Shown: positions 1-64,000 of the stretch, piece after piece
Layout: the number at the start of each line of letters is the position of its first letter
How positions within the stretch are numbered: position 1 is the stretch's first letter
Assembly: GCA_937120475.1 (NCBI GenBank)
Contig: CAKZJV010000007.1
Coordinates: forward strand, 2,000,068-2,064,067
Source: an uncultured Cryomorphaceae bacterium
GTDB lineage: Bacteria > Bacteroidota > Bacteroidia > Flavobacteriales > Schleiferiaceae
Direction: 5' to 3'
DNA: 64,000 nucleotides
Made by a program: the position numbers and the translations under genes
Notes under the pieces: model-generated
Seen by the model: the letters and a program-made list of their open reading frames with translations, nothing else
Told to the model about the DNA's origin: nothing
Database searches by the model: none

Positions 1-557
1 GAACCTTCCCCATTACCTATGCCTACGCATCGGGTACTTGTGATACGGTAACTGCAAACAGCACGGTGGTAGTGGCCCCACAACCCGCTAAGCCCAGTGT
101 TATTATGGTAGGCACCACCCTGCAATGTGTGCAAACCGGTTTTACCTATCAATGGTATCGCGGTAGCTCCCCTATTTTCAATGCCCGTTTCAGGAATTAT
201 AATCCTACCGTTGACGGTAGCTATTGGGTTCAGATTACCGATGGGAACGGTTGCACCAATGTTTCCGATACTGTTCAATACTTCATTGGCCAGGAAGAGT
301 TTGAAAATGTTCTTTCCTTCTCGGTTTTCCCCAATCCTGCTTCGGACATTCTGCGCCTGGAACTCGAAACCAGTACTGCGGTTGAGGCTAGCTTATTCAT
401 CTTTAACAATGTGGGGCAATTGCTAATGGAAAAGAGGTTGGACAAATCCAGTCGTATTTCCGAAGGACTTAATGTTTCTGAATTGCCTTCCGGTCTTTAT
501 ATACTTTCCATTGAAGGGAAAAGTCTGAACCTGAACCAAAGGTTTGTGATTGAATAG
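1..557 (+). CDS. T9SS sorting-domain protein, C-terminal part
   Basis: The reading frame is open from base 3 to the TAG at 555-557, and its start lies outside the window. The last ~80 residues form a type IX secretion sorting domain: a VFPNPASD motif, then an LFIFNNVGQLL segment and a terminal LPSGLYILSIEG segment. Upstream is an Ig-like/PKD-like stretch with QWYRG and 'DGNGC...DTV' motifs, as in gliding/adhesin-type exported proteins of Bacteroidota. The protein is therefore likely exported across the outer membrane by T9SS and surface-attached or released. Its function cannot be told from the fragment. Confidence 0.85.
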   Translation, partial: TFPITYAYASGTCDTVTANSTVVVAPQPAKPSVIMVGTTLQCVQTGFTYQWYRGSSPIFNARFRNYNPTVDGSYWVQITDGNGCTNVSDTVQYFIGQEEFENVLSFSVFPNPASDILRLELETSTAVEASLFIFNNVGQLLMEKRLDKSSRISEGLNVSELPSGLYILSIEGKSLNLNQRFVIE

Positions 558-580
558 AAACGCTTAAGAAATGTATAACG

Positions 581-611
581 AAAGCCCCTGCCGAAAGCAG
601 GGGCTTTTATT
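581..611. terminator. bidirectional intrinsic terminator
   Basis: A perfect 10-bp stem, AAAGCCCCTG (581-590) and CAGGGGCTTT (598-607), has a 7-nt loop. It is followed by T residues rightward and preceded by A-rich sequence for the leftward direction. It separates the T9SS gene ending at 557 from the convergent DinB-like gene ending at 607, so it can serve both. Confidence 0.8.
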
Positions 612-1050
612 TTTGACGCAGGTAAAAAATGTAATCGCTCACCGGGGGTAAAATTTGGTTTTGCCGCATGAGCAGGGCGATTTTAGCGCGGTGGTGAGTG
701 CTGTGGTTGAGCACATGCTGTAAAATATCCCGTAGTGAATCTTCAAAGGGCTGTCCTTTCGAGTTTTTGTAGCCCACCCGGCTTTCGAGCGCGTTGGATT
801 TAATCAGGTTGGAAGTTTCATTGTACAGTTCAATGTTGATGCCTTCCCAGGAATCGACTTCCACCTTTTCCCAAACCGAAGGCAGACTTCCCCGGCCATT
901 AATACGGTGTAGCCAGATACGGTGAGCCGAAAGAAGATGCGACATTTCCCGGTGAATGTCTGGGGCCAGTTCATCCTGTTCCTTCAGGCGGATAATAAAC
1001 TGATCGTTTGCCCAAAAGTTGTATTCCAAAAATTGTAACAGTTCCTGCAT
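607..1050 (-). CDS. DinB/YfiT-like putative metal-dependent protein
   Basis: 147 residues, the usual size of the DinB-like four-helix superfamily. It starts with the typical aromatic 'LEYNFWANDQ' helix. It has a central SHLLSAHRIW helix and a 'HVLNHSTHHR' helix, which supply the spaced histidines that bind a divalent metal in this superfamily. Members include thiol-dependent transferases and proteins of unknown function; the substrate cannot be inferred. It lies 37 bp downstream of the ABC transporter pair on the same strand and may share its transcript. The stop codon sits at the edge of the shared terminator. Confidence 0.8.
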   Translation of the reverse strand: MQELLQFLEYNFWANDQFIIRLKEQDELAPDIHREMSHLLSAHRIWLHRINGRGSLPSVWEKVEVDSWEGINIELYNETSNLIKSNALESRVGYKNSKGQPFEDSLRDILQHVLNHSTHHRAKIALLMRQNQILPPVSDYIFYLRQK

Positions 1051-1087
1051 ATTCTAGGCTTCAGAAATAGATAACTGATTGGGAGCC

Positions 1088-2632
1088 TCAGCGTTCATCC
1101 AGGTAATTTTGGAGATCGCTGATCGTCTCAATCTTCAAACTTTCTGCCTGCTGCTCCCGCATCATTAGAGCGTAAGTATTGTTGAAGCCCAATGGGCATA
1201 TAAGCTGAAGGTCCATCCTTTCACCCAGTTTTTCCTGCACCAAGCAATACACTTCCTGCCGGTTTTCCAGCTTTCCGGTGTTCTCATTCAGTATTACCTG
1301 TAATGCGGTGCCACTGTATTCGGGATACAGGTCAATCTCCCCGGCCAACAAGGCATCCAGACATATTTTGGTACCCCCCAGGCCTTTGCGCGTTTCCACT
1401 TTGTAATCGGTATAACCCTCTATCAGCAGTTTAAAAATTTCAGTAAGCAGGTATTGCTCGGTAAATATTTTAGAACCCATGAGCAGAGTCTTGTTATGAG
1501 TTCCGGGTTCGTGGTACAGGTTCCGTTCCTTCAGAAAGTTGCGGGCCACATCGGTTACCCGCTCCTTTTGGTGATCTACCCGGTAATTGAGATACGTCAT
1601 TAGTGAATCGTCAATACTGCTTTCCAGGCGCTTCATCACCTCGGCCACCACGGGGTTTTCCAAGAGCCACTCCTTACGCACCAGCCAAGCTGCCTCGTAG
1701 GGTGGAAAGCACTTTTTATCGTCTTCGAGTACCCTCAGGTGGTAGGCCTTGATCCTTCCATCGGTACTATAACCGCTGATTACGTCCACATAGTTCTCAT
1801 GAATGGCTTTGTACATCAGGGCCGGACCTAAAATGAGGTGTGATATCCGCAGGTGATAGGTTTGTTCCACGGCCGGTAAGCCATCGCTTCTGCCGGTAAA
1901 CTCGGGAGCAAAACCGGCCTGCAAAGCCGTTTTTTGACCGGAGCCGAAAGCACTCAATACCAGGAATACACTGAGGGTAAGCACTGCAACAATTGATTTT
2001 CGCCCGCTTTTCACCCGCTTCAGGTTTTGCAGTTTGCCCAACAGAAAATCGAGGGTAATCGCGAGCAGAGCTGCGGGTAAGGCCCCGGCAATAATCATAG
2101 TGGAGTTATTGAGAGCAATGCCTCCAAAAATAAACTCTCCTAAACCTCCGGCAGCAATGTAAGCCGCCAAAGTGGCCACTCCTACATTAATGACCGTGGC
2201 CGTGCGGATACCGGCAAAAATAGTAGGCAGCGCCAAAGGCAGTTCTACTTTGAACAATATCTGCTTGCTGTTCATTCCCATAGCCAGGGCGGCTTCCCTC
2301 ACCTTAGCATCGATGCCCGTTATGCCGGTATATACATTCCGAACAATGGGCAGAAGGGAATAGAGGAAAAGTGCGAAAATGGCGGGTGTCATGCCAATGC
2401 CTAAAACCGGGATAAGGAATCCCAGCAGGGCAATACTAGGGATGGTTTGCAAAATCCCGGTAACGTTGAGCACCGGACCGGATAAGCGGGTTTTTCGGGC
2501 AATCCAAATTCCGAGGGGCAGACTGAGGGCACAGGCCAGCAGTACCGATAACATAGTGAGGTTTAAATGCCGGATTACCTGCTCGGCCAGCTTATCGGAG
2601 TTTTCCAGGTAAAATTCCCACAACTGCTTCAT
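1088..2632 (-). CDS. osmoprotectant ABC permease fused to a (permuted) substrate-binding domain
   Basis: 514 residues. Residues ~1-210 are a ProW/OpuBB-type permease with about five membrane segments and the EAA-like loop 'REAALAMGMNSKQILFKVELP'. A further membrane segment (~216-233) places the rest in the periplasm. Residues ~235-514 match the glycine betaine/carnitine/choline-binding OpuCC/OsmF family: PEFTGR, GYSTDGRI, LEDDK-FPPY, SKIFTEQ, GEIDLYPEYSGTAL and GFNNTYA are visible. In ordinary family members SKNFTEQ...GFNNTYA...ISDL comes first and EFTGR...STDGRI...FPPY second; here the order is reversed. The ATG overlaps the TGA of the ATPase gene by 4 bp, indicating translational coupling. 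The likely role is import of compatible solutes. Confidence 0.88.
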   Translation of the reverse strand: MKQLWEFYLENSDKLAEQVIRHLNLTMLSVLLACALSLPLGIWIARKTRLSGPVLNVTGILQTIPSIALLGFLIPVLGIGMTPAIFALFLYSLLPIVRNVYTGITGIDAKVREAALAMGMNSKQILFKVELPLALPTIFAGIRTATVINVGVATLAAYIAAGGLGEFIFGGIALNNSTMIIAGALPAALLAITLDFLLGKLQNLKRVKSGRKSIVAVLTLSVFLVLSAFGSGQKTALQAGFAPEFTGRSDGLPAVEQTYHLRISHLILGPALMYKAIHENYVDVISGYSTDGRIKAYHLRVLEDDKKCFPPYEAAWLVRKEWLLENPVVAEVMKRLESSIDDSLMTYLNYRVDHQKERVTDVARNFLKERNLYHEPGTHNKTLLMGSKIFTEQYLLTEIFKLLIEGYTDYKVETRKGLGGTKICLDALLAGEIDLYPEYSGTALQVILNENTGKLENRQEVYCLVQEKLGERMDLQLICPLGFNNTYALMMREQQAESLKIETISDLQNYLDER

Positions 2633-3459
2633 GAGCCTCGCTGTATCAGGGATTTTAAATCCTCCACATTAAAATTTCCGGCATGGAAGGCTTCCTCCAT
2701 AACGCGATCCAGGCCCGCCTCCTTGAGGCGAAGCCACCAATGATCTTTAGCCATAAAGGATTGTACAAAGTCGTTGACGGGCTGATCCAGTAATTCGGCC
2801 GGTTTCCCGATTTGTACGATGCGGCCCTCATCCATGAGGGCGATGCGGTCACCCAGCTCAAAAGCTTCCTGCACATCGTGGGTAACTAATACAATGGTTT
2901 TTTCCCGCAATTCGTCCAGTTTCAAAAATTCCTGGCGTACAGAAGCACGGGTGATAGGGTCCAAAGCACCAAAAGGCTCATCCATAAGAAGCACCGGAGG
3001 GTTGGCTGCCAATGCCCTGGCTAAACCTATTCTCTGCTGTTGTCCGCCACTAAGCTGATCGGGATATTGATGATAGTACTCTTCGGGGTTTAGTTGCAGT
3101 TTTTCCAGCAGTAACCGGTAACGGTTTTTAATGCGCTCCTCATCCCACTTCAATAAGCGTGGCACCAGTGCCACATTCTCAAAAACGGTGTAGTGCGGAA
3201 ACAGTCCTCCTTCTTGTATCACATAGCCCATTTTTCGCCTCAAGGACAGCAAATCGGATTGGGCCAAAGCCTGCTCCTCAAAAAACACCAAACCCTGGTC
3301 AGGTTTTTCGAGGCCGTTGATGAGCTTCAAAGTGGTGGTTTTGCCGCTACCACTCAGGCCGAGCAAAACCAGGGTTTCCCCCTGGGGCACCTCCAGGCTT
3401 ATGCCCTTCAGCACTTCAGTTTTTCCAAAAGACTTATGAATATTCTGCAGGCGAATCAC
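2629..3459 (-). CDS. osmoprotectant-type ABC transporter ATP-binding protein
   Basis: 276 residues with all ABC ATPase motifs: Walker A GLSGSGKTT (34-42), signature LSGGQQQR (136-143), Walker B VLLMDE (156-161) with D-loop GALD, and switch His194 (VTHD). It resembles the ProV/OpuBA group but ends without tandem CBS domains, so it is shorter than OpuAA. It powers the downstream permease/binding-protein fusion, with which it overlaps by 4 bp. The start is GTG. A 7-bp inverted repeat lies directly upstream (3461-3483). Confidence 0.92.
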   Translation of the reverse strand: MIRLQNIHKSFGKTEVLKGISLEVPQGETLVLLGLSGSGKTTTLKLINGLEKPDQGLVFFEEQALAQSDLLSLRRKMGYVIQEGGLFPHYTVFENVALVPRLLKWDEERIKNRYRLLLEKLQLNPEEYYHQYPDQLSGGQQQRIGLARALAANPPVLLMDEPFGALDPITRASVRQEFLKLDELREKTIVLVTHDVQEAFELGDRIALMDEGRIVQIGKPAELLDQPVNDFVQSFMAKDHWWLRLKEAGLDRVMEEAFHAGNFNVEDLKSLIQRGS

Positions 3460-3460
3460 G

Positions 3461-3483
3461 GTAAGCTAAGATAGGCAGCTTAC
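3461..3483. promoter_or_regulatory. inverted repeat upstream of the ABC transporter genes
   Basis: GTAAGCT (3461-3467) and AGCTTAC (3477-3483) form a perfect 7-bp inverted repeat with a 9-nt spacer. It begins one base before the GTG of the ATPase gene, in the 31-bp gap after the SDR gene. It could be an operator or an mRNA hairpin. Nothing else supports either reading. Confidence 0.35.
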
Positions 3484-3490
3484 TGCACTT

Positions 3491-4945
3491 TCAGGCATGG
3501 GCTATATCCTCCTCCTTACCGTAGCTCTCCAAACGGTTAAGCATTCCCCTGAACACGAAAAAGTGAAAGGGCAGTACAGCGTACCAATACAGACGGCCCA
3601 TAATACCGCTGGGGCGGAAGGTGGCGTTTTGGTGCAGCCAGTATTTTCCATCCTCTTCCTCAATGCGGAATTCCAGCCACGCCTCACCCGGTAATCGCAT
3701 TTCAGCGTACAGCAGTAACCGCCTCTCTTCGCGGTCGGCTACCAATACCCGCCAAAAATCGAGAGCATCACCGTTGTACAGTTGGGTTTTGTGCGTACGC
3801 CCCCTGCGCAGGCCAATACCTCCTACCAGTTTATCCAGGTAACCCCGCAAATGCCATAAAAAGTCGGCATAGTACCACCCCCGGTGCCCCCCTATGGCGA
3901 AGATATTCTGGATAACCTGCTCCGGATTGTTGCGGATTCGTTTCTTGCGATGGTCCCGGAAAACTCCTTTTTGAGGTACTTCAATGTGTTGTGAAATTTT
4001 CGGAAGGGTACTGTTCATGGCATCCTTCCAACTGCTGATGACCAGGTTTTGCTCAATTTTATCAAAAGCCAGTTCCACCGCTTTCTTATAGTTGAAAAGT
4101 TCCACATCAATAATGGACCGTATCTTATCGTTTTTAGCCACTACATCCACCTTCATGCTATCCACCAGGTTTACCGCCAGCTTGTAGCTGGTGGAGGTAA
4201 CGAAAAAGAGCCAGTAACTGGAAAGGCGCGGTGTCATTACCGGAACCGTAAGTATGTAACGTTTGAGGCCACGCACCTCGGCAAACTGCAAAAGCATTTG
4301 CTTGTAGGTGAGCACCTCCTTGCCTCCAATATCGAACACCTGATTGTAGCAATCCTGATGGCCCATCACCTTTTGGAGGTACAGTATCACATTGCGGATG
4401 GCAATGGGCTGACAGCGGGTATTGAGCCATTTGGGGGCTACCATTACCGGTAGCTTTTCCACCAGGTCACGCATGATCTCGAAGGAAGCACTGCCCGAAC
4501 CCACGATAATACCGGCCCGAAGAACGGTATGCGGGGCCTCGGCCGTTTTCAGGATGTTTTCCACCTTTAAACGGGAGCGTAAATGCTTGGAAAGCTCGTC
4601 CTCGTTTACAATTCCACTTAAATAGATGATTTGCTTTACCCCAATGCGATTTACGAAGTTCACAAAGCTTTTGGCGGCCTTCTCCTCCTTGGTTTCAAAA
4701 TCACCGGAAGAGGCCATAGAGTGAATAAGATAGTAGGCTACATCAATATTTTGAGGTGCTTTCTCCCAATTGATTTCCTCTAAAAAGTCCACCTCGAAAA
4801 CCTCTACCTGGTCTTTATAAGCCGGTTTCATATCGAGGCGTTTACGGTCGCGTACGCAACAAACCACCTCATGGCCCGCCTCTACCAATGAAGGTAAAAG
4901 GCGCAGCCCGATGTATCCGTTGGCACCGGTAAGTAAAATGCGCAT
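3491..4945 (-). CDS. SDR-family NAD(P)-binding protein with DUF2867 domain
   Basis: 484 residues. The N-terminus has the Rossmann motif TGANGYIG (~7-14) and an atypical-SDR (NmrA/YbjT-like) core with the YYLIHSM strand and 'IYLSGIV'. The C-terminal ~150 residues (from about YYADFLWHLRGYLD) match the DUF2867 domain found fused to such SDRs. The substrate is unknown. In many Bacteroidota this family occurs near TspO-like genes and photolyases. Here the TspO-like gene is directly upstream on the same strand (35 bp), but no photolyase is present. Confidence 0.85.
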   Translation of the reverse strand: MRILLTGANGYIGLRLLPSLVEAGHEVVCCVRDRKRLDMKPAYKDQVEVFEVDFLEEINWEKAPQNIDVAYYLIHSMASSGDFETKEEKAAKSFVNFVNRIGVKQIIYLSGIVNEDELSKHLRSRLKVENILKTAEAPHTVLRAGIIVGSGSASFEIMRDLVEKLPVMVAPKWLNTRCQPIAIRNVILYLQKVMGHQDCYNQVFDIGGKEVLTYKQMLLQFAEVRGLKRYILTVPVMTPRLSSYWLFFVTSTSYKLAVNLVDSMKVDVVAKNDKIRSIIDVELFNYKKAVELAFDKIEQNLVISSWKDAMNSTLPKISQHIEVPQKGVFRDHRKKRIRNNPEQVIQNIFAIGGHRGWYYADFLWHLRGYLDKLVGGIGLRRGRTHKTQLYNGDALDFWRVLVADREERRLLLYAEMRLPGEAWLEFRIEEEDGKYWLHQNATFRPSGIMGRLYWYAVLPFHFFVFRGMLNRLESYGKEEDIAHA

Positions 4946-4980
4946 ACTTTATAAACCCACGCTTACGCCCTATGGTTCAA

Positions 4981-5742
4981 TTAAAAATAAGCGGGTTTTA
5001 TCTTTTCACGGTTCTTAAAATAGCGGAAGAGCAACAGTAATATGCTGGCGATGGCGGTAGTGAGTATTACCGGATAGGGCAAAGGGTCAAGTACGTAACG
5101 CTGATAGATAATACCCCCAAAGGCCCATACCAGCACCAGGGTATAGAGTATATCGTTATTCAGATGCAGGATGTACAAACCGATCATGGTAGCCACCAGG
5201 ATTACCGCTGCCGTCCAGAAGTTGGGAGGCAAGCCCCAGGCATTCCAGCCGATATCCACCAGCAGCGTGGTGATATTGGCTACCGTGGCCACAGTGATCC
5301 AACCCAGGTAAATACTGAACGGAGCGTGCACGCAGTATTTTTCAGCAGGGCTTACCTTTCGTATGCCGATACCCAGGTTACGGTAAGCCTGCACCAGGCT
5401 GAAAAGCAATATCAACATGATAAAAACGCTCAGTACCATCATCCGATGGTGCCAGGCCAATATCCAGCCTGCGTTAGCCAGGCAGCTTACAAAAAACCAT
5501 AAACCAATGAGCTTCAGGCCTTCCGTTTTACGAAGGCTAGTGTAAACCACAAAGGCGAACAGGGCCAGGTAAATCACGGCCCAAATGGAAAAGGTAATAC
5601 CGGCCGGGGTGAAGAGGTTGGGGTACATATTGGAAAGCTCCCCGGTGGTATAGCCGTTAATGGGTAGCGCGTTGGCCAGGGCGTTAACGGTTACCACACC
5701 TATCCAGCCGGCAATATTCAACAGGGTAAGGGTACGATTCAT
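4981..5742 (-). CDS. TspO/MBR-like tryptophan-rich integral membrane protein
   Basis: About 253 residues with seven or so hydrophobic segments. The signature 'NLFTPAGITFSIWAVIY' is near the N-terminus and many Trp residues follow. It is longer than classical TspO (~160 residues) but matches the long tryptophan-rich sensory protein-like family seen in Bacteroidota and chloroplast-lineage organisms. The ATG at 5742 is chosen. An in-frame GTG at 5760 would add six residues, but no ribosome-binding signal precedes it, and AGGAG lies just before the ATG. The likely role is a tetrapyrrole- or light-stress-related membrane protein, an inference from the family. Confidence 0.75.
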   Translation of the reverse strand: MNRTLTLLNIAGWIGVVTVNALANALPINGYTTGELSNMYPNLFTPAGITFSIWAVIYLALFAFVVYTSLRKTEGLKLIGLWFFVSCLANAGWILAWHHRMMVLSVFIMLILLFSLVQAYRNLGIGIRKVSPAEKYCVHAPFSIYLGWITVATVANITTLLVDIGWNAWGLPPNFWTAAVILVATMIGLYILHLNNDILYTLVLVWAFGGIIYQRYVLDPLPYPVILTTAIASILLLLFRYFKNREKIKPAYF

Positions 5743-5783
5743 ACTCCTATCAACTTTCACCAGAGTGCAATGGTTTACAGTGT

Positions 5784-6788
5784 TTATTTATAGAGCCCTT
5801 TTTGGACCGGTTGCAGTAAAGCCGTAGCCGTTTCTTCCAGGGTGAGGCTACCCTCGTAATAGCGATCGAGGCATTTGCGGAATTCAGGGATATTGTAGTT
5901 GGAAAAAATAGACTTGGTTTCCATCATTAGCGTATGTTCCCGGTTTCGTTGCCGGAATTCGTCTTGCACCACTCTTCCGCAAAGGTAAAATTGAGCCGCA
6001 TGCCACAAGTTCCGGGGAAAAGGCACCTCCATTTCTTTACTTCGAAAGTAGATGATGGCGCGAAAATCACTTTCCCGCGAAAAAAGAAGGTGGGCGCTTT
6101 CGTGAAAAACGGTTTCCACCAGTGCCGTCTGTTGCGATAAAGGATCTAAGGTGGATATAAAAAGATTATCGCCCGCCCCGGGCGTATAGGCTCCCGCCCA
6201 GTTGGCGTAGGTCATCAGGTCCACCCGTACCTTAAGCTCGGGCCACTCCCCTCCGGCCAGCTCTGCCATTCGGGGTATTACCTCGTCTTCCATATCCTCA
6301 ATGGTAGCAAAATGTAAGGCCAGTGTCCGCTCATTTTGTAAGCGGTGAGCGGGCCAAAAATGTTGGCGGTACAACGGGGCAACGGAATTTAAAACCTCCA
6401 CCACGGAGTCGGGCACAATGCTATCCTTGTCCAGTAGAATACCTTCCTGCCTGCGCAAACTGAAGTTCCAGGCAGCGATGTCCACCAATAAGGATTTTTG
6501 AATGACGTTTTCACGGTAGTACTCAACGGAGCTCGTCAATAGCAGCCGCTCCTCTGCGTTCAGGGCTTCTGTTATTTCTGCTTCGCGGATATCGAGCAGG
6601 CTGAGGCCATCCTGTTCCATATGTGCAGCCTGGCTTCCTTTGGCCCGCTGGTATAGAAAATGGTGCAGGTTTAACCAAAAACTGCTGTGAAACTCGTAAT
6701 ACCTGGTTTCGTGAAGCAGTGAACGTCCGGGCTGGGCACTAACGGCTAAGTTTAAAAGGCAAAAAAGTAGTAGGAAACAGTATCTCAT
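5784..6788 (-). CDS. exported protein with HExxH zinc-protease-like motif
   Basis: 334 residues with a signal peptide ending ...LNLAVSA-Q (cleavage about residue 18). A zincin-type motif HESAH (229-233) sits in 'ALVETVFHESAHLLF', after a segment predicted to carry the sheet strand. This suggests a periplasmic or secreted gluzincin-like metallopeptidase, but I cannot assign a MEROPS family and no third ligand is certain. It lies between the TspO-like gene and an outer-membrane protein gene on the same strand. Function unknown. Confidence 0.6.
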   Translation of the reverse strand: MRYCFLLLFCLLNLAVSAQPGRSLLHETRYYEFHSSFWLNLHHFLYQRAKGSQAAHMEQDGLSLLDIREAEITEALNAEERLLLTSSVEYYRENVIQKSLLVDIAAWNFSLRRQEGILLDKDSIVPDSVVEVLNSVAPLYRQHFWPAHRLQNERTLALHFATIEDMEDEVIPRMAELAGGEWPELKVRVDLMTYANWAGAYTPGAGDNLFISTLDPLSQQTALVETVFHESAHLLFSRESDFRAIIYFRSKEMEVPFPRNLWHAAQFYLCGRVVQDEFRQRNREHTLMMETKSIFSNYNIPEFRKCLDRYYEGSLTLEETATALLQPVQKGLYK

Positions 6789-6814
6789 AGCCAGGTTTTA
6801 GGCCTAAAGATAAT

Positions 6815-7654
6815 TTAAAAGGCTTTAGAGAAACCAATGGCTGGCACCCAGGTAGTGGCGAAGGTTTCTACCGCATTATTAAGGTTCACTTGGCTCTGAA
6901 TAAAAACCAGCCGCGTAAAAAGACCGAAGCCCGAGGCATTTTCATAACAGAGGTTGGGCGCAATAAAATAACCAAATCCATTGGATACGTTGCCGGCCTC
7001 CTGAGGCTGGTTCAGGCTGATAGCCGTATTGATGGGTAGGTTAAATTCCAGGCCGGCTACGTAAATTTTGTTCTCCAGAACCTCCACGGTGTTCATATTC
7101 ACACCGGCTGAAAGGTCCAGGTAAAAATTGGAGCCGAGGCTAAAACGCCTTAAAACCCCCAATTGTATGTGCGACCTGCGCTCCTTTCCGCGCATACTGC
7201 CCTGTTCGATAATATCCTGTCCGTTGTTATCGGGATTGGAGCGGTCAACCGTAAGGCTGAAAGTTCCGGCTGCTTCCAGTTGCACCTGGTGCAGCATGAG
7301 TATCAGTTTCCACCGGGGACTAATGGCGTACTCGGCACCCAGTAAAAAGCTGATGCCGTTGCGATATATAAAGTCCGATGGGGCCTCACGTACGGAAAAG
7401 GTGTAACCATCCAGGGCCTCCTGTATCTGCCGTTCTATTTCCTGGATGTTGATGTATTGGTTAAAGCGGTTATTGTCGGTACCGGAGTAGTAAAATGAAG
7501 TTTCATCGTCCGCCAGGTAGTAGCCTATGCCCAAATGAAATTGCAAACGTTTAAAGGTGGTATCGGTTTCTTCCTGGGCCTTCACCGGCCGTACCCAAAG
7601 GGCCATCAATGCCAAAAGCAAAAAGAGTTTTGGGGTTTTTCCGTTAGCTTTCAT
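6815..7654 (-). CDS. outer-membrane beta-barrel-like protein, unknown function
   Basis: 279 residues with a signal peptide ending VRPVKA-Q (about residue 26). It has alternating hydrophobic/polar strands throughout ('FHLGIGYYLAD', 'WKLILMLHQVQLEAAG', 'LDLSAGVNMNTVEVL') and finishes in Phe (SKAF), typical of outer-membrane barrels. It directly follows the VIT/CCC1 gene, with no gap between stop and start, so it is probably co-transcribed. I do not recognise the family. Confidence 0.65.
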   Translation of the reverse strand: MKANGKTPKLFLLLALMALWVRPVKAQEETDTTFKRLQFHLGIGYYLADDETSFYYSGTDNNRFNQYINIQEIERQIQEALDGYTFSVREAPSDFIYRNGISFLLGAEYAISPRWKLILMLHQVQLEAAGTFSLTVDRSNPDNNGQDIIEQGSMRGKERRSHIQLGVLRRFSLGSNFYLDLSAGVNMNTVEVLENKIYVAGLEFNLPINTAISLNQPQEAGNVSNGFGYFIAPNLCYENASGFGLFTRLVFIQSQVNLNNAVETFATTWVPAIGFSKAF

Positions 7655-8365
7655 TTACACAAACAGGTTTTCGAGCACATCACCCACCACGTAGGCCAAT
7701 ACTGCTGCGGCACCACCCAGGAAAAGCGTTTCGAGTATTGAGCGCAGTACCCTGGTTTGGTTCACCACCGCCTTCAGGTAACCGATGAGGCAAAATACCA
7801 CCCCGGTCATTACAGACGACCAAACAAAAAGATTAATCTTCAGCCCGGCTGAATAATCGATAACGTAAACCAACAGGGGAATAAAACCAAAGAGCAGGAA
7901 GCTCAAAAAGGTAACGGCTCCCATAGCAACGGGTGATTTGGTTTCTTCGGTCATGTCCAGCTCTTCCTTCATCATTACATCTACCCATCGGTCACGGTCT
8001 TCCGTGATCACATCCACCACCTTCTCCAGCATTTCGCCCTTAAAGCCCTTTGCTTCGTATATCTCTCGTATCTCCTGGCGTTCTTTTGCGGGAAGGTGAT
8101 CCACCTCCCAGTATTCAATCGCTTTGTGTTTGTTGTAATTTTCCTTTTCGCTTTTGGTGGAGAGGTAACTGCCTACACTCATGGCAAAACCATCGGCCAA
8201 AAGGTTGGCAAAACCAAGGATGATCACCACGGCACTGTCCAGTTGGGCACCAGCAGCCCCGGCTACCACGGCAAAGGTGGTTACACTACCATCAATGCCC
8301 CCGTACACAAACTCGCCCAGGTACTCCTGAAAGCGGTTTACCAAACGGTGCTTACTGCCGTGCAT
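7655..8365 (-). CDS. VIT1/CCC1 family metal transporter-like protein
   Basis: About 236 residues. The N-terminal signature '[25 protein letters not shown]' (quoted in part), then '[18 protein letters not shown]', is diagnostic of the VIT/CCC1 family of Fe2+/Mn2+ transporters. About five membrane segments flank a hydrophilic helical domain rich in E/K/D (~65-130), which in this family binds metal. The ATG at 8365 is preferred. A TTG at 8395 would add ten residues. The likely role is iron or manganese transport or sequestration across the inner membrane. Confidence 0.85.
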
Positions 8366-8462
8366 TCGCGCTTCGTGCTTGGGGGATGAACTCAAAATTT
8401 AGCTGGTTTTACAGTAAGGGTATAATTTGAGAACAAATGTAAATAACCTTATTTTGCCGTCC

Positions 8463-9200
8463 GTGAAAGTGAAAATATTCTTATTTGGACTGATTTTACT
8501 GTGGAGCCTCAACGGTTTTGCGCAGCCAAGAAACAACATTGATCAAGCCCTGCTCTGGTACGGGGTGAGCCTCACCAAAAAGCTGCCCAACCATTACTCC
8601 TTAACTCTAAAAGTGGAGCGCAGAGACTTTATAAGCCCCGCCCGAAAGCAACAATTGGTAATACCGGATATCAACCTTGCCAAAAAAATAAATGACCGGT
8701 TTAGCCTAGACGCGGGCGTATGGATTTTCAATATTTATCAGCCCGGGGTTGACGACTTGCCGGTGACCGGTATTCAGTACGAGTGGCGACCTTATTTTAC
8801 GGTGGATTACAAAATGCCGGCCCTTGAGGGAAGCCTGGAGTTTGCCCTGAAATCGGAATACCGTGGTTTTAATGCCGCTGATGCCGCCAACCGCTTTGAC
8901 CAGATGTTCGAATATTACGTGATCCGCGAACGCTTTTTGGTGCGCTATAGCTACTCTATTAATGAACAACTCAGTGCCCGGGTTTCGGAGGAGCTCCATT
9001 TAAACCTGGCGGGAAATTTCGGGCAGGGCACTTTTGACCAAAACCGCATCACGGGCGATTTCATCTACACCCATACCCTCAAAAACGATAATCAGCTAAA
9101 GTTCAATGCAGGCTACCTGCACTGGTACCAGGCTACCGGTATCTCCAATACCTACTTCAACCATCACATCACCACCACCGGCATCGGTTACACTTTTTAA
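8463..9200 (+). CDS. DUF2490-type outer-membrane protein
   Basis: About 245 residues with a signal peptide (KVKIFLFGLILLWSLNGFAQ). The beta-strand pattern is typical of DUF2490: 'WYGVSLTKKL...YSLTLKVERRDF', 'DAGVWIFNIY', 'EWRPYFTVDYKM', 'RFLVRYSYSI'. It ends in an aromatic strand (GIGYTF), so it is a predicted outer-membrane barrel. The start is the GTG at 8463, directly before the signal peptide. A TTG at 8427 is also in frame. It is divergent from the VIT gene and convergent, 3 bp apart, with the aldehyde dehydrogenase gene. Function unknown. Confidence 0.7.
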   Translation: MKVKIFLFGLILLWSLNGFAQPRNNIDQALLWYGVSLTKKLPNHYSLTLKVERRDFISPARKQQLVIPDINLAKKINDRFSLDAGVWIFNIYQPGVDDLPVTGIQYEWRPYFTVDYKMPALEGSLEFALKSEYRGFNAADAANRFDQMFEYYVIRERFLVRYSYSINEQLSARVSEELHLNLAGNFGQGTFDQNRITGDFIYTHTLKNDNQLKFNAGYLHWYQATGISNTYFNHHITTTGIGYTF

Positions 9201-9203
9201 AGG

Positions 9204-10739
9204 CTACAGATCAAACTTGATCCCCTGGGCCAATGGCAATTCGGTAGAGTAGTTAATGGTATTGGTTTGCCTGCGCATGTAGGCCTTCCACGCATCCGAA
9301 CCGGATTCACGGCCACCCCCGGTTTCTTTTTCTCCACCGAAAGCACCGCCAATTTCGGCACCGGAAGTACCGATGTTTACGTTGGCAATTCCACAATCGC
9401 TACCGGCCGCGGAAAGGAAGCGTTCTGCTTCACGCATATTGGTGGTCATAATAGCGGATGACAAGCCTTGTGGCACGGCATTTTGCATTTCAATGGCTTC
9501 CTCCAGCTCTTTATACTTAATCAGGTAGAGGATGGGTGCAAAGGTTTCGGTACATACAATCTCGTAGTCGTTTTCCACCTCGGCAATACAAGGCTTTACG
9601 TAACAACCGCTGGTGTAGGCTTCCCCTTCCAGGCGGCCTCCCTTCACCACCATTCTGCCCCCTTCTTTGGCAATTTTTTCCAGGGCATTTTCGTACATCT
9701 CCACTGCCAGGGTATCGATGAGCGGGCCTACGTGATTGTTGGTATCCAGGGGATCGCCAATGCGCAACTGGCCGTAAGCTTTTTCCAGCTTTTCCTTCAC
9801 CTCATCGTACTTACTTTCGTGGATAATAAGCCTGCGCGTACTGGTACATCTTTGTCCGGCCGTGCCCACCGCACCAAAAACGGCCCCCACCAGGGTAGAT
9901 TCCAGGTCGGCATTTTCAGTAATGATAATGGCGTTGTTGCCACCCAGTTCCAGCAGTGATTTTCCCAACCTGCGCGCTACAGCTTCTCCTACCTTCTGAC
10001 CCATGCGGGTGGAACCGGTAGCCGAAACCAGGGGAATGCGTTTATCGTTACTCAGCCATTCACCCACTTCACGACCTCCGTTGATCAGGCCACTGATGCC
10101 TTCCGGCAGATCGTTCTCTTTCAGTACTTCGGCAAATATGTTTTGGCAGGCAATACCGCAAATCGGGGTTTTTTCGGAGGGCTTCCAAACACAGGTATCA
10201 CCACATACCCAGGCGATAGCCGTATTCCAGCTCCATACCGCCACGGGAAAATTAAAGGCAGAAATAATACCAACTACTCCCAAGGGATGCCACTGCTCGT
10301 ACATACGGTGCATCGGGCGCTCGGAGTGCATGGTTAAACCGTACAACTGGCGGCTGAGGCCTACGGCAAAGTCGCAAATGTCAATCATTTCCTGTACTTC
10401 ACCCCAACCTTCCTGCAGGGATTTCCCCATTTCATAGGATACGAGTTTACCCAGGGCATCTTTCTTCTGGCGCAGCTTATCGCCAAACTGGCGAACAATT
10501 TCACCCCGTTGCGGGGCGGGCATCATACGCCAGGTTTTAAAAGCTTCCTGGCTTTTTTCGATCACCTGGTCATATTCCGCGCGGGTGGTAGTGGTTACCT
10601 TGGCTATCAATTTACCGTCCACCGGTGAGGTGGATTCAATAACCTCACCCTGGCCAAAGTGCTTTTGACCGGTGGAGGTTCCGGGGTTGACGCTTTCCAC
10701 GCCCAATTCAGTAAGTATCGTCTGGATGTTGAAACTCAT
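9204..10739 (-). CDS. amaB: ALDH7-type aldehyde dehydrogenase (probable L-aminoadipate-semialdehyde dehydrogenase)
   Basis: 511 residues, the full length of the ALDH7 (antiquitin) group. Catalytic residues are in place: Asn163 (AFNFP), Lys186 (WKPSE), Glu264 (LLELGGN) and nucleophile Cys298 ([12 protein letters not shown]). The '[13 protein letters not shown]' segment and the GGREVGEW region fit the piperideine-6-carboxylate/alpha-aminoadipic semialdehyde dehydrogenase branch of lysine catabolism. The exact substrate is an inference from similarity. It is a single gene here, with no other lysine-degradation gene nearby. Confidence 0.85.
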
Positions 10740-10825
10740 ATCAAAAAGGCTTTGCTGGCGAAAATAAAGTTTTTCGGACGGCCTGCAAGCTTACCAAAGG
10801 CGAGGTTTTTGCTTATTTTGTGGAT

Positions 10826-11257
10826 ATGCGATACTTCATCCTTCTTTTACTGTTTGCCAGTTGCGGTAGCAGGCCTCAACCAGATTATCCCAAGGTTCAA
10901 AAAGCAACTTTTCAAAAATGGGTGGGGGGCTATGGTGGAACAAAGGCCGTACAATTTGATGTAAGCTTAAAGGCTGACAGTGGGTGGACCCTGCAAAGCG
11001 TCTATGTAAATAAGGTGGAACTGACTTCAACCAGCACCGTTTACCAAAATGGTGGTTACCGTATTACCACTGAAAAAGCCTATGAAAACCCGGAGCGAAA
11101 CCCCGAAAGTAAAAACAGTAAGGAAGAATTCCAGGAAGCCCCGCTTTACCATACCCACCAATACGTAATGGAAATAACTTTAGCCCGGGTGGGTGAAACC
11201 CTAAAGACAGTCCGTATTTCCGATTGGGAAGAACTGGAATCAGAGCCACGGCCCTAA
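10826..11257 (+). CDS. small putative lipoprotein
   Basis: About 143 residues. A short hydrophobic leader ends in a lipobox (LLLFASCGS), predicting lipidation at the Cys around residue 13. The mature part has one predicted beta-rich domain (FDVSLKADSGWTLQSVYVN, YVMEITLARVG) and an acidic, Glu-rich tail. The ATG at 10826 is preferred to an in-frame GTG at 10820. A near-match to the Bacteroidota -7 box (TTATTTTG, 10813-10820) lies just upstream. Not recognised beyond this. Confidence 0.6.
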   Translation: MRYFILLLLFASCGSRPQPDYPKVQKATFQKWVGGYGGTKAVQFDVSLKADSGWTLQSVYVNKVELTSTSTVYQNGGYRITTEKAYENPERNPESKNSKEEFQEAPLYHTHQYVMEITLARVGETLKTVRISDWEELESEPRP

Positions 11258-11301
11258 GTAAACCGGTTTAAGTATTAACTTAACCCTAAAATTATACCTC
11301 G

Positions 11302-12741
11302 TTGCCTTTACCTGACTTCCTGCGGCCTTCATTATTAAGTTTTCCAAAATACGGTCGGGGCCGCATACTGGCCGGTATTAGTATGGGTTTGGCTTTTGCT
11401 TTGGCGATATATTCCTTCGCCTACGTAATGCGTGAAGGTTGCCGTGTCATGTCGGTTACCGAGGAGAATGACCTTTGGGTGTTTACCACAGAAGAAGTAG
11501 ATTTTTACAATCTCTTCTTTGCCTTTGTGGCCGTAATATTGGGGCAGTCTCTTTGTTTCAACTATTGGTTTGACCGGCCTGCGCGTATGTTCAGGCGTAC
11601 CCGCTCCCGCAGGCAAAGCATTGTAAATGATCAAAGAGTACTCAATTGGTATTTCTTAAGCTGGTTCTCCAAGCTGGCTTTTGCATTTGTAATATTCTTT
11701 GGATGGACCTTCCCGGGAGGTTACCATACCATTAATTTCTACGAGGATTATCGCTTCCTGTTTGTTTTGATAGTATTGGTATTGTTCCTGCAGAGCTGGA
11801 ACACGCTCCGGCTGCGTTTTAAGGGAAAAAGTACCCGTCCGCTTTTACTTTCCGTTTTAGTCACCGCCTCTCTTTCCTTCGCACTTTCCAAAGTTCATGT
11901 AGTTGATCACGAGGCTGTAAACCGCTCTATGCTTCGCCATTCCGTGCGTTACAACTACCAATTGGAATTACCGCCATTTTTTGAAGGTGGCGAAGAAGCA
12001 GCCTTTTCTTATGATCATTGGGTTTATATCGTTTTTGAAAAAGAAGACACCTCCTATTCTCATCCCTTAGTGGTTTTTGAGAACGAACCCCTAAATGTGC
12101 TTTATTTGAGTGACAGCATTCGAAAAATCGATGAGAGTGACCTGATTTGGATTGGTGACCGTACTATTCCCCCAAAGGTCAGGCTTTCCATTCACAAAAA
12201 GGCACCGATGGGTTTTGTAAACTCGGTGCGTAAAGAGCTGGCGCAAGCCAGGGTCCAAAACATAGCCTATTCCGTGGTCCCGCCCGGGGCGGAGTATGAT
12301 CAGGCTTATTACTTTAACCTGCTGTGGCCTCACAATATCCTATTTCTAAACAGGCTTCCGGATATACCTCCTCCACCCGCGGTGGACCCGGCTATCTTTA
12401 CCGATACCATCCCGTTGAAGCTGAAAAACGATGGTGTTTACCTGGAAGGCAACCGGTTGGCCCAAAATGATTTAAACCAAGCCCTAAAAAATGTAATCCG
12501 TGAAAATGGGAAAACCTTGTTTGACCTTTACATTCAGGAGTCGCTGCATTTTGAGCAATATTTAGGGCTATGGTCGGCTATGGAAAGAGCCACCCAGGAA
12601 CTTAAGGCCCAATACGCCCTTCTTACCTTTGGCAAGCTTCCCGGGCAGCTAACGTGGCAACAGCAGAATGAGCTGCAAGCCAAATACCTCTACTCTATTC
12701 GGGAAACTCAGCAGAAAATGAAAGAACCTCACCATCGGTAA
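11302..12741 (+). CDS. membrane protein with possible ExbD-like periplasmic domains
   Basis: 479 residues. Roughly five hydrophobic segments occupy residues 20-192, followed by ~285 residues outside the membrane. Two parts resemble the ExbD/TolR periplasmic fold. In the first, 'RLSIHKKAPMGFVNSVRKEL' is followed by 'VQNIAYSVVP' (~300-340). In the second, 'IPLKLKNDGVYLEGNRL' is followed by 'LNQALKNVI' and a later helix/strand pair (~378-455). This similarity is weak and visual only. The start is TTG at 11302; no ATG precedes the first hydrophobic segment. No ExbB or TonB partner is near. Function unknown. Confidence 0.55.
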   Translation: MPLPDFLRPSLLSFPKYGRGRILAGISMGLAFALAIYSFAYVMREGCRVMSVTEENDLWVFTTEEVDFYNLFFAFVAVILGQSLCFNYWFDRPARMFRRTRSRRQSIVNDQRVLNWYFLSWFSKLAFAFVIFFGWTFPGGYHTINFYEDYRFLFVLIVLVLFLQSWNTLRLRFKGKSTRPLLLSVLVTASLSFALSKVHVVDHEAVNRSMLRHSVRYNYQLELPPFFEGGEEAAFSYDHWVYIVFEKEDTSYSHPLVVFENEPLNVLYLSDSIRKIDESDLIWIGDRTIPPKVRLSIHKKAPMGFVNSVRKELAQARVQNIAYSVVPPGAEYDQAYYFNLLWPHNILFLNRLPDIPPPPAVDPAIFTDTIPLKLKNDGVYLEGNRLAQNDLNQALKNVIRENGKTLFDLYIQESLHFEQYLGLWSAMERATQELKAQYALLTFGKLPGQLTWQQQNELQAKYLYSIRETQQKMKEPHHR

Positions 12742-12748
12742 AGAGCAT

Positions 12749-12767
12749 AAAAAAGTCCAGCTTTTTT
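12749..12767. terminator. weak bidirectional terminator
   Basis: AAAAAAG (12749-12755) and CTTTTTT (12761-12767) form a 7-bp stem with a 5-nt loop. It lies between the rightward gene ending at 12741 and the leftward small gene ending at 12795. It is A/T-rich with little GC core, so termination strength is doubtful. Confidence 0.4.
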
Positions 12768-12794
12768 TCCGGGCCGGGCCATACTACAATTGGG

Positions 12795-12926
12795 TTAGCT
12801 TATTTCTCTTACCACTACTTTGGAGTGGGTACTGGCCTTGGCCTGTAGGGGAGCCGTATCGTGCGGTTGGTTGATATTTTGCGCCATTGCCGCAAAGGGC
12901 AGAAGCAGAAATAAGCATTTTTTCAT
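12795..12926 (-). CDS. 43-residue predicted exported peptide
   Basis: ATG at 12926, TAA at 12795-12797. The N-terminus is a well-formed signal peptide (MKKCLFLLLPFAAMAQ, cleavage after residue 15 or 16). It leaves a mature peptide of ~27 residues that is polar and has a basic C-terminal half (HSKVVVREIS). It sits alone between convergent neighbours and fills an otherwise empty 300-bp gap. The chance of so clean a Bacteroidota leader in a random frame is low, but no homologue is known to me. Function unknown. Confidence 0.5.
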   Translation of the reverse strand: MKKCLFLLLPFAAMAQNINQPHDTAPLQAKASTHSKVVVREIS

Positions 12927-13042
12927 TGGATGTGAGGGCTTAGTGGACACACCAATTAAGCGCCTTCGCTTCACTGGAATGTCGTGGCAGGGTTGCTGGT
13001 GTATTAAGTCAACTTAGGTGTTCAACCCCTGATGATCACCAC

Positions 13043-13930
13043 CTACAGGGGCAGCCAATTGATGTACTGCACCATGCGCGGGTAGTTGCAGGTATTGGGT
13101 TTACTGCCGTGCGGCAGGGCTTGTTGCCAGATGATGAAATCTCCCGCTTCTCCGGCTATACTTTCGGCCTTAAAATCCCCCAGGCGGCTTTGGGGATCAA
13201 CCCCTCCGGGAAGTGAGGCCAGCCAATGGTCTATCTTTTTATGAAAACCGGGAACCAGGCTAAAAGCACCTTGCTCCGGTTCTACCCGGTTGAGGTAAAG
13301 TAAGCCTTGTAAACCAAAAGGTATGGGGCGGGTGAACCCATCCAGGTCCCAGTGTAAATAAGGGCCGGGAAAACGATAGGTGTTGGTTTCCGGAGGGTTG
13401 AAGCTTACCCGGTCCGTACTTACGTAAAGCCGTTTAGTTCCCCATAATTGCTCATAGGCCTTGCGGATGAGGGGGGATTTCCGGGTCACCTCCAGGGCAG
13501 GGTGTTGGTATAACTTCAGCATAATACCCTGTTTGGCCGGATGCTCTTTATACCAACCATGCCGTTCCAGCGGACTGGTTTCCAATAGTTCCCAAATAGC
13601 TTCACAAACCGACTGGCAATGCGCAGCGGGCGCGGCTTTCCGCACGACCAGGTAACCTTGTTCGTCAAAAAAGCTCAGGTCACTTTCACTCAGCACATCT
13701 TCCTGACTGGTAGATGCCCGGTTATCAGGATTGCTTACACGTTGGAGGGCCCATTGGCGAAAGGAGGAATACGATAAATCCAGGTTCATACGACTTAGGG
13801 TTGGCTCCAAGCCCAGGCCCAGTTGATCAGTAGTTCTGCGGAAGTTTTCCCATTGATTGGGTGGAGACTGGTTTTGACGGGCCTTTTGCAGATATTGCCA
13901 TAAAAAGCCCAGTTGTTCTTCGGTTTGCAC
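13043..13930 (-). CDS. phytanoyl-CoA dioxygenase (PhyH) family protein
   Basis: 295 residues. The Fe(II)/2-oxoglutarate oxygenase facial triad is visible: His193-x-Asp195 in 'YLHWDLDG' and distal His274 in 'LPHGS', with Arg285 placed to bind 2-oxoglutarate. The N-terminal segment 'FFDEQGYLVVRKA' is typical of PhyH. The substrate is unknown; the family hydroxylates acyl-CoAs, osmolytes and natural products. It is monocistronic with a GTG start. The upstream sequence contains TACATTTA, one mismatch from the -7 consensus. Confidence 0.8.
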   Translation of the reverse strand: MQTEEQLGFLWQYLQKARQNQSPPNQWENFRRTTDQLGLGLEPTLSRMNLDLSYSSFRQWALQRVSNPDNRASTSQEDVLSESDLSFFDEQGYLVVRKAAPAAHCQSVCEAIWELLETSPLERHGWYKEHPAKQGIMLKLYQHPALEVTRKSPLIRKAYEQLWGTKRLYVSTDRVSFNPPETNTYRFPGPYLHWDLDGFTRPIPFGLQGLLYLNRVEPEQGAFSLVPGFHKKIDHWLASLPGGVDPQSRLGDFKAESIAGEAGDFIIWQQALPHGSKPNTCNYPRMVQYINWLPL

Positions 13931-14056
13931 GCTTTAAATGTAAAAATACCGGCTTAAAGTTTCTAAACCAGCCTTTGTATCCTCTTATGAAGGCAATGGG
14001 CTGCCTGCCTATCGCTCCCTTAGGCTATCCATTTTCTGTGCATCCGTGGAATTCCC

Positions 14057-14064
14057 TAATTTTG
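14057..14064 (+). promoter_or_regulatory. Bacteroidota-type -7 element (TAATTTTG)
   Basis: TAATTTTG matches the TAnnTTTG -7 consensus exactly and lies 31 nt upstream of the GTG at 14096. A TTCTG about 18 nt upstream is a poor -33 box. It is the likely promoter of the beta-helix T9SS gene. Confidence 0.5.
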
Positions 14065-14095
14065 AAACAACAGATTACTAAACTCCCTCTTTCCT

Positions 14096-17000
14096 GTGAA
14101 AATCAAAGTCTTGTTCTTCCTTATTACCGTTGGGATTACCGCTTTCAATACTATAATGGCCAGTAAGATCATCGTAGCGGGTAACATCGTATCCAATACC
14201 ACCTGGCTGGCAGATACCGTAAACGTTACCGGAGACCTTACCATAGACTCGGCCGTAACTTTAACCATTAACCCCGGCACCCGGGTGGAGATCAATAACT
14301 CTATAAAAATTGAGGTGCACGGCCAGATCAAGGCGCTTGGTCTGGTTAATGACACCATTTACTTTTATGCCAAACCGGGTGAAAAATGGGGAGGATTAGG
14401 TTTTGAAAACCCTTCGGTTTTTCCCGATAGCAGTATTTTCCAATTTTGCTCCTTCCGTAACTCCCGCAGCTCCTGGTATAGTACAGGGGCCATTTCTCTT
14501 TTCAACGCAAAGCAGGTTATATTCAGGCATTGCCTTTTCCGCAATAACGAAGGTGGGTTCGGAGATGGGGGTGCGATGCGCATGTTTGACTCCGATCCGC
14601 TAATAGAGGCTTGTACTTTTATCCAAAATCAATGCACCGGTGGCGGTGGCGCAATTTATATTGAATCCTCTCAACACACGCAAAAAAACAGTGTACCCCA
14701 CATAAAAGACTGCATTTTTAAATTCAACCTCAGCAGCGCAGGTTACGGGGGTGCTATTTACGGCTACCGAGGGTCCGTGGATTACCTGATTGAAGGCTGC
14801 TATTTTAGCCATAATCAAGGTGATCGTGGAGGTGCACTCGCTTTTATTAATACGGACCCTATCATTCGCAATAACGTTATTGTCAATAGCACCGCTAATG
14901 ATCATGAGGGAGGCGGCATCTACCTCGGTAATGCCGATGCCCTGGTAGAGGGCAACCGCATAGACAGCAATTTTGCCTATTCCAGTTCTTTTCAGTCGCG
15001 GGGAGGGGGTATTTACGGGCTTTTTAGTAATGTAAACCTACTCCACAACCTCATGCGTGGCAACGAGAGCCAATACGGTGGGGCGATCAGCCTCAATCGC
15101 GGGTCGTTTGCCACCATACGGGGCAACTTGCTGGATAGTAATATCGCAAGGGGTCACGGTGGTGCCATTTACGGCTCGGGTGGTTTTGGAGGATCGGTAA
15201 ATATGAATATTGACAGCAACTTTATTTACCGCAACGAGGTGCCCTTTGCTATATCCGGGGCCTTGTTTGCCGCATCATCCAGCACCACCATGCGGGTTAC
15301 CCGAAACCGTATTGAACACAATAGCTATGATGGGATAGTTTACGGAGCATCCTACAGCAACAGCGGGTACGAACAGGTTAGCGATAACATCATCCAATAT
15401 AATGGAGGGGCGGGAATACGGGCCGCCTATGTAGATGTGCTGAATAACCAGATCGGTTACAACACGGCTGAAGGTATCGTTGCCCGGGATAAGGTGGTTA
15501 TTCGCGATAACGACATCAGCTACAACGGAAGTTCGGGGATTAAAGTGGTGAATGGCAACGGTGACCTTCGCATTGAAGAAAACCATATCTACTGGAATAC
15601 CGATTCCCTCCGGGCGGGAGGCATAAGCCTGTTGAATTCCGGGGTACAGGTAGTTAATAATCACCTGCACAATAATTCAGGTTTACAAGGTGGCGGACTG
15701 GGCATTTACAATTCCAACCCGCACATTAGTAGCAACCTTATCGCCAATAATTCGGCCGATCAGGGAGGGGCGGTTTACCTCAATGACGATACCTCTCAAC
15801 CGGAATTCATCAACAACAGCATGGTCAATAATAGCGCCAGTACCAAAGGGGGCGGTGTGTATCATCACGCTCAGAACATCCCTGATTTTACTAATAATGT
15901 ACTGTGGGGTAATGAGGCCAATTCCGTTCCTAACCAGCTTTACGTGCATTATGACAACCAGGACCCAAACTTTTACCACTGTTCTTTGGAGGGTGGTAGT
16001 GCGGCCTTCGACCTGAACTTCGGCTTTTACAGTGGCACCTACCAAAATAACCAGAGCAGTTTACCAGGATTTGTAGCGCCTTCAAGCGGGGCCGGTTACC
16101 TGGCCGACTCATTGGGCCTGGCCGATTGGCGCCTCCAAAAAAACAGTCCGTTGGTGGATGCAGGTAAGCCAGACACCACCGGCCTCAATTTACCCACCCA
16201 GGATGTGGCGGGTGCTAACCGCATCCAGAATGACACGGTGGATATCGGTGCGTATGAAAGCCCGGAACCATTGCGCTTTATCGTTTTTTCTCGGAATTAT
16301 AGCGTTTGTGAAGGGCAATCCATTACTTTTTCCGCTTCTACCAACCAATTGGTTTTAAATTACGTTTGGTGCAAAAACGGGCTTACATTACAGGACAGCA
16401 GCCTCTCTACCCTGGTGTTACTTTCCCCCGTTCCGCAAGACAGCGGCTATTACGTACTCACCGCTTTTACAGCTACCGATACGGTTACCGATAGCCTGTA
16501 CCTTACGGTACATCCTCAGGCTCAATTGCCACCTTTGCAGGCTCCGTTAGCTTGTCCGGGAGATACCGCACGGCTTTTGGCACCCGCTGGATATTCCAGC
16601 TATTTATGGAGTAATGGCTCGCAGGATAGTGTGCTGGACGTAAGCCAGCCCGGCACTTACTACTACCGGGTCACCGATTTAAACGGCTGCAGCACCTACA
16701 GCGATACGGTACAGGTGTCCTTCCTCCCGGCCTATACCTTTAGCCTGGGGAACGATACTGCTTTATGTTCAGGCGATAGCTTGTACCTGAGCACCCCGCC
16801 TATGGCCACGGCCATCAGCTGGAGTAATGGCGATACTACCGCCAACACCGTACTTTATAATCCCGGAGCACTCTGGGTACAGTTTACAGACAGCAGCGGT
16901 TGTGTAAAGTCTGATACGCTTTTCGTTACCGTGGACTCCACCACCCTCAACTGGCCAGATTCGTTGGTGGTAAGCTCTTTAGCTCCTTTTGTGCTGAACC

Positions 17001-17419
17001 TGCCCAATGGCCTGCTGAACATACAATGGAACACCGGCTCTATGGCCGATAGCCTGGTGATAGACCCTCAATCGGGACTGTTGCCCTTTTACAGTGTTAC
17101 TGCGCTTACTGCCAACGGCTGCCTTATCCGGGATACGGTGTACATCATAAATACCATTGGGCTGGAAACCCGCGTACTTACTCCCCTGCAACTGTATCCC
17201 AATCCTTCGCAGGGCAGCTTTTACCTGCAAAAGCCCACGGGGTTACAAGGTAACTACGAGCTTGAAGTAACCGATCTTACCGGACGTCAGATCGCGGTAA
17301 AAATTGCGGAGGAAGGCTCACGCATACACATCAAGCTGAACGCCAGCAACGGACTATACCGGGTTGTTCTTCGTGAAGGAGACCGCTTTTGGGGTAGCTG
17401 GGTTTCAATACTACATTAA
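14096..17419 (+). CDS. large T9SS-exported beta-helix protein
   Basis: 1107 residues. A signal peptide (~1-22) is followed by ~600 residues of right-handed parallel beta-helix. Its turns carry repeated 'GGAIY'-type motifs (GGAMRMF, GGGAIYIES, GGAIYGYRG, GGGIYGLF, GGAISLN, GGAIYGSG) and Asn-rich turns such as 'NNVIVNS' and 'NLIANNSA'. Then come Ig/PKD-like domains ('WSNGSQDSVL', 'NGCSTYSDTV') and a C-terminal T9SS type A sorting domain (LYPNPSQGSFYL...GLYRVVLREG). Such proteins are usually surface adhesins or polysaccharide-active enzymes. No catalytic site is evident. The start is GTG at 14096, fitting the signal peptide. Confidence 0.88.
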   Translation: MKIKVLFFLITVGITAFNTIMASKIIVAGNIVSNTTWLADTVNVTGDLTIDSAVTLTINPGTRVEINNSIKIEVHGQIKALGLVNDTIYFYAKPGEKWGGLGFENPSVFPDSSIFQFCSFRNSRSSWYSTGAISLFNAKQVIFRHCLFRNNEGGFGDGGAMRMFDSDPLIEACTFIQNQCTGGGGAIYIESSQHTQKNSVPHIKDCIFKFNLSSAGYGGAIYGYRGSVDYLIEGCYFSHNQGDRGGALAFINTDPIIRNNVIVNSTANDHEGGGIYLGNADALVEGNRIDSNFAYSSSFQSRGGGIYGLFSNVNLLHNLMRGNESQYGGAISLNRGSFATIRGNLLDSNIARGHGGAIYGSGGFGGSVNMNIDSNFIYRNEVPFAISGALFAASSSTTMRVTRNRIEHNSYDGIVYGASYSNSGYEQVSDNIIQYNGGAGIRAAYVDVLNNQIGYNTAEGIVARDKVVIRDNDISYNGSSGIKVVNGNGDLRIEENHIYWNTDSLRAGGISLLNSGVQVVNNHLHNNSGLQGGGLGIYNSNPHISSNLIANNSADQGGAVYLNDDTSQPEFINNSMVNNSASTKGGGVYHHAQNIPDFTNNVLWGNEANSVPNQLYVHYDNQDPNFYHCSLEGGSAAFDLNFGFYSGTYQNNQSSLPGFVAPSSGAGYLADSLGLADWRLQKNSPLVDAGKPDTTGLNLPTQDVAGANRIQNDTVDIGAYESPEPLRFIVFSRNYSVCEGQSITFSASTNQLVLNYVWCKNGLTLQDSSLSTLVLLSPVPQDSGYYVLTAFTATDTVTDSLYLTVHPQAQLPPLQAPLACPGDTARLLAPAGYSSYLWSNGSQDSVLDVSQPGTYYYRVTDLNGCSTYSDTVQVSFLPAYTFSLGNDTALCSGDSLYLSTPPMATAISWSNGDTTANTVLYNPGALWVQFTDSSGCVKSDTLFVTVDSTTLNWPDSLVVSSLAPFVLNLPNGLLNIQWNTGSMADSLVIDPQSGLLPFYSVTALTANGCLIRDTVYIINTIGLETRVLTPLQLYPNPSQGSFYLQKPTGLQGNYELEVTDLTGRQIAVKIAEEGSRIHIKLNASNGLYRVVLREGDRFWGSWVSILH

Positions 17420-17488
17420 AGCACTTCAGGCTGCCGTGCGATTGAACATCTTCGGCCCTGATTTTCTTATTTAAAGAAAGAAAAAGGT

Positions 17489-17776
17489 ATGCCCACCATC
17501 AACAAAGAACAGATCGAAGAAAACTTCAGGGTTTTTAAGGATTGGGTAAACGGACTGGAAAAGAACGTAGGTTTAAACGAACGCATGTTCTCGGTACTCT
17601 CCGGAGCCCTGCTCTTAGCCAGTGCCCGTTCCAGCGGTAGCTTTTCTACCGGCCTCATGGCCGGGTATATGTTGTTCAGAGGAGCTACGGGCCATTGTCC
17701 CGTCATCAGTGGCTTGCAGCAAATGGAAGAAAAAGCGGCCGGAAAGCTGGAAAAGGCGGCTGCCCAAAAACCTTAA
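17489..17776 (+). CDS. DUF2892-type inner-membrane protein
   Basis: 95 residues. The motif 'EKNVGLNERMFSVLSGALLLASA' (quoted in part), then 'GLMAGYMLFRGATGHCPV', matches the YgaP-like membrane domain DUF2892, with two short membrane helices around a conserved GHCP. The C-terminal ~20 residues are Lys/Ala-rich. It is a free-standing version without a rhodanese domain. The start is the ATG at 17489, preceded by a purine-rich AAGAAAAAGG. Function unknown. Confidence 0.8.
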   Translation: MPTINKEQIEENFRVFKDWVNGLEKNVGLNERMFSVLSGALLLASARSSGSFSTGLMAGYMLFRGATGHCPVISGLQQMEEKAAGKLEKAAAQKP

Positions 17777-17923
17777 CTCGCGAGTATCGCGTCCTAAACC
17801 TTAGTTTCACCGCTTACGAGATAAGCAAGGTGCAGCTCCCGTCTGTTAGTCCGCAAACCAACGGATTGCCGGGCGATTTAGTCATTTCCCCTTACATTAG
17901 CATTTCGCTAAATTCAATCCACT

Positions 17924-20900
17924 ATGCGCATCTTTCAGGGGAAGTACTTCCTATCTTCCATTTTGGTCATTCTCAGTTTTGCCATTACCCTTAATGCTCA
18001 ACCCCAGGACAGCCTGTTTACCGGCCAGCACTTTTCCGGCTTAAAATTTAGAAGCATCGGCCCGGCTTTTATGGCCGGTCGCATAGCGGATATCGCTATT
18101 CATCCTGAAGATGAAAGTACCTGGTACGTAGCGGTCGGTTCCGGAGGGGTTTGGAAAACGGAGAATAACGGTATTTCCTGGACCCCGATTTTTGACAAAT
18201 ACGGTTCTTACTCCACGGGTTGCATTACCATAGACCCCAGTAACCCCAGCACCCTTTGGCTGGGTACCGGTGAGAACGTAGGCGGGCGCCATGTAGGCTT
18301 CGGTGACGGCATTTACCGCAGCACCGATGGGGGTAAGAATTGGGAAAATAAAGGTTTGAAGAACTCCCAACACCTTTCCAAAATCATCGTTCACCCGGAA
18401 AATCCGGATGTGATATGGGTGGCTGCGCAGGGCCCCTTATGGAGCAAGGGCGGTGAGCGCGGTTTGTATAAGTCCACCGATGGCGGTCAAAGCTGGAAAC
18501 GCACTTTGGGCGATGCAGAATGGACCGGTGTTACCGACCTGGTGATAGATCCCCGTAACCCCAACCGTTTATATGCCGCTACCTGGCAGCGCCACCGCAC
18601 CGTGGCCGCTTACCTGGGAGGTGGCACCGAAACCGCGCTTTACCGTAGTGAGGACGGTGGTGAAAGCTGGACTAGACTCAAGCAAGGTTTGCCCACCTCC
18701 AGGCTCGGAAAAATCGGTCTGGCCCTTTCCCCGCAAAACTCGGATGTGATTTACGCGGCTATTGAAGAGGATCATCGCGAAGGGGGTTTGTACCGCTCCA
18801 ATGACCGGGGTGCCACCTGGAGCAAACAATCGGATGCCGTTTCCGGGGCCACCGGACCGCACTATTACCAGGAGCTGTACGCCTCACCCCACCAGGAGGG
18901 CCGCATTTACCTGATGGACGTTCGCACCCAGGTGAGTGAAGATGGCGGGAAGAACTTCAGCATTATGCCCCACCAGTATAAACACTCCGATAATCACGCT
19001 ATGGCCTTTAAAAAAAGCGACCCTCAATACCTGCTGCTGGGTACGGACGGTGGCCTTTACGAAAGCTTTGACCTGGGTCAAAACTGGCGTTTTATCAACA
19101 ACATGCCCATCACCCAGTTTTATAAACTGGCGGTGGACGATGCCGAACCCTTTTACAATATTTACGGGGGAACCCAGGACAACAACACCCAGGGCGGCCC
19201 TTCGCGCACCGATAATTACAACGGTATCCAAAACAGCGACTGGAAGGTGGTTTTATTTGCCGATGGTCACCAACCGGCTACCGAACCCGGCAATCCGGAT
19301 ATCCTCTATGCCCAATGGCAACAGGGTTCCCTTACCCGTATAGATCAGGCTACCGGTGAGGTTACCTACATCCGCCCGCAACCGGATGAAGGTGAGGCTT
19401 ACGAACGTTACAATTGGGATGCCCCCATACTGGTAAGTCCCCACAACCCTACTACCATTTACCACGCCTCCCAGCGCCTGTGGCGCTCCACCAACCGGGG
19501 CGATAGCTGGACGGCCCTATCGGGCGACCTTACCCGTAATGAAGAGCGTATTGAACTCCCCATCATGGGCCGCAAGCAAAGCTGGGATAATGCCTGGGAC
19601 TTTTACGCCATGAGTACCTACAATACCATTACCTCCATTGCCGAATCACCGGTGCAGAAAGACCTGATATGGGTGGGTACGGACGATGGCCTGCTGCAAA
19701 AGACCACCGATGGCGGTGAAAACTGGCAAAAGATTGATGTGACCAGGCTCGGGGCCCCGGCCCGCTCCTATGTGAATGATATTAAGGCCGATCTCTTTGA
19801 TGCCAATACGGTGTATGTGGCCCTCAGCAACCATAAAGCCGGAGACTTCACACCCTACCTGTACAAATCTACCGATGGGGGCAGCAGTTGGAAAAACATC
19901 GGCAGTAGCTTACCGGAGCGGCACCTGGTTTGGCGGCTGGTGCAGGATCACGAAAAGGAAGGCCTGCTTTTTATCGGTACGGAATTCGGTATTTTCTTCA
20001 GTGTTGATGGCGGTGGGCAATGGACCCCTTTAAAAGGAGGTTTACCGGTAATTTCCTTCCGCGACCTTACCATTCAACGCAGGGAAAACGACCTGGTAGC
20101 GGCTTCCTTCGGGCGTAGCTTTTATGTATTGGATGATATGACTCCTTTCCGTGAAATTTCTACCGGGCAACTCCAAAAGGAAGCCCACCTTTTTCAACCC
20201 AGGGATACCTGGTGGTACTACCCCAGGCCTAATTTAAGCTTTGAGGAAGGCAAAGGTGCCCAGGGCCAGGCGCATTTCACAGCCCCTAATCCTCCCTTCG
20301 GAGCGGTTTTCACCTATCACCTGGGTAGTGACTATCCCACTATGAAATCGGAGCGTACCCAAAGCGAGAAAATACTGAACAAAGAGCAGCGCGATATCCC
20401 CTTTCCGGGCTGGGCCGCCCTGGCCGATGAAAAGTGGCAAGACAGCACCCAACTTTGGGTAGTCATCAGCGATGCCGAGGGGAATTTCATCCGTAAAATA
20501 GAGGGCCCCATCGGTAAAGGGTTTCACCGCATCACCTGGGACCTGCGTTTTGAAAACCCCGAAGCCGTAAAGGAGGGGCAAAAGAAACAACCAGGGGAAG
20601 GAATGCCAGCGGGGCCGGGCACTTATTCCGCTCAACTGTACAAACAGCAAGGCGGGAACCTGGTAGCACTGAGTGACCCCAGGCCCTTTGAGGTGAAGCC
20701 TCTATACGAAAGCAGTTTACAAAACCCCCTGGCGGGAGAAGCGCAGGAATTTAAAGAGGCCTACCAGCAAATGGTGCGGGAATATTCCGCCTTTACCCTG
20801 GCGGTAAAAAACATCGAAGGGAACTATAAGGCCCTGCGCACCGCTTACCAGGCTACCCCCAAAGCAGATGCCGCATTGGTGGAGCGTATGAACCAATTGC

Positions 20901-21184
20901 GCAGCGATATTTACCGCTTTAGCGATGTGCTTTACGGCAACCCGGCCCGGAATAAGATCGGGGAAAAGAACAACCCCACCCTGGGCGACCGCCTGCAGGT
21001 ATTGAACATGAACCTCTCGCAAAACAATTACGGCCCCACCCCGGCCGCTAAACGTACGCGTCAGATTTTTGAAAAGCAGTTGGCTACTCAAAAAGCGGAG
21101 CTGCAAGCACTGCAATCGCAAATGCAGGCACTGGCGGATGCTATTTACGAGGCCGGAGGCCCCCGGGTGGAGGGATTTTATTAG
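17924..21184 (+). CDS. sortilin/VPS10-like BNR-repeat exported protein
   Basis: 1086 residues. A signal peptide (~1-26, ending LNAQ) is followed by a ten-bladed-type beta-propeller with many Asp-box/BNR motifs: STDGGKNW, STDGGQSW, SEDGGESW, SNDRGATW, STNRGDSW, TTDGGENW and STDGGSSW. The C-terminal ~300 residues form a mixed domain ending in a helical, Gln/Lys-rich coiled-coil-like segment (~1035-1075). There is no T9SS sorting signal at the end, so it is likely periplasmic or outer-membrane associated. This 'WD40/YVTN/BNR-like repeat' family is common in marine Bacteroidota. The catalytic role is unproven. Confidence 0.85.
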   Translation: MRIFQGKYFLSSILVILSFAITLNAQPQDSLFTGQHFSGLKFRSIGPAFMAGRIADIAIHPEDESTWYVAVGSGGVWKTENNGISWTPIFDKYGSYSTGCITIDPSNPSTLWLGTGENVGGRHVGFGDGIYRSTDGGKNWENKGLKNSQHLSKIIVHPENPDVIWVAAQGPLWSKGGERGLYKSTDGGQSWKRTLGDAEWTGVTDLVIDPRNPNRLYAATWQRHRTVAAYLGGGTETALYRSEDGGESWTRLKQGLPTSRLGKIGLALSPQNSDVIYAAIEEDHREGGLYRSNDRGATWSKQSDAVSGATGPHYYQELYASPHQEGRIYLMDVRTQVSEDGGKNFSIMPHQYKHSDNHAMAFKKSDPQYLLLGTDGGLYESFDLGQNWRFINNMPITQFYKLAVDDAEPFYNIYGGTQDNNTQGGPSRTDNYNGIQNSDWKVVLFADGHQPATEPGNPDILYAQWQQGSLTRIDQATGEVTYIRPQPDEGEAYERYNWDAPILVSPHNPTTIYHASQRLWRSTNRGDSWTALSGDLTRNEERIELPIMGRKQSWDNAWDFYAMSTYNTITSIAESPVQKDLIWVGTDDGLLQKTTDGGENWQKIDVTRLGAPARSYVNDIKADLFDANTVYVALSNHKAGDFTPYLYKSTDGGSSWKNIGSSLPERHLVWRLVQDHEKEGLLFIGTEFGIFFSVDGGGQWTPLKGGLPVISFRDLTIQRRENDLVAASFGRSFYVLDDMTPFREISTGQLQKEAHLFQPRDTWWYYPRPNLSFEEGKGAQGQAHFTAPNPPFGAVFTYHLGSDYPTMKSERTQSEKILNKEQRDIPFPGWAALADEKWQDSTQLWVVISDAEGNFIRKIEGPIGKGFHRITWDLRFENPEAVKEGQKKQPGEGMPAGPGTYSAQLYKQQGGNLVALSDPRPFEVKPLYESSLQNPLAGEAQEFKEAYQQMVREYSAFTLAVKNIEGNYKALRTAYQATPKADAALVERMNQLRSDIYRFSDVLYGNPARNKIGEKNNPTLGDRLQVLNMNLSQNNYGPTPAAKRTRQIFEKQLATQKAELQALQSQMQALADAIYEAGGPRVEGFY

Positions 21185-21291
21185 TGGTGATTTAAACAGG
21201 AAAGGTTTGAGGGGTGGAACCTCTCCATGACTGAAAAGCAAACCAATTAGCCAGGCAGGAAGGTGTCCAATTGGGATATTATCCATCCCTC

Positions 21292-21750
21292 TTAAAACCT
21301 CAACTGCATGCCTATTCCGTTAGGGTTAAGGAATAATCGACTTTCAAGTTGGTTATTGTTAAAAAGCTCTATGGCATTTCCAATTTCTCTTGTCCATCGA
21401 ATGGCGTAAAGGTAGTAAGCTGCCAAACCTGCAACGGTCATTCCAATAAATATCCAGTCTGGATTAAAATTATCATTTCCCGGGAAGGCCATGGTCAGAA
21501 ACGGGGATGTTATAAATACGCCCAAGGAAATGTCTTTACGAAGGTCGTATTTATTGATATTATCCACTAATGGCTGACTTGCTTCATTGGATTTTAATAT
21601 CTCCAAGGTTTCTTCGTAACTAATCTCTTGGTTATTGTAAGAATATTTTGGTCTTAGTTTTCCCTCCCTCTTTAACACTTGCGCATTGGCATCGTATATG
21701 GTAATCATTAAGACTGCAAATAGCAGAAGTTTGCATTGTTTTATTGACAT
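21292..21750 (-). CDS. exported protein of unknown function
   Basis: 152 residues. An N-terminal signal peptide ends DANAQ (~residue 24). One or two hydrophobic segments follow ('LGVFITSPFLTMAF' and 'WIFIGMTVAGLAAYYLYAI', ~75-120), and then 'ELFNNNQLESRLFLNPNGIG'. It looks like a small envelope protein. It is convergent with the sortilin-like gene, and its surroundings are more AT-rich. I do not recognise a family. Confidence 0.6.
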   Translation of the reverse strand: MSIKQCKLLLFAVLMITIYDANAQVLKREGKLRPKYSYNNQEISYEETLEILKSNEASQPLVDNINKYDLRKDISLGVFITSPFLTMAFPGNDNFNPDWIFIGMTVAGLAAYYLYAIRWTREIGNAIELFNNNQLESRLFLNPNGIGMQLRF

Positions 21751-21893
21751 CCGCTCGGTTTAGAGGCCAAATTAAAAAATTACACCTCTACTTTGGTTGT
21801 CTTTATCCTTTTGTAGTAATACCTGCTAGCATTGGTCCTGGGCATAGGAGAGCGTACTGAACTTACCACACTAGCACCCACTCCTCTCAAAAC

Positions 21894-22199
21894 CTAAGAT
21901 GTTTCTTTACGGTCAAAGTTTTTACGGGCCAGAGCGGGTAAACTTTCATAATCTTCATTAATCAGGGCTTCCTTCTTTTTACGGGACCATCCTTTGATCT
22001 GTTTTTCTACGTCAATGGCTGACTGTAGATCGGTAAAAGACACGGACCACATCAAACGCACCGGGCGCCTGCGAAAAGTATAGGCCTTATCATCATACCC
22101 TTCCTGGTGTTGGGCTATTCTTTTTTCGAGTTGATGGGTCATACCGGTGTAGTAGGTGCCGTCCCTGCACCTAAGAATGTAAACGTAATAGGTTGACAT
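21894..22199 (-). CDS. GIY-YIG nuclease-domain protein
   Basis: 101 residues from the ATG at 22199. The domain fills the protein: YVY (5-7) and YTG (17-19) form the GIY-YIG motif, Arg27 is the conserved catalytic Arg in 'LEKRIAQH', and the Glu of 'DVEKQIKGWSRKKKEALI' is the metal ligand. It belongs to the stand-alone UvrC-N/UPF0213-like group. Upstream in-frame codons run into the repeat array and are not counted. The start lies ~30 bp from a seven-unit palindromic repeat array, so its promoter is either in that gap or inside the array. Confidence 0.88.
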   Translation of the reverse strand: MSTYYVYILRCRDGTYYTGMTHQLEKRIAQHQEGYDDKAYTFRRRPVRLMWSVSFTDLQSAIDVEKQIKGWSRKKKEALINEDYESLPALARKNFDRKETS

Positions 22200-22230
22200 G
22201 CTTAAAAGATAGGGATTTTGTTTGGAGGGT

Positions 22231-23126
22231 CTCCCGGCCGGTCTTCGATACGGTTCCGGCAAGCCGGAACCACTCAGACGCAGCGGGTTTTTTTATTTAC
22301 CTACCTATTATTCGCAGTGTCTCCCTGAGTGCCCCGAAGGGGTGTATCGAAGGGGACGCAGAAACTGACTCCCGGCCGGTCTTCGATACGACCCCGGCAA
22401 GCCGGGACCACTCAGACGCACCGGGGTTTTTTCTTTACCTACCCATTATTTGTGGTGTTTCCCTGAGTGCCCCGAAGGGGTGTATCGAAGGGGACACAGA
22501 AACTGATTCCCAGCTGGTCTTCGATACGGTCCCGGCAAGCCGGAACCACTCAGACGCAGCGGGGTTTTTTCTTTACCTACCTATTATTCGTAGTGTCTCC
22601 CTGAGTGTCGCGCCTCAGGCGTGATGTATCGAAGGGGGGCACAGAAACTGACTTCCAGCCGGTCTTCGATACGGTCCCGGAAAACCGGGATCACTCAGAC
22701 GCAGCGGGTTTTTTTTATTTACCTACTCATTCTTTGAAGTGTCTCCCTGAGTGCCCCGAAGGGGTGTATCGAAGGGGACACGGAAACTGACTCCCGGCAG
22801 TCTTCGATACGATCCCGAACAATCGGGGCCACTCAGACGCAGCGGGGTTTTCTCTTTACCTACCTATTATTCGTAGTGTCTCCCTGAGTGCCCCGAAGGG
22901 GTGTATCGAAGGGGCACAGGGACTGACTCCCGGCCGGTCTTCGATACGATCCTGAAAAACCGGGATCACTCAGACGCAGCAGGGTTTTTATTTACCCACC
23001 TATTATTCGTGGTGTTTCCCTGAGTGCCCCGAAGGGGTGTATCGAAGGGGACACGGGGACTGATTCCGGGCAGTCTTCGATACGATCCCGGAAAACCGGG
23101 GCCACTCAGACGCAGCAGGGTTTTTT
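22231..23126. repeat. seven-unit structured palindromic repeat array (~138 bp period)
   Basis: The left-arm start GTCTTCGATAC recurs at 22241, 22379, 22517, 22662, 22800, 22937 and 23073, giving periods of 138, 138, 145, 138, 137 and 136. Each full unit has four parts in order: CTTCGATAC, a hairpin and CACTCAG; a ~50-nt conserved spacer with a T-run and TTTACCTAC; CTGAGTG, a second hairpin and GTATCGAAG. CTTCGATAC pairs with GTATCGAAG (9 bp) and CACTCAG with CTGAGTG (7 bp), so each unit can fold into a four-way, cruciform-like structure. The seventh unit has only the left arm. There are no unique spacers, so it is not CRISPR. Open frames across it are artefacts of the repeat. It resembles a REP/BIME-type element. 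Confidence 0.92.
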
Positions 23127-23176
23127 CCTTAGTTACTAACTTTATTGATGGAGCAAAGGAACTTAAAGCCGATTTT

Positions 23177-24688
23177 CTACTCCTTTTGCAGCAGTACCTG
23201 CGAACGCTGCCCCTGCGCATTGGTAACCACCAAAATGTAAAGGCCCGGTTTAAGGTGCGCGATATCCAGGCGCGCTTCAGGCAGCTTTTGCTGCTGTAGC
23301 AATTGCCCTCCCTGGCTGTACAATTCCACCTCCAGCACTTCGTCCCGCAAACGGTCGATGTACACGTAATCACGGGCCGGGTTGGGGTACAATTCAATCG
23401 AAGGAGAGGTTTCCTTCCGCTCGATGAGCGAAATGGCAAAGCCCGGTATTTTGGTTAGTAAAAAATAGGTGCTGTCCGTAGTCCAGGCCTCGTTATAAAC
23501 CGAATATACGTAGAGGTCGCTGTTTTCATCAGCATGTACCCACAGCGGTACGTGGTTCTTTTCCCCGTACAGAATAATGCTGTCCGTTCCGTGTTCGTTA
23601 AAGCGGTAGATCAGTATTTCCCGCTCCTCCGGGGAATAAAAGGCCGGGGCATCAAAGGGAAAAGAACCGGCCAGGAAACCAGTTTCCCGGCTTTCATCGT
23701 AGGTAAAAGCATAAGAAACGTTGTTTACGCTATCCGGCCCGAAACCCTGTCGTAAGCGTATGCTGTCGCCCCAGGGCCGAAAAGCATAGTAGTACTCGTC
23801 TTCCCACCATGGATCAAAAGGGTCTTCGAAATGATTCAGCAAGCCGAGACCACCGCAACGCACCCCTTGCTTCGTTAATACAAAGTCCGTCACGTAAAAA
23901 GGAGTGATATAGGTAGGGCCGGGAATCAATAAAGAAGCGGTATGTTGGATATCCTTTATATCTAAAGAATCGATCCCGATTTCTAAATAATTGCACTCCA
24001 GGCGCTCCCCGAATACCAGGTTACCGGTGAGTGGGTGTAATTGAGGGTTGAGTATGGTAATACGATAAAAGGGACCGGGGGGCCTGCTGGTATCACCATA
24101 AACCGTTTCAAACCAACGGTGCCGTAAGCGTTGCCCCTGGCCGTTGCGCACATCAATTAAGGTAGAGTCAATGCGATTCCCCCATTTGCTACTTATAAAA
24201 AAATACTCGCCACGGTGGTACAAAAAACCTTCAAAGAAGGCTCCTGCTATTTTAAACTTTTGGTAATTGGTATCGATGGTACCATTTTGCCAGCGGCTGA
24301 TCCGGACGTAATTGGTATCGTTCTTCCAGCGGCAGGTATAAAAACAGGGTACATCACTGCTATCGCGAAAAAATTGCTGGCCTACCTCCTCCGTTTCAGG
24401 CCCATAAGGCTCAAAGCGCCAGTCCTGCCGCAGGCTCAGGTCTTGTTTATCGTAGATCAGAACACGATTGATCACTTTGGAACCCTCGATGTATCCGCAA
24501 TAAAAAACCAGGGACGAATCGGAAAGCTCCCGCCCGTGAAAGGAGTAACGGTCCATCATCCCGAAGGGGCTGCGGGCATCCAGCACGTTGACCTGCGCCC
24601 AAGTCGCGCCAAACCCAAGGAGTGAAAAGAGGGTGGGTATCACCACCCTCTTTAATATCCTCAAAACAATTTCTTCTTTTTTCATCAT
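23177..24688 (-). CDS. T9SS sorting-domain exported protein
   Basis: About 503 residues. A leader with a hydrophobic segment ends in TWAQ (~residue 32). The middle ~370 residues are beta-rich (repeated 'YFISSKWGN', 'FTYDESRETGF'-type blades) and may form a propeller. The C-terminus is a T9SS type A domain (ELYPNPARDYVYI...HLKPGLYILVVTN). The ATG at 24688 overlaps the TAA of the upstream lipoprotein gene (TAATG), so the two are translationally coupled. Function unknown. Confidence 0.82.
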   Translation of the reverse strand: MMKKEEIVLRILKRVVIPTLFSLLGFGATWAQVNVLDARSPFGMMDRYSFHGRELSDSSLVFYCGYIEGSKVINRVLIYDKQDLSLRQDWRFEPYGPETEEVGQQFFRDSSDVPCFYTCRWKNDTNYVRISRWQNGTIDTNYQKFKIAGAFFEGFLYHRGEYFFISSKWGNRIDSTLIDVRNGQGQRLRHRWFETVYGDTSRPPGPFYRITILNPQLHPLTGNLVFGERLECNYLEIGIDSLDIKDIQHTASLLIPGPTYITPFYVTDFVLTKQGVRCGGLGLLNHFEDPFDPWWEDEYYYAFRPWGDSIRLRQGFGPDSVNNVSYAFTYDESRETGFLAGSFPFDAPAFYSPEEREILIYRFNEHGTDSIILYGEKNHVPLWVHADENSDLYVYSVYNEAWTTDSTYFLLTKIPGFAISLIERKETSPSIELYPNPARDYVYIDRLRDEVLEVELYSQGGQLLQQQKLPEARLDIAHLKPGLYILVVTNAQGQRSQVLLQKE

Positions 24689-25725
24689 TACGGACAACTT
24701 ATGATGGCGGAGACGTACTTACCTCCGTGAAAGTATTTATGTTGGATATGCGGGTTTTTATTACCATTATTCTGTTCCTGAGAATGGTAATGAGTCAGGA
24801 AAAACTCTTCACTGGGGTGGCCGGTAAAATATTGCTGGTCAATATGGGCCGTCAACTGATCGATCAGATCGTACCAATGATACCACTCTTCATTGGTATT
24901 TCCCAAACATTCATTGGTGTTACCGTGCCAGTATAAATGGGTTTGGTCGTAGCCTCCTCCAAAAACATCGGTACCCGCAAAAGTACCGGGGTTCAGGTAG
25001 ATCTGCTTGCCCTGGCAACGAATCTTCCAGGGGGCGGTATTATTGGCGTAGCTGCGGATAAAATCAGCCGCATCAATGGTACCCCCGGTGGTGCACCTTC
25101 CGGCTTTATCAGCTGCTAACCATGCCGTTGCGGGCGTATAATACTGCACCGGCCCACCGGGCTGCAGCGGGGCGGTGTACAATTGCATGGCAATAAGGGC
25201 ATAGCCCCCGGCCGGGTTAATCTCATCGATGGTAAGATCGGCCATAATAAAATACTCATCGCTGTGATCCTGCAGGTAGTCCGCCACACTGTTATGGAGG
25301 CTGGTGTAAGCGGCTTGATAATCGGCATTGGTTACGTAGTACGCTCCATTACTCTCGCTGATGTCCATTGCCACGCTTTCAGAGGTGATTACCCATTCGG
25401 GAGATGTTTCCAATTCATTCACGTACAGGTTGTTTACAATACCCTCCAGGGCTATAAAGGCATCGCCCAGGGGTTCATCGCTGCTGGTCCCTTTGTAGCG
25501 TTGGTGTTCCAGGGCATCCAGCTTTTCGTGCTGCTGCCTGAAAAAGAGGCTGCGCTCCTCGTTGGAGCGGTCTCCCAATTGCTGAAAGGCTTCTTTCGTT
25601 AGTTCCATCGCTAGTTGTTGCGGGGTCTGCACCGCCTGGGTTTCGTTTTGCTGGTCCTTTTGGCAGCCTACCCAACTCATGGTAATGATTAAAAGGCCTA
25701 AGCCCTTTACCCTTGCTTTTCGCAT
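24688..25725 (-). CDS. putative lipoprotein, unknown function
   Basis: 345 residues. The leader ends in a lipobox-like SWVGC (Cys ~residue 21) followed by QKDQQNE, an acidic/polar start typical of surface-directed lipoproteins. The ~120-residue helical N-terminal part (QQLAMELTKEAFQQL...) is followed by a Tyr/Trp/His-rich domain ('HLYWHGNTNECLGNTNEEW', 'YFHGGKY') with several Cys. It is translationally coupled to the T9SS gene downstream, so the two may act as a surface pair. Family not recognised. Confidence 0.65.
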   Translation of the reverse strand: MRKARVKGLGLLIITMSWVGCQKDQQNETQAVQTPQQLAMELTKEAFQQLGDRSNEERSLFFRQQHEKLDALEHQRYKGTSSDEPLGDAFIALEGIVNNLYVNELETSPEWVITSESVAMDISESNGAYYVTNADYQAAYTSLHNSVADYLQDHSDEYFIMADLTIDEINPAGGYALIAMQLYTAPLQPGGPVQYYTPATAWLAADKAGRCTTGGTIDAADFIRSYANNTAPWKIRCQGKQIYLNPGTFAGTDVFGGGYDQTHLYWHGNTNECLGNTNEEWYHWYDLIDQLTAHIDQQYFTGHPSEEFFLTHYHSQEQNNGNKNPHIQHKYFHGGKYVSAIISCP

Positions 25726-26319
25726 TTTATTTAGTTTTTAAGGGTTCTACTTTGGGCTTAGTAGTGCCAAGTTAGTCTTTCCTTTTTGCAGAAAAGAATA
25801 GTCTTGATTTTCCGATGGAAAAACCGGTCCTCCCTTTAGTCGTTCTTAAACGCCAAACCGGGCTACAAGCCCTTTATTTAATTGGCATTCCTAAGGTGCA
25901 CATTCTGGCAGTGAAGGACCAGTTCAAAAAGAATGGGTAAGAATGCGTTTTTCAAATGTAATTCTACTTTTTGAAAAAACATCCGTAATGTTTAGTACTA
26001 TCGGTTTTGGATAATCCCGGGCCGTGTTTCAGATAGTTTTCGGGACACTTCCCGTAGTTTCAGCGTAAAGTTTTCGTCCTTTTCGTCAAAACATCAGGTC
26101 TTTTTGCCGCAAACATCCTGATGTTTTTTAAGGCCCTTCCCTGTACTTTTTAAGATACTACAGTGGGTTTAGTATCAAAGCTTTAAAATTAGTACGCCAA
26201 ATATTAATTTTCATGTAACAGCGACAATGGCCCGGGCTCCGGGCGCAATGCTATACCAAAAGCGGTCCCTGGAACTGTTATAATCAGGTTCATTGATGTT
26301 TCATTTAAATTGTAGAGTT
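25726..26319. other. 594-bp intergenic region without a convincing gene
   Basis: It lies between the lipoprotein gene (leftward) and the HU-like gene (rightward), so it holds two divergent promoters; no exact TAnnTTTG box was found for either. It contains a terminator-like hairpin (26088-26129), a compact GC hairpin (GCCCGG/CCGGGC, 26230-26244) and a 41-codon open frame (25815-25940) that I do not accept as a gene. The hairpin with its T-tract could end a small RNA read rightward. Confidence 0.5.
26088..26129 (+). terminator. terminator-like hairpin with no gene upstream
   Basis: AAAACATCAGG (26088-26098) pairs perfectly over 11 bp with CCTGATGTTTT (26117-26127), has an 18-nt loop and is followed by further T residues. 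On the + strand no protein gene ends upstream, so it may terminate an unannotated RNA. It might equally be a relic or a fold with another role. Confidence 0.45.
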
Positions 26320-26733
26320 ATGAGCATTCCATTTAGAGTAGTAGAGCGGATTGCCCAACCGGGGCAGGCAGGTGGAGCTACTAAATTTTATGCCCAGTCC
26401 CACACCCGTGGTGTGATGGACATCGCGTATTTAACCACCCGCATTGAGCAGATCAGCACCGTAAGTGGTGCAGACATACGGGCGGTATTGTACGCCCTGG
26501 TGGATGTAATACCGGAAGCACTCGGCAACGGGCAGATCATTGAGATTGGTGAGCTGGGCCGTTTTCGCGTTAGCATAAGTTCCAATGGGGAGGCTACGGC
26601 CGAAGAGGTGAACCGCAACAGTATCCGCGGTAGTAAAATCCTTTTCCGGCCGGGTAAGCGTTTGCAAACCTTGTTGAAAACCCTGGAGTTTAACAAGGAG
26701 AACCCCCCGCCTGCCCTGGATGGCACAGCCTAA
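26320..26733 (+). CDS. HU-family DNA-binding protein (Bacteroidota variant)
   Basis: 137 residues. It opens with the 'SIPFRVVERIAQPG' N-terminal extension, then has the HU/IHF-like core with helix 'IEQISTVSGADIRAVLYALVDVI', the turn 'GQIIEIGELGRFRVSISSNG', and an arm-like region. A Lys/Arg-rich end 'FRPGKRLQTLLKTL' follows. This is the long HU-like family (~120-160 residues) widespread in Bacteroidota, separate from the classical 90-residue HU. It probably binds and bends DNA. The start is the ATG at 26320; an in-frame ATG at 26293 would add nine non-conserved residues. It is monocistronic with its own terminator. Confidence 0.85.
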   Translation: MSIPFRVVERIAQPGQAGGATKFYAQSHTRGVMDIAYLTTRIEQISTVSGADIRAVLYALVDVIPEALGNGQIIEIGELGRFRVSISSNGEATAEEVNRNSIRGSKILFRPGKRLQTLLKTLEFNKENPPPALDGTA

Positions 26734-26740
26734 GGCTTGA

Positions 26741-26765
26741 CCCCCGCCCCCGAGCGGGGGTTTTT
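26741..26765 (+). terminator. intrinsic terminator of the HU-like gene
   Basis: CCCCCGC (26741-26747) and GCGGGGG (26754-26760) form a 7-bp GC stem with a 6-nt loop, followed at once by TTTTT (26761-26765). It lies 8 bp after the stop codon of the HU-like gene. Confidence 0.85.
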
Positions 26766-26789
26766 ATTCAATTACTTTCCAAATTCCAA

Positions 26790-26797
26790 TATATTTG
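26790..26797 (+). promoter_or_regulatory. -7 element (TATATTTG) next to the DUF3883 gene start
   Basis: TATATTTG matches TAnnTTTG exactly but ends only 4 nt before the ATG at 26802. If it is functional, the transcript would be leaderless or the real start codon lies further in (the next in-frame ATG encodes residue 21). Confidence 0.4.
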
Positions 26798-26801
26798 GAT
26801 C

Positions 26802-27644
26802 ATGTCTGATGATGCCTGGTCCGCATTAGAAGTGGAAGCTATAGTTCCCTTTTATTTTGAGATGCTTCGTAAGGAATTACGAGGCGTGAAATACAATAAA
26901 AGTGAGTACCGTAGAACCCTTTCTAAAAAAATCCCTAATCGCACCGAGGGAGCTATCGAATTCAAGCACCAAAATATCAGTGCCGTTTTAGCTGAACACA
27001 ATCTGTTATACATTGCGGGCTATCAACCCGGCTATGACAATACACAACAATTATTGAAAAAAGAGGTACTCCATCACCTCCAATTAAACCCTGATATTTT
27101 TGGTCTGTTTGATCAATTCGTTCATTCTCCGCCAAGTTTGGAGGCCAAGAAGGTTAAATTTAATAAGTGGAAAAAAGACCCACCCGAGCCTTGGGAGTTA
27201 AAGGAGGGTAAACCGGTGTACACAACGAGGCAAGTAGCAAAGCGCAACTACCTAGAAGAAGAGCAGCGCAACCGCTCTATTGGTGAGCAAGGGGAGCAAT
27301 TGGTGTACGATTATGAAGTATGGCGATTGCAAAACTCTAAACACCCTGAACTAGCTAAGGAGGTGCAATGGGTTTCTAAAGTAGATGATTCCGCAGGCTT
27401 TGACATACTTTCCAAAGATACCGATGGCCAGGATCGATATATTGAAGTGAAGACTACCACCCTGGGTAAAAAGACCCCTTTCTTCTTCTCGCAAAATGAG
27501 AATACCTTTTCGATAGAGCACGCAGAGCAGTTTTATTTGTACCGAGTATTTGACCTGCGTAAAAACCCGCGCCTATTTATGAAGCAGGGTAGTTTTGAGA
27601 GTTTTTGTAGGGTGGAGGTAAGTGGGTATAAGGGTTGGGTTTGA
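26802..27644 (+). CDS. DUF3883 protein with PD-(D/E)XK nuclease-like motif
   Basis: 280 residues. The C-terminal half matches DUF3883: 'RNRSIGEQGEQLVYDYE' helix (Glu165), 'DDSAGFDILS' (Asp201), and 'RYIEVKTTT' (Glu215-x-Lys217). This is the spacing of a PD-(D/E)XK endonuclease core. The N-terminal ~130 residues include 'KKIPNRTEGAIEFKHQNISAVL', a helical segment seen in front of such domains in restriction-type proteins. DUF3883 is common in restriction and defence genes. It is first in an AT-rich cluster with a ParB-box protein and an adenine methyltransferase, separated from them by 192 bp. A role as the restriction/effector nuclease is an inference. Confidence 0.8.
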   Translation: MSDDAWSALEVEAIVPFYFEMLRKELRGVKYNKSEYRRTLSKKIPNRTEGAIEFKHQNISAVLAEHNLLYIAGYQPGYDNTQQLLKKEVLHHLQLNPDIFGLFDQFVHSPPSLEAKKVKFNKWKKDPPEPWELKEGKPVYTTRQVAKRNYLEEEQRNRSIGEQGEQLVYDYEVWRLQNSKHPELAKEVQWVSKVDDSAGFDILSKDTDGQDRYIEVKTTTLGKKTPFFFSQNENTFSIEHAEQFYLYRVFDLRKNPRLFMKQGSFESFCRVEVSGYKGWV

Positions 27645-27836
27645 TACTAGAAAACGTTAGCCTGACTTCATTCAAATTCATTGGATTGGTATTACTTCAA
27701 AATAATTTAGCGCAATCTTCTGACTAAACGGATAACTACTGCTTCAGTTTCTTGTTCCTTATACCTATATTGATAATTCCCTAATACAAGGAAAACTTCA
27801 ATAATATACTATATTGCAAGAGCCTAATAATAGCTT

Positions 27837-29306
27837 ATGAGTAATAATTATGATTGGATGTCAAGAAGACAAAAAAGGTCTGTTGATGCCCTTAAACTAT
27901 GGTCAGACAATCCTCGACTAAACCCCTCTAAAAAATTTGTCAAACTACGTGATTATGTTGAAGACATAATTGCCGTTAAGCCTGAAAGAGACTCCTTTTT
28001 AGATGTCATGAAGGATATAGCTACTCAAGGCTGGAAACCAATTGACCCAATAGTAGTTTGGCAAGATCATGAGAATAAAAATTATTATGTAGCAGAGGGT
28101 AATCGCAGGGTAATGATTTTAAAGTTATTGAGGTCTCCACATAAATCACCTCCCGCGATAAAAGCCGCTGTAGAAAAATATTCTAAAATTTTTGATGCCA
28201 ACTCAGTGGAAAAGATTTCGGTGGCCATAGCTCCTAGTCTTGAAGATGCTAGATGGTATATAAACCAAAGGCACGGCCTTTCCTCTACCCAACGAAGATG
28301 GTCTTCGGTTCAGAATAGAAGAAATATTGCACGACTTTATAATGAGATGCATGAAAATAGCCAAAAGGTAGCAGATGAACTAGGAATGGATGTTTCAGAA
28401 GTTAACAAAGAGATACGACTTACAAAGCTGTTTGATTATATAGAAGATTTAGACGGTTATCTTTCAGATGCAGAGTTTGAAGAAGCTAACTCAATTTACT
28501 TTCCAATAACAACGGTTGACAGGTTTTTTTCCGACAATGTAAGGGAGGCCTGGGGCGTAAAGTACGATGGAGCAAATGTAGAAATCGTCAAGGACAAGGA
28601 AAGCTTTCTAAACGCTTACAAAGAGCTTATCAGAAGAATGCTCCTTCCGGTCGGAGACCCCCAGCGCTTAGACTCAAGAAATATAAACAAGAGTAATGAG
28701 AGTCATATTCTAAGTTCACTTCCAGTAGTTGAAGATGCTAAAGAAGATAGTGATATAAATGAAGTTGTTATTCAAGAAGAGAGTCCTTCAAATGATGAAA
28801 AAAAGGAAGAACAAAAACCTCCGCAACCTGTAAATCTTTTAGATGATCCAAAAAGGAAAAGGTTGGTTCCAGGAATCTTTCAAATAGAAACTGAGAAATG
28901 GCGTTTGATGAAAATTTTTTGGGAGCTAAAATCTGTTCCATTCAAGTATCCAAATGCCTTATCTGGTCTGATTAGAATCTTTCTTGATTTAGCAGTCTTG
29001 GATTATATCCAACAGAGGGATGAACTATTGCAGGGTATTCTAAACCATTTCAACAAAGACAACCTGCGTCACATAGAGCTTAAGAAGAGACTCGATTATT
29101 TGGCAAAGTATGAATTTAGCGATAACCCAAAGGTTAAAACTCTCATCACTAAACTACTAAATCCCAGTTTTGAGTACAGTCTGGATGTTTTGAATGCCTT
29201 TCAGCACAATCATGATGTGCATTTTCTTAAACAAGAGTATCTGAATAACTTTTGGAGCTTCTTGTTTCCTCTTGTTGAAAAAGTTTGCGTTATTACAAGG
29301 AGTTGA
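27837..29306 (+). CDS. ParB-box (ParB/Srx-fold) protein of defence type
   Basis: 489 residues. The N-terminal ~130 residues hold a ParB/sulfiredoxin-like domain: 'DPIVVWQD' strand, then 'YYVAEGNRRVMILKLL' with the ParB box-like EGNRR (87-91). A helical HTH-like segment follows (~163-205, 'VADELGMDVSEVNKEIRLTKL'), then an acidic linker rich in Glu/Lys/Asp/Pro (~295-340), and a helical C-terminal domain (~345-489). It is not a chromosome-partition ParB: there is no ParA partner and the layout differs. It ends 16 bp before the methyltransferase gene, so they form an operon. Base composition is clearly more AT-rich than its neighbours, suggesting transfer. Confidence 0.75.
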   Translation: MSNNYDWMSRRQKRSVDALKLWSDNPRLNPSKKFVKLRDYVEDIIAVKPERDSFLDVMKDIATQGWKPIDPIVVWQDHENKNYYVAEGNRRVMILKLLRSPHKSPPAIKAAVEKYSKIFDANSVEKISVAIAPSLEDARWYINQRHGLSSTQRRWSSVQNRRNIARLYNEMHENSQKVADELGMDVSEVNKEIRLTKLFDYIEDLDGYLSDAEFEEANSIYFPITTVDRFFSDNVREAWGVKYDGANVEIVKDKESFLNAYKELIRRMLLPVGDPQRLDSRNINKSNESHILSSLPVVEDAKEDSDINEVVIQEESPSNDEKKEEQKPPQPVNLLDDPKRKRLVPGIFQIETEKWRLMKIFWELKSVPFKYPNALSGLIRIFLDLAVLDYIQQRDELLQGILNHFNKDNLRHIELKKRLDYLAKYEFSDNPKVKTLITKLLNPSFEYSLDVLNAFQHNHDVHFLKQEYLNNFWSFLFPLVEKVCVITRS

Positions 29307-29322
29307 CTAACTCATTTAAAGT

Positions 29323-30249
29323 ATGACCAACACTCCCTTGCGCTACCCGGGCGGTAAATCGTTAATGACTGATTTCTTTACACGTTTTATTTCTGAGAAT
29401 CAATTAAGAAATACTATTTATGCTGAACCTTATTGCGGTGGTGCAGGTGCTGGGATAAACTTACTACTTAATGACAGTATAGACGAGCTTTGGCTAAATG
29501 ATGCTAGCTCTGCAATCTATTCCTTTTGGTATAGTATCAAGCATTTAGGAGACGAATTTTTACGACTTTTTGATGAAACTGAAGTGACTTTATCAGAGTG
29601 GTTCCTCCAAAAGAAGGTATTTGAAAACACCGATTTGAAAACAAACGATGGCCTACTTAAGAAGGGGTTCGCGACTTTTTTTCTCAATCGTACCAACCGA
29701 TCTGGTATTATTGATGCGGGACCTATCGGTGGTCAAACCATTCCTAGTCAAGAAAATGCCAACTACAAAATTGACGCTCGATTCAATAAGATCAATCTCC
29801 GGCCTAAACTTGAAAAGATAATTGGATTGAGTGATAGAATTCAAGTATTTAATCTTGATGCTCTTGACTTTCTCAGTGTCTTAAAAAACCCTATACCTAA
29901 ATATCAGAAACATGATTTTTTTGTTTACTTAGACCCTCCATATTACACTCAGGGATCATCACTATATTTAAATTATTACGATAAGAAGGATCACGAATCT
30001 ATTTCCAAGTTTTTGAAACAAAATGAACTTAACTTCAAGTGGATACTTTCATACGATAGCGTAAAACCAATAAGAGAGCTGTATAGTGAGTTCAGAACAT
30101 ATAACTTTTATTTGAACTACCACGTTCAGGAATCTAAGATGGGTAAGGAGTTACTTGTTTATTCCAAAAACTCACAAATTCCTAAAAACCTTGTTCTTAA
30201 GTACATTAAAGCAAGCAAAAAGAAAATAGAGTTAATAAAGGCTTCGTAA
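29323..30249 (+). CDS. D12-class (Dam-type) DNA adenine N6-methyltransferase
   Basis: 308 residues. N-terminal 'LRYPGGKS' (6-13) and motif I 'EPYCGGAGAGINLLL' (~35-49) bind S-adenosylmethionine; 'LWLND' follows. Motif IV DPPY is at 204-207 in 'VYLDPPYYTQG'. This is the classic order of Dam/M.DpnII-type D12 enzymes, which usually methylate adenine in short sites such as GATC. The site here is unknown. It shares an AT-rich operon with the ParB-box protein. It may protect host DNA against the DUF3883 and/or ParB-box protein, or may be an orphan. It is convergent with purQ. Confidence 0.9.
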   Translation: MTNTPLRYPGGKSLMTDFFTRFISENQLRNTIYAEPYCGGAGAGINLLLNDSIDELWLNDASSAIYSFWYSIKHLGDEFLRLFDETEVTLSEWFLQKKVFENTDLKTNDGLLKKGFATFFLNRTNRSGIIDAGPIGGQTIPSQENANYKIDARFNKINLRPKLEKIIGLSDRIQVFNLDALDFLSVLKNPIPKYQKHDFFVYLDPPYYTQGSSLYLNYYDKKDHESISKFLKQNELNFKWILSYDSVKPIRELYSEFRTYNFYLNYHVQESKMGKELLVYSKNSQIPKNLVLKYIKASKKKIELIKAS

Positions 30250-30354
30250 ACTGCACAGCCTGACAGCGAATTTAATATTATAATGCAGATTAATAGTCCC
30301 CCTGAGCAGCCTATTCTGAGCCTGAACAAGGAGGATGGAAGGGTGACCTGCTCA

Positions 30355-31047
30355 TTAAGCCGTCACCAAACTCCCGATCAGGCTCTCAAAAAAGGCGCGA
30401 CCATCGGTATTGCCGAGGGCCGGGTCGGCCGCACGTTCGGGGTGAGGCATCATGCCAAATACATTCTTGTTTTTATTGGTTACCCCGGCTATGTTGTTCA
30501 GGGAACCATTGGGGTTGGCGGCATCGTTTACGTTGCCTTCCGCATCGGAATAATAGAAAAGTATCTGCTCATTGTCCTGCAGTTGCTGCAAAGTATCCTC
30601 GTGGGCAAAGTAGCGGCCTTCCCCGTGGGCAATGGGAATTTTATAAGCCTTATCCTCCAGGCTGGCGGTAAGCGGGTTACTGCGGTGGGCGGGTTTAAGG
30701 TGTACGTTTTTACAGATAAAGGAATGGCTGGTATTGTGCTGCAAAGTTCCGGGCAACAGTCCGCTTTCGCAGAGCACCTGGAAGCCGTTGCAAACGCCCA
30801 TTACGTAACCGCCCTTATGGGCAAATTCAATTACCTTTTCCATAATGGGTGAAAAGCGGGCAATGGCCCCGGAGCGCAGGTAATCGCCATAGGAAAAACC
30901 ACCGGGCAGCATTACAAAATCCACCCCCTGCAGGTCGGTATCCTTATGCCAAAGTTCCACCACTTCCTGTTGCATAATGTTGCGCAGTACGTAAATCATA
31001 TCCTGATCGCAATTACTGCCGGGAAAAATGACCACTCCGAATTTCAT
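30355..31047 (-). CDS. purQ: phosphoribosylformylglycinamidine synthase, glutaminase subunit
   Basis: 230 residues, the usual PurQ length. It is a class I glutamine amidotransferase: 'IFPGSNCD' at the N-terminus, 'LPGGFSYGDYLRSGAIA', nucleophile Cys86 in GVCNGFQ, and the His-Glu pair in 'GMMPHPERA'. It releases ammonia from glutamine for FGAM synthesis in purine biosynthesis, together with PurL and PurS encoded elsewhere. Last gene of a leftward block. It likely has its own promoter (TATTTTTG on the minus strand, 31068-31075). Confidence 0.95.
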   Translation of the reverse strand: MKFGVVIFPGSNCDQDMIYVLRNIMQQEVVELWHKDTDLQGVDFVMLPGGFSYGDYLRSGAIARFSPIMEKVIEFAHKGGYVMGVCNGFQVLCESGLLPGTLQHNTSHSFICKNVHLKPAHRSNPLTASLEDKAYKIPIAHGEGRYFAHEDTLQQLQDNEQILFYYSDAEGNVNDAANPNGSLNNIAGVTNKNKNVFGMMPHPERAADPALGNTDGRAFFESLIGSLVTA

Positions 31048-31067
31048 AGCTGCTAAAGTTTAAGCGG

Positions 31068-31075
31068 CAAAAATA
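31068..31075 (-). promoter_or_regulatory. -7 element for purQ (TATTTTTG)
   Basis: On the minus strand TATTTTTG matches TAnnTTTG exactly, with 20 nt to the ATG of purQ at 31047. It lies in the 34-bp gap after the dehydratase gene. No good -33 TTTG was found at the usual distance. Confidence 0.4.
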
Positions 31076-31081
31076 CGTTTT

Positions 31082-32020
31082 TTAAAACGGTAAACCAGCC
31101 AGATCTACATTACCACCGGTAAGAATAAGGCCTACCTTTTTACCTTCAAAATGCGAACGGTGGGCCAGTAAACCGGCCAGGGCTACGGCCGAGGAGGGTT
31201 CCACCACTATCTTCATCCGTTCCCAGATGAGTTGCATAGCGTGGCGTATCTCCGCTTCGCTGCACAACAGTATGTCCTGCACTAGTTCGCGGATGTAAGG
31301 AAAGGTGATATCCCCCAAAGAGGTACGCAGCCCATCGGCTATGGTATCGGGCTGGGTACAGGGAATGATCTTCCCGGCCTTGAGGCTTTGAAAGGCATCA
31401 TCGGCCCCTTCGGGCTCACAACCCATCACTACCGTTTGGGGAGCAAGGTAATGCGTAGCCAGGGCACTGCCGGCCAAAAGGCCGCCTCCCCCCACGGGGG
31501 CCAGCAGAAAGTCCAAAGCCGGAATTTCCGCGTGTAACTCCATAGTGCAACTCGCCTGTCCGCTAATGGTACGTTCCGCGTTAAAGGGCGGTATGAATAC
31601 GGCTCCGTGCTTCTCTTGCACTTCTTGTAAGGTGCTTTCCCGCGCGGGCAGGGTGCTCTCACATTCCACCACGGTAGCCCCGTAGGCTTTTACCGCCTGC
31701 TTTTTAACCTGTGGCGCATTTTCCGGCATCACTACCCAGGCCTTTACCCCGGCTTGTTGGGCGGCCCAGGCCAGGGCCTGGCCGTGGTTGCCGGACGAAT
31801 GGGTGGCTACGCCCTTTTGTTTTTCGGCATCGGTGAGCTGTAAAACGGAATTGGTGGCGCCCCGGGCTTTGAAGGAACCGGTTTTCTGAAAGTTTTCACA
31901 CTTGAAATACAGTTCGGCACCACTGAGGTGATTGAGGTAATGGTTGGTCAGTACCGGGGTTTGATGGATATGGGAATGAATGCGGCTGGCAGCCGCCTCT
32001 ATTTCCGCCAGTGTAATCAT
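31082..32020 (-). CDS. PLP-dependent threonine/serine dehydratase or racemase
   Basis: 312 residues, a fold-type II PLP enzyme without an ACT domain. The Schiff-base Lys51 is in 'GSFKARGA', 'SSGNHGQALA' binds the carboxylate, 'GGGGLLAG' is the phosphate-binding loop, and 'LTGGNVDL' lies near the end. The length and motifs fit catabolic threonine dehydratase or serine racemase/dehydratase; these cannot be told apart by eye. It is part of a compact leftward set (AddB-like nuclease, small exported protein, this gene) with 3-8 bp gaps or overlaps. Confidence 0.85.
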   Translation of the reverse strand: MITLAEIEAAASRIHSHIHQTPVLTNHYLNHLSGAELYFKCENFQKTGSFKARGATNSVLQLTDAEKQKGVATHSSGNHGQALAWAAQQAGVKAWVVMPENAPQVKKQAVKAYGATVVECESTLPARESTLQEVQEKHGAVFIPPFNAERTISGQASCTMELHAEIPALDFLLAPVGGGGLLAGSALATHYLAPQTVVMGCEPEGADDAFQSLKAGKIIPCTQPDTIADGLRTSLGDITFPYIRELVQDILLCSEAEIRHAMQLIWERMKIVVEPSSAVALAGLLAHRSHFEGKKVGLILTGGNVDLAGLPF

Positions 32021-32023
32021 GAA

Positions 32024-32413
32024 TTAAATGTCGTATTGGAGGCGCGTGGTAGAAGGTAGGATGAGCGGAGCAAACTTTGGTTTTTTCTCCATCTCAATGG
32101 TAATGCTTTCCTTTTCGCAATGCAGGGTTTTCATCTTTTGGATGCGGTAACCCTTTTTGTAGATGCTCACCTTAAACTCATCGGAAGGCAGGTAATTGAT
32201 TTCGTAGTTGAGGGAAAAATCGCCTTTCAGATCGGTTTCCACGGAGTGGATTACCTGACCGTTGCGCTCGATGCTGATCACCGCTCCGGGAATAGCTTCG
32301 CCAGAGTTTTCATCGGTAACGGTACCCTTCATAAAAACGGGGCGCGTTCCGTGAGCTTGCGCGGCAAAACTCAACAAAAAACAGGTTATCAGTATGGCTA
32401 TTGGTCTAAACAT
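32024..32413 (-). CDS. exported carboxypeptidase-regulatory-like domain protein
   Basis: 129 residues. A signal peptide ends SFAAQA-H (~residue 20), then one CarboxypepD_reg-like/Ig fold: 'KGTVTDENSGEAIPGAVISIERNG', 'TDLKGDFSLNYEI', 'VSIYKKGYRIQKMK'. This domain type is often the N-terminal plug of TonB-dependent receptors, but here it stands alone. Its start overlaps the end of the nuclease gene by 8 bp. It is likely a periplasmic protein of unknown role. Confidence 0.75.
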   Translation of the reverse strand: MFRPIAILITCFLLSFAAQAHGTRPVFMKGTVTDENSGEAIPGAVISIERNGQVIHSVETDLKGDFSLNYEINYLPSDEFKVSIYKKGYRIQKMKTLHCEKESITIEMEKKPKFAPLILPSTTRLQYDI

Positions 32414-35225
32414 CTGATCCCAAAGGTACTATCTTTTCTGTAAATGCCAGCCCGGGGTCAAAAACTTCTTCCAGAATACCCCTTAAAAAGGCTTCAAACT
32501 CCTCCAGCAAACTACCGCCTACCCCTTGCTGCCGTTGGTATTCCAGCGGAAAATCACCTTCGCGGGCATTGCGCAGGCTGATGATGGAGGGATATACTTT
32601 TTCCGCTCCGGGGTTGTTTTGCAGGTATAGGTATGCGTAGGTCATCAATTGTAAAGACTTGTTTTTTAGCCCGGGTTGCCTGAGTTCGTCCATTTCCCTG
32701 AACTTTACTTCGGAGGCCTGAACACCGCCACTCTTGTAATCGGTCACCCGGATTTCCCCGTTCCAACGGTCAATACGGTCGGCAATCCCCCGGATTTTTA
32801 CGGCCTGTCCGCTGGAGAGGTACAGGGTAGTTTCCAACTCTTCTTCCAGGGCCAGGATCTCTACTTTTTCGCCCCGCTCCTCCGCGGCTTTCAGCCGTGC
32901 CTTTTCCTGCCGAAGAAAGTTGCGCAGCATGCCGGTTAGTGCTTCGCGGATGAGCAGGTTTTTACCGCGATTTACATCGGGCAAACCCATTTCACGCAGG
33001 CGTTGCACCACCTCGTGCCGCAATTGTTGCTCACTGCGCTGAAAGGCGGGCAGGGCGGAATGATAGTTTTTTACGGGGCCCCGGCTTTTATCTTCTCCTT
33101 CGGAAAAAAAGGCTTCCAGTATTTCGTGCAATACGGAGCCCTGGGTGTTATAGCCAATCACCTCTTCCACCTCCTCGGCATCGTCAATACCCAGCACCCT
33201 GCGGTAGTAAAACTGCAAAGGGCTGTTCACATAATCAATAAGGGCGGTGGGCGAAAAACCACGACTCGCCATTTGGTTGAGCCTTTTCAAAAGGGCGGGC
33301 GTCTTTTCCACCTTCTTTTCCGTGGGCACCTGCAAGGAAACCGGGGCTGCGATGGTTTGGTGCTCCCATTCAATGTTGGGGTTTACCCGCAACAGTTCAA
33401 TCTTTAACTGGGCGATAAAACGACTGGCTTCCCCGGCTCCCCAACCGCTGTTCTGGCTGTTGTACAGCAGGGTAATGTTTTCGGCCCGTTGTAACAGGCG
33501 GTAAAAGTGATAGGCAAAAATGGCATCCTTATCCAGGTAGGTGGGTAAGCCAAATTTGAGTTTTACATCGTAGGGAATAAAACTGTTTTCGCTGCGGCCT
33601 TTGGGTAAAATATCTTCATTGATGCTGGTGAGTACCAGGTTGCGAAAATCGAGGGTACGGGTTTCCAGCATTCCCATTACCTGCAGGCCGCTGAGCGGCT
33701 CACCCCGCAGGTCGATGGTTTCGGTGGCCAGCAGTTCGCGGTAAAAGTGATAGGCGGTTTTAAGGTCGGTATGGACCTCCGGCTCGGCCAGGAGGCGTGA
33801 GAGCTGCTGAAAAAGTTTAAAGAAGGCAAAGAGCAGGTGTACCTGGAAGCTCTGGTCTTCCAGTTTATCCTTCAACCATTCACAAAAACGGGCTATGGCC
33901 AGGCACAGGTGCTGGGGCTGCTGGCGGTAATCGCGGAAAAGGGCCTGCACTTCTTCGGGCAGCTCTTCCCCGGTCCAGCCTTCCAGCTCGGGCAAAGCGA
34001 GAAATACTTTGTTTTGCTCCCGCATGCGGCTGCGCCAAACCGCAATGTTTTCGGGCCGCGGGTGCATCCGCATCCACAGCGGGTGCGCTAAAAGGTCGTT
34101 CCACCTTTGGTGGTAAAAGGCGGGGTGCCCTTCCTTTGATTTTACGGCTTTGCCTTCAAAGTGGATGTGCATTTCCCAAAGGGTGCGAAAAAAGCCCGAA
34201 ACCGAGGTGTTTTTCAGGGGCAAGCCCATGGTTACGTTGAGCTTTTCAATGGGCTCCGCCAGGTGATTGAGGAAGCTGGGCAAAAGGCTTTCATCGGCCA
34301 TCACCAGGGCTACATCCTGCAAATCGTTCTCCAGGTATTCCACCAAACTGGCGTTGGCGGCTATCATTTGCAGGGTGCTGCCGGAAACTGCTTTTACGGT
34401 GATCTTTTTGGGGGCTTCCATCAGGTGGCGGCCGATCCAGTTCAGTTCACCGTCTTCACGGAGGCGTTTCAGCAGCTTACTTTCGCGTAAAAACTTACCG
34501 GCCTCGTGCTTTTCATCGCGGTAATAGTATTCATCAATATCCCAGTACAGTCGGGCCAGGCCACTTTCATAAAGCTTGCTGAAGAGGGTTTCCTCGGCCT
34601 GGTTCAGGGCACTGAAGCCAGCAATAAAAACCTTTTGGTAACGCGCCTTTAAAGCGGGTATCCGGGCATCAATGGTTTTGGCCATTTCGCGATAGGCCAG
34701 GCCCTGGTAAACGCGGCCGGTGCTTTTGAGGTCATCGGTAAAATCGCGGTACAGTTGGGTGAGCTTTTCCCAAAAGCGCAGGTAATCGCGAATCATGGGT
34801 GTGTCGCTGCTTTCTCCGGGAGTAAGGTCCCATTGCTCAATGCGCTTAACATCGGCCAGGTAACCGAAGATATCCTGCGGGCGCACCAGGTGGCGGTCAA
34901 TTTCATTGAAGTCGCCCAGCAGGGTACCGGCCCATTTCACAAAATCGGAAAACTCATCTTTTTGGGGAAGGTCTAACTGGCGGTAAGCCTTGTAGAGCTT
35001 AAAAACGAGTACGGCATTTTCTTCCTGCTCCCATTCCAGGTTTTCCAGTAAAAAATCTTCAATGGTAGTAATGTGCGGGGCAAAAACCGGCTTGTGAATG
35101 AGTTGGCTCAGTTCCTTTTTCAGGAACACAGCCGCCCTGCGGCTGGGCATAATCACCGCCATATCCGGCAAGGCAGCATCCTGCTGAAGCAGCTCATAGG
35201 CCAGTTGCCGGAGAAAGGTTTGCAT
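32406..35225 (-). CDS. AddB/RecB-like PD-(D/E)XK nuclease family protein
   Basis: 939 residues. The N-terminal part resembles the inactivated helicase of AddB ('DMAVIMPSRRAAVFLKKEL', 'VALVMADESLLPSFL'). The C-terminal ~260 residues form the PD-(D/E)XK nuclease: helix 'GSVLHEILEAFF', then 'IRGIADRIDRW' and 'VTDYKSGG' giving the Asp and Asp/Lys catalytic pattern. In Bacteroidota this ~900-1000-residue protein partners with an AddA/UvrD-like helicase-nuclease in double-strand-break resection. No such partner is next to it here. It is likely first in its operon. Confidence 0.82.
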   Translation of the reverse strand: MQTFLRQLAYELLQQDAALPDMAVIMPSRRAAVFLKKELSQLIHKPVFAPHITTIEDFLLENLEWEQEENAVLVFKLYKAYRQLDLPQKDEFSDFVKWAGTLLGDFNEIDRHLVRPQDIFGYLADVKRIEQWDLTPGESSDTPMIRDYLRFWEKLTQLYRDFTDDLKSTGRVYQGLAYREMAKTIDARIPALKARYQKVFIAGFSALNQAEETLFSKLYESGLARLYWDIDEYYYRDEKHEAGKFLRESKLLKRLREDGELNWIGRHLMEAPKKITVKAVSGSTLQMIAANASLVEYLENDLQDVALVMADESLLPSFLNHLAEPIEKLNVTMGLPLKNTSVSGFFRTLWEMHIHFEGKAVKSKEGHPAFYHQRWNDLLAHPLWMRMHPRPENIAVWRSRMREQNKVFLALPELEGWTGEELPEEVQALFRDYRQQPQHLCLAIARFCEWLKDKLEDQSFQVHLLFAFFKLFQQLSRLLAEPEVHTDLKTAYHFYRELLATETIDLRGEPLSGLQVMGMLETRTLDFRNLVLTSINEDILPKGRSENSFIPYDVKLKFGLPTYLDKDAIFAYHFYRLLQRAENITLLYNSQNSGWGAGEASRFIAQLKIELLRVNPNIEWEHQTIAAPVSLQVPTEKKVEKTPALLKRLNQMASRGFSPTALIDYVNSPLQFYYRRVLGIDDAEEVEEVIGYNTQGSVLHEILEAFFSEGEDKSRGPVKNYHSALPAFQRSEQQLRHEVVQRLREMGLPDVNRGKNLLIREALTGMLRNFLRQEKARLKAAEERGEKVEILALEEELETTLYLSSGQAVKIRGIADRIDRWNGEIRVTDYKSGGVQASEVKFREMDELRQPGLKNKSLQLMTYAYLYLQNNPGAEKVYPSIISLRNAREGDFPLEYQRQQGVGGSLLEEFEAFLRGILEEVFDPGLAFTEKIVPLGSDV

Positions 35226-35289
35226 GGTGAACTTTTAGTACCAGGGAAGTTAGTTTTAAAAAACCAACCCTCCCGGTTTAGGTCTTTGT

Positions 35290-35661
35290 TTATTTAACCA
35301 ACTGGTAATTTCCAACCAATACCGAGGCCGAAATATGAAGGGCCTTTTCAAGCTCCCTGATCATATCCACGGTGAGTCTTTTCTTCCGGTTTAAAACTTC
35401 AGAAACCCGGCTTTTACCACCAATAAGCCCCACCAAATCCTTTTGTTTAATATTCATTTCTTCCATCCTTATTTTGATAGCCTCAATGGGGTCGGGAGCT
35501 TCAATCGGGTAATGTTGGTTTTCGTAATTATTGATCAAGAGGGTCAGAATTTCCGCTTCATCGCCCTCTTCCGTATTGGGCAAAGCGTCAAATATCAAAT
35601 CCAGCCTTTCCAATGCCTTTTCGTAATCTTCCTCCGTTTTTAGGGGTCTTATCTTCATCAC
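35290..35661 (-). CDS. HigA-type antitoxin-like HTH protein, no toxin gene adjacent
   Basis: 123 residues. The N-terminal 'KIRPLKTEEDYEKALERLDLIF' is typical of long HigA-type antitoxins. The Xre-like HTH spans ~64-115 ('MNIKQKDLVGLIGGKSRVSEVLNRKKRL'). Such proteins bind their operator and neutralise a HigB mRNA interferase encoded directly upstream. Here the upstream neighbour is the 1472-residue exported protein (24-bp gap) and no HigB-like frame is visible, so it is an orphan antitoxin or a plain regulator. Confidence 0.8.
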   Translation of the reverse strand: MMKIRPLKTEEDYEKALERLDLIFDALPNTEEGDEAEILTLLINNYENQHYPIEAPDPIEAIKIRMEEMNIKQKDLVGLIGGKSRVSEVLNRKKRLTVDMIRELEKALHISASVLVGNYQLVK

Positions 35662-35685
35662 CTTAATTTTTAAATGTGGTCTGCA

Positions 35686-38600
35686 TTACTCAAACTTTTC
35701 GAAACGGCTGAGGAAACGGTTCATTTTACCCCGGGTACCGATGGTATAGGTAAAGGGAGGTTTGCCTTTTACTTCGTTTCTGCGCTTTTTTAGGTCCAGT
35801 TCCTTTATGGCATCCATCATGGGCTCTTCACTGGTATAAAAGATCATTTGGTTGCGCTTGTACTCAAAGTAGAAGAATACACTGCGGCTCACCTCCAGGT
35901 ACAGGTAAATTTCATCGCCCCTGCGCTTGCGCTGAATTTCCATCAGTCCCTTCATCTTTTTGTTGACGGGATATTTGCCCAGTGCTCCTACCCCGATATC
36001 GCCTTCGGAAAGGAAGGAAATAGCCTCCGGCACCCACTCCACGGTAATGTCGGTAAGCAGGATGGTGTTGCGGTATTCATCCGGGAAATCCTCGGGAGCA
36101 CCGTAATTCTGTATAGCATCAAAAAACTTGCGCTTATCCTTGGCATCCAGCAGCTCATCGGCCGAAACCTGGAAGGCCTTACGGCCGAGGTTGGTCCCTT
36201 CCAAAGAAGTAGCCTGGTTGATAGCTGCCGCCATTTGCTTGAGCAAACCATCGTCAAAATGGAAGTCGAGCCCCAGTACCAGGTCCAGCACCATATCGTC
36301 TGTTTCCAGGTTGTAATCGATATTCCCCCAACTGTTGATATCCATCTGGCTGCGGTCGTCCCCAATGCTCATGCTTCCCTCCCCGTGCATTTCACAATCG
36401 GTATTGTTGAAGGTGAGGTAATTTCCTTTAGCGGAAGGGTCATCCAGTTTTTCAGCGTTTACAATTACATAGGCTCCCAGCGACTCTTCGTAATAGAGCT
36501 TACCGTTGGCAAAGAACATCTCTTTGTCAGCTGCATTCACCCTTTTGCTGAGGAAGGCCGCGTAACCGCTGATGGTGTCCGAAGCCAGGAATACCCCATT
36601 ATTGAGGTTTTTGGTTTTATCATCGGGATCAACGTAGGGCAGGTCGATGATAATATTATCGGGGTCCACAATGGACTCAAAAGCAAACCAGTCGGTGGTT
36701 ACCGCCTCACAGTTGGACTCAATATGGGTGTTTCCGTTAAAGGCCAGTGCTTTTCGATCGGCCCGCAAGCCTACCCGTCCGTAATAGGCAAAGTAGGGGC
36801 TCATGTAAAAGCCTTCCTCCTGGGTTATGGTGGCTTGTCCTACCGTGGTTTCGGAGGTATCTACCTTTATATTGGAAAAACGGATGGGCCAGGGCGTACC
36901 GTCCTGGTCGAGGTACTCGTAATCAGCGGAAGCGGTGTAACGCCTGCGGGAGGTAATGTCCACGGCTGCACCGTAAAACTTATGGAATTCGGTGGTACGG
37001 TTAGCCGTAATAGCGGCATTGTTCAGCGTACGCATATGTGCTTTTTGCTCAATCTCCACGTAACCGGTATCCGGGAAAATACTGGCATCCGCCACCTTGA
37101 TTTCGGGCACTTTAAAGGATTTCAGCAATGAGCTTTCCAGGTAAAATTTGGTGTAACCCGCCTGGAACCGTAGCGAGTCCTGCCGTGGGTGTATGGATAC
37201 CATTTCGGAGGAGGCCTGGCTGCCCTGCTTCTTTACGTCCACCGCTTTTTGCGGTATCTGCCACTTTGCATAATCCATGTAACAGATGTACTGGTTAGCC
37301 GGGAAGCTGAAATAGTCGGCCGGATCGTTCAGGTAAAAATCGCCCTGCTGTTGGTTGAAGTCCACCTTGCCTTTGGCGTTTTCCATTCCAAAACCCCATT
37401 CGGCCGCTGGGTTGGCCCTTACCCGGAAAGCGAGCTTATCCGATGAAAACTGGCGGTTGCGGAAGAGGTAATCCTTTGAGCGGGTTTCCGCATCCAGGAA
37501 TTCCAAAAGACCCTTACCACGCAGAGCATTCGGACTGTGCGCCAGGGTTCCGGTAGCCCGCATACCGATGTCGTCATACATGGCAAAAGGTGTTTCCTGC
37601 GAGGTGGTGTAGAGCACATCGTTCTTGGGCTCCCAATGCAGGAATACGCCCTGGCCTACCGCGTGAGGGGTCTCCGGTCCGGTCATCTGGGCGGTGATCT
37701 CGTAATTATCGGCATTACCATTGGTACTATCCGGGAAGAAGAAAAACTCCTGCGAGGTGGCTACGGAGTTGAGATAGTCGATACGGCCATCGCCACGCAA
37801 GCCTTTATTGCTCAGGCTCAGCTTACTGGTAAAAGTTCCCTTGCCTCCGTAGGCGGCCAGCCCATTGGGCGGGGTTTCGGTGGTAAACCCAAGCGAGTAA
37901 TCGCGCTGCACCTTAATGGTTTGTTGCAGGTCAGGGAAAATACCGGCACTGGTAAAGGTTCCCTCAAAAAACAGTCCCTGGGTGGTGATGTTATCGAGGC
38001 TGTCAATCTCAAAGGGTTCCAGGCGTACGTAAAACTCCTCACGATTGTACACCCCACTGAATATCTCCGGTTTATCGTAGTAGATGTAAGAGTCCTTGGC
38101 ACTACGGAAAATAGGGTACTGGTCGTAGGATTGCTGGCCACTCTTATTGTTGGGTTCGTCAATCAGCAGTTCACCGGTCAATTCCTGCAATACGGTTTTT
38201 ACGTTTACCAGTTGCCGTTGCCCCAGGCGGTTGGTTTCAAAGCTTTCTACCTTAAAGCGCATGGAGTCCACGTTTTCCATATTGATGCGGAAATCGTTGT
38301 AATTGAACTCAAACAGCTCTCCCCAGTAGCTGAAGCGCCCGGCTTCTACTTTACCGTCAAAGTCAAAATTGAGGTCTTTGTGCACAACAATGGTGTTCTC
38401 CCTCGGGAAGAGGCGTACCTTCTGCGAGTCACTGAGGGCAATGGTATTGATCCCCTTGATCTCCATATCGTAATCTTCCAGGCTAATGGTGGCGTTACTC
38501 CCCTGGGTGAGGTTGGAAACAAACTGGATTACATCGTAATCGCGCTTTTGCTCGTAGTTGTTGATGTAATTGAAAACCTTATCCTGTACGGTACCGGTTT

Positions 38601-40104
38601 GGGTTTCGAGATCGTATTTCACAAAGCCGAAAACCGACATTTGCATCATAAAGATATGGGCATTGCGGCTGTCCATGCGCATAAAGCGGGCTACCTCTTC
38701 ATTGGTAAAGGTTCTTTTGCCGTAGGCATCCACCATATCGCGAAGTTGGTAGAGGGGGCTACGGTCGTTCATTCCGCGCAATTGCTCAAAGCGGTTACCG
38801 CGGTAATAGTTCTTGGACTCAAAAACCATGGGGGTTTCCGTACCCAGGTTCAGGTTACCGAGCTTTAGCTGTGGGTCGCCATTGTTCCAGGTAAGGATTT
38901 CAAAGGCTATATCCATATCGTGAAAGGAATCGGAAAAGGGAGTTTGCCCCAGGCCCTTGTTTTCGCGAATGATGTTGAGTTGCCCGTTTTCCACCAGATA
39001 ACGCATGGTTACCTTGGGGTGATAAATACTGTCTTCAGCCATTTTTATGGTGAGGGCCACTTCTTCGCTTTGTATTTTATCGGTACGCAGTAAAAAGCGG
39101 TCGGCTTCGGTGCTTATAATCTTTTGGTCTTTATAATTAAAACTGAAGCGGGCCTTGGTGCTGTCGGAACCACTGCCGTAAAAGTTGGCCCCGATAACGG
39201 CAAACCCTCCTTCAAAGTCGGCACCAGGCACCATATTTTTGATAACAATATCCTGGCGGTAAGAAGTAAAACGTGGGAAGGTACTTTTACCCCGCCCCCC
39301 GGGACTGGTGAGGCGTTCTTCGAAGTGGCCCATTAAGGGTTCCTTCAAAAAAAGCAGGGTGGTGAGTTTTACGCTGTCGGCCTCAAAATCGGTTTTGGTA
39401 ACGTTGATGTTATAGTTGGAGAGTTCGGCATAGGCGGAGTCTTCACTTAAGCCGGCCCGTACAAAATATACGTAGCCGCCATTGCCTTCAACCTCGTACC
39501 TGCGCGGATAAAAATTGGCTACCGTACCTTCAATGCGGGTGCTGTCGCCCTTGTACTTTCCCCAAATATCTACTCCATCAAAACTGAAGTAGGGCTCTTC
39601 TTCAAAGCCAAAGGTGTACTCGCCACTGGCCAGCCGCCAAACAATGCGGCCATCATCAAACATCACGTAGTTGTAAAACATTTGGTAGGTGGTGCGCAGG
39701 TAGTCGGAAATAATTCTGGCGGTTTTGCTAGCGGAGAGTTCCTCCAGGTCTCTCAGCCAGGGTAGCAGCAGTTTTTCTTCTTCGTTACTTTCAATGTGTA
39801 CAATGGTGCGTAAAAACCAGTTCCACTGCTCGTATTCGTTAATGCGCTTTTTCAGGAAGTTGTTGCTGATCTTATATACCTCAGCCGCCTCTTCATCGCT
39901 TATGCCTTCGGTGTTCCAAACGCTGGTAAAGTCCAGCATAAGGGGCTCCATTTCCTCGTCTTTATCGGCCTTGGAATCTTTGAGATACTCCCGCACTTGC
40001 GAGGGATAACTTTCATGGTCGGGGGTAAACTTAAACCGTTGACCCAGCACCGTAAAGGCGCTGATACAAAATGCCGCTATCCATAAAAATTTAAGCCTTC
40101 CCAA
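35686..40104 (-). CDS. very large exported protein of unknown function
   Basis: About 1472 residues from the TTG at 40104. This start lies 7 nt after the prmA stop and directly gives the leader 'GRLKFLWIAAFCISAFTVLGQ'. An in-frame ATG further upstream would overlap prmA by 160 bp and bury the leader. The body is mostly beta-structured with many 'DSTRIEGTVANFYPRRYEV', 'YEITAQMTGPETPH'-type strands, no Cys-rich or catalytic motif, and a basic C-terminus. It may be a long envelope-spanning or outer-membrane-associated protein. It follows tpiA-prmA on the same strand. I recognise it only as a conserved-looking Bacteroidota hypothetical. Confidence 0.75.
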   Translation of the reverse strand: MGRLKFLWIAAFCISAFTVLGQRFKFTPDHESYPSQVREYLKDSKADKDEEMEPLMLDFTSVWNTEGISDEEAAEVYKISNNFLKKRINEYEQWNWFLRTIVHIESNEEEKLLLPWLRDLEELSASKTARIISDYLRTTYQMFYNYVMFDDGRIVWRLASGEYTFGFEEEPYFSFDGVDIWGKYKGDSTRIEGTVANFYPRRYEVEGNGGYVYFVRAGLSEDSAYAELSNYNINVTKTDFEADSVKLTTLLFLKEPLMGHFEERLTSPGGRGKSTFPRFTSYRQDIVIKNMVPGADFEGGFAVIGANFYGSGSDSTKARFSFNYKDQKIISTEADRFLLRTDKIQSEEVALTIKMAEDSIYHPKVTMRYLVENGQLNIIRENKGLGQTPFSDSFHDMDIAFEILTWNNGDPQLKLGNLNLGTETPMVFESKNYYRGNRFEQLRGMNDRSPLYQLRDMVDAYGKRTFTNEEVARFMRMDSRNAHIFMMQMSVFGFVKYDLETQTGTVQDKVFNYINNYEQKRDYDVIQFVSNLTQGSNATISLEDYDMEIKGINTIALSDSQKVRLFPRENTIVVHKDLNFDFDGKVEAGRFSYWGELFEFNYNDFRINMENVDSMRFKVESFETNRLGQRQLVNVKTVLQELTGELLIDEPNNKSGQQSYDQYPIFRSAKDSYIYYDKPEIFSGVYNREEFYVRLEPFEIDSLDNITTQGLFFEGTFTSAGIFPDLQQTIKVQRDYSLGFTTETPPNGLAAYGGKGTFTSKLSLSNKGLRGDGRIDYLNSVATSQEFFFFPDSTNGNADNYEITAQMTGPETPHAVGQGVFLHWEPKNDVLYTTSQETPFAMYDDIGMRATGTLAHSPNALRGKGLLEFLDAETRSKDYLFRNRQFSSDKLAFRVRANPAAEWGFGMENAKGKVDFNQQQGDFYLNDPADYFSFPANQYICYMDYAKWQIPQKAVDVKKQGSQASSEMVSIHPRQDSLRFQAGYTKFYLESSLLKSFKVPEIKVADASIFPDTGYVEIEQKAHMRTLNNAAITANRTTEFHKFYGAAVDITSRRRYTASADYEYLDQDGTPWPIRFSNIKVDTSETTVGQATITQEEGFYMSPYFAYYGRVGLRADRKALAFNGNTHIESNCEAVTTDWFAFESIVDPDNIIIDLPYVDPDDKTKNLNNGVFLASDTISGYAAFLSKRVNAADKEMFFANGKLYYEESLGAYVIVNAEKLDDPSAKGNYLTFNNTDCEMHGEGSMSIGDDRSQMDINSWGNIDYNLETDDMVLDLVLGLDFHFDDGLLKQMAAAINQATSLEGTNLGRKAFQVSADELLDAKDKRKFFDAIQNYGAPEDFPDEYRNTILLTDITVEWVPEAISFLSEGDIGVGALGKYPVNKKMKGLMEIQRKRRGDEIYLYLEVSRSVFFYFEYKRNQMIFYTSEEPMMDAIKELDLKKRRNEVKGKPPFTYTIGTRGKMNRFLSRFEKFE

Positions 40105-40111
40105 TGGTGTT

Positions 40112-40954
40112 TTAGTTTTTTGTTTTCCGGTACCAGCAGGCCACCCAGCGGTCTTCTCTTTCTTTATGCTGTAGCTCCATGCCAGCGGAGCTTGCTTCTT
40201 CATGCAAAAGGTGGAAGTCGCCTTCAAAAAAACCGCTGATAGCCAATTCCCCTCCATTGGGTAACGTTTCAATGTAAGTTTTCATGTCTTCCAGCAAAAC
40301 ATTGCGGTTGATGTTGGCCAGAACGGTATCAAAATGTAAACCGCTCAGGGCTTCGGCATCCCCCAGGCGGGCCTCGATATTGGTGCAGTGGTTGCGCTCC
40401 ACATTTTCGCGGGTATTCTCCACCGCCCACTCAAAATTATCAATCGCCAGAATGTGATCAGCCTTTTTATAAGCGGCCAAAATGGCGAGTATGCCGGTTC
40501 CGGTACCCATATCCAAAACCTTCTTCCCCTCCAGGTCCATTTTCAAAATTAACCTCGACATCAGCCGCGTGGTTTGGTGGTGCCCAGTACCAAAGGACAT
40601 TTTGGGCATTATTTCGATAATGTGGGGGTAATTTTCCGGGGTAGCATGAAAGGGCGCGCGAATATATACTTGCCCATCAATGTCGATAGGTTCGTAATGC
40701 GTTTCCCATTCTTCATTCCAGTTTTTATTCTCCAACCGGTCGGTTTGGTAGCTGATGCTGAACTCTTTGCTGGTGAAAACGGGAAGCTGCTTCAATGCTT
40801 CCGAGTCAAAATCATTTTCCAGTATATAGGCCTTAAGCCCACTATCGGTTTCTTCAAAAGAGTCGTAAGCCAAAAGGTCGAGATTGGCGAGTAAAATATC
40901 GCGCCCGGGTTCGGTGGGCTCAATGGTAAATTCAACAACCAGGTATTCTTTCAT
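40112..40954 (-). CDS. prmA: ribosomal protein L11 methyltransferase
   Basis: 280 residues. The SAM-binding motif I 'VLDMGTGTGILAILAA' is followed by 'ILAIDNFEWAVENTREN' and 'FDTVLANINRNVL' (motif IV NPPY-like replaced by the PrmA form ANI). An N-terminal ~100-residue domain recognises L11. It trimethylates the N-terminus and lysines of L11. The start overlaps the end of tpiA by 4 bp. Confidence 0.93.
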   Translation of the reverse strand: MKEYLVVEFTIEPTEPGRDILLANLDLLAYDSFEETDSGLKAYILENDFDSEALKQLPVFTSKEFSISYQTDRLENKNWNEEWETHYEPIDIDGQVYIRAPFHATPENYPHIIEIMPKMSFGTGHHQTTRLMSRLILKMDLEGKKVLDMGTGTGILAILAAYKKADHILAIDNFEWAVENTRENVERNHCTNIEARLGDAEALSGLHFDTVLANINRNVLLEDMKTYIETLPNGGELAISGFFEGDFHLLHEEASSAGMELQHKEREDRWVACWYRKTKN

Positions 40955-41712
40955 ACAGTTTCTTCGGCCAGTTCAATAAGTTGAATGTAGGAATCGAGTT
41001 TGAGGGATGCCCCACCAATAAGGCCTCCGTTTACATTGGGCATTCCGAAAATTTCGCGGGCATTTTCCGGTTTTACGGAACCCCCGTAAAGAATGGGTGT
41101 TTTTTCAGCCACGTGGAGATCGTACAATTCCGAAAGGTGCTTACGGATGCTCCAGTGCATGGTTTCCGCCTGCTGCGGTGTGGCGGTTTCACCGGTACCA
41201 ATGGCCCAAACGGGTTCGTAGGCGATTATTATTTGCTCCATTTGAGCGGGGCTTATGGCTGCCAAACCTCTCTCCAATTGGGTGTGCACCACTTTTTCCT
41301 GCCGCCCTTGCTGGCGTTCTTCCAGCACTTCACCCACACAAAAAATGGGTTTCAGGCCTTGTTGCAGTGCCTCCTTTATTTTTTGATTGATCACTTCATC
41401 GGTATCACCAAAGTATTGCCTGCGTTCGCTGTGACCTAGTATTACGTATTCCGCCCCGGTACTTTGTACCATTTGCGCACTGGTTTCACCGGTGTAGGCA
41501 CCGCTGCTGTGTTCGCTGCAATTTTGCGCGGCCAGGTAAATGCCGGCTTCACTGGCTCCCAAGGAAAGGGGTAAGTGAATAAAGGGAACCCCCAGAATAA
41601 GCTGGCTTTTGAGATTTTTTCCTTGCAGGTACTCCTGCAGGCCACTAATGAAATCCCGGCCCTCGGGCAGGGTCATGTTCATTTTCCAGTTACCGGCTAC
41701 AATAGTATTCAT
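40951..41712 (-). CDS. tpiA: triose-phosphate isomerase
   Basis: 253 residues, full length. Lys10 (GNWKMN), His94 (ILGHSERR) and Glu166 in the signature 'AYEPVWAIGTG' are the catalytic residues, and phosphate-binding 'ILYGGSVKPENA' is present. It interconverts DHAP and glyceraldehyde-3-phosphate in the cytoplasm. Overlaps prmA by 4 bp. Confidence 0.97.
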   Translation of the reverse strand: MNTIVAGNWKMNMTLPEGRDFISGLQEYLQGKNLKSQLILGVPFIHLPLSLGASEAGIYLAAQNCSEHSSGAYTGETSAQMVQSTGAEYVILGHSERRQYFGDTDEVINQKIKEALQQGLKPIFCVGEVLEERQQGRQEKVVHTQLERGLAAISPAQMEQIIIAYEPVWAIGTGETATPQQAETMHWSIRKHLSELYDLHVAEKTPILYGGSVKPENAREIFGMPNVNGGLIGGASLKLDSYIQLIELAEETV

Positions 41713-41808
41713 GCTTTGCTTTATTTGGCGGGCTCGCTTTCAGAATTCGCTGCCCTTCGTAACAAAGCTGCAAGTTAAAGGGTTTTCAGGAGCCAGGAAA
41801 TCCCTGTT

Positions 41809-42378
41809 TCATCTTTTAGCCGCTTGTATTTTACGGGCCTTGCCCAGGCGTTCTTCCACTTCCTGAATTTTACCGCTCCAGTACTTTCGGGCCGCTACTG
41901 GATCATAGTTGGAAGCTTTACCGTACTGCATACCCGGAGGCAGTTTAAAGATGATCCCCAAATCCGGTTTGCCGTTCTCATGCAGGGTGCTTTGCATTTT
42001 TGGGTTCTTCTCCAACCCGATCCAAAAATCCAGGTGTTCTTTATAAACACCTCGCACAAACTCAAGGTGACGTATTAATTCTTCGGTATTAACCGGGATA
42101 TAGCCGGGCCCGCTACACCCGCAGGAATGGAAGGTAATCCCGGTTTGATATAGGGTATGGATGTGTTCCCAGGCTTTGCGGCTCTCTTTTTTGGGAGCCT
42201 TAAAGTCCAGGCCCATATCGGCCATCAACCCACCACAATCCGGGCATTTGGCAGGCATTTCGGTTCCCGGATCAGCCGACCCTCCCCGGATGTCGGTCAG
42301 CAACCTTCTTTTAAAACTTTTGCGGCAATTAAAACAGGCCAGGTGGGGCTTGTAGGTTTTTATCGCGTATCTGCACAT
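41809..42378 (-). CDS. zinc-ribbon-containing protein of unknown function
   Basis: 189 residues. Two CxxC knuckles, 'CFNCRKSF' (~15-22) and 'CPDCGGLM' (~45-52), form a rubredoxin/zinc-ribbon-like unit, and a further 'CGCSGPGYIP' lies at ~85-95. The second half is helical. The start is the ATG at 42378; a strong AGGAGG lies 14 nt upstream (42393-42398), too far for the usual spacing. A TGA closes the frame just upstream, so an earlier start is not possible. It lies between tpiA and the TetR cassette, same strand. Confidence 0.65.
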   Translation of the reverse strand: MCRYAIKTYKPHLACFNCRKSFKRRLLTDIRGGSADPGTEMPAKCPDCGGLMADMGLDFKAPKKESRKAWEHIHTLYQTGITFHSCGCSGPGYIPVNTEELIRHLEFVRGVYKEHLDFWIGLEKNPKMQSTLHENGKPDLGIIFKLPPGMQYGKASNYDPVAARKYWSGKIQEVEERLGKARKIQAAKR

Positions 42379-42478
42379 AGATCATCATCGAACCTCCTAA
42401 AAGTACAGTATTCCGGGTATCAAAAGCTTGTGAAGTTTACGTTCCGGCCTTAAAAATATTGGTCCTTCAACGCACCTA

Positions 42479-43594
42479 TTATTGGTAGCCTTCCCACCAA
42501 AAACCACCGGCATCAGCCGCCTGAAAGCGGATCACCTCACCCAGCCGGGGCATGGCGATATTCACGCCTTGCCTGGCGGCCTCTTCCGAGAAACGCTGCA
42601 CGGGATCTTTCCAGTCGTGTAAGGCTAAGGTAAAGGCGCCCCAATGAATGGGGATGCTGGTTTTGGCCTTTACATCAATAGCGGCCTGCACCGACTCTTC
42701 CGGGTACATATGGATGGCGTGCCAGAGCTCATTGTACTGTCCACATTCTAAAAAAGCCCAATCGAAGGGGCCCAGCTTCTCACCGATTTCCTTAAAGTGG
42801 GCATCGTAGCCACCGTCACCACTCCAATACACCCGGTGCTGATCACTGATGAAAGTCCAACCACCCCATAGGCTCTTGGCCCGGTCAAATAGTCCGCGGC
42901 CGGAAAAGTGGCGGGAGGGTACAAAGGTCATTTCAATGCCGTCCATTTGGGCAGTGTCCCACCAATCCAACTCAGTCACCTTATCGGCTGGAATATTCCA
43001 ACGCAGCAAGTGGCGCTTTACCCCGATGGGTACGTAGTAATGACCCACCTTTCCCTTCAGTTTTGTGAAACTGTCGTAATCCAGGTGGTCGTAATGGTCA
43101 TGGGTAATGAATACGGCATCTATGGGTGGTAGCTTATCGATTATGGCGAGGGTGTTTTTACTGTAGCGCCTGGTACGAAAGGGGCCTACCGGTGAGGTAT
43201 CATCACCGAACATAGGGTCGATAAGCAGGTTTTTACCGGCCATTTTCATCAGGCCCACGGAATGCCCGAACCATATAAACTGAAAATCGGAGGTGTCGGC
43301 CTGCCAGGCTTTGCTGTCAAAGGCTTGTATCGGTAATTCTGTTTTAGGAGCCCGTTCTTCACGGTTGCTGAACTGCTTGCGGATTAAACCCGGCATGGTG
43401 CGCAGGTTTACATCCATGGTAGTTTCACTTTGGTTCACGAACTTTTCACCGTCCCATTGTTGGGATTGGGCATAGCGTTCCGCTCGTTCCTGCGTTACCC
43501 GTCCACCGAATTGAGGATTGAGCCAGAGGTAAGCTCCCCCAAAGACCAACAGGCCTCCTATTAATATTGCGATCACTTTAAGCATTTTTTTCAT
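42479..43594 (-). CDS. MBL-fold metallo-hydrolase (UlaG/NAPE-PLD-like)
   Basis: 371 residues. An N-terminal membrane segment (~5-25) precedes a metallo-beta-lactamase domain. The metal motif HxHxDH is His165-x-His167-x-Asp169-His170 in 'ITHDHYDHLDY', and later 'SGDGGYDAHF' and 'PIHWGAF' supply other ligands. The architecture matches bacterial NAPE-PLD-like/UlaG-like hydrolases. The substrate is unknown, though a lipid phosphodiester is possible. Last gene of the TetR-controlled cassette, 5 bp after the oxidoreductase gene. Confidence 0.85.
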   Translation of the reverse strand: MKKMLKVIAILIGGLLVFGGAYLWLNPQFGGRVTQERAERYAQSQQWDGEKFVNQSETTMDVNLRTMPGLIRKQFSNREERAPKTELPIQAFDSKAWQADTSDFQFIWFGHSVGLMKMAGKNLLIDPMFGDDTSPVGPFRTRRYSKNTLAIIDKLPPIDAVFITHDHYDHLDYDSFTKLKGKVGHYYVPIGVKRHLLRWNIPADKVTELDWWDTAQMDGIEMTFVPSRHFSGRGLFDRAKSLWGGWTFISDQHRVYWSGDGGYDAHFKEIGEKLGPFDWAFLECGQYNELWHAIHMYPEESVQAAIDVKAKTSIPIHWGAFTLALHDWKDPVQRFSEEAARQGVNIAMPRLGEVIRFQAADAGGFWWEGYQ

Positions 43595-43599
43595 TTTAA

Positions 43600-44283
43600 T
43601 CAGGAGTTAGCAGCGGGTACCAGCCCGTTGATATCCGAAGGGTGGATGATCTCTTTTGGATAACCAGAGGTGCTGAGCTTTATCATGGCCTGGCCTATTT
43701 GGGTAGTATCCACTATGGCGTTGGGCGACATCTTTTTAATCAGCCGTAAAAGCCACCCCAGGTTGTTGATAAGCACCCGGTACAACTTACTGCTGGGTTG
43801 TACGCCCCGTTTGGGAATTATACCACCGGGCCGGAACACAAAGGCTTGTTTAAAGCCCATCTTCAACAAATCATTTTCGGTTTTGCCTTTCACGCGGGCC
43901 CACATTTGCCGCCCTTTTTCGGTGGAGTCGGTTCCCTGCCCGGAAACGTAAATGAAGGTCATATCAGGATTCAAACCGTAAAGGGTTTGGGCCAGGGCCA
44001 GGGTATAATCATAGGTAAGTTTTTTATACTCTTCCTCTTCAAGGCCAGCGGCACTCACACCCATACAAGCGTAGCAGGCGTCATAGCCTTGCAGTTGTTC
44101 CGATACGGATTCAAAGTCCGAAAAATCCGGGTGTAGGAGCTCTCTGAGTTTAGGGTTTTGCACTCCCACAGGCCGCCTGCCGATGGAGAGTACTTCTGAA
44201 ATTTCAGGATGATCCAGGCATTCCCATAAAACCCCTTTCCCAATCATCCCGGTAGCCCCGGTTACAATTACTTTCAGTGCCAT
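43600..44283 (-). CDS. atypical SDR/NAD(P)H-binding protein (TIP30-like)
   Basis: 227 residues. Rossmann motif TGATGMIG (~8-15), then 'EVLSIGRRPVG', 'ACYACMGVSAAG' and 'FIYVSGQGTDSTEKG', features of the HTATIP2/TIP30-like atypical SDR group common in Bacteroidota. The substrate is unknown. It lies 7 bp after the classical SDR gene and 5 bp before the MBL hydrolase gene, so all three are one transcript. Confidence 0.8.
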   Translation of the reverse strand: MALKVIVTGATGMIGKGVLWECLDHPEISEVLSIGRRPVGVQNPKLRELLHPDFSDFESVSEQLQGYDACYACMGVSAAGLEEEEYKKLTYDYTLALAQTLYGLNPDMTFIYVSGQGTDSTEKGRQMWARVKGKTENDLLKMGFKQAFVFRPGGIIPKRGVQPSSKLYRVLINNLGWLLRLIKKMSPNAIVDTTQIGQAMIKLSTSGYPKEIIHPSDINGLVPAANS

Positions 44284-44290
44284 ACTGATG

Positions 44291-45070
44291 TTAGTTGGTT
44301 TGCTGCATCTTGCGGATTTGCGACAAGATCATTTTTTTGGGAGTTAAAGGCGCCATTTTCAGCATCAGCTTCTGGCTAAAGCCCAAGCCGGAAATTACCT
44401 CCAGCTTACCGGCCATCATAGCCTCGTAACCATCGGAAGCTACCGTGCTTGCACTGGCGGTATTCTTGAACATATCGGTTTTATCCATTCCGGATACCGC
44501 ACCAAAGCTGGTTTCAGTAGCACCGGGCATCAGCGCAGTAACGGTTACCCGGGTATCGTGCAGTTCACCGGCCAGGGCATTGCTGAAGGAGGTAACGTAA
44601 GCTTTGGTGGCGTAATAAACGGCTTGTAAGGGACCGGGTACCAAACTAGCGGTGGAGGATACGTTGAGAATTCTGCCGCTGTTGCGCTTCACCATTTCGG
44701 GCAGGAAAAAACGGCTGAGTTCGGTGAGGGCTACCATATTGAGATTGATCATATCAAGATCGTCCTGCCAATTCCGTTCGTGGAATTTGCCAACCCCACC
44801 AAAACCGGCATTATTAATCAAGTATTCTACCTGCAGGCCGGCTTCTTTTACCTCATCGTATAGCTCGCGGCCTGAACCGGGTTGGGACAGATCTTTTTCA
44901 AAAACCCTTACCTGAACGGAATGCTTCTTTTCCAGTTCTTGTTTCAGTTCTTCCAATTTTCCGCGACTGCGGGCTACAATAATCAGGTCGCCCCCTTTGG
45001 AGGCATGGATACGGGCTAACTCCCTTCCAATACCACTGGATGCTCCGGTAATTAGTGCTGTGTTTTTCAT
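44291..45070 (-). CDS. classical SDR family oxidoreductase
   Basis: 259 residues with the full classical SDR set: cofactor motif TGASSGIG (7-14), 'NNAG' (89-92 region), catalytic Ser in 'NVSSTAS' and YxxxK in 'VYYATKAYV'. Basic residues after the first strand (IVARSR) suggest NADPH preference. An operator-like 16-bp site lies 6 nt before the ATG (45077-45092) and matches one before tetR, so transcription is probably repressed by the adjacent TetR protein. Confidence 0.9.
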   Translation of the reverse strand: MKNTALITGASSGIGRELARIHASKGGDLIIVARSRGKLEELKQELEKKHSVQVRVFEKDLSQPGSGRELYDEVKEAGLQVEYLINNAGFGGVGKFHERNWQDDLDMINLNMVALTELSRFFLPEMVKRNSGRILNVSSTASLVPGPLQAVYYATKAYVTSFSNALAGELHDTRVTVTALMPGATETSFGAVSGMDKTDMFKNTASASTVASDGYEAMMAGKLEVISGLGFSQKLMLKMAPLTPKKMILSQIRKMQQTN

Positions 45071-45076
45071 TTTTTT

Positions 45077-45092
45077 AAGTGATTAATTACTT
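45077..45092. promoter_or_regulatory. TetR-type operator before the SDR gene
   Basis: AAGTGATTAATTACTT is a near-perfect inverted repeat (one mismatch) placed 6 nt upstream of the SDR ATG. It agrees at 14 of 16 positions with the site before tetR (45644-45659). Confidence 0.65.
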
Positions 45093-45115
45093 ACTATTGT
45101 TCTAAAAAATTTTGT

Positions 45116-45637
45116 TTATAAATAATATTTATCAAAGAGGGCTCTGCGAATCTCTTCCATATTGGAAGGCTTTCGCAGCAATTGAGCGGTGGCCAGTCCG
45201 TCAAAAAGGATCAATACCAGCTCGGCCTCGGCCTCCGGATTGGAATAGCCCAGGTTCCTGAAGGCGTCAGCCGCAATCTTTTTCATGGGCAACGACATAC
45301 TCTGGTCGTATTCATCGGCCTGCCACTTTAAGGCATAGATTAGTCGCCAGTAGTGGTGCTCACTTTTATTAATTTCAAAAGGGAAGCTCAGTATAGCGCG
45401 CAGGGTATCCTTAGGATCTTCAATCATAACCACCCCTCCCAAAAGGCTTTGTGCCCTTTCACGGCCCTGCTCCATAATGGCCTGCAACAATCCTTCTTTA
45501 TTGGTAAAGTGACGGAATATCAAACCTTCAGAAACCCCGGCTTCACGCGCCACCTTACTGGTGGAAACGGCCGAATATCCTTTCTCGGCAAACAGCTTTA
45601 GGGCCGCTTCTAATATTTTTTCCTGTTTCTCAGTCAT
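45116..45637 (-). CDS. TetR/AcrR family transcriptional regulator
   Basis: 173 residues. The N-terminal HTH domain carries 'AALKLFAEKGYSAVSTSKVAREAGVSEGLIFRHF' (quoted as motif, ~10-45), typical of TetR regulators. The C-terminal ~120 residues are helical with no known ligand signature. It is transcribed in the same direction as the SDR-SDR-MBL genes. Matching palindromes lie 6 nt before its own start and before the SDR gene, predicting autoregulation and control of the cassette. Confidence 0.9.
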   Translation of the reverse strand: MTEKQEKILEAALKLFAEKGYSAVSTSKVAREAGVSEGLIFRHFTNKEGLLQAIMEQGRERAQSLLGGVVMIEDPKDTLRAILSFPFEINKSEHHYWRLIYALKWQADEYDQSMSLPMKKIAADAFRNLGYSNPEAEAELVLILFDGLATAQLLRKPSNMEEIRRALFDKYYL

Positions 45638-45643
45638 TGATAA

Positions 45644-45659
45644 AAGTGAGTAATCACTT
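45644..45659. promoter_or_regulatory. TetR-type operator before tetR
   Basis: AAGTGAGTAATCACTT has perfect 6-bp arms (AAGTGA/TCACTT) around GTAA. It sits 6 nt before the tetR ATG and directly next to a perfect -7 box (45661-45668), where bound repressor would block polymerase. Confidence 0.7.
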
Positions 45660-45660
45660 G

Positions 45661-45690
45661 CAAATGTACGGCTACTTTTGAAACCACCAA
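45661..45690 (-). promoter_or_regulatory. Bacteroidota-type promoter of tetR
   Basis: Minus strand: TACATTTG (45661-45668) matches the -7 consensus TAnnTTTG, and a TTG (45688-45690) lies 19 nt upstream of it, matching the -33 element at normal spacing. The operator begins at the next base, so the two are fused. Confidence 0.7.
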
Positions 45691-45714
45691 AAAATTCCGC
45701 TATTTTCTTCAGGA

Positions 45715-46788
45715 TTACACCCTAACCCTCGGATCGAGCCAGGCGTAGAGAATGTCCACCAGGATATTGATGAGCACGAAGGTGAAGCCAATAACCAGCA
45801 CCGCACCCATTACCACCGGAAGATCCAACTGGTTGAGGGCTTCTACGATCTGTTTCCCCAGGCCGTTCCACCCAAAAATGTACTCCACAAATACCGCCCC
45901 CGCCAACATGGAGGCAAACCAACCCGAAGCAGCGGTAATCACCGGGTTCAAGGCATTTTTCAAAGCGTGTTTACGCACAATGGTACTTTCCTTCAAACCC
46001 TTGGCCCGGGCCGTGCGAATGTAGTCCTGGCTCATTTCTTCCAGCAAACTTCCCCGGGTTAATTGTATAATAACTCCCAAAGGACGAATACCTAAAGTAA
46101 TGGCCGGAAGGATAAGGTTTCGCAACTGCAGATGGATGCCTTCGCCCATATCATCCACTTCGTATAAACTCCCGGTCATGTTGAGCCCGGTATATTCGGC
46201 CAGTAAATACCCGAATATCCACGCCATAAGAATGGCGGAGAAAAAAGAGGGCACGGACATCCCTAAGGTTCCGATTACGGTTATGGCGCGGTCGGCCCAC
46301 GAATCTTTGAGGAGCGCGGCCATCACCCCTAAAACCACCCCCAGCAACATGGCTATTACAATACTGGCCAGGGCCAGCACTATGGTATTGGGCAGGGTTT
46401 CGCCAATAATGGAGCTCACTGTTTTGCCCTGGCTGCGAAACGACTGCCGCAGGTAAGGCCATTTAAGCACTACTTGAGTAGTACCGGTATTCACCAGGCT
46501 TTGATAAGCGGAATTTTTGAGGCTTTGCCGGGTATAATGATTTTCTTCCGCACGGTGTACGGAGATGGGGCTTAAATCATTCAGGTAGTACAAGTATTGC
46601 GTACTCAGGGGTAAGTCAAACCCGTACTTATGTTTAATGGCCGCCAATTGTTCGGAGTCTTCCCGCTGATCGAGCATCATGCGGGCGGGGTCACCGGGCA
46701 ATACGGTAAAAAGGAAAAAAACAGCCGTTACCACCCCTAGCATTACCAAAATGCTGTAGCCGATTTTATTTAAGAGGTAGGGCAGCAA
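45715..46788 (-). CDS. ABC transporter permease, DppB/OppB type
   Basis: 357 residues. An N-terminal membrane helix with 'VTAVFFLFTVLPGDPARMM' is the DppB-family hallmark. It is followed by a ~75-residue loop larger than usual, then five more helices with the EAA-like loop 'RTARAKGLKESTIVRKHALKNAL' and 'EYIFGWNGLGKQIVEAL'. No ATPase, DppC or binding protein is adjacent. It follows the BT_3928 gene by 3 bp, so it is co-transcribed. The partner subunits and substrate are unknown; peptides are likely from the family. Confidence 0.88.
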   Translation of the reverse strand: MLPYLLNKIGYSILVMLGVVTAVFFLFTVLPGDPARMMLDQREDSEQLAAIKHKYGFDLPLSTQYLYYLNDLSPISVHRAEENHYTRQSLKNSAYQSLVNTGTTQVVLKWPYLRQSFRSQGKTVSSIIGETLPNTIVLALASIVIAMLLGVVLGVMAALLKDSWADRAITVIGTLGMSVPSFFSAILMAWIFGYLLAEYTGLNMTGSLYEVDDMGEGIHLQLRNLILPAITLGIRPLGVIIQLTRGSLLEEMSQDYIRTARAKGLKESTIVRKHALKNALNPVITAASGWFASMLAGAVFVEYIFGWNGLGKQIVEALNQLDLPVVMGAVLVIGFTFVLINILVDILYAWLDPRVRV

Positions 46789-46791
46789 ATG

Positions 46792-47937
46792 CTAGAGCAG
46801 CGGTTTTATGTCCTTCTCAAAGTCGGGTGTGTCGTTATAATGCCATTTGCCGGTCACTACCCCCTCTTTAAGCATTACTATACCCGGGTTAGAACGAATA
46901 ATGGTTTTAAGCGTGGTTTCGTCCATAGTGGCAAAAGGGAAAGGCGTTTGTAGTTCGTGCCGCATTTTTTCCACATCGGCATCGAGCGATGCACTCAAGC
47001 CGATAATGGGATAGCCTGCTTCCTCTACCGAGCGGGCAAAAGTGTTGATCCGCTCATAGGCTTCTTTATCCGTTTTATGAATATTGTAAGCAATAACCAT
47101 GAACACCACCGGGGCATCCAGCACCTCCTGGGTAGCATCTTCACCGTTGTAGAGGATCACAAAGTCATGCACCGGGGGCTCGTAACCGTGATGCAACACT
47201 ACATTCTCGGTTTTATCGCTTTGTATTTCCCATTCCTTTTTCTTCCACCATTCTTCCGACATATACTCATCGGAGGTTACCTTTTTCTCTTCTCCGCTAT
47301 CCTTATTTTTCAGGTAGTAGATGGTGCCGTATTTGGTAGGTTCCAGGCCCAGCTCTTCGGCCGATTTCATGCCTTCGGGAATACTTTTCCCTTCAGCGTA
47401 AGCCCGGAAATCCTTAACCGGTAAGTGATTGAGAACGTGGTACCCCAAAAGGCTGCACCCAATAAGGGATACTACCATAATAGCCGAACGCGCTCCGGTT
47501 GTAAAAAGGGGCTTGATGTACTTGAGATTGGTGAAAATGATTACGATGAGCACCGTAAGCACCACGTCCTTACCAAAAGATTCCCAGGGGGTGAGGGGGA
47601 TGGCATCGCCAAAACACCCGCAATCGGTAACCTTATTGAAGTAGGCGGAATAAAAGGTGAGGAAAGTGAAGAATACGATCATCAACAGCAGCAGCCAGGC
47701 CGTCAGCTTTTTCCAGTGGCCCAGCAATAGGGCTACCCCCAGCAAAACTTCGAGTATTACAATAAATACGGCCAGGCTCAGTGCTAGGGGCTGCAAAAAG
47801 GGAAGGTTTAAAACGTCCGGGGCAAAATATTCATCCAGCTTAAAGCTAAAGCCCACCGGATCGTTCAGTTTTATAAGGCCGGAGAAAATGAAAAGACCTC
47901 CTACCAGTATGCGACAAATCTGTGTAATGAAGTTCAT
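46792..47937 (-). CDS. BT_3928-type protein: DoxX/MauE-like membrane domain plus thioredoxin-like domain
   Basis: 381 residues. The first ~150 residues are four membrane helices of DoxX/MauE type ('RILVGGLFIFSGLIKLNDPVGF', 'FYSAYFNKVTDCGCFGDAIPLTPW'). A 'DCGCFGD' motif matches the MauE Cys pair. The C-terminal ~130 residues form a thioredoxin-like fold ('PVVFMVIAYNI', 'GYPIIGLSASL', 'NPGIVMLKEGVVTGKW') without a CxxC. It may handle disulfide or respiratory electron transfer in the inner membrane. Co-transcribed with the DUF1599 and permease genes. Confidence 0.85.
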   Translation of the reverse strand: MNFITQICRILVGGLFIFSGLIKLNDPVGFSFKLDEYFAPDVLNLPFLQPLALSLAVFIVILEVLLGVALLLGHWKKLTAWLLLLMIVFFTFLTFYSAYFNKVTDCGCFGDAIPLTPWESFGKDVVLTVLIVIIFTNLKYIKPLFTTGARSAIMVVSLIGCSLLGYHVLNHLPVKDFRAYAEGKSIPEGMKSAEELGLEPTKYGTIYYLKNKDSGEEKKVTSDEYMSEEWWKKKEWEIQSDKTENVVLHHGYEPPVHDFVILYNGEDATQEVLDAPVVFMVIAYNIHKTDKEAYERINTFARSVEEAGYPIIGLSASLDADVEKMRHELQTPFPFATMDETTLKTIIRSNPGIVMLKEGVVTGKWHYNDTPDFEKDIKPLL

Positions 47938-47969
47938 AGTTTAGTTGTTTGGTACAAAACCAACCGAAA

Positions 47970-48536
47970 TTAAGGCTTTACTTTCTGCTTTAAAACGGCT
48001 GCTTCGTTCATTTTAATCAGGGCAAAAACAGAGTAATTCACCATGTCAAAATAATTGGCATCAATGCCTTCGGAAACCAGGGTATTTCCCTCGTTATTCT
48101 CAATTTGCTTAATGCGCAGTATTTTTTGCAGGATGAGGTCGGTAAAGCTACTGATGCGCATATCACGCCAGGCTTCACCGTAATCGTGATTTTTGCGCTC
48201 CATCAACAGTTTGGCCTCACCTGCGTATTTCTCAAACTTTTCCGAGGCCTCTTCCACTCCCAAATCGGGTTGGTCGGCTACACCTAACTCCAAATTGATT
48301 AAGGCGATAATGGAATAATTAAGAATACCGATAAACTCACCTTGCAGATCATCCGCAACAAGTTGTGTACCCTTTTCTTCAATACTGCGAATGCGTTGCG
48401 CTTTTATGAATATCTGATCGGTAAGCGATGGCAAACGAAGAATGCGCCAGGCGGAACCGTAGTCTTTCATTTTGTTCTCAAACAAGAACCGGCACTTTTG
48501 AATTACCTCATCGTACTGCTGCGAAGTATGGCTCAT
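47970..48536 (-). CDS. DUF1599 protein with two internal repeats
   Basis: 188 residues built from two similar halves of ~75 residues. The first has 'KMKDYGSAWRILRLPSLTDQIFIKAQRIRSIEE' and the second 'KNHDYGEAWRDMRISSFTDLILQKILRIKQIEN' (each quoted as motif). This tandem DUF1599 arrangement is typical of Bacteroidota. The domain has been linked to nucleotide modification, but the activity is unknown. It is divergent from folP, with only 32 bp between starts. Confidence 0.85.
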   Translation of the reverse strand: MSHTSQQYDEVIQKCRFLFENKMKDYGSAWRILRLPSLTDQIFIKAQRIRSIEEKGTQLVADDLQGEFIGILNYSIIALINLELGVADQPDLGVEEASEKFEKYAGEAKLLMERKNHDYGEAWRDMRISSFTDLILQKILRIKQIENNEGNTLVSEGIDANYFDMVNYSVFALIKMNEAAVLKQKVKP

Positions 48537-48568
48537 TTAATAATTTAGCTGCAATTGCAATTTAGCTT

Positions 48569-49459
48569 ATGGAAACGGCCTTTACCCCAGCCGAGGGGGG
48601 AGCGAAAGATACCAATTTTACACGGAAGCACAGTCTGAATCTGGGTGGCCGTTTGCATGTTTTAAACCGGCCTTGGGTAATGGGTATCCTCAACCTTACG
48701 CATGATTCCTTCCATGCGGCAAGCCGCGCCACCCACGAAAAACAGATCCGTGAAAAACTGCGGGAAATGATAAAGGCGGGAGCGGATATGATCGACCTTG
48801 GGGCGGCTTCTTCCCGGCCGGGAGCAGCCCTTTCGGAACCCGCCTCAGAAATGGAAAGCCTGAAACCGGCCCTCGAAATACTACGTACGGAATACCCCGG
48901 CCTGCCGGTATCGGTAGATACTTACTGGAGTGATGTAGCGCGTTTTGCGATTGACCACGGGGCTCACCTGATCAACGATATTTCGGGGGGAAGTATCGAT
49001 CAAAAGATGTTCCTCACCGCAGCGGAACTAAAAGTTCCCTACGTACTGATGCATATAAAGGGGAAACCTCAGGATATGCAGCACAACCCGGGCTATAATG
49101 ACGTTTTCCGGGAGGTTTGCTATTATTTTTCTGATAAGTTAAGTCAACTGCTGGAGCTGGGTATGAACGATATTATTCTCGATCCCGGTTTTGGTTTTGG
49201 TAAGACCGTTGAGCACAACTACGACCTTTTTAATCACCTGCCTGATTTTCAGATGTTCGGGCGTCCGCTATTGGTGGGCATCAGCCGGAAAAGCATGATC
49301 AATAAGGTTTTGGACATCAGCTCTCAGCAGGCTCTAAACGGCACTACGGTATTAAATACTATGGCCCTTATGCGTGGAGCTTCCCTGCTTCGCGTTCATG
49401 ATGTAAAAGAGGCGGTAGAAGCAGTGAAATTGGTTACATTCACCCAAAATTTACCCTGA
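48569..49459 (+). CDS. folP: dihydropteroate synthase
   Basis: 296 residues. 'VMGILNLTHDSFHA' and 'ADMIDLGAASSRPGA' are the two Prosite-type signatures. 'VSVDTYW', 'INDISGG', 'ILDPGFGFGKT' and 'GISRKSM' line the pterin/phosphate site of the TIM barrel. It condenses hydroxymethyl-dihydropterin diphosphate with p-aminobenzoate in folate synthesis. The GA of its stop codon overlaps the start of cdaA by one base. Confidence 0.95.
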   Translation: METAFTPAEGGAKDTNFTRKHSLNLGGRLHVLNRPWVMGILNLTHDSFHAASRATHEKQIREKLREMIKAGADMIDLGAASSRPGAALSEPASEMESLKPALEILRTEYPGLPVSVDTYWSDVARFAIDHGAHLINDISGGSIDQKMFLTAAELKVPYVLMHIKGKPQDMQHNPGYNDVFREVCYYFSDKLSQLLELGMNDIILDPGFGFGKTVEHNYDLFNHLPDFQMFGRPLLVGISRKSMINKVLDISSQQALNGTTVLNTMALMRGASLLRVHDVKEAVEAVKLVTFTQNLP

Positions 49460-50232
49460 TGTCCTTCATCGACTTTAGCGTTCTCGATATTATCGACATT
49501 GTTTTGGTGGCTTTTCTACTTTACCAACTGTACCGCCTTATTAAAGGTACCGTAGCCATCAATATATTTTTAGGGGTAGCCTCTATTTACCTGATATGGA
49601 AGCTGGTAGAGGCCTTACAGATGGAGTTGCTCAGTGAAATACTCGGCAAGTTCATAGGCGTAGGTGTATTAGCCTTGGTCATCGTTTTCCAACAGGAGAT
49701 CAGGCGCTTTTTGCTGGTATTAGGCTCTACTAATTTCACCAGACGCAGGAAGTTTTTAAAGCAATTAAAATGGTTGCGCAGTGATGAGCAGGAGCTGGAC
49801 CTGGAAGAAATAGAAGTGGCCAGCATTAATATGTCCAAAAATAAAACCGGGGCTCTCATGGTCATAGAACGGCAAAGCCAATTGGGTTTTTACAGCGAAA
49901 CGGGTACCCTCATCAACGGCCGCTTGTCATCACGAATGTTGGAGGCGGTGTTCTTCAAGAACGCTCCCCTACACGATGGCGCGGTTATTATTAGTGGCGA
50001 TCGAATTGTAGCGGCCGGCTGCATTTTGCCGGTTACCGATAAACCGAGCATTCCCCGCAGGTTCGGTCTGCGGCACCGTGCGGGTATAGGGGTAGCTGAA
50101 AAAACCGATGCCCTGGCCATTATTATTTCGGAGGAAACCGGGGATATTTCCATGGCCCTGGGCGACATCTTTCAAAATAAAATTGAACCCTCGGAATTCG
50201 GTGAAAAGCTGAAGGGTTTCCTGGAGAAGTAA
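49459..50232 (+). CDS. cdaA: diadenylate cyclase CdaA
   Basis: 257 residues. Three N-terminal membrane helices (~5-85) are followed by a DAC domain. The catalytic motifs are 'LHDGAVIISGDRIVAAGCILP' (DGA) and 'RRFGLRHRAG' (RHR). It makes the second messenger c-di-AMP, which controls potassium and osmolyte transport and wall balance. It follows folP directly, a conserved arrangement in this phylum. Confidence 0.95.
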   Translation: MSFIDFSVLDIIDIVLVAFLLYQLYRLIKGTVAINIFLGVASIYLIWKLVEALQMELLSEILGKFIGVGVLALVIVFQQEIRRFLLVLGSTNFTRRRKFLKQLKWLRSDEQELDLEEIEVASINMSKNKTGALMVIERQSQLGFYSETGTLINGRLSSRMLEAVFFKNAPLHDGAVIISGDRIVAAGCILPVTDKPSIPRRFGLRHRAGIGVAEKTDALAIIISEETGDISMALGDIFQNKIEPSEFGEKLKGFLEK

Positions 50233-50347
50233 TACCCTCCCCTCCGGTATTTTCACGGGTTTTTATTCCAGTTAGGCGGCCTGGCCTAAGTATTAAGCCA
50301 CATATAATATTCCCATAACCTGAAGGTGCCTGAGAATTGCGCATTTT

Positions 50348-50755
50348 GTGTTTTTATTGAAATCGCTTGAAAACAAACTGCTCATCAACAAAAATGTGCT
50401 TCTCATTGAAGATGATGAAGTACATCAAATGCTCCTTCAACTTATGCTGCAAGGCCAGGGGGCACAGGTAAGTGTTCAGCCAGACAAGGATCAGGCTCTT
50501 ACGATGATTACTCAAAAACCGTTTGACCTCATTTTGATGGACACCCGGCTCGGCAAGGTCAATGCCTTAAGCTTTACACAAATATTGCGGGCCAAAATGC
50601 CGGTGGATATTCCCATCATTGGTATGTCCAGCGTTGACCTGCAAGGCCGGGGTATTTACAGCGGGTTGGACGAGGTATTGATACGCCCGGTGGAGTACAG
50701 TCATCTTATTAAAGCTATCCGCAAGCTGGGAGGCCGGATGAAAAAGCTGGTTTAA
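50348..50755 (+). CDS. stand-alone response-regulator receiver domain
   Basis: 135 residues. The receiver fold runs 'VLLIEDDEVH' (acidic Glu21-Asp22-Asp23), phosphoacceptor Asp65 in 'LILMDTRLG', and 'IIGMSSVD' with the conserved Ser. The final Lys is replaced by Arg in 'VLIRPVEY', a mild deviation. It has no output domain and no adjacent kinase. A GTG start at 50348 is assumed; TTG codons shortly after are possible. It overlaps the 3' end of comEC by 4 bp. Confidence 0.85.
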   Translation: MFLLKSLENKLLINKNVLLIEDDEVHQMLLQLMLQGQGAQVSVQPDKDQALTMITQKPFDLILMDTRLGKVNALSFTQILRAKMPVDIPIIGMSSVDLQGRGIYSGLDEVLIRPVEYSHLIKAIRKLGGRMKKLV

Positions 50756-52815
50756 AGCTCTATTTGGTAATAACCTTCGCTTAAATCCTTACACAAAACC
50801 CTATTTTCCAAAGCCCATTGTTTCCAGCTTTCGCGTTGGCTATTTCGTATTTGCTTTAACAAGACCACTGTAGCAGGTACTTCTTCCAGAAGGGGTTTCC
50901 CGCTTTGCCGGTCGATTAGCCACACATCGGCCGTGGGAGCTAATTCATAACCGGGCCGGTATTTCCAAATGGTATGATTTTGAAAATGGATCAGCCCGTT
51001 TTCACAGCGGAAATAGTGATTCTCAAAATCCTCTTGCCACCGTACGTTTTCCAGGTTCAAAATATTATTCGCCCATACATGATGGCGGATGTGAAAGGTG
51101 AGCGCATCCTCATCGCTTTGCAAGGCCGAGTCGGCCAGCAACACCCCCCTACCTGCGCTTAAAAAGCTGATTGCCGCATTTTTTCGAAGAGCGTAGAAGG
51201 TAATTTCCGAACGGTTTTGTAGCTGATAATTCTCTATCACTTGCATGGCAACCAGAAAAACAGCCATAGCAACGGTAGCGCGTAATCGCCATAGTTTACC
51301 TTGAAAGAGCCAAGCAAAACCAAAGCCGATCATGAGGTAGATCAACACCATTTCCAACCGTGAAATATGGATCTGATCGATGAGAAACCAGGTCCAGCCT
51401 TCCACCCATTCCACACTTTTATTCATGAGTTGCAAAACCAGGTTGTAGAGGTGTATGAGCGGCTTTACCAGCCATCCTGATGCCGACAATATAAGCCCGA
51501 CCAAACCGATGTACATTAAAACCGTAACCAAGGGTATTACCAATAAATTGGAGATCAAGAAAAGAGCGGGAAACTGATGAAAGTAATAAAGCCCGAGTGG
51601 AAAAGTGGCAATCTGGGCGGCCAAAGACACGGTAGTGATCGTCCAAAGCTGTTTCAGCACCCATCCCTTGGGATTCAGCATCCCCTCGAAGCGGGGTTGC
51701 AACCAAACAATTCCCAAAACAGCCAGGTAACTCAATTGAAACCCTACCTCGAAAAGGTAAGTAGGTTTAATGATCAATAGTACCATAGCCGAGGCCAACA
51801 GCGTATTGTAGATGGAGGTAGGCCGCTTAAAAGCAGTACCCACCGCTACAAAACTGAACATGGTTGCTGCACGTACTACCGAGGGCGACAAGCCGGTAAT
51901 CATGGCGTAGGCCCAAAGCAGTAGCACCAACAGGGCAGTACGGATTACTTTACCGTGTTTTACCCGGTCCACGAAAAAGAGGAGATAATAGGTAAGCAGG
52001 TACACAATGCCCACGTGCAAACCGCTAACGGCTAAAACGTGCGTGGCCCCTGCCGCAGAATAAGCTCGCAACACATCATCCTCAATATCATAACGGTAAC
52101 CCAATAATAGAGCCTGGGTAACCGTCCGCTCTTTGGTTGAAAGGGGCCATTTGCGGATCACATCCAGTAAGTAGGTTCGGGCTTTAATACTCCAGCTTTT
52201 GAGGTTGTGGCCCTGATATTTTTCCGTCAACTTCCAACTCCGTGCTGGTAAATAAGCCTGAGCATAAATGGCTTGAAGGTTCAGGTAATTTTTATAATCG
52301 AATTCGTAGGGGTTTTGGGGGCCTTGAAGGGGGTTCAGCTTTCCCCTGAACGATATCCGGTCACCGTAACTCAAACGCATGGCCAAACTATCCTTCTCAA
52401 AATACAGCAACACCTTGCCGGTGGATGGTACGGCCTGCCGCTCATGGTAACGCGCCTCTAATTCTGCCTTAGCCTTAATGGTTTTTTCACTTGCGGTTGG
52501 GTGGCTGATAATTTTTAGTTTATAGGCGGAACCTGGCTCCTGGCTACGGTAATGATGTGGTAAGTGATGCTGCCCCTGCCCATAACTCAACACCAGACCC
52601 AGGGAAAGAAAAACGGCAGCGGCCAAAACCCCAAAAGCCTTACTTTTACGCAGCGTGGGCTTTTTGAGCACCAGGCCACTGACCAGAAGCAAGAGTGCAG
52701 AAATACCCAAAAATGCCAAGGAAAAGGTGATGGATACTTCAAAAAAATTGGCCCAAAGTATGCCCGCTGAAAAGGCAATAAAAACCTGGAAAAGAGGATA
52801 TCTTTTGAGCGCCAC
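50752..52815 (-). CDS. comEC: ComEC/Rec2 family DNA-uptake channel
   Basis: About 687 residues. The N-terminal membrane segments and DUF4131-like OB region come first, then the competence domain with 'LSPSVVRAATMF', 'SGLHVGIVYLL' and 'PTYLFEVGFQLSYLAVLGI' motifs. The C-terminal ~150 residues are a degenerate metallo-beta-lactamase-like domain without the HxHxDH motif. It forms the inner-membrane channel for single-stranded DNA in transformation. The GTG at 52815 (VALKRYPLFQ) fits the family start better than the GTG at 52860, which would overlap the divergent gene's start. Confidence 0.88.
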   Translation of the reverse strand: MALKRYPLFQVFIAFSAGILWANFFEVSITFSLAFLGISALLLLVSGLVLKKPTLRKSKAFGVLAAAVFLSLGLVLSYGQGQHHLPHHYRSQEPGSAYKLKIISHPTASEKTIKAKAELEARYHERQAVPSTGKVLLYFEKDSLAMRLSYGDRISFRGKLNPLQGPQNPYEFDYKNYLNLQAIYAQAYLPARSWKLTEKYQGHNLKSWSIKARTYLLDVIRKWPLSTKERTVTQALLLGYRYDIEDDVLRAYSAAGATHVLAVSGLHVGIVYLLTYYLLFFVDRVKHGKVIRTALLVLLLWAYAMITGLSPSVVRAATMFSFVAVGTAFKRPTSIYNTLLASAMVLLIIKPTYLFEVGFQLSYLAVLGIVWLQPRFEGMLNPKGWVLKQLWTITTVSLAAQIATFPLGLYYFHQFPALFLISNLLVIPLVTVLMYIGLVGLILSASGWLVKPLIHLYNLVLQLMNKSVEWVEGWTWFLIDQIHISRLEMVLIYLMIGFGFAWLFQGKLWRLRATVAMAVFLVAMQVIENYQLQNRSEITFYALRKNAAISFLSAGRGVLLADSALQSDEDALTFHIRHHVWANNILNLENVRWQEDFENHYFRCENGLIHFQNHTIWKYRPGYELAPTADVWLIDRQSGKPLLEEVPATVVLLKQIRNSQRESWKQWALENRVLCKDLSEGYYQIEL

Positions 52816-52854
52816 CTTTTTGTTTAAAAGGTAACCAAAAAAATAAAAGACGTT

Positions 52855-53529
52855 GTGCACCTAAAATCACTACCTCCAATCTTAGTTCTGATCACCAGTA
52901 TAGTTTTTGGCTCGGCTGCCGTGGCGCAACGAAATGCCATTCACCTGCACCTGGGCTACCACTACAATCCCAACAACTTTTACCTTTCTCCCGCTGAGCT
53001 GGACAGCTCCTTTTCACCTAACCAGGCACTGCGCTTTGGGGCACGCCTCAAGTACCAGTCTTTTTTCAATGAAAGTGCTAAATGGAGCTGGCACTTGCAG
53101 GCAGAATACAGTTACCGCTCACTATCCTACCAGTTTCAAACCCCTTTTACCGATAACCAGACTTTTAGAGGGGAATTGGAAGCGCGCTACCTGGACCTGG
53201 GCGGTGGTGTGGGCGAACGGTTTGACTTGCCCAAAGGGATTCGTCTGGGATGGTGCTTGTCGGCCATGGTGGGCTTTCCTCTACAATCCGATACGGCTAC
53301 CGTCCAAAATCAACCTTATCCCTACCGGAGAGCAACTGCTTATTTACCCTATTTTCAGTTAGGCTTGGTGGCCGAAAAGATCTTCAGCCAGGGTGAAAAA
53401 GGCCATTGGGTGGTGGGGGTTGAGCCTATCTTGAGGGCCTTCACCCGCCCGCTTCACCAAGGGGAGACGGAGCAGGGAATTTTTGGTGGCCTGGGTTTTA
53501 GCTTTGGCGTAGGCTACGTTTTTTACTAA
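52855..53529 (+). CDS. outer-membrane beta-barrel-like exported protein
   Basis: 224 residues. The GTG at 52855 is directly followed by the signal peptide HLKSLPPILVLITSIV...AVAQ. It has strand-rich repeats ('LGYHYNPNNFYL', 'WHLQAEYSYRSLSYQF', 'LEARYLDLGGGVGERF') and a terminal strand 'GFSFGVGYVFY', typical of 8-10-stranded barrels. Function unknown. It is divergent from comEC and is the last host-type gene before the integrative element. Confidence 0.65.
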   Translation: MHLKSLPPILVLITSIVFGSAAVAQRNAIHLHLGYHYNPNNFYLSPAELDSSFSPNQALRFGARLKYQSFFNESAKWSWHLQAEYSYRSLSYQFQTPFTDNQTFRGELEARYLDLGGGVGERFDLPKGIRLGWCLSAMVGFPLQSDTATVQNQPYPYRRATAYLPYFQLGLVAEKIFSQGEKGHWVVGVEPILRAFTRPLHQGETEQGIFGGLGFSFGVGYVFY

Positions 53530-53665
53530 CGGTAAAACAAAAAATATTCGTCAGGTTCATATAATACACTTTCGTAAATGCCTAAAACCCAAGTATAGCT
53601 AGTCCTTACAGTATTTTCGAACTCAGAAAACCTCTTACACATTTTTCCATTTTCTGCTATTTAAG

Positions 53666-53673
53666 TACGTTTG
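53666..53673 (+). promoter_or_regulatory. -7 element of the integrase gene (TACGTTTG)
   Basis: TACGTTTG matches TAnnTTTG exactly, 31 nt before the integrase ATG. The -33 region is only T-rich. The 175-bp gap after the outer-membrane gene probably also holds the left attachment site, which I could not define. Confidence 0.5.
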
Positions 53674-53704
53674 CCTTTGAATTTGTTTTTAAAAAGTTTT
53701 TAAA

Positions 53705-54904
53705 ATGGTGACGGCTAAATTAGTTTTATGGACTTACCACAACCCAACAAAAAAGGGTTACCCAATAAAGGTTCTTGTTACAAAAAACCGAAAAACCAAA
53801 CCCTACAACTTAAAGCTCTATTCAAGTTTGGAAGATTGGAATACAGAAGCAATGGAACCTAAAAAGAGCCACCCGAGATATTTATTTGTAAGGAAACAGG
53901 TAAGGAAGATTAAAGGCCGCATTGAAGAGTTGTTAGAAGATGCGTATGACAAACGATGGTCTAAGGAACAATTTATCGAAGCTCTTGACGGGGCTGAACA
54001 ATCAAAAAAGTCAAGCCCTAAATTTTTTGAGTTTGGTGATAAAAGGGTGCAAGAGCTTAAAGATTCGGGAAGAAATGGTACGGCTAAAATGTACGCTTCC
54101 TGTTTAAGTATCCTACGGGCCTACAATTTGGGGCAGGACATTTCTATTGAGGATGTGAATTACACTTTTCTAAACAACTTCAAATTAGCAGAATTAAATA
54201 AAGGTACCTCCCCTAACTCATTGGGAACCTATCTAAAGATTTACAGAGCCATTTTTAACGAGGCTATTCACAGGTCACTTGTTACCAAAGAGAACTACCC
54301 TTTCTCCAGGGGATTAATTCCTAAGAAGACAAAGACCCCTAAAAGAAATATCAGCAAAGCAGACATAAAGAAACTTGAAGATGCCACAAACCTTTCCGGC
54401 AATCGCCTGCACGCCCGTAATTATTACCTGTTGATGTTTTACTTTGGAGGAATGGATTTGATTGACATTTCTAATCTCACCAAAGACCATCTTTCAAAAA
54501 ACAGAATAAAGTATTTCCGAACTAAGTTAGAAAATGGTGGAAATGAGATCGACCTTAAAGTATTCAAAAAAGCCAAAAAAATAATTGACTTTTATTCTGT
54601 AAATAATTCCAAATATTTATTTCCAATTACTAGTAGCTTAGAAAACTATGATGAATATTACCGGCAGTATAACGCAATAAAATATCACCTCAATAAATTA
54701 GGTCAAGAACTCGGCATAGAACTTAAGTTGACCAGTAAGACCGCGCGCCATAGCTTTTCAACTATTGGTAAACGCCTTTATACCGACCCGGAAATGCTCA
54801 AAGAGCTAATGGGCCATGAAGGCAACGAGGTAGCGGATGTTTACAAAGACCGGTTCCCACAAGCCGACCGCGATAAAGCCCACTGGAAGATCATTGAGAC
54901 TTAA
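53705..54904 (+). CDS. tyrosine recombinase (phage-type integrase)
   Basis: 399 residues. The N-terminal SAM-like/arm domain is followed by the catalytic domain. Arg348 in 'SKTARHSFSTIG', His371 in 'LMGHEGNEV' and nucleophile Tyr380 in 'DVYKDRF' are present. In the usual 'GLR' position the sequence is GGMD (in 'MFYFGGMDLIDIS'), so the first catalytic Arg is missing there, and the HxxR His is a Lys. Similar displacement has been reported for CTnDOT-type recombinases of Bacteroidota. It probably mediates integration and excision of the element that it borders. Base composition is AT-rich. Confidence 0.9.
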   Translation: MVTAKLVLWTYHNPTKKGYPIKVLVTKNRKTKPYNLKLYSSLEDWNTEAMEPKKSHPRYLFVRKQVRKIKGRIEELLEDAYDKRWSKEQFIEALDGAEQSKKSSPKFFEFGDKRVQELKDSGRNGTAKMYASCLSILRAYNLGQDISIEDVNYTFLNNFKLAELNKGTSPNSLGTYLKIYRAIFNEAIHRSLVTKENYPFSRGLIPKKTKTPKRNISKADIKKLEDATNLSGNRLHARNYYLLMFYFGGMDLIDISNLTKDHLSKNRIKYFRTKLENGGNEIDLKVFKKAKKIIDFYSVNNSKYLFPITSSLENYDEYYRQYNAIKYHLNKLGQELGIELKLTSKTARHSFSTIGKRLYTDPEMLKELMGHEGNEVADVYKDRFPQADRDKAHWKIIET

Positions 54905-56379
54905 GCCGGAACGAGCCATTGAACACTATTGAGCAACAGGTAATCACCATCGTTTAAAGGGTCGAGAGTGGTTACCTGTTCATTTTCAACTTTAACCCAA
55001 TGCAGGGCCGGGGTATCGGTATTATCCACGCGGGTTATTCCCTGTAGAACCGGATAGGGTGCGCTGTAGGCCACCGGAAAAGAAGCAATCACCTGACCGG
55101 CCTCAATGGTTCCCCCTGAATCATTGGCCAGGCCACCGGATATTTGAACCTGTAAGCCGTCCTGGACAATTTGCACCGGGTTGGCCGGGTATTTTTGGGA
55201 GGTTGGCCCGGCTGGTGCAACGGCAGCCCTGGACTGGTTGGTGTTATCCAGGTCAATCCAAGCCCCTTGTTCCCGTTTTTGCCCCTGTATCTGGCCATCA
55301 ACCACTTTAAAACGAAAAGAGCCATCCGTAGCCGGGTCACCAAAATAAAAATGATCGTTAAGGCCGACCTCAATATCACCAACTACATCCAGTTTGGACG
55401 AAGGGGTAAGGGTACCCAGGCCCATATCATAACCTACCGGAAAAACCACGGTGTTTTCCTGTTCGGGGGCGGTATCATTGCCCACTACAATGGTATTATT
55501 TACAGGCGGAAGGTCGCCAGGGTGTTCGCTTCCCACCGTATTGATTCGGTGACCAATATGGATAACATTGTCCGCTTGGAACCCGCCTTGCTGATCACGG
55601 GTAAAACCCGAATAAGTACCAATCAGAATACTTTTTTCAAGAGAACTATACAAACCGCTTTCAAAACCGATGGCCACCACATCTTTATGATCACCATTGG
55701 CCAGGGAAAGGGCATGACTTCCCAGCCCCAGGCAACGGGTATAATTGCGCCTTACCCCTCCAAAACTGCCCGTGGCCTTATTGATGCCCGCGAAGTTCCC
55801 GAAGAAACAGGAGCGGTAAATATGGTCGTTAAAACTGGCCGCAGATTGTCCCACCAGCAGGGAAGAATTGATTTTAAGAATATCCCGCCCCGCGCTGGAA
55901 CCCACAGCTACCATGCTGCCGCTGTCATCCAGGGCCGGGTTTTCCTGGTACTCTCCCGAGTAAGTCCGGGATTCACGGCCACTACCTGCTCCCAAAAGGG
56001 TACTTTGCGCACCTCCGAAATCCCGGCCCGCTCCATAACCGTAGAAGGCATTCACTCCATAAAGACCAGGATAAACCACCCCCTGGCCGCATTCTTCACC
56101 AATATATAGATTATAGCCCCCATCGTAAGCCCCGCCATTGTCCCCGCCATCGGAAACAAAACGCGCCCCCAGGATTTTCACAATATCGTCTTTGAGTTCC
56201 AGGGCATCGGAAACCTCCAAACCGTCTTCGGTAGGAGACACCACAAATACCTTGGTGGCGTTACCTGGGTAATCTCCGTTTACGTCCCCTAATTCCAAAA
56301 AGCCGGATTGCCAGCGTTGGCCTAAAATCCGCAGGGCTTCCAGGATATGATCGAATAAAGGTTTTTTAGGTGCTGCCAT
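54901..56379 (-). CDS. tail-fibre/spike-like protein of the element
   Basis: 492 residues with no signal peptide. The middle (~130-300) is a repetitive Gly/Ser/Ala-rich beta region ('LLGAGSGRES', 'VAVGSSAGRD', 'LGLGSHALSLANG', 'VAIGFESGLYS', 'ILIGTYSGF'). This spacing resembles trimeric-adhesin and phage-fibre head repeats. The segment 'TPSSKLDVVGDIEVG' (~335-350) is typical of fibre proteins in Bacteroidota phages. The C-terminal ~150 residues look like a beta-sandwich, perhaps for receptor binding. It would be the host-attachment or adhesion part. Last gene of the leftward operon, overlapping the holin-like gene by 14 bp. Confidence 0.65.
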   Translation of the reverse strand: MAAPKKPLFDHILEALRILGQRWQSGFLELGDVNGDYPGNATKVFVVSPTEDGLEVSDALELKDDIVKILGARFVSDGGDNGGAYDGGYNLYIGEECGQGVVYPGLYGVNAFYGYGAGRDFGGAQSTLLGAGSGRESRTYSGEYQENPALDDSGSMVAVGSSAGRDILKINSSLLVGQSAASFNDHIYRSCFFGNFAGINKATGSFGGVRRNYTRCLGLGSHALSLANGDHKDVVAIGFESGLYSSLEKSILIGTYSGFTRDQQGGFQADNVIHIGHRINTVGSEHPGDLPPVNNTIVVGNDTAPEQENTVVFPVGYDMGLGTLTPSSKLDVVGDIEVGLNDHFYFGDPATDGSFRFKVVDGQIQGQKREQGAWIDLDNTNQSRAAVAPAGPTSQKYPANPVQIVQDGLQVQISGGLANDSGGTIEAGQVIASFPVAYSAPYPVLQGITRVDNTDTPALHWVKVENEQVTTLDPLNDGDYLLLNSVQWLVPA

Positions 56380-56548
56380 GCTTACGGTTTGTTTTTGCTT
56401 TGTGATAGGATTTAATGCGTTTGGCGATGTTCCAGAAGCCGATCACCACGGCCATCAGGGCGGCCAGGAATTGCAGCCATACGGTGATACCCGCCAGGCT
56501 GATCAAAAGTGCTACGACCTGTACGGCCCAAAGAGTGCCTTTATCCAT
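56366..56548 (-). CDS. small two-helix membrane protein, holin-like
   Basis: 60 residues. Two hydrophobic segments (~6-24 and ~27-44) are separated by a short turn. The tail is strongly basic (AKRIKSYHKAKTNRKHGS). This matches the general form of class II holins, and the next upstream gene encodes an M23 peptidase, so a lysis pair is possible but not proven. It overlaps the fibre gene start by 14 bp. Confidence 0.5.
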   Translation of the reverse strand: MDKGTLWAVQVVALLISLAGITVWLQFLAALMAVVIGFWNIAKRIKSYHKAKTNRKHGST

Positions 56549-56551
56549 TGC

Positions 56552-57085
56552 TTAACCGAAATAAGGTTCCGGGTCAACCAGGATGCCCGCCAAACGGAGT
56601 TCCAGGTGAATATGTGGTGTAGCCCCCGGATAGCGTTCCCCAATATCCTGGGCTTTCCCTATAGGGTCACCCTTTCGGATGGTTTGCCCTTTGGAAACCG
56701 AAGGTTCCAAATAGAAAATTTTGACCGATACCCCCTTAAAATGCCCGGTGCCCAGGAGTAAAACGCCTTTCCAGGAATAGTCATCCCCGTAAGGGAAGGC
56801 CAGCCTTTTTACAATGCCGTCAATCGGGCTGAACACTTCCTGGCCTTTGGCGAGTTTAATGTCTAATCCTTTGTGTTTACCGGAACCCCGGGAAGCCCCA
56901 AAGTGTCCGCAACCTTTCGGGTCGCACTTTCGAAGCAGGTAAGGGAAAGAAGGGCGATTCATTAAGCGATTAGCCATCAACGCCTTTTCCAGTTTCTCCT
57001 TTTTCTTTCGTCTCGAAATCCAGAACATAACCAGGGTTGTAATTAGGATAAGGGCGGTTATAGCCCCAAAGAGCGCAGGCCGCAT
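56552..57085 (-). CDS. membrane-anchored M23 peptidase
   Basis: 177 residues. A membrane segment (~5-23) is followed by a basic stretch (SRRKKKEK), a linker with Cys54 and Cys59, and an M23/LytM domain: His71-x3-Asp75 in 'KHKGLDIK' and His158-x-His160 in 'PHIHLEL', the zinc ligands. It probably cuts peptidoglycan cross-links either for lysis or for entry of the element's particle. The N-in anchor topology is an inference. Confidence 0.85.
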   Translation of the reverse strand: MRPALFGAITALILITTLVMFWISRRKKKEKLEKALMANRLMNRPSFPYLLRKCDPKGCGHFGASRGSGKHKGLDIKLAKGQEVFSPIDGIVKRLAFPYGDDYSWKGVLLLGTGHFKGVSVKIFYLEPSVSKGQTIRKGDPIGKAQDIGERYPGATPHIHLELRLAGILVDPEPYFG

Positions 57086-57441
57086 TCAAATTGATTTAGT
57101 TGTACCAGTTCGGCTTTGGAGCCGTCCCCGAAAAATTTCACCGTCCAGCAGTCCGGCAACTTATTTTTCCAACCCCCGGTTTCGAAGATTTGCCAGGCCG
57201 CTGCATTGTATTTTTCGGTTTCGTTTAAGTCGAACCAGCGGGCATCCCAGCCGAGTTCTTCCCGTTCAGCCCAACCGTTAATGTTGCGTGTCCATTCCTG
57301 GATTGCATTTTCCCAGGCTTCCCGGATTTGCTGAGGGGAGGCGGTCATTTTGTTTTTCTTTTTCCCCAAAACCCCGGTGAAGTACAATACGATGACCAGG
57401 GCAATCACGCTTCCGGCAATGATGTAGGTCTTTTTGTTCAT
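57058..57441 (-). CDS. single-pass membrane protein with small soluble domain
   Basis: 127 residues. A membrane helix (~5-24, 'TYIIAGSVIALVIVLYFTG') is followed by a basic linker and an ~85-residue domain rich in Trp ('EAWENAIQEWTRNINGWAEREELGWDARWF'). Not recognised. It overlaps the M23 gene by 28 bp and follows the annexin-like gene by 2 bp. Confidence 0.55.
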   Translation of the reverse strand: MNKKTYIIAGSVIALVIVLYFTGVLGKKKNKMTASPQQIREAWENAIQEWTRNINGWAEREELGWDARWFDLNETEKYNAAAWQIFETGGWKNKLPDCWTVKFFGDGSKAELVQLNQFECGLRSLGL

Positions 57442-57443
57442 GC

Positions 57444-57935
57444 TTAGACTTGGTTTCGGTTAAACTCTGGTATATGGGCGAAGAAGCTGAGTGCTTTGGT
57501 TAGCTCGTCCCCGTCAAAATCATCGACTATCCATTCTCTGAGGTACACCCCGTTTACCCCGGAACAGTTGTTGGCCGGGTTGAGCCGGTCTAGTAATGTT
57601 TTACAAGGTGGCCTGCCATAGGTGGCATTAAAAGCATTGTGAACCACCGTTCTTTGATCTTCATTGAGGGGTTCCAGGAGAGAGAAAAAGCGGATTTCTG
57701 AGGTTCCGGCCCCCTTCATGGATTGGTAAAGGGCATCGGCCACAGGTTGGGGGTTAAAGTCTTCCGGTACATTGTCCCCGTTAAAGGAAGCATTGTACTT
57801 GGTCTGGTGGAAATCCTGAAGGTTTTTTTCCTCTCTGGCTTTCTGGCGTTTCCGGTACCAGTACCAACTGATTACCGCAAGGGCTATAATCACCAGGGTT
57901 ATCCATACCGCTTTATTTTTCAGTAGTTGTTGCAT
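57444..57935 (-). CDS. membrane-anchored annexin-like protein
   Basis: 163 residues. A membrane helix (~8-27) and basic segment are followed by a helical domain (~62-150) like one annexin repeat: 'ADALYQSMKGAGTSEIRFFSLLEPLNEDQRTVVHNAFNATYG' (motif; annexin KGxGT-E and 'DQR...Y...YG'). An insert with two Cys (111 and 124) splits the repeat. The acidic residue that completes a canonical annexin calcium site is not at the expected spacing. Annexin-like domains occur in some bacterial surface and phage-associated proteins; lipid contact is possible. Confidence 0.5.
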   Translation of the reverse strand: MQQLLKNKAVWITLVIIALAVISWYWYRKRQKAREEKNLQDFHQTKYNASFNGDNVPEDFNPQPVADALYQSMKGAGTSEIRFFSLLEPLNEDQRTVVHNAFNATYGRPPCKTLLDRLNPANNCSGVNGVYLREWIVDDFDGDELTKALSFFAHIPEFNRNQV

Positions 57936-58249
57936 TACAAGCCTGTGTTTATGCCGGTTAAAAATTCAAATTCATCGGTGGTCAGGTGGGGTACCAGGTC
58001 GGAGTAGGTATAAGAGCGTGAACTACCGCTGAGGGTTTCCTCTAAAATGAGGGGGTCAACCCCGTACAAAAGGGTGTTTTCGTTGATCTGCCCTTTTTGT
58101 ATTTCCGTAAGCCGTTTTCCGTTGGTGTTCATCTGCAAAAAAAGTTTGGAGCCGTTCTGAAGCAGAAAGGCCCATTGGGTTTGGTAGTAAAGCGGGCTGT
58201 AGGCCGAAGTGGTACTGACCTGGAAGGAAGTACCGCAAACACAATTCAT
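57935..58249 (-). CDS. small soluble protein of the element, unknown
   Basis: 104 residues with no leader or membrane helix. It starts MNCVCG and is followed by Thr/Ser/Tyr-rich strands ('SAYSPLYYQTQWAFLLQNGSKLFLQMN') and a C-terminal helix ('LTTDEFEFLTGI'). Not recognised. Ends at the first base of the annexin-like gene. Confidence 0.45.
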   Translation of the reverse strand: MNCVCGTSFQVSTTSAYSPLYYQTQWAFLLQNGSKLFLQMNTNGKRLTEIQKGQINENTLLYGVDPLILEETLSGSSRSYTYSDLVPHLTTDEFEFLTGINTGL

Positions 58250-58252
58250 GGC

Positions 58253-58525
58253 TCAGGCTTTAAAAGCAACGATGACCGCAATGGCCAGCACTACGGCAAT
58301 GATCACCCAGGTTTTATTGGTTTCCTCTTGTTTGGCCTTGTCGATATAGGCCGAGATAGTCCCGTAGCGGGCGGATTCCCTTTGAGCGGCTGCCAAATCA
58401 CGTTGGGCCTCGGCTGAAGCCCTTTGGTTGGAGAGAGCCTGTTTTTCCTCTTTGGTCAGGAAAAGATCATCAACAAACCCCAGGACAGGGCCAGCCACCG
58501 CCCCTAATATCGCGCCCAATGCCAT
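58253..58525 (-). CDS. small membrane protein of the element
   Basis: 90 residues. A Gly/Ala-rich N-terminal helix (~2-18), an Ala/Gln/Arg-rich helical middle ('ASAEAQRDLAAAQRESARYG') and a C-terminal membrane helix (~70-88) suggest a tail-anchored coiled protein. Not recognised. 3 bp after its neighbours on either side. Confidence 0.5.
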   Translation of the reverse strand: MALGAILGAVAGPVLGFVDDLFLTKEEKQALSNQRASAEAQRDLAAAQRESARYGTISAYIDKAKQEETNKTWVIIAVVLAIAVIVAFKA

Positions 58526-58528
58526 CGG

Positions 58529-58861
58529 TCAGGACTTTACCAGCATGAAAAAGACAATGACCAACAGGACAAATCCCCCCAGGATATACACCACCGTATT
58601 ATTGGTGGAGCTGGGGGGTGGGGCGTACCGGTCGGTGCCGGTATTGCCTCCTGAACTGCCGTCCGTGGCATTTCCCTTGGACGTTTGGAAAACCCCCAAT
58701 CCAAAATTCAGGAAGCTGTCTAGGCCATCGTTCCAGTCCCAGCCGGAGCCTTCGTGTGGTGATACGCCCCCTTGTCCGGTTTCAGCGGTAGCCGTGGTAC
58801 CGGTATCGCTATTTATGCCCTCTAAGGGGTCTTTAATGGTTCTGCTATCGGTTCGGGTCAT
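58529..58861 (-). CDS. small tail-anchored membrane protein of the element
   Basis: 110 residues. A Thr/Gly/Asp-rich, low-complexity N-terminal ~85 residues is followed by one C-terminal membrane helix ('TVVYILGGFVLLVIVFFML') and KS. Not recognised. 1 bp from the small gene upstream. Confidence 0.5.
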   Translation of the reverse strand: MTRTDSRTIKDPLEGINSDTGTTATAETGQGGVSPHEGSGWDWNDGLDSFLNFGLGVFQTSKGNATDGSSGGNTGTDRYAPPPSSTNNTVVYILGGFVLLVIVFFMLVKS

Positions 58862-58862
58862 T

Positions 58863-58970
58863 TTAGTTGCTTTTAATCAAAACGAGTATCATTAGGAGCA
58901 GGGCCACCGCTAAACGTAATACGGTGACCTCCTGCATAAAGCCGGATTTACGTTGGCAGGGGCAGCTCAT
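58863..58970 (-). CDS. 35-residue membrane peptide of the element
   Basis: ATG at 58970 to TAA at 58863-58865. It encodes MSCPCQRKSG...EVTVLRLAVALLLMILVLIKSN: a CxC at the start and one membrane helix (~17-32). It fits exactly in the 112-bp space between two operon genes, with 3-bp gaps, as an intact frame in the operon direction. This makes it likely a real gene despite its size. Confidence 0.5.
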   Translation of the reverse strand: MSCPCQRKSGFMQEVTVLRLAVALLLMILVLIKSN

Positions 58971-58973
58971 ATC

Positions 58974-59498
58974 TTACCCGTTTTTTTGTCCCTGGATTTC
59001 ACGGGCGGCTACGGCAGCCACGTTGAAAATCCCGTCAATTTCCATTGTCAGGGTGAGGGTAGAACCAGGCACTACCGGGATTTCCATTTTGGTTTGGTCA
59101 TCCAGTTGTACGGCCCTGCGCACGGTTACCACGTTATCCTTTTGGGTGTACTCATCGGTAAACTGAGAAAGGGCAATGTTCTCATCCCCCAGGTTACGGA
59201 ACGGGCTGTCCCTTCTCAGGTTAAGGATGACTTCGGTTTGTTCGCTGGAATTGGATTTGAATTTCATTTTACGCACCGACACGGGGTTGCGCTCGATGAA
59301 GTTCAGAAAGTGTTCGATTTGTCCGGGGGAGCCTGCCCCGTTCAGTGAGGTAATGCCCTCGCCATCTTCTTTGGCCTGGAAATCCCCATCGGTCACAATG
59401 CCGGTTTCAGCTTTTAGGCCGCGCCCTAAAATGAAGGTGCGGGTTTCGGTGGCGTGGGTGTTTCGGATGGTTAGGGTGTAGGGTCTTATGTTTTTCAT
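58974..59498 (-). CDS. beta-rich structural-like protein of the element
   Basis: 174 residues, no leader or membrane helix, mixed beta pattern with 'RPYTLTIRNTHATETRTFILG', 'VRKMKFKSNSSEQTEVILNLRRD', 'PVVPGSTLTLTMEIDGIF'. Strand-rich composition and lack of a leader would suit a single jelly-roll-like virion or scaffold protein. That is a guess; nothing in it is diagnostic. It is second in the operon after the membrane protein at 59519. Confidence 0.4.
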   Translation of the reverse strand: MKNIRPYTLTIRNTHATETRTFILGRGLKAETGIVTDGDFQAKEDGEGITSLNGAGSPGQIEHFLNFIERNPVSVRKMKFKSNSSEQTEVILNLRRDSPFRNLGDENIALSQFTDEYTQKDNVVTVRRAVQLDDQTKMEIPVVPGSTLTLTMEIDGIFNVAAVAAREIQGQKNG

Positions 59499-59518
59499 AT
59501 TCCTTTAGAGTTTTGGTT

Positions 59519-59674
59519 TTAGGAGGTTTCCCGGTCAACGTTCAGTGTTTCCTTTTCATGGCCTATGGAACCATCGGGGTAGAACTTGACTTTTTTAAAG
59601 ACCAGGGCCGCAATCAGTTTTACGATCAGGCTAGCGATGACAATGGAGACAATCATTTTCCAGTTTACACTCAT
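59519..59674 (-). CDS. small membrane protein, first gene of the leftward operon
   Basis: 51 residues from the ATG at 59674. One membrane helix (~7-26, 'MIVSIVIASLIVKLIAALVF') is followed by a hydrophilic tail ('KKVKFYPDGSIGHEKETLN'). The in-frame upstream start at 59701 would add nine non-hydrophobic residues and overlap the promoter. A perfect -7 element (TAGGTTTG on the minus strand, 59699-59706) lies 24 nt upstream. Not recognised. Confidence 0.55.
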   Translation of the reverse strand: MSVNWKMIVSIVIASLIVKLIAALVFKKVKFYPDGSIGHEKETLNVDRETS

Positions 59675-59698
59675 ACTTTTTTGGATTGTATTGGAGGG

Positions 59699-59706
59699 CA
59701 AACCTA
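59699..59706 (-). promoter_or_regulatory. -7 element of the leftward element operon (TAGGTTTG)
   Basis: On the minus strand TAGGTTTG matches TAnnTTTG exactly, 24 nt before the ATG at 59674. A TTTTTG ends 23 nt upstream of it, a little further than the usual ~19-21 nt. It is probably the single promoter for the whole packed operon. Confidence 0.5.
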
Positions 59707-59814
59707 AAGGGTCATGATAAAGGTGTTCGCAAAAATTGAAATGAAGTACCGGAAACTGTGGGATATTGAAAGTAATTAGGTTTAATTTTACTCTTCAATT
59801 ATAATTGATAAACA

Positions 59815-60060
59815 ATGGACCGTCAAGAAACACAACGTAACACCCAGGAAGTTTTCAATTTTGTTTGGGGAAGAAGCCTTAGTAATTCGATACTGCTAAG
59901 GGCCTTAAAAGAGCATTATGTGCGCGCACTAGCTGAGATAACGGGGAAAACGGAAGGTGAAATAAAAGGTGAACTGGACATTATCATCGAAAATAAAAAA
60001 GAGGAATTCGAGAAGGAAAAGCAAGAATTTTTAGCAAAAAATGATAAAAGTATGAACTAA
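59815..60060 (+). CDS. small acidic/helical protein, unknown
   Basis: 81 residues, no leader. Helical N-terminal half with Trp/Leu ('FVWGRSLSNSILLRALKEHYV') and a highly charged C-terminal coil ('IIIENKKEEFEKEKQEFL'). It is divergent from the leftward operon and could be the element's regulator or a host gene. AT-rich. No HTH is obvious. Not recognised. Confidence 0.5.
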   Translation: MDRQETQRNTQEVFNFVWGRSLSNSILLRALKEHYVRALAEITGKTEGEIKGELDIIIENKKEEFEKEKQEFLAKNDKSMN

Positions 60061-60128
60061 ATTATAGCAGGAGTGAAGTTATTTTTTTGTATTCTAGCTA
60101 TTCAATCAATAGCTAAACCTTTATTACA

Positions 60129-63100
60129 ATGCAAAAAATATACTTAGCAGCCCTGCTTTCAATGGGATTTTTCACGGTTTCAAATGCTCAGATCACCAGC
60201 GAAGCCGAATTACAAAGCCAAATGATGGTTCCTACCTATGGGATAGGTGAAATATTTGAAGCGGGTGACACTCTTTACCCACCCGATACCACTACCCAGG
60301 AAGGGAAGAAAGCATACTACCGTTGGAGGTATCGGATAGAAGGTCGCAATACCTATCCGGGAGTCACGCGAAGTTCAACGGTGTATGATCTGGCCAATTA
60401 TCTGCTTACCACGGATTACTATACCTTTTGTAACCAGGGGCCTTCCAGTGCTCCCTGGACGGAAGTAGGTCCGGACCCACAACCCGGAGACAGGCAGGCC
60501 ATTGGCCTGATCAGTACGGTAGTTGCCGACCCCAATAACCATAACACCATTTACGTTGGTACGGTAGAATCCGGGATATACAAAACCACTGATGGCGGGA
60601 CCACCTGGATTAACATGCTTGAAAATACCAGTTTGGGCACAATGGCTGGTTTAGGCATCGCTCATATTGAAATGGACCCGAACGACCCTAATACCCTCTT
60701 GGTGGGAGTAATCACCCATTCCTTCAATATACCCAGTGACTGGGCTGGCACTAAAAAAGGCTTTGGCGTGTTGAAAACTACCGATGGTGGGCAAAGCTGG
60801 AGCGTAGGAGAGTGGATAGGAGGTAATGACGATTATTGGTATGTGCAGAAAATCATGTATCACCCTACTAATTCCAATATCGCGGTGGCCATTGGTAATA
60901 AAACCATTTACAAAACCACCAATGGCGGGGATGATTGGAATTTGGTATATACCAATCCTACTCAGGAGCGATCTATTTTCATTGACATTGAATACAATCT
61001 GAGCAACCCCAATATTGTAATGGCTTCTACACGTCTGATCGGTGAGGGGTTGCTGAATGTAAGCAATCATGCGGCCCAGGTGTTCAGCTCCACCAATAGC
61101 GGTAATTTGGGAAGCTGGAACGAGGTGATACTGCCGACCCCCACACAAAGCGATTCTGGCTGGGCTGCGGGCATAGCGATGGACGTATCCCCTGCCGACC
61201 CTTCCCAGGTGTATTTACTCTACACCAATTATTGGGGGCTTCAATCCAATAACCGATGGCATGATTATGAGCATAATCACCTTCTGAAAACCCCGGATGG
61301 CGGTCAGAGTTGGGTCCTGGTGATGGATACAGTCATGAAAAATTTTGCCAATCCGTATAGCTTGATGGCCTACCGGTTTAATGGTGGTTTCCGGGAGTTT
61401 GAACTCTCTGATCACGACCCTGCAACATTATATATCGGTGGTTTCAAATTTGCCAAATCCATCAATAGTGGAGCTACTTATGATCATGGGCCGTATAGGT
61501 ATGCTCCGCCCGATCAGTTTACACATGGTGATGTGCGTGACATACACAACCTCGGATATATCAATGGAGAAGATCAATTCCTGATTGCCAATGACGGAGG
61601 TTTGAGCAAAACCGAGAATAGCGGACAGAGTTTCAGCAACCTCAATGGTACTGGCCTTGGCATCGCTCAGTTTTTTGGTTTTGATGTGTATCGCGGCTTT
61701 GATGAGCGGCTGATTGGCGGAGCCATACATAATGGTATTTCAGTGAAACGGCCCCAGGGGTGGCTTTTATTCCGGCACGGAGGAGATGGGGACTGGAGCG
61801 AGATTGATCACCTTGCCGGAGAGGAAGAAGATACCACCTATGGGGTTATTAACGGTGATTTTGAAATTTTTATTCACCAGGGTGCAATAGAAGTAAATGA
61901 TACTCTGTACGCCAGGCAACCCTCGGGCTTATACTTTTACCGGGGCCAGAAGCTGATGATGGACCCTGCCAACCACAACCGGGTTTACCACTTAGCTAAA
62001 GACATTAACCGTTATGACAGGCGCAGCAATTCATGGGTGACCTACTTTAATGCCCCTTCCAACCGGGATGCCAATAGCGGGGTATCGGCCCTGGCCTTCG
62101 CTCCCTCCGACCTTGATCGGGCCTATGTAGCCTACCAGGGAATTTCCTGGGGAGATCCCATAAGCCAACGTTTTTTCCGCACTTCCAACGGAGGCAGTTC
62201 CTGGCTGGATATTACCGACCGGATTACCTACAACAACTCCACCACCATTTACACTTGGACCTGGATTAGCGATATTGTAGTTGACCCCCAGGATGCCAAC
62301 CACCTTTTTGTGTCCATTAAAAACTACGGTAAAGATGGTGCCAACCCCAGCCAGGGGAAATTCCGGGTTATGGAGTCCACCGATGCCGGAAATACCTGGA
62401 CCGATATATCCACCGGCTTAAAACCCATTCCGGTAAACGACCTGGAGTACATTGAAGGAACCGATGACCTTATTTTTGCCGCTACCGATGCCGGAGTATA
62501 TTACTGGGACAAACCCAACCAAACCTGGCAGTGCTTCAGTAATAGCCTACCCAATGCCATTGCCATTAACCTGGAACACAACCGCTGCACCCAGGAGCTG
62601 TACGTATCTACCCAGGGCCGGGGTATATGGAAAGTGGATATGAAAGGTTGGCTAAGACCCCAGCACCATATTTATGACTACACGGTATGGGACTACGACC
62701 GCTTTATGGATGGCGATATCATCGTTCACCCCAATGCCGAACTGTACATCAGTGCCAAAATACACCTGGGCCATGATGCCCGTATCCTCATCGAACCCAA
62801 CGGCAGGTTGGTTTTAAAGAATAAAGGCATACTCACCTCCGGCAACTGTAACGAAAACTGGAGCGGTATATGGATGGAAGGCCAGAGCAGCCAACCCCAA
62901 CAGACTGCCTACCAGCCCAAACTCATCCTGGAGCCCGGCTCTGTAATTGAATATGCCGAACAGGCCATAAATACCACTGCACCGCCCACCGGCAGCAATT
63001 GGGTGGTTTGGGGAACCCAGGGAGGTATCATAGATGCGGAAGGAGCCGTTTTTCGCAACAACACCCGCGATGTTAACCTGCTTTCCTATACCTCACCCAC

Positions 63101-64000
63101 CAACCAGGCTTATAAAGCCAGCTTTAAAAACTGCGAGTTTGAACGCGATTCCAACTACCGCAACCCCTCACTGATGGCCCACATTAGTATGATGGGAGTA
63201 GAAGGGGTGCTTCTTCAAGGCAACCGGTTCAACTTCGATATAAGCAACCAGCCTGCTTTTAAAGATAACGGGGAAGGCATTTACGCCCTCAATGCTACCT
63301 TTATTTGCGACCGGAGCAGCACCAATAATGCTTCTTTTAGTGGCTACCGCGATGCCATCCGTGCCCGGAATGTATTATGCGCCAATACGGCCCGGCCCAT
63401 TGAAATTAACCGGACGGTTTTCAATGATAACACGCATAGCATTTACCTGAGCGAGGCCCAATACGCCAAAGTAAGCCACAACTCAGTACACGTGCCCAAT
63501 GTGGCCGTACACACCCACATCAACGCCCCGGCAGTGTTCCAGCCTGCCCTTTACGGTATCTACATGGACGGTTGCCAGGATTTCCAACTGTATGAGAACG
63601 TTTTGTTTACCGATGGGCAAAACGGGGCCATTGAAACCACCGGTTTGATTATCAAGAATTCCGGGCCGGTGGCCACCGAAGTCTATCGGAATATTATTGA
63701 CGGCTTTACCGTGGGCCTGGAAGCCATTGGTAGAAACCGTGATGCCGGGCTAACGGATGTTGGGCTGCGATTGAAGTGCAATGATATAGGCTACGTCAAA
63801 GGGAATGAATACGATGTGTTCATTGCCCAAGCTAATAGCCACCCGGAAAACGGAATACAGGTATTTCAAGGAAAGCCAAACATTTTCTCTGGAGCCGAAC
63901 TGCCTAATAACTTGTTTACCCCTAATGGCAAACCCTTTACTAGTAATTTCCAGAATGAAGAGAATAGTAGTGTGGCTTATTATTATGGACAGGGAAATAT
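60129..64000 (+). CDS. very large BNR/sortilin-type exported protein (3' part outside window)
   Basis: Open from the ATG at 60129 to the window edge (about 1290 residues seen, no stop). A signal peptide (MQKIYLAALLSMGFFTVSNAQ, shortened) is followed by a propeller with Asp-box motifs: TTDGGTTW, TTDGGQSW, TTNGGDDW, TPDGGQSW, TSNGGSSW and STDAGNTW. From ~residue 840 the sequence changes to a beta-helix-like part ('NPNGRLVLKNKGILTS', 'FNDNTHSIYLSEAQYAKVSHNSV'). A T9SS domain may follow beyond the edge. It is probably a surface protein related to the 17.9-21.2 kb propeller protein. Confidence 0.85.
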   Translation, partial: MQKIYLAALLSMGFFTVSNAQITSEAELQSQMMVPTYGIGEIFEAGDTLYPPDTTTQEGKKAYYRWRYRIEGRNTYPGVTRSSTVYDLANYLLTTDYYTFCNQGPSSAPWTEVGPDPQPGDRQAIGLISTVVADPNNHNTIYVGTVESGIYKTTDGGTTWINMLENTSLGTMAGLGIAHIEMDPNDPNTLLVGVITHSFNIPSDWAGTKKGFGVLKTTDGGQSWSVGEWIGGNDDYWYVQKIMYHPTNSNIAVAIGNKTIYKTTNGGDDWNLVYTNPTQERSIFIDIEYNLSNPNIVMASTRLIGEGLLNVSNHAAQVFSSTNSGNLGSWNEVILPTPTQSDSGWAAGIAMDVSPADPSQVYLLYTNYWGLQSNNRWHDYEHNHLLKTPDGGQSWVLVMDTVMKNFANPYSLMAYRFNGGFREFELSDHDPATLYIGGFKFAKSINSGATYDHGPYRYAPPDQFTHGDVRDIHNLGYINGEDQFLIANDGGLSKTENSGQSFSNLNGTGLGIAQFFGFDVYRGFDERLIGGAIHNGISVKRPQGWLLFRHGGDGDWSEIDHLAGEEEDTTYGVINGDFEIFIHQGAIEVNDTLYARQPSGLYFYRGQKLMMDPANHNRVYHLAKDINRYDRRSNSWVTYFNAPSNRDANSGVSALAFAPSDLDRAYVAYQGISWGDPISQRFFRTSNGGSSWLDITDRITYNNSTTIYTWTWISDIVVDPQDANHLFVSIKNYGKDGANPSQGKFRVMESTDAGNTWTDISTGLKPIPVNDLEYIEGTDDLIFAATDAGVYYWDKPNQTWQCFSNSLPNAIAINLEHNRCTQELYVSTQGRGIWKVDMKGWLRPQHHIYDYTVWDYDRFMDGDIIVHPNAELYISAKIHLGHDARILIEPNGRLVLKNKGILTSGNCNENWSGIWMEGQSSQPQQTAYQPKLILEPGSVIEYAEQAINTTAPPTGSNWVVWGTQGGIIDAEGAVFRNNTRDVNLLSYTSPTNQAYKASFKNCEFERDSNYRNPSLMAHISMMGVEGVLLQGNRFNFDISNQPAFKDNGEGIYALNATFICDRSSTNNASFSGYRDAIRARNVLCANTARPIEINRTVFNDNTHSIYLSEAQYAKVSHNSVHVPNVAVHTHINAPAVFQPALYGIYMDGCQDFQLYENVLFTDGQNGAIETTGLIIKNSGPVATEVYRNIIDGFTVGLEAIGRNRDAGLTDVGLRLKCNDIGYVKGNEYDVFIAQANSHPENGIQVFQGKPNIFSGAELPNNLFTPNGKPFTSNFQNEENSSVAYYYGQGN

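What the first reader, a model, noticed from the sequence alone, without database searches (positions are those of the whole stretch)
53705..59706. Integrative element with an operon of mostly short membrane proteins and no recognisable virion or replication genes
Seen: one recombinase gene converging on eleven packed genes. Seven encode proteins of 35-177 residues with one or two membrane helices, plus an M23 peptidase, an annexin-like protein, a fibre-like protein and a beta-rich 174-residue protein. Inference: this could be a membrane-containing or very small phage, a satellite that borrows its capsid, or an undescribed envelope-targeting system. The absence of terminase, portal, Rep and packaging ATPase argues against an ordinary prophage, unless parts lie elsewhere.
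Basis: partly seen in the sequence, partly recalled or inferred. Interest (0 to 1): 0.72.

Follow-up and report, generated by a model that had tools for sequence, protein, structure and literature searches.

The report
Dormant tailless membrane phage, half hidden
The window holds the front part of a 20.9-kb dormant bacterial virus, probably a tailless one with an inner membrane and only distantly related to known phages; the copying and packaging genes that seemed to be missing lie just beyond the window's edge.

Summary
The gene list is right, but the window cuts the element off. In a same-genus genome the two flanking genes touch around one TAACGGTAAAA; here they lie 20.9 kb apart with that 11-mer at both ends (window 53527; 74408 in extended numbering). 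The island holds the reported integrase and operon, two cargo genes for secreted proteins, and a second minus-strand operon outside the window with a rolling-circle Rep, SSB, a P-loop ATPase whose best PHROG family is (weakly) that of PM2 packaging ATPase P9, and an LPD1 protein. In the first operon, o90 (58253-58525) falls in the family of P23-77 virion protein VP19. A 15.5-kb relative in a Bacteroidales MAG shares Rep (39%), SSB and the operon-into-integrase layout and carries a FLiP-type lysin. Best reading: a complete or near-complete provirus of an undescribed lineage of tailless, probably membrane-containing Bacteroidota phage, with cargo. No capsid protein is proven: o174 (58974-59498) is the candidate by place and size, but no relatives were found and no usable model was obtained. 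Capsid genes of the FLiP, PM2 or P23-77 kind were not found by sequence.

The parts
53526..53537 (.). attL core CTAACGGTAAAA (TAACGGTAAAA shared with attR at 74408 in extended window numbering = G000:C7:2074475, and with the single copy in the empty site of G002)
53705..54904 (+). tyrosine integrase, 399 aa
   Evidence: Pfam SAM_5, Phage_integrase, Arm_5; PHROG integrase 1.1e-22
54901..56379 (-). o492, fibre-like protein, probable receptor-binding spike or fibre (by composition and place; no family match)
   Evidence: no family match beyond E 0.16 and no phage match
56366..56548 (-). o60b, membrane protein 60 aa
   Evidence: not scanned against family libraries
56552..57085 (-). o177, N-terminal membrane anchor plus M23 peptidase domain; probable virion-associated or lysis peptidoglycan hydrolase
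   Evidence: strongest listed phage match Salicola phage CGphi29 42%
57058..57441 (-). o127, N-terminal membrane helix, W-rich domain
   Evidence: only weak family matches (best PHROG 0.0048)
57444..57935 (-). o163, N-terminal membrane helix plus annexin-like stretch
   Evidence: (PF00191 1.5e-4, below cut-off); no relatives
57935..58249 (-). o104, soluble, unknown
58253..58525 (-). o90, coiled stretch plus C-terminal membrane helix; in the P23-77 VP19 family (phrog_35387)
58529..58861 (-). o110, C-terminal membrane helix
58863..58970 (-). o35, membrane peptide 35 aa
   Evidence: not scanned against family libraries
58974..59498 (-). o174, beta-rich by appearance; candidate major capsid protein by place and size only
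   Evidence: no relatives; model unusable:
59519..59701 (-). o60, membrane protein 60 aa (TTG start as listed), first gene of the operon
59815..60060 (+). 81-aa ORF of unknown function between the operon and the cargo
60129..64000 (+). cargo: first part of a large BNR-repeat-type protein (name by reading; runs to 65243 in extended numbering), followed outside the window by a 509-aa T9SS-sorted protein (65288-66817). The second phage operon (LEA-like r145, HTH-like, LPD1 protein, basic ~50-aa, ATPase, 184, 74, 73, SSB, Rep, 150, 92, 89 aa) lies at 66824-73242 and attR at 74407-74418, all outside the window

Best explanation
The operon is the structural half of an integrated provirus of 20.9 kb (about 14.2 kb of it without two cargo genes). 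SHOWN: (1) an integrative element with 11-12-bp core repeats at both ends and an empty site in a same-genus genome; (2) by sequence, its own integrase, an HUH-type Rep, SSB, a P-loop ATPase whose best PHROG family is that of the PM2 packaging ATPase, a membrane-anchored M23 hydrolase, many short membrane proteins and a VP19-like membrane protein; (3) a related provirus with the same layout. INFERRED: the integrase inserts the circular phage DNA into the 11-bp core at the junction of two convergent genes; after induction Rep nicks and replicates the circle by rolling circle and SSB protects the single strands. The structural operon then builds a tailless icosahedral particle with an inner membrane filled with the small membrane proteins, the ATPase drives the genome in (unlike FLiP, where no ATPase is known), the fibre-like protein serves as vertex spike, and the M23 enzyme opens peptidoglycan on entry or exit. 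o174 is the most likely shell protein. The two secreted cargo proteins would be made by the lysogen.
For: Empty site and att. Second operon: (SSB 3e-18; Rep_1 2.7e-4, below its cut-off; LPD1 8.3e-12). The relative's Rep passes the Rep_1 cut-off (36.3 against 33.2 bits) and is 39% identical to ours, sharing the HUH residues. ATPase: best PHROG is phrog_2666, 2.4e-4, the family that PM2 P9 matches at 2.6e-50. It also aligns over 148 columns, Walker A onwards, with the P23-77/IN93 ATPases, hhalign probability 57%. o90: best PHROG phrog_35387, 4.4e-6, matched by VP19 of P23-77 and its IN93 counterpart at 8e-50 and 4.7e-49; hhalign probability 94%, E 1.3e-7; among 5347 frames of 54 loci only those two matched at E <= 0.5, and none of 20 shuffles nor the reversed o90 matched anything. 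Relative L053: integrase converging on the operon, 20-bp terminal repeats, 15.5 kb; its SLT lysin with a C-terminal membrane helix (by reading) aligns with FLiP gp14 over 87% of its length at 38.5%, E 2e-23.
Against: No capsid protein is proven: o174 has no relative in the other 59 of 60 genomes or the other 394 of 395, in viral contigs, phages or PDB sequences, and no similarity to P23-77 VP16/VP17 or to FLiP, phiCjT23 or PM2 capsid proteins. Its AF2 model has pLDDT 42, that of the ATPase 33. The ATPase match is weak: Pfam gives only generic AAA_24 and AAA_14 below their cut-offs, with no FtsK- or HerA-type model, and the nearest PDB sequences, at E 0.46 and above, are signal-recognition-particle proteins. 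L053 shows no such ATPase (Walker A scan). VP19 itself also resembles a holin family, so o90 need not be a virion protein. The M23 is close to a protein of a tailed phage, and the LPD1 protein matches LPD-type proteins of tailed phages and, at 1.1e-4, a PHROG labelled minor head protein. The two operons are separated by 6.7 kb of cargo; that they are one virus rests on shared ends, shared strand and partial synteny with L053. The LEA-like proteins of the two elements are not significantly alike pairwise (z 1.5), nor are the structural genes. Only one genome shows the empty site.
Confidence: 0.7

Rival explanations
1. A phage satellite: integrates and replicates by itself but is packaged in a helper's capsid, with the membrane proteins as envelope modifiers.
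For: No proven capsid gene; small size.
Against: Own Rep, SSB and packaging-type ATPase; long operon of membrane proteins with a P23-77-type VP19 relative, not expected if the shell is borrowed from a tailed phage.
Confidence: 0.13
2. A filamentous-phage-like element: HUH Rep, SSB, many short single-helix proteins (coats) and a P-loop protein acting as the assembly motor.
For: Rep and SSB; one-helix peptides of 35-60 aa.
Against: Pfam scans at E <= 1 listed no filamentous-phage motor family; the ATPase has no membrane-helix-like stretch and its best PHROG is the PM2 P9 family; M23 hydrolase and VP19-like protein point to an icosahedral membrane virion.
Confidence: 0.07
3. A non-viral integrative plasmid with an envelope-targeting or secretion operon.
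For: Rolling-circle Rep and SSB are also plasmid genes (recalled); most operon proteins are unknown; secreted cargo.
Against: No match of its Rep in 72,556 plasmid records at E <= 0.01; of 10 island proteins scanned against PADLOC only the P-loop protein had a match, E 0.0042; two island products fall in virion/packaging families; the relative carries a FLiP-type lysin.
Confidence: 0.08
4. A decayed or part-replaced tailed prophage.
For: M23 42% identical to a protein of tailed phage CGphi29; LPD1 protein with relatives in tailed phages; weak PHROG matches to head, neck or tape-measure families, such as r303 to a 'minor head protein' family at 1.1e-4.
Against: No convincing portal, tail or HK97-type capsid match in the proteins scanned; no interrupted ORF was noticed in the two operons; intact ends.
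Confidence: 0.02

Closest known systems
Finnlakeviridae (FLiP, FLiP-2), phiCjT23 and the 'FLiP group' of Yutin et al. 2018 (PMC5894146)
   Same: Bacteroidota hosts (ours inferred), rolling-circle Rep, several short membrane proteins, occurrence as proviruses; SSB in some members (figure legend, PMC5894146 section 15). The relative L053 carries a FLiP gp14-type lysin.
   Different: No FLiP- or phiCjT23-like capsid protein detectable by sequence; that group's Rep is M13-like (PMC5894146), ours is Rep_1-type; FLiP has no putative packaging ATPase (PMC5894146), ours has a P-loop one; phiCjT23-like proviruses have XerC/XerD dif-type ends (PMC9719478), ours its own integrase; ours is larger than FLiP and phiCjT23 (14.2 kb plus cargo).
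Corticoviridae (PM2)
   Same: ATPase best matches the PM2 P9 PHROG family; replication by a nicking protein; ATPase upstream of a structural operon with very short proteins.
   Different: No P2-like capsid similarity; P1 and the P12 Rep are not among the convincing pairs there either.
Matsushitaviridae (P23-77, IN93)
   Same: VP19-family membrane protein; the order '170-aa protein, C-terminal-helix protein, VP19' is similar; IN93 also has an integrase.
   Different: Two single-jelly-roll capsid proteins (VP16, VP17) define it; neither is detectable here. Host Thermus.
Provirus L053 (Bacteroidales MAG, JAGNBV010000007.1)
   Same: Rep 39%, SSB, LEA-like protein before the structural operon, operon converging on a tyrosine integrase (25% identical to ours), terminal repeats.
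   Different: Structural genes not convincingly alike by sequence; 246-aa and 126-aa candidate capsid proteins; SLT instead of M23 lysin; no ATPase seen.

Membership tests
[quoted passage not shown]
   o174 shows no sequence similarity to FLiP gp8 or phiCjT23 gp5; these proteins diverge beyond sequence detection, and no usable structure model exists.
Finnlakeviridae / FLiP group | M13-like replication initiator | tested here: not met
   Rep matches Pfam Rep_1 (2.7e-4; the relative 5.4e-9, above cut-off), with no M13-like model listed; our Rep with FLiP gp15 or phiCjT23 gp3 is not among the top-scoring pairs, and the relative's Rep with phiCjT23 gp3 has z 0.7.
Finnlakeviridae / FLiP group | internal membrane, circular ssDNA in the virion | not testable with these tools
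   Needs particles.
Corticoviridae (PM2) | packaging ATPase of the P9 kind | tested here: inconclusive
   Best PHROG shared with P9, but weak for ours (2.4e-4); direct pair z 3.9.
Corticoviridae (PM2) | P2-type double-jelly-roll capsid protein | tested here: inconclusive
   No sequence similarity of o174; sequence alone cannot exclude the fold.
Matsushitaviridae (P23-77) | two single-jelly-roll capsid proteins related to VP16 and VP17 | tested here: not met
   hhalign of o174 with VP16 and VP17 profiles: probability 0.3% and 0.1%; no convincing match of an operon protein to either.
Matsushitaviridae (P23-77) | VP19-like membrane protein | tested here: met
Integrative element (provirus) | integrase, direct repeats at the ends, empty site in a relative | tested here: met
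Inoviridae-like | membrane-bound assembly motor and coat peptides | tested here: inconclusive
   No Pfam match to such a motor listed at E <= 1; ATPase without membrane-helix-like stretch; short one-helix peptides do occur.
Tailed phage (Caudoviricetes) | terminase, portal, HK97 capsid, tail genes | tested here: not met
   No convincing match among the proteins scanned: of 11 first-operon products 8 against Pfam and 9 against PHROGs, and 10 second-operon products against both. The ATPase's PHROG is labelled 'terminase large subunit' but is the PM2 P9 family; weak head/neck/tape-measure labels occur (for example r303, 1.1e-4). The smallest ORFs and the 74-aa product were not scanned.

The most novel reading that the evidence does not exclude
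A new family of tailless, membrane-containing phages whose shell is built from one short single-jelly-roll protein (o174), with a PM2-type packaging motor, a P23-77-type membrane protein and a plasmid-type rolling-circle Rep. Such a virus would resemble the postulated state before the capsid-gene duplication that gave double-jelly-roll and two-protein shells.
Probability: 0.15. Interest if true: 0.85.

Novelty: new variant of a known kind. Interest (0 to 1): 0.55.

Why it matters
Membrane-containing tailless phages of Bacteroidota are known from few isolates (FLiP, FLiP-2, phiCjT23 in the papers seen), and their proviruses are easily missed because the capsid proteins diverge beyond sequence detection (inference). 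This element can be bounded to the base, has an empty site in a relative and one related provirus, and resembles parts of three different known groups. If particles form, it would test how packaging motors, replication genes and membrane proteins are swapped among these viruses and whether one-barrel shells exist. It would also be a provirus of this kind that carries two genes for large secreted proteins between its replication and structural halves.

Tried and rejected
I still ran Foldseek and VIA-align on the o174 model although the tool warns that low-confidence models give meaningless matches. No match had E <= 0.001; the rows shown are mostly influenza haemagglutinins, and the best Z is 4.4 (an agarase); I give this no weight. 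Two plant-virus coat proteins also appear at Z about 3, equally without weight.

Relatives sought without success: o174 (viral contigs, phages 8, 60 genomes 7, 395 genomes 39: own genome only), M23 (viral contigs 12; one search hit 32 of 60 genomes, own included, but the others lie in frames of 255-598 aa at E 9.5e-11 or weaker and I judged them ordinary M23 proteins without looking at their neighbours), o163 (88 genomes 15: own only; genome contigs 16, viral contigs 109), o90/VP19 profile (viral contigs 38; phages 28 gave one match at E 1), o492 (phages 14), ATPase (viral contigs 57, phages 59; 5 of 395 at E <= 0.01, own genome plus four partial matches at 0.003-0.007 that I do not count as relatives), Rep (viral contigs 62 and 74, phages 60 and 76, plasmids 75, 395 genomes 72: own only), phrog_35387 in 395 genomes (own only; 1 of 14 controls, Thermus composti), L053 246-aa protein (phages 67, viral contigs 68, PDB 103). 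One relative in all: L053. The contig-collection scans use exact short patterns and miss distant relatives.

Ideas dropped: o163 as homologue of FLiP gp11 or phiCjT23 gp12 (same anchor-plus-domain build by eye, but pairwise z 0.3 with FLiP gp11, and no annexin match for either protein). An att repeat at 59.6-60.2 kb: nothing above shuffles, which led to looking further out. In the pairwise tables z up to about 8 occurs for short coiled or membrane proteins (for example the 51-aa L053 protein with P23-77 ORF18, 7.8, and o90 with ORF18, 6.5), so I rely only on the lysin pair (48.7) and o90-VP19 (10.7). Known structured RNA near the right end: none at E <= 1. Defence system: none convincing. On print: searches listed 0, 6, 18, 23, 3 and 6 papers; none shows this combination by title or by the start of its abstract, while FLiP-like and phiCjT23-like proviruses are in print. 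Supplements were not read, so I make no wider claim of absence.

Full report
OBSERVATION. The window has an integrase gene (53705-54904, +) meeting a block of eleven tightly packed minus-strand ORFs (54901-59701). Pfam confirms the integrase and the M23 domain; the annexin-like match is below the curated cut-off. Eight of eleven operon products have a helix-like hydrophobic stretch. So the described genes exist.

EXTENT. The gene left of the integrase (224 aa, ends 53529) has a homologue in one of the two other genomes of the genus searched, G002. There it is followed at once by a gene that I read as nadD, the two converging. In the window's own genome the nadD homologue (91%) lies at C7:2074477, 20.9 kb away. 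The G002 junction holds one TAACGGTAAAA; our left junction has it at window 53527 and our right junction at C7:2074475 (74408 in extended window numbering). The alignments of our left and right flanks to G002 (E 7e-5 next to the junction, and 3e-161) overlap by exactly these 11 bases. A 12-base match between the two ends compares with at most 10 in 997 random pairs. The island, both repeats included, is 20,892 bp. This is an integrated element with an empty site, known from one genome.

CONTENTS BEYOND THE WINDOW. From the window outwards (extended numbering): a large protein with BNR-like repeats and a T9SS-like tail, both by reading (60129-65243, +), and a 509-aa protein with a T9SS sorting tail (65288-66817, +; TIGR04183 1.5e-9). 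Then a second minus-strand operon, 66824-73242: a 145-aa LEA-like membrane protein; a short HTH-like ORF; a 303-aa LPD1 protein (8.3e-12); a very basic ORF of about 50 aa; a 186-aa P-loop ATPase; 184-, 74- and 73-aa proteins; SSB (3e-18); a 534-aa Rep; 150-, 92- and 89-aa proteins (the two short ORFs by reading). Then a stretch of about 600 bases without convincing ORFs and with inverted repeats, a short lipoprotein-like ORF (by reading), and attR. Homologues of the BNR/509 pair stand side by side in G002 too, at another place and without island genes among the searched ones, so I treat the pair as host-derived cargo. Without it the element is 14.2 kb.

REPLICATION. The Rep matches Rep_1 at 2.7e-4, below the cut-off. 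Its one relative, in a Bacteroidales MAG (L053), is 39% identical and passes the Rep_1 cut-off; the two share an H-I-H-x-H motif and a Tyr within IKYHFKND, as expected of HUH endonucleases (family knowledge recalled). With SSB this fits rolling-circle replication.

PACKAGING. Among 38,880 PHROG families the ATPase fits phrog_2666 best, at 2.4e-4. PM2 P9, the phage's packaging ATPase (recalled; annotated as terminase large subunit in the record), belongs to that family at 2.6e-50. With P23-77/IN93 ATPases hhalign aligns 148 columns including Walker A, the ALLVFED strand and the FVFHS strand, at 57% probability. Against: Pfam lists only generic AAA models below cut-off, and PDB sequences give nothing better than E 0.46. 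This is suggestive, not conclusive.

VIRION. o90 fits phrog_35387 best (4.4e-6), which VP19 of P23-77 and its IN93 counterpart match at 8e-50 and 4.7e-49. A control over 5347 frames of 54 loci found only those two, and 20 shuffles and the reversed sequence found nothing at E <= 0.5. VP19 itself also shows similarity to a holin family, so relatives of it may not all be virion proteins. P23-77 has a 173-aa capsid protein VP16, a 291-aa VP17, a protein with a C-terminal helix (by reading), then VP19. Here a 174-aa protein, a 35-aa peptide, a protein with a C-terminal helix, then the VP19 relative follow each other. That places o174 where a capsid gene could be, but sequence gives no support: profiles of VP16 and VP17 do not match, nor do FLiP, phiCjT23 or PM2 capsid proteins, and the structure model is unusable.

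THE RELATIVE. L053 is a provirus of 15.5 kb bounded by 20-bp direct repeats, with a 16-bp repeat just inside each end, HTH-like gene(s) (by reading) at one end and an integrase at the other meeting the operon head-on. It shares Rep, SSB (2.5e-16) and a LEA-type membrane protein (Pfam LEA_2 1.4e-6 there; only 0.068 for ours; pairwise not significant) between replication and structural genes. Its structural genes are not convincingly similar to ours: of the 20 top pairs tested by shuffling the highest z is 5.9, o163 with a 57-aa membrane protein. Its lysin, with a C-terminal membrane helix (by reading), aligns with FLiP gp14 over 87% of its length at 38.5%; the catalytic part alone is also common in tailed phages (185 records in that call, FLiP included). 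It has a 246-aa and a 126-aa protein in the place where FLiP-like phages carry capsid genes; phiCjT23 has a 239-aa double-jelly-roll protein, called the smallest known (PMC9719478, passages read). No sequence similarity links them. It shows no ATPase: in its genome the best match to ours is E 0.015, on another contig, and a Walker A scan of L053 found only two unconvincing motifs in one transglutaminase-like protein; 100 bases of L053 are masked.

HOW IT WORKS. Shown: integration at a short core between two convergent genes, and, by sequence, a self-encoded recombinase, replication genes and a packaging-type ATPase. Inferred: excision, rolling-circle replication, assembly of a tailless icosahedral particle around a membrane containing the short membrane proteins, ATPase-driven packaging, adsorption by the fibre-like protein and peptidoglycan opening by the M23 enzyme. 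Whether the packaged form is single- or double-stranded is open: the ATPase points to double-stranded as in PM2, Rep/SSB and host range to single-stranded as in FLiP.

KNOWN RELATIVES. The FLiP group has M13-like Reps, contigs up to 17 kb, SSB in some maps and no putative ATPase in FLiP (PMC5894146, abstract, passages and section 15 read). FLiP-like sequences in Sphingobacteriia genomes and a metagenome-assembled phage are reported in PMC13269007 (passages read). phiCjT23-like proviruses have dif-like ends (PMC9719478, outline with abstract and passages read). [quoted passage not shown] Our element shares single features with each group and fails, or cannot be shown to have, the capsid feature of any. 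I therefore file it as a new variant of tailless membrane phages, not as a member of a named family.

VERDICT. The finding was worth the second look. What remains new is the lineage, its mix of parts and its capsid protein, which stays unidentified.

Noticed in passing
window 60129-64000 and L050:1-4885: Homologues of the BNR-type protein and the 509-aa T9SS-sorted protein also stand side by side in G002 at another place (C7:112 kb), which suggests that a provirus moved or captured a host secretion gene pair.
   Followed up: partly
L050:11310-11916: A stretch of about 600 bases without convincing ORFs and with an 18-nt and a 9-nt inverted repeat, upstream of the Rep operon; candidate replication origin. 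No Rfam match at E <= 1.
   Followed up: partly
L050:5340-5490 and 6403-6557: Two short unlisted ORFs: one HTH-like, one of about 50 aa that is extremely rich in Lys/Arg, like small basic proteins of FLiP (gp7) and of L053 (51 aa); by reading only.
   Followed up: no
L050:5491-6402: LPD1 protein with 19 phage records matched at E <= 0.001; the 12 listed are Escherichia and Stx-type tailed phages at about 29% identity.
   Followed up: partly
L090 reverse complement 4507-5769: A second recombinase-like gene (420 aa, by reading) lies just outside the right repeat of the L053 provirus, which suggests a neighbouring element.
   Followed up: no
window 56552-57085: Among the 40 of 198 phage records listed, the M23 domain is closest to a protein of the tailed Salicola phage CGphi29 (42% identity, 7e-21), hinting at lysin exchange across virus groups.
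   Followed up: partly
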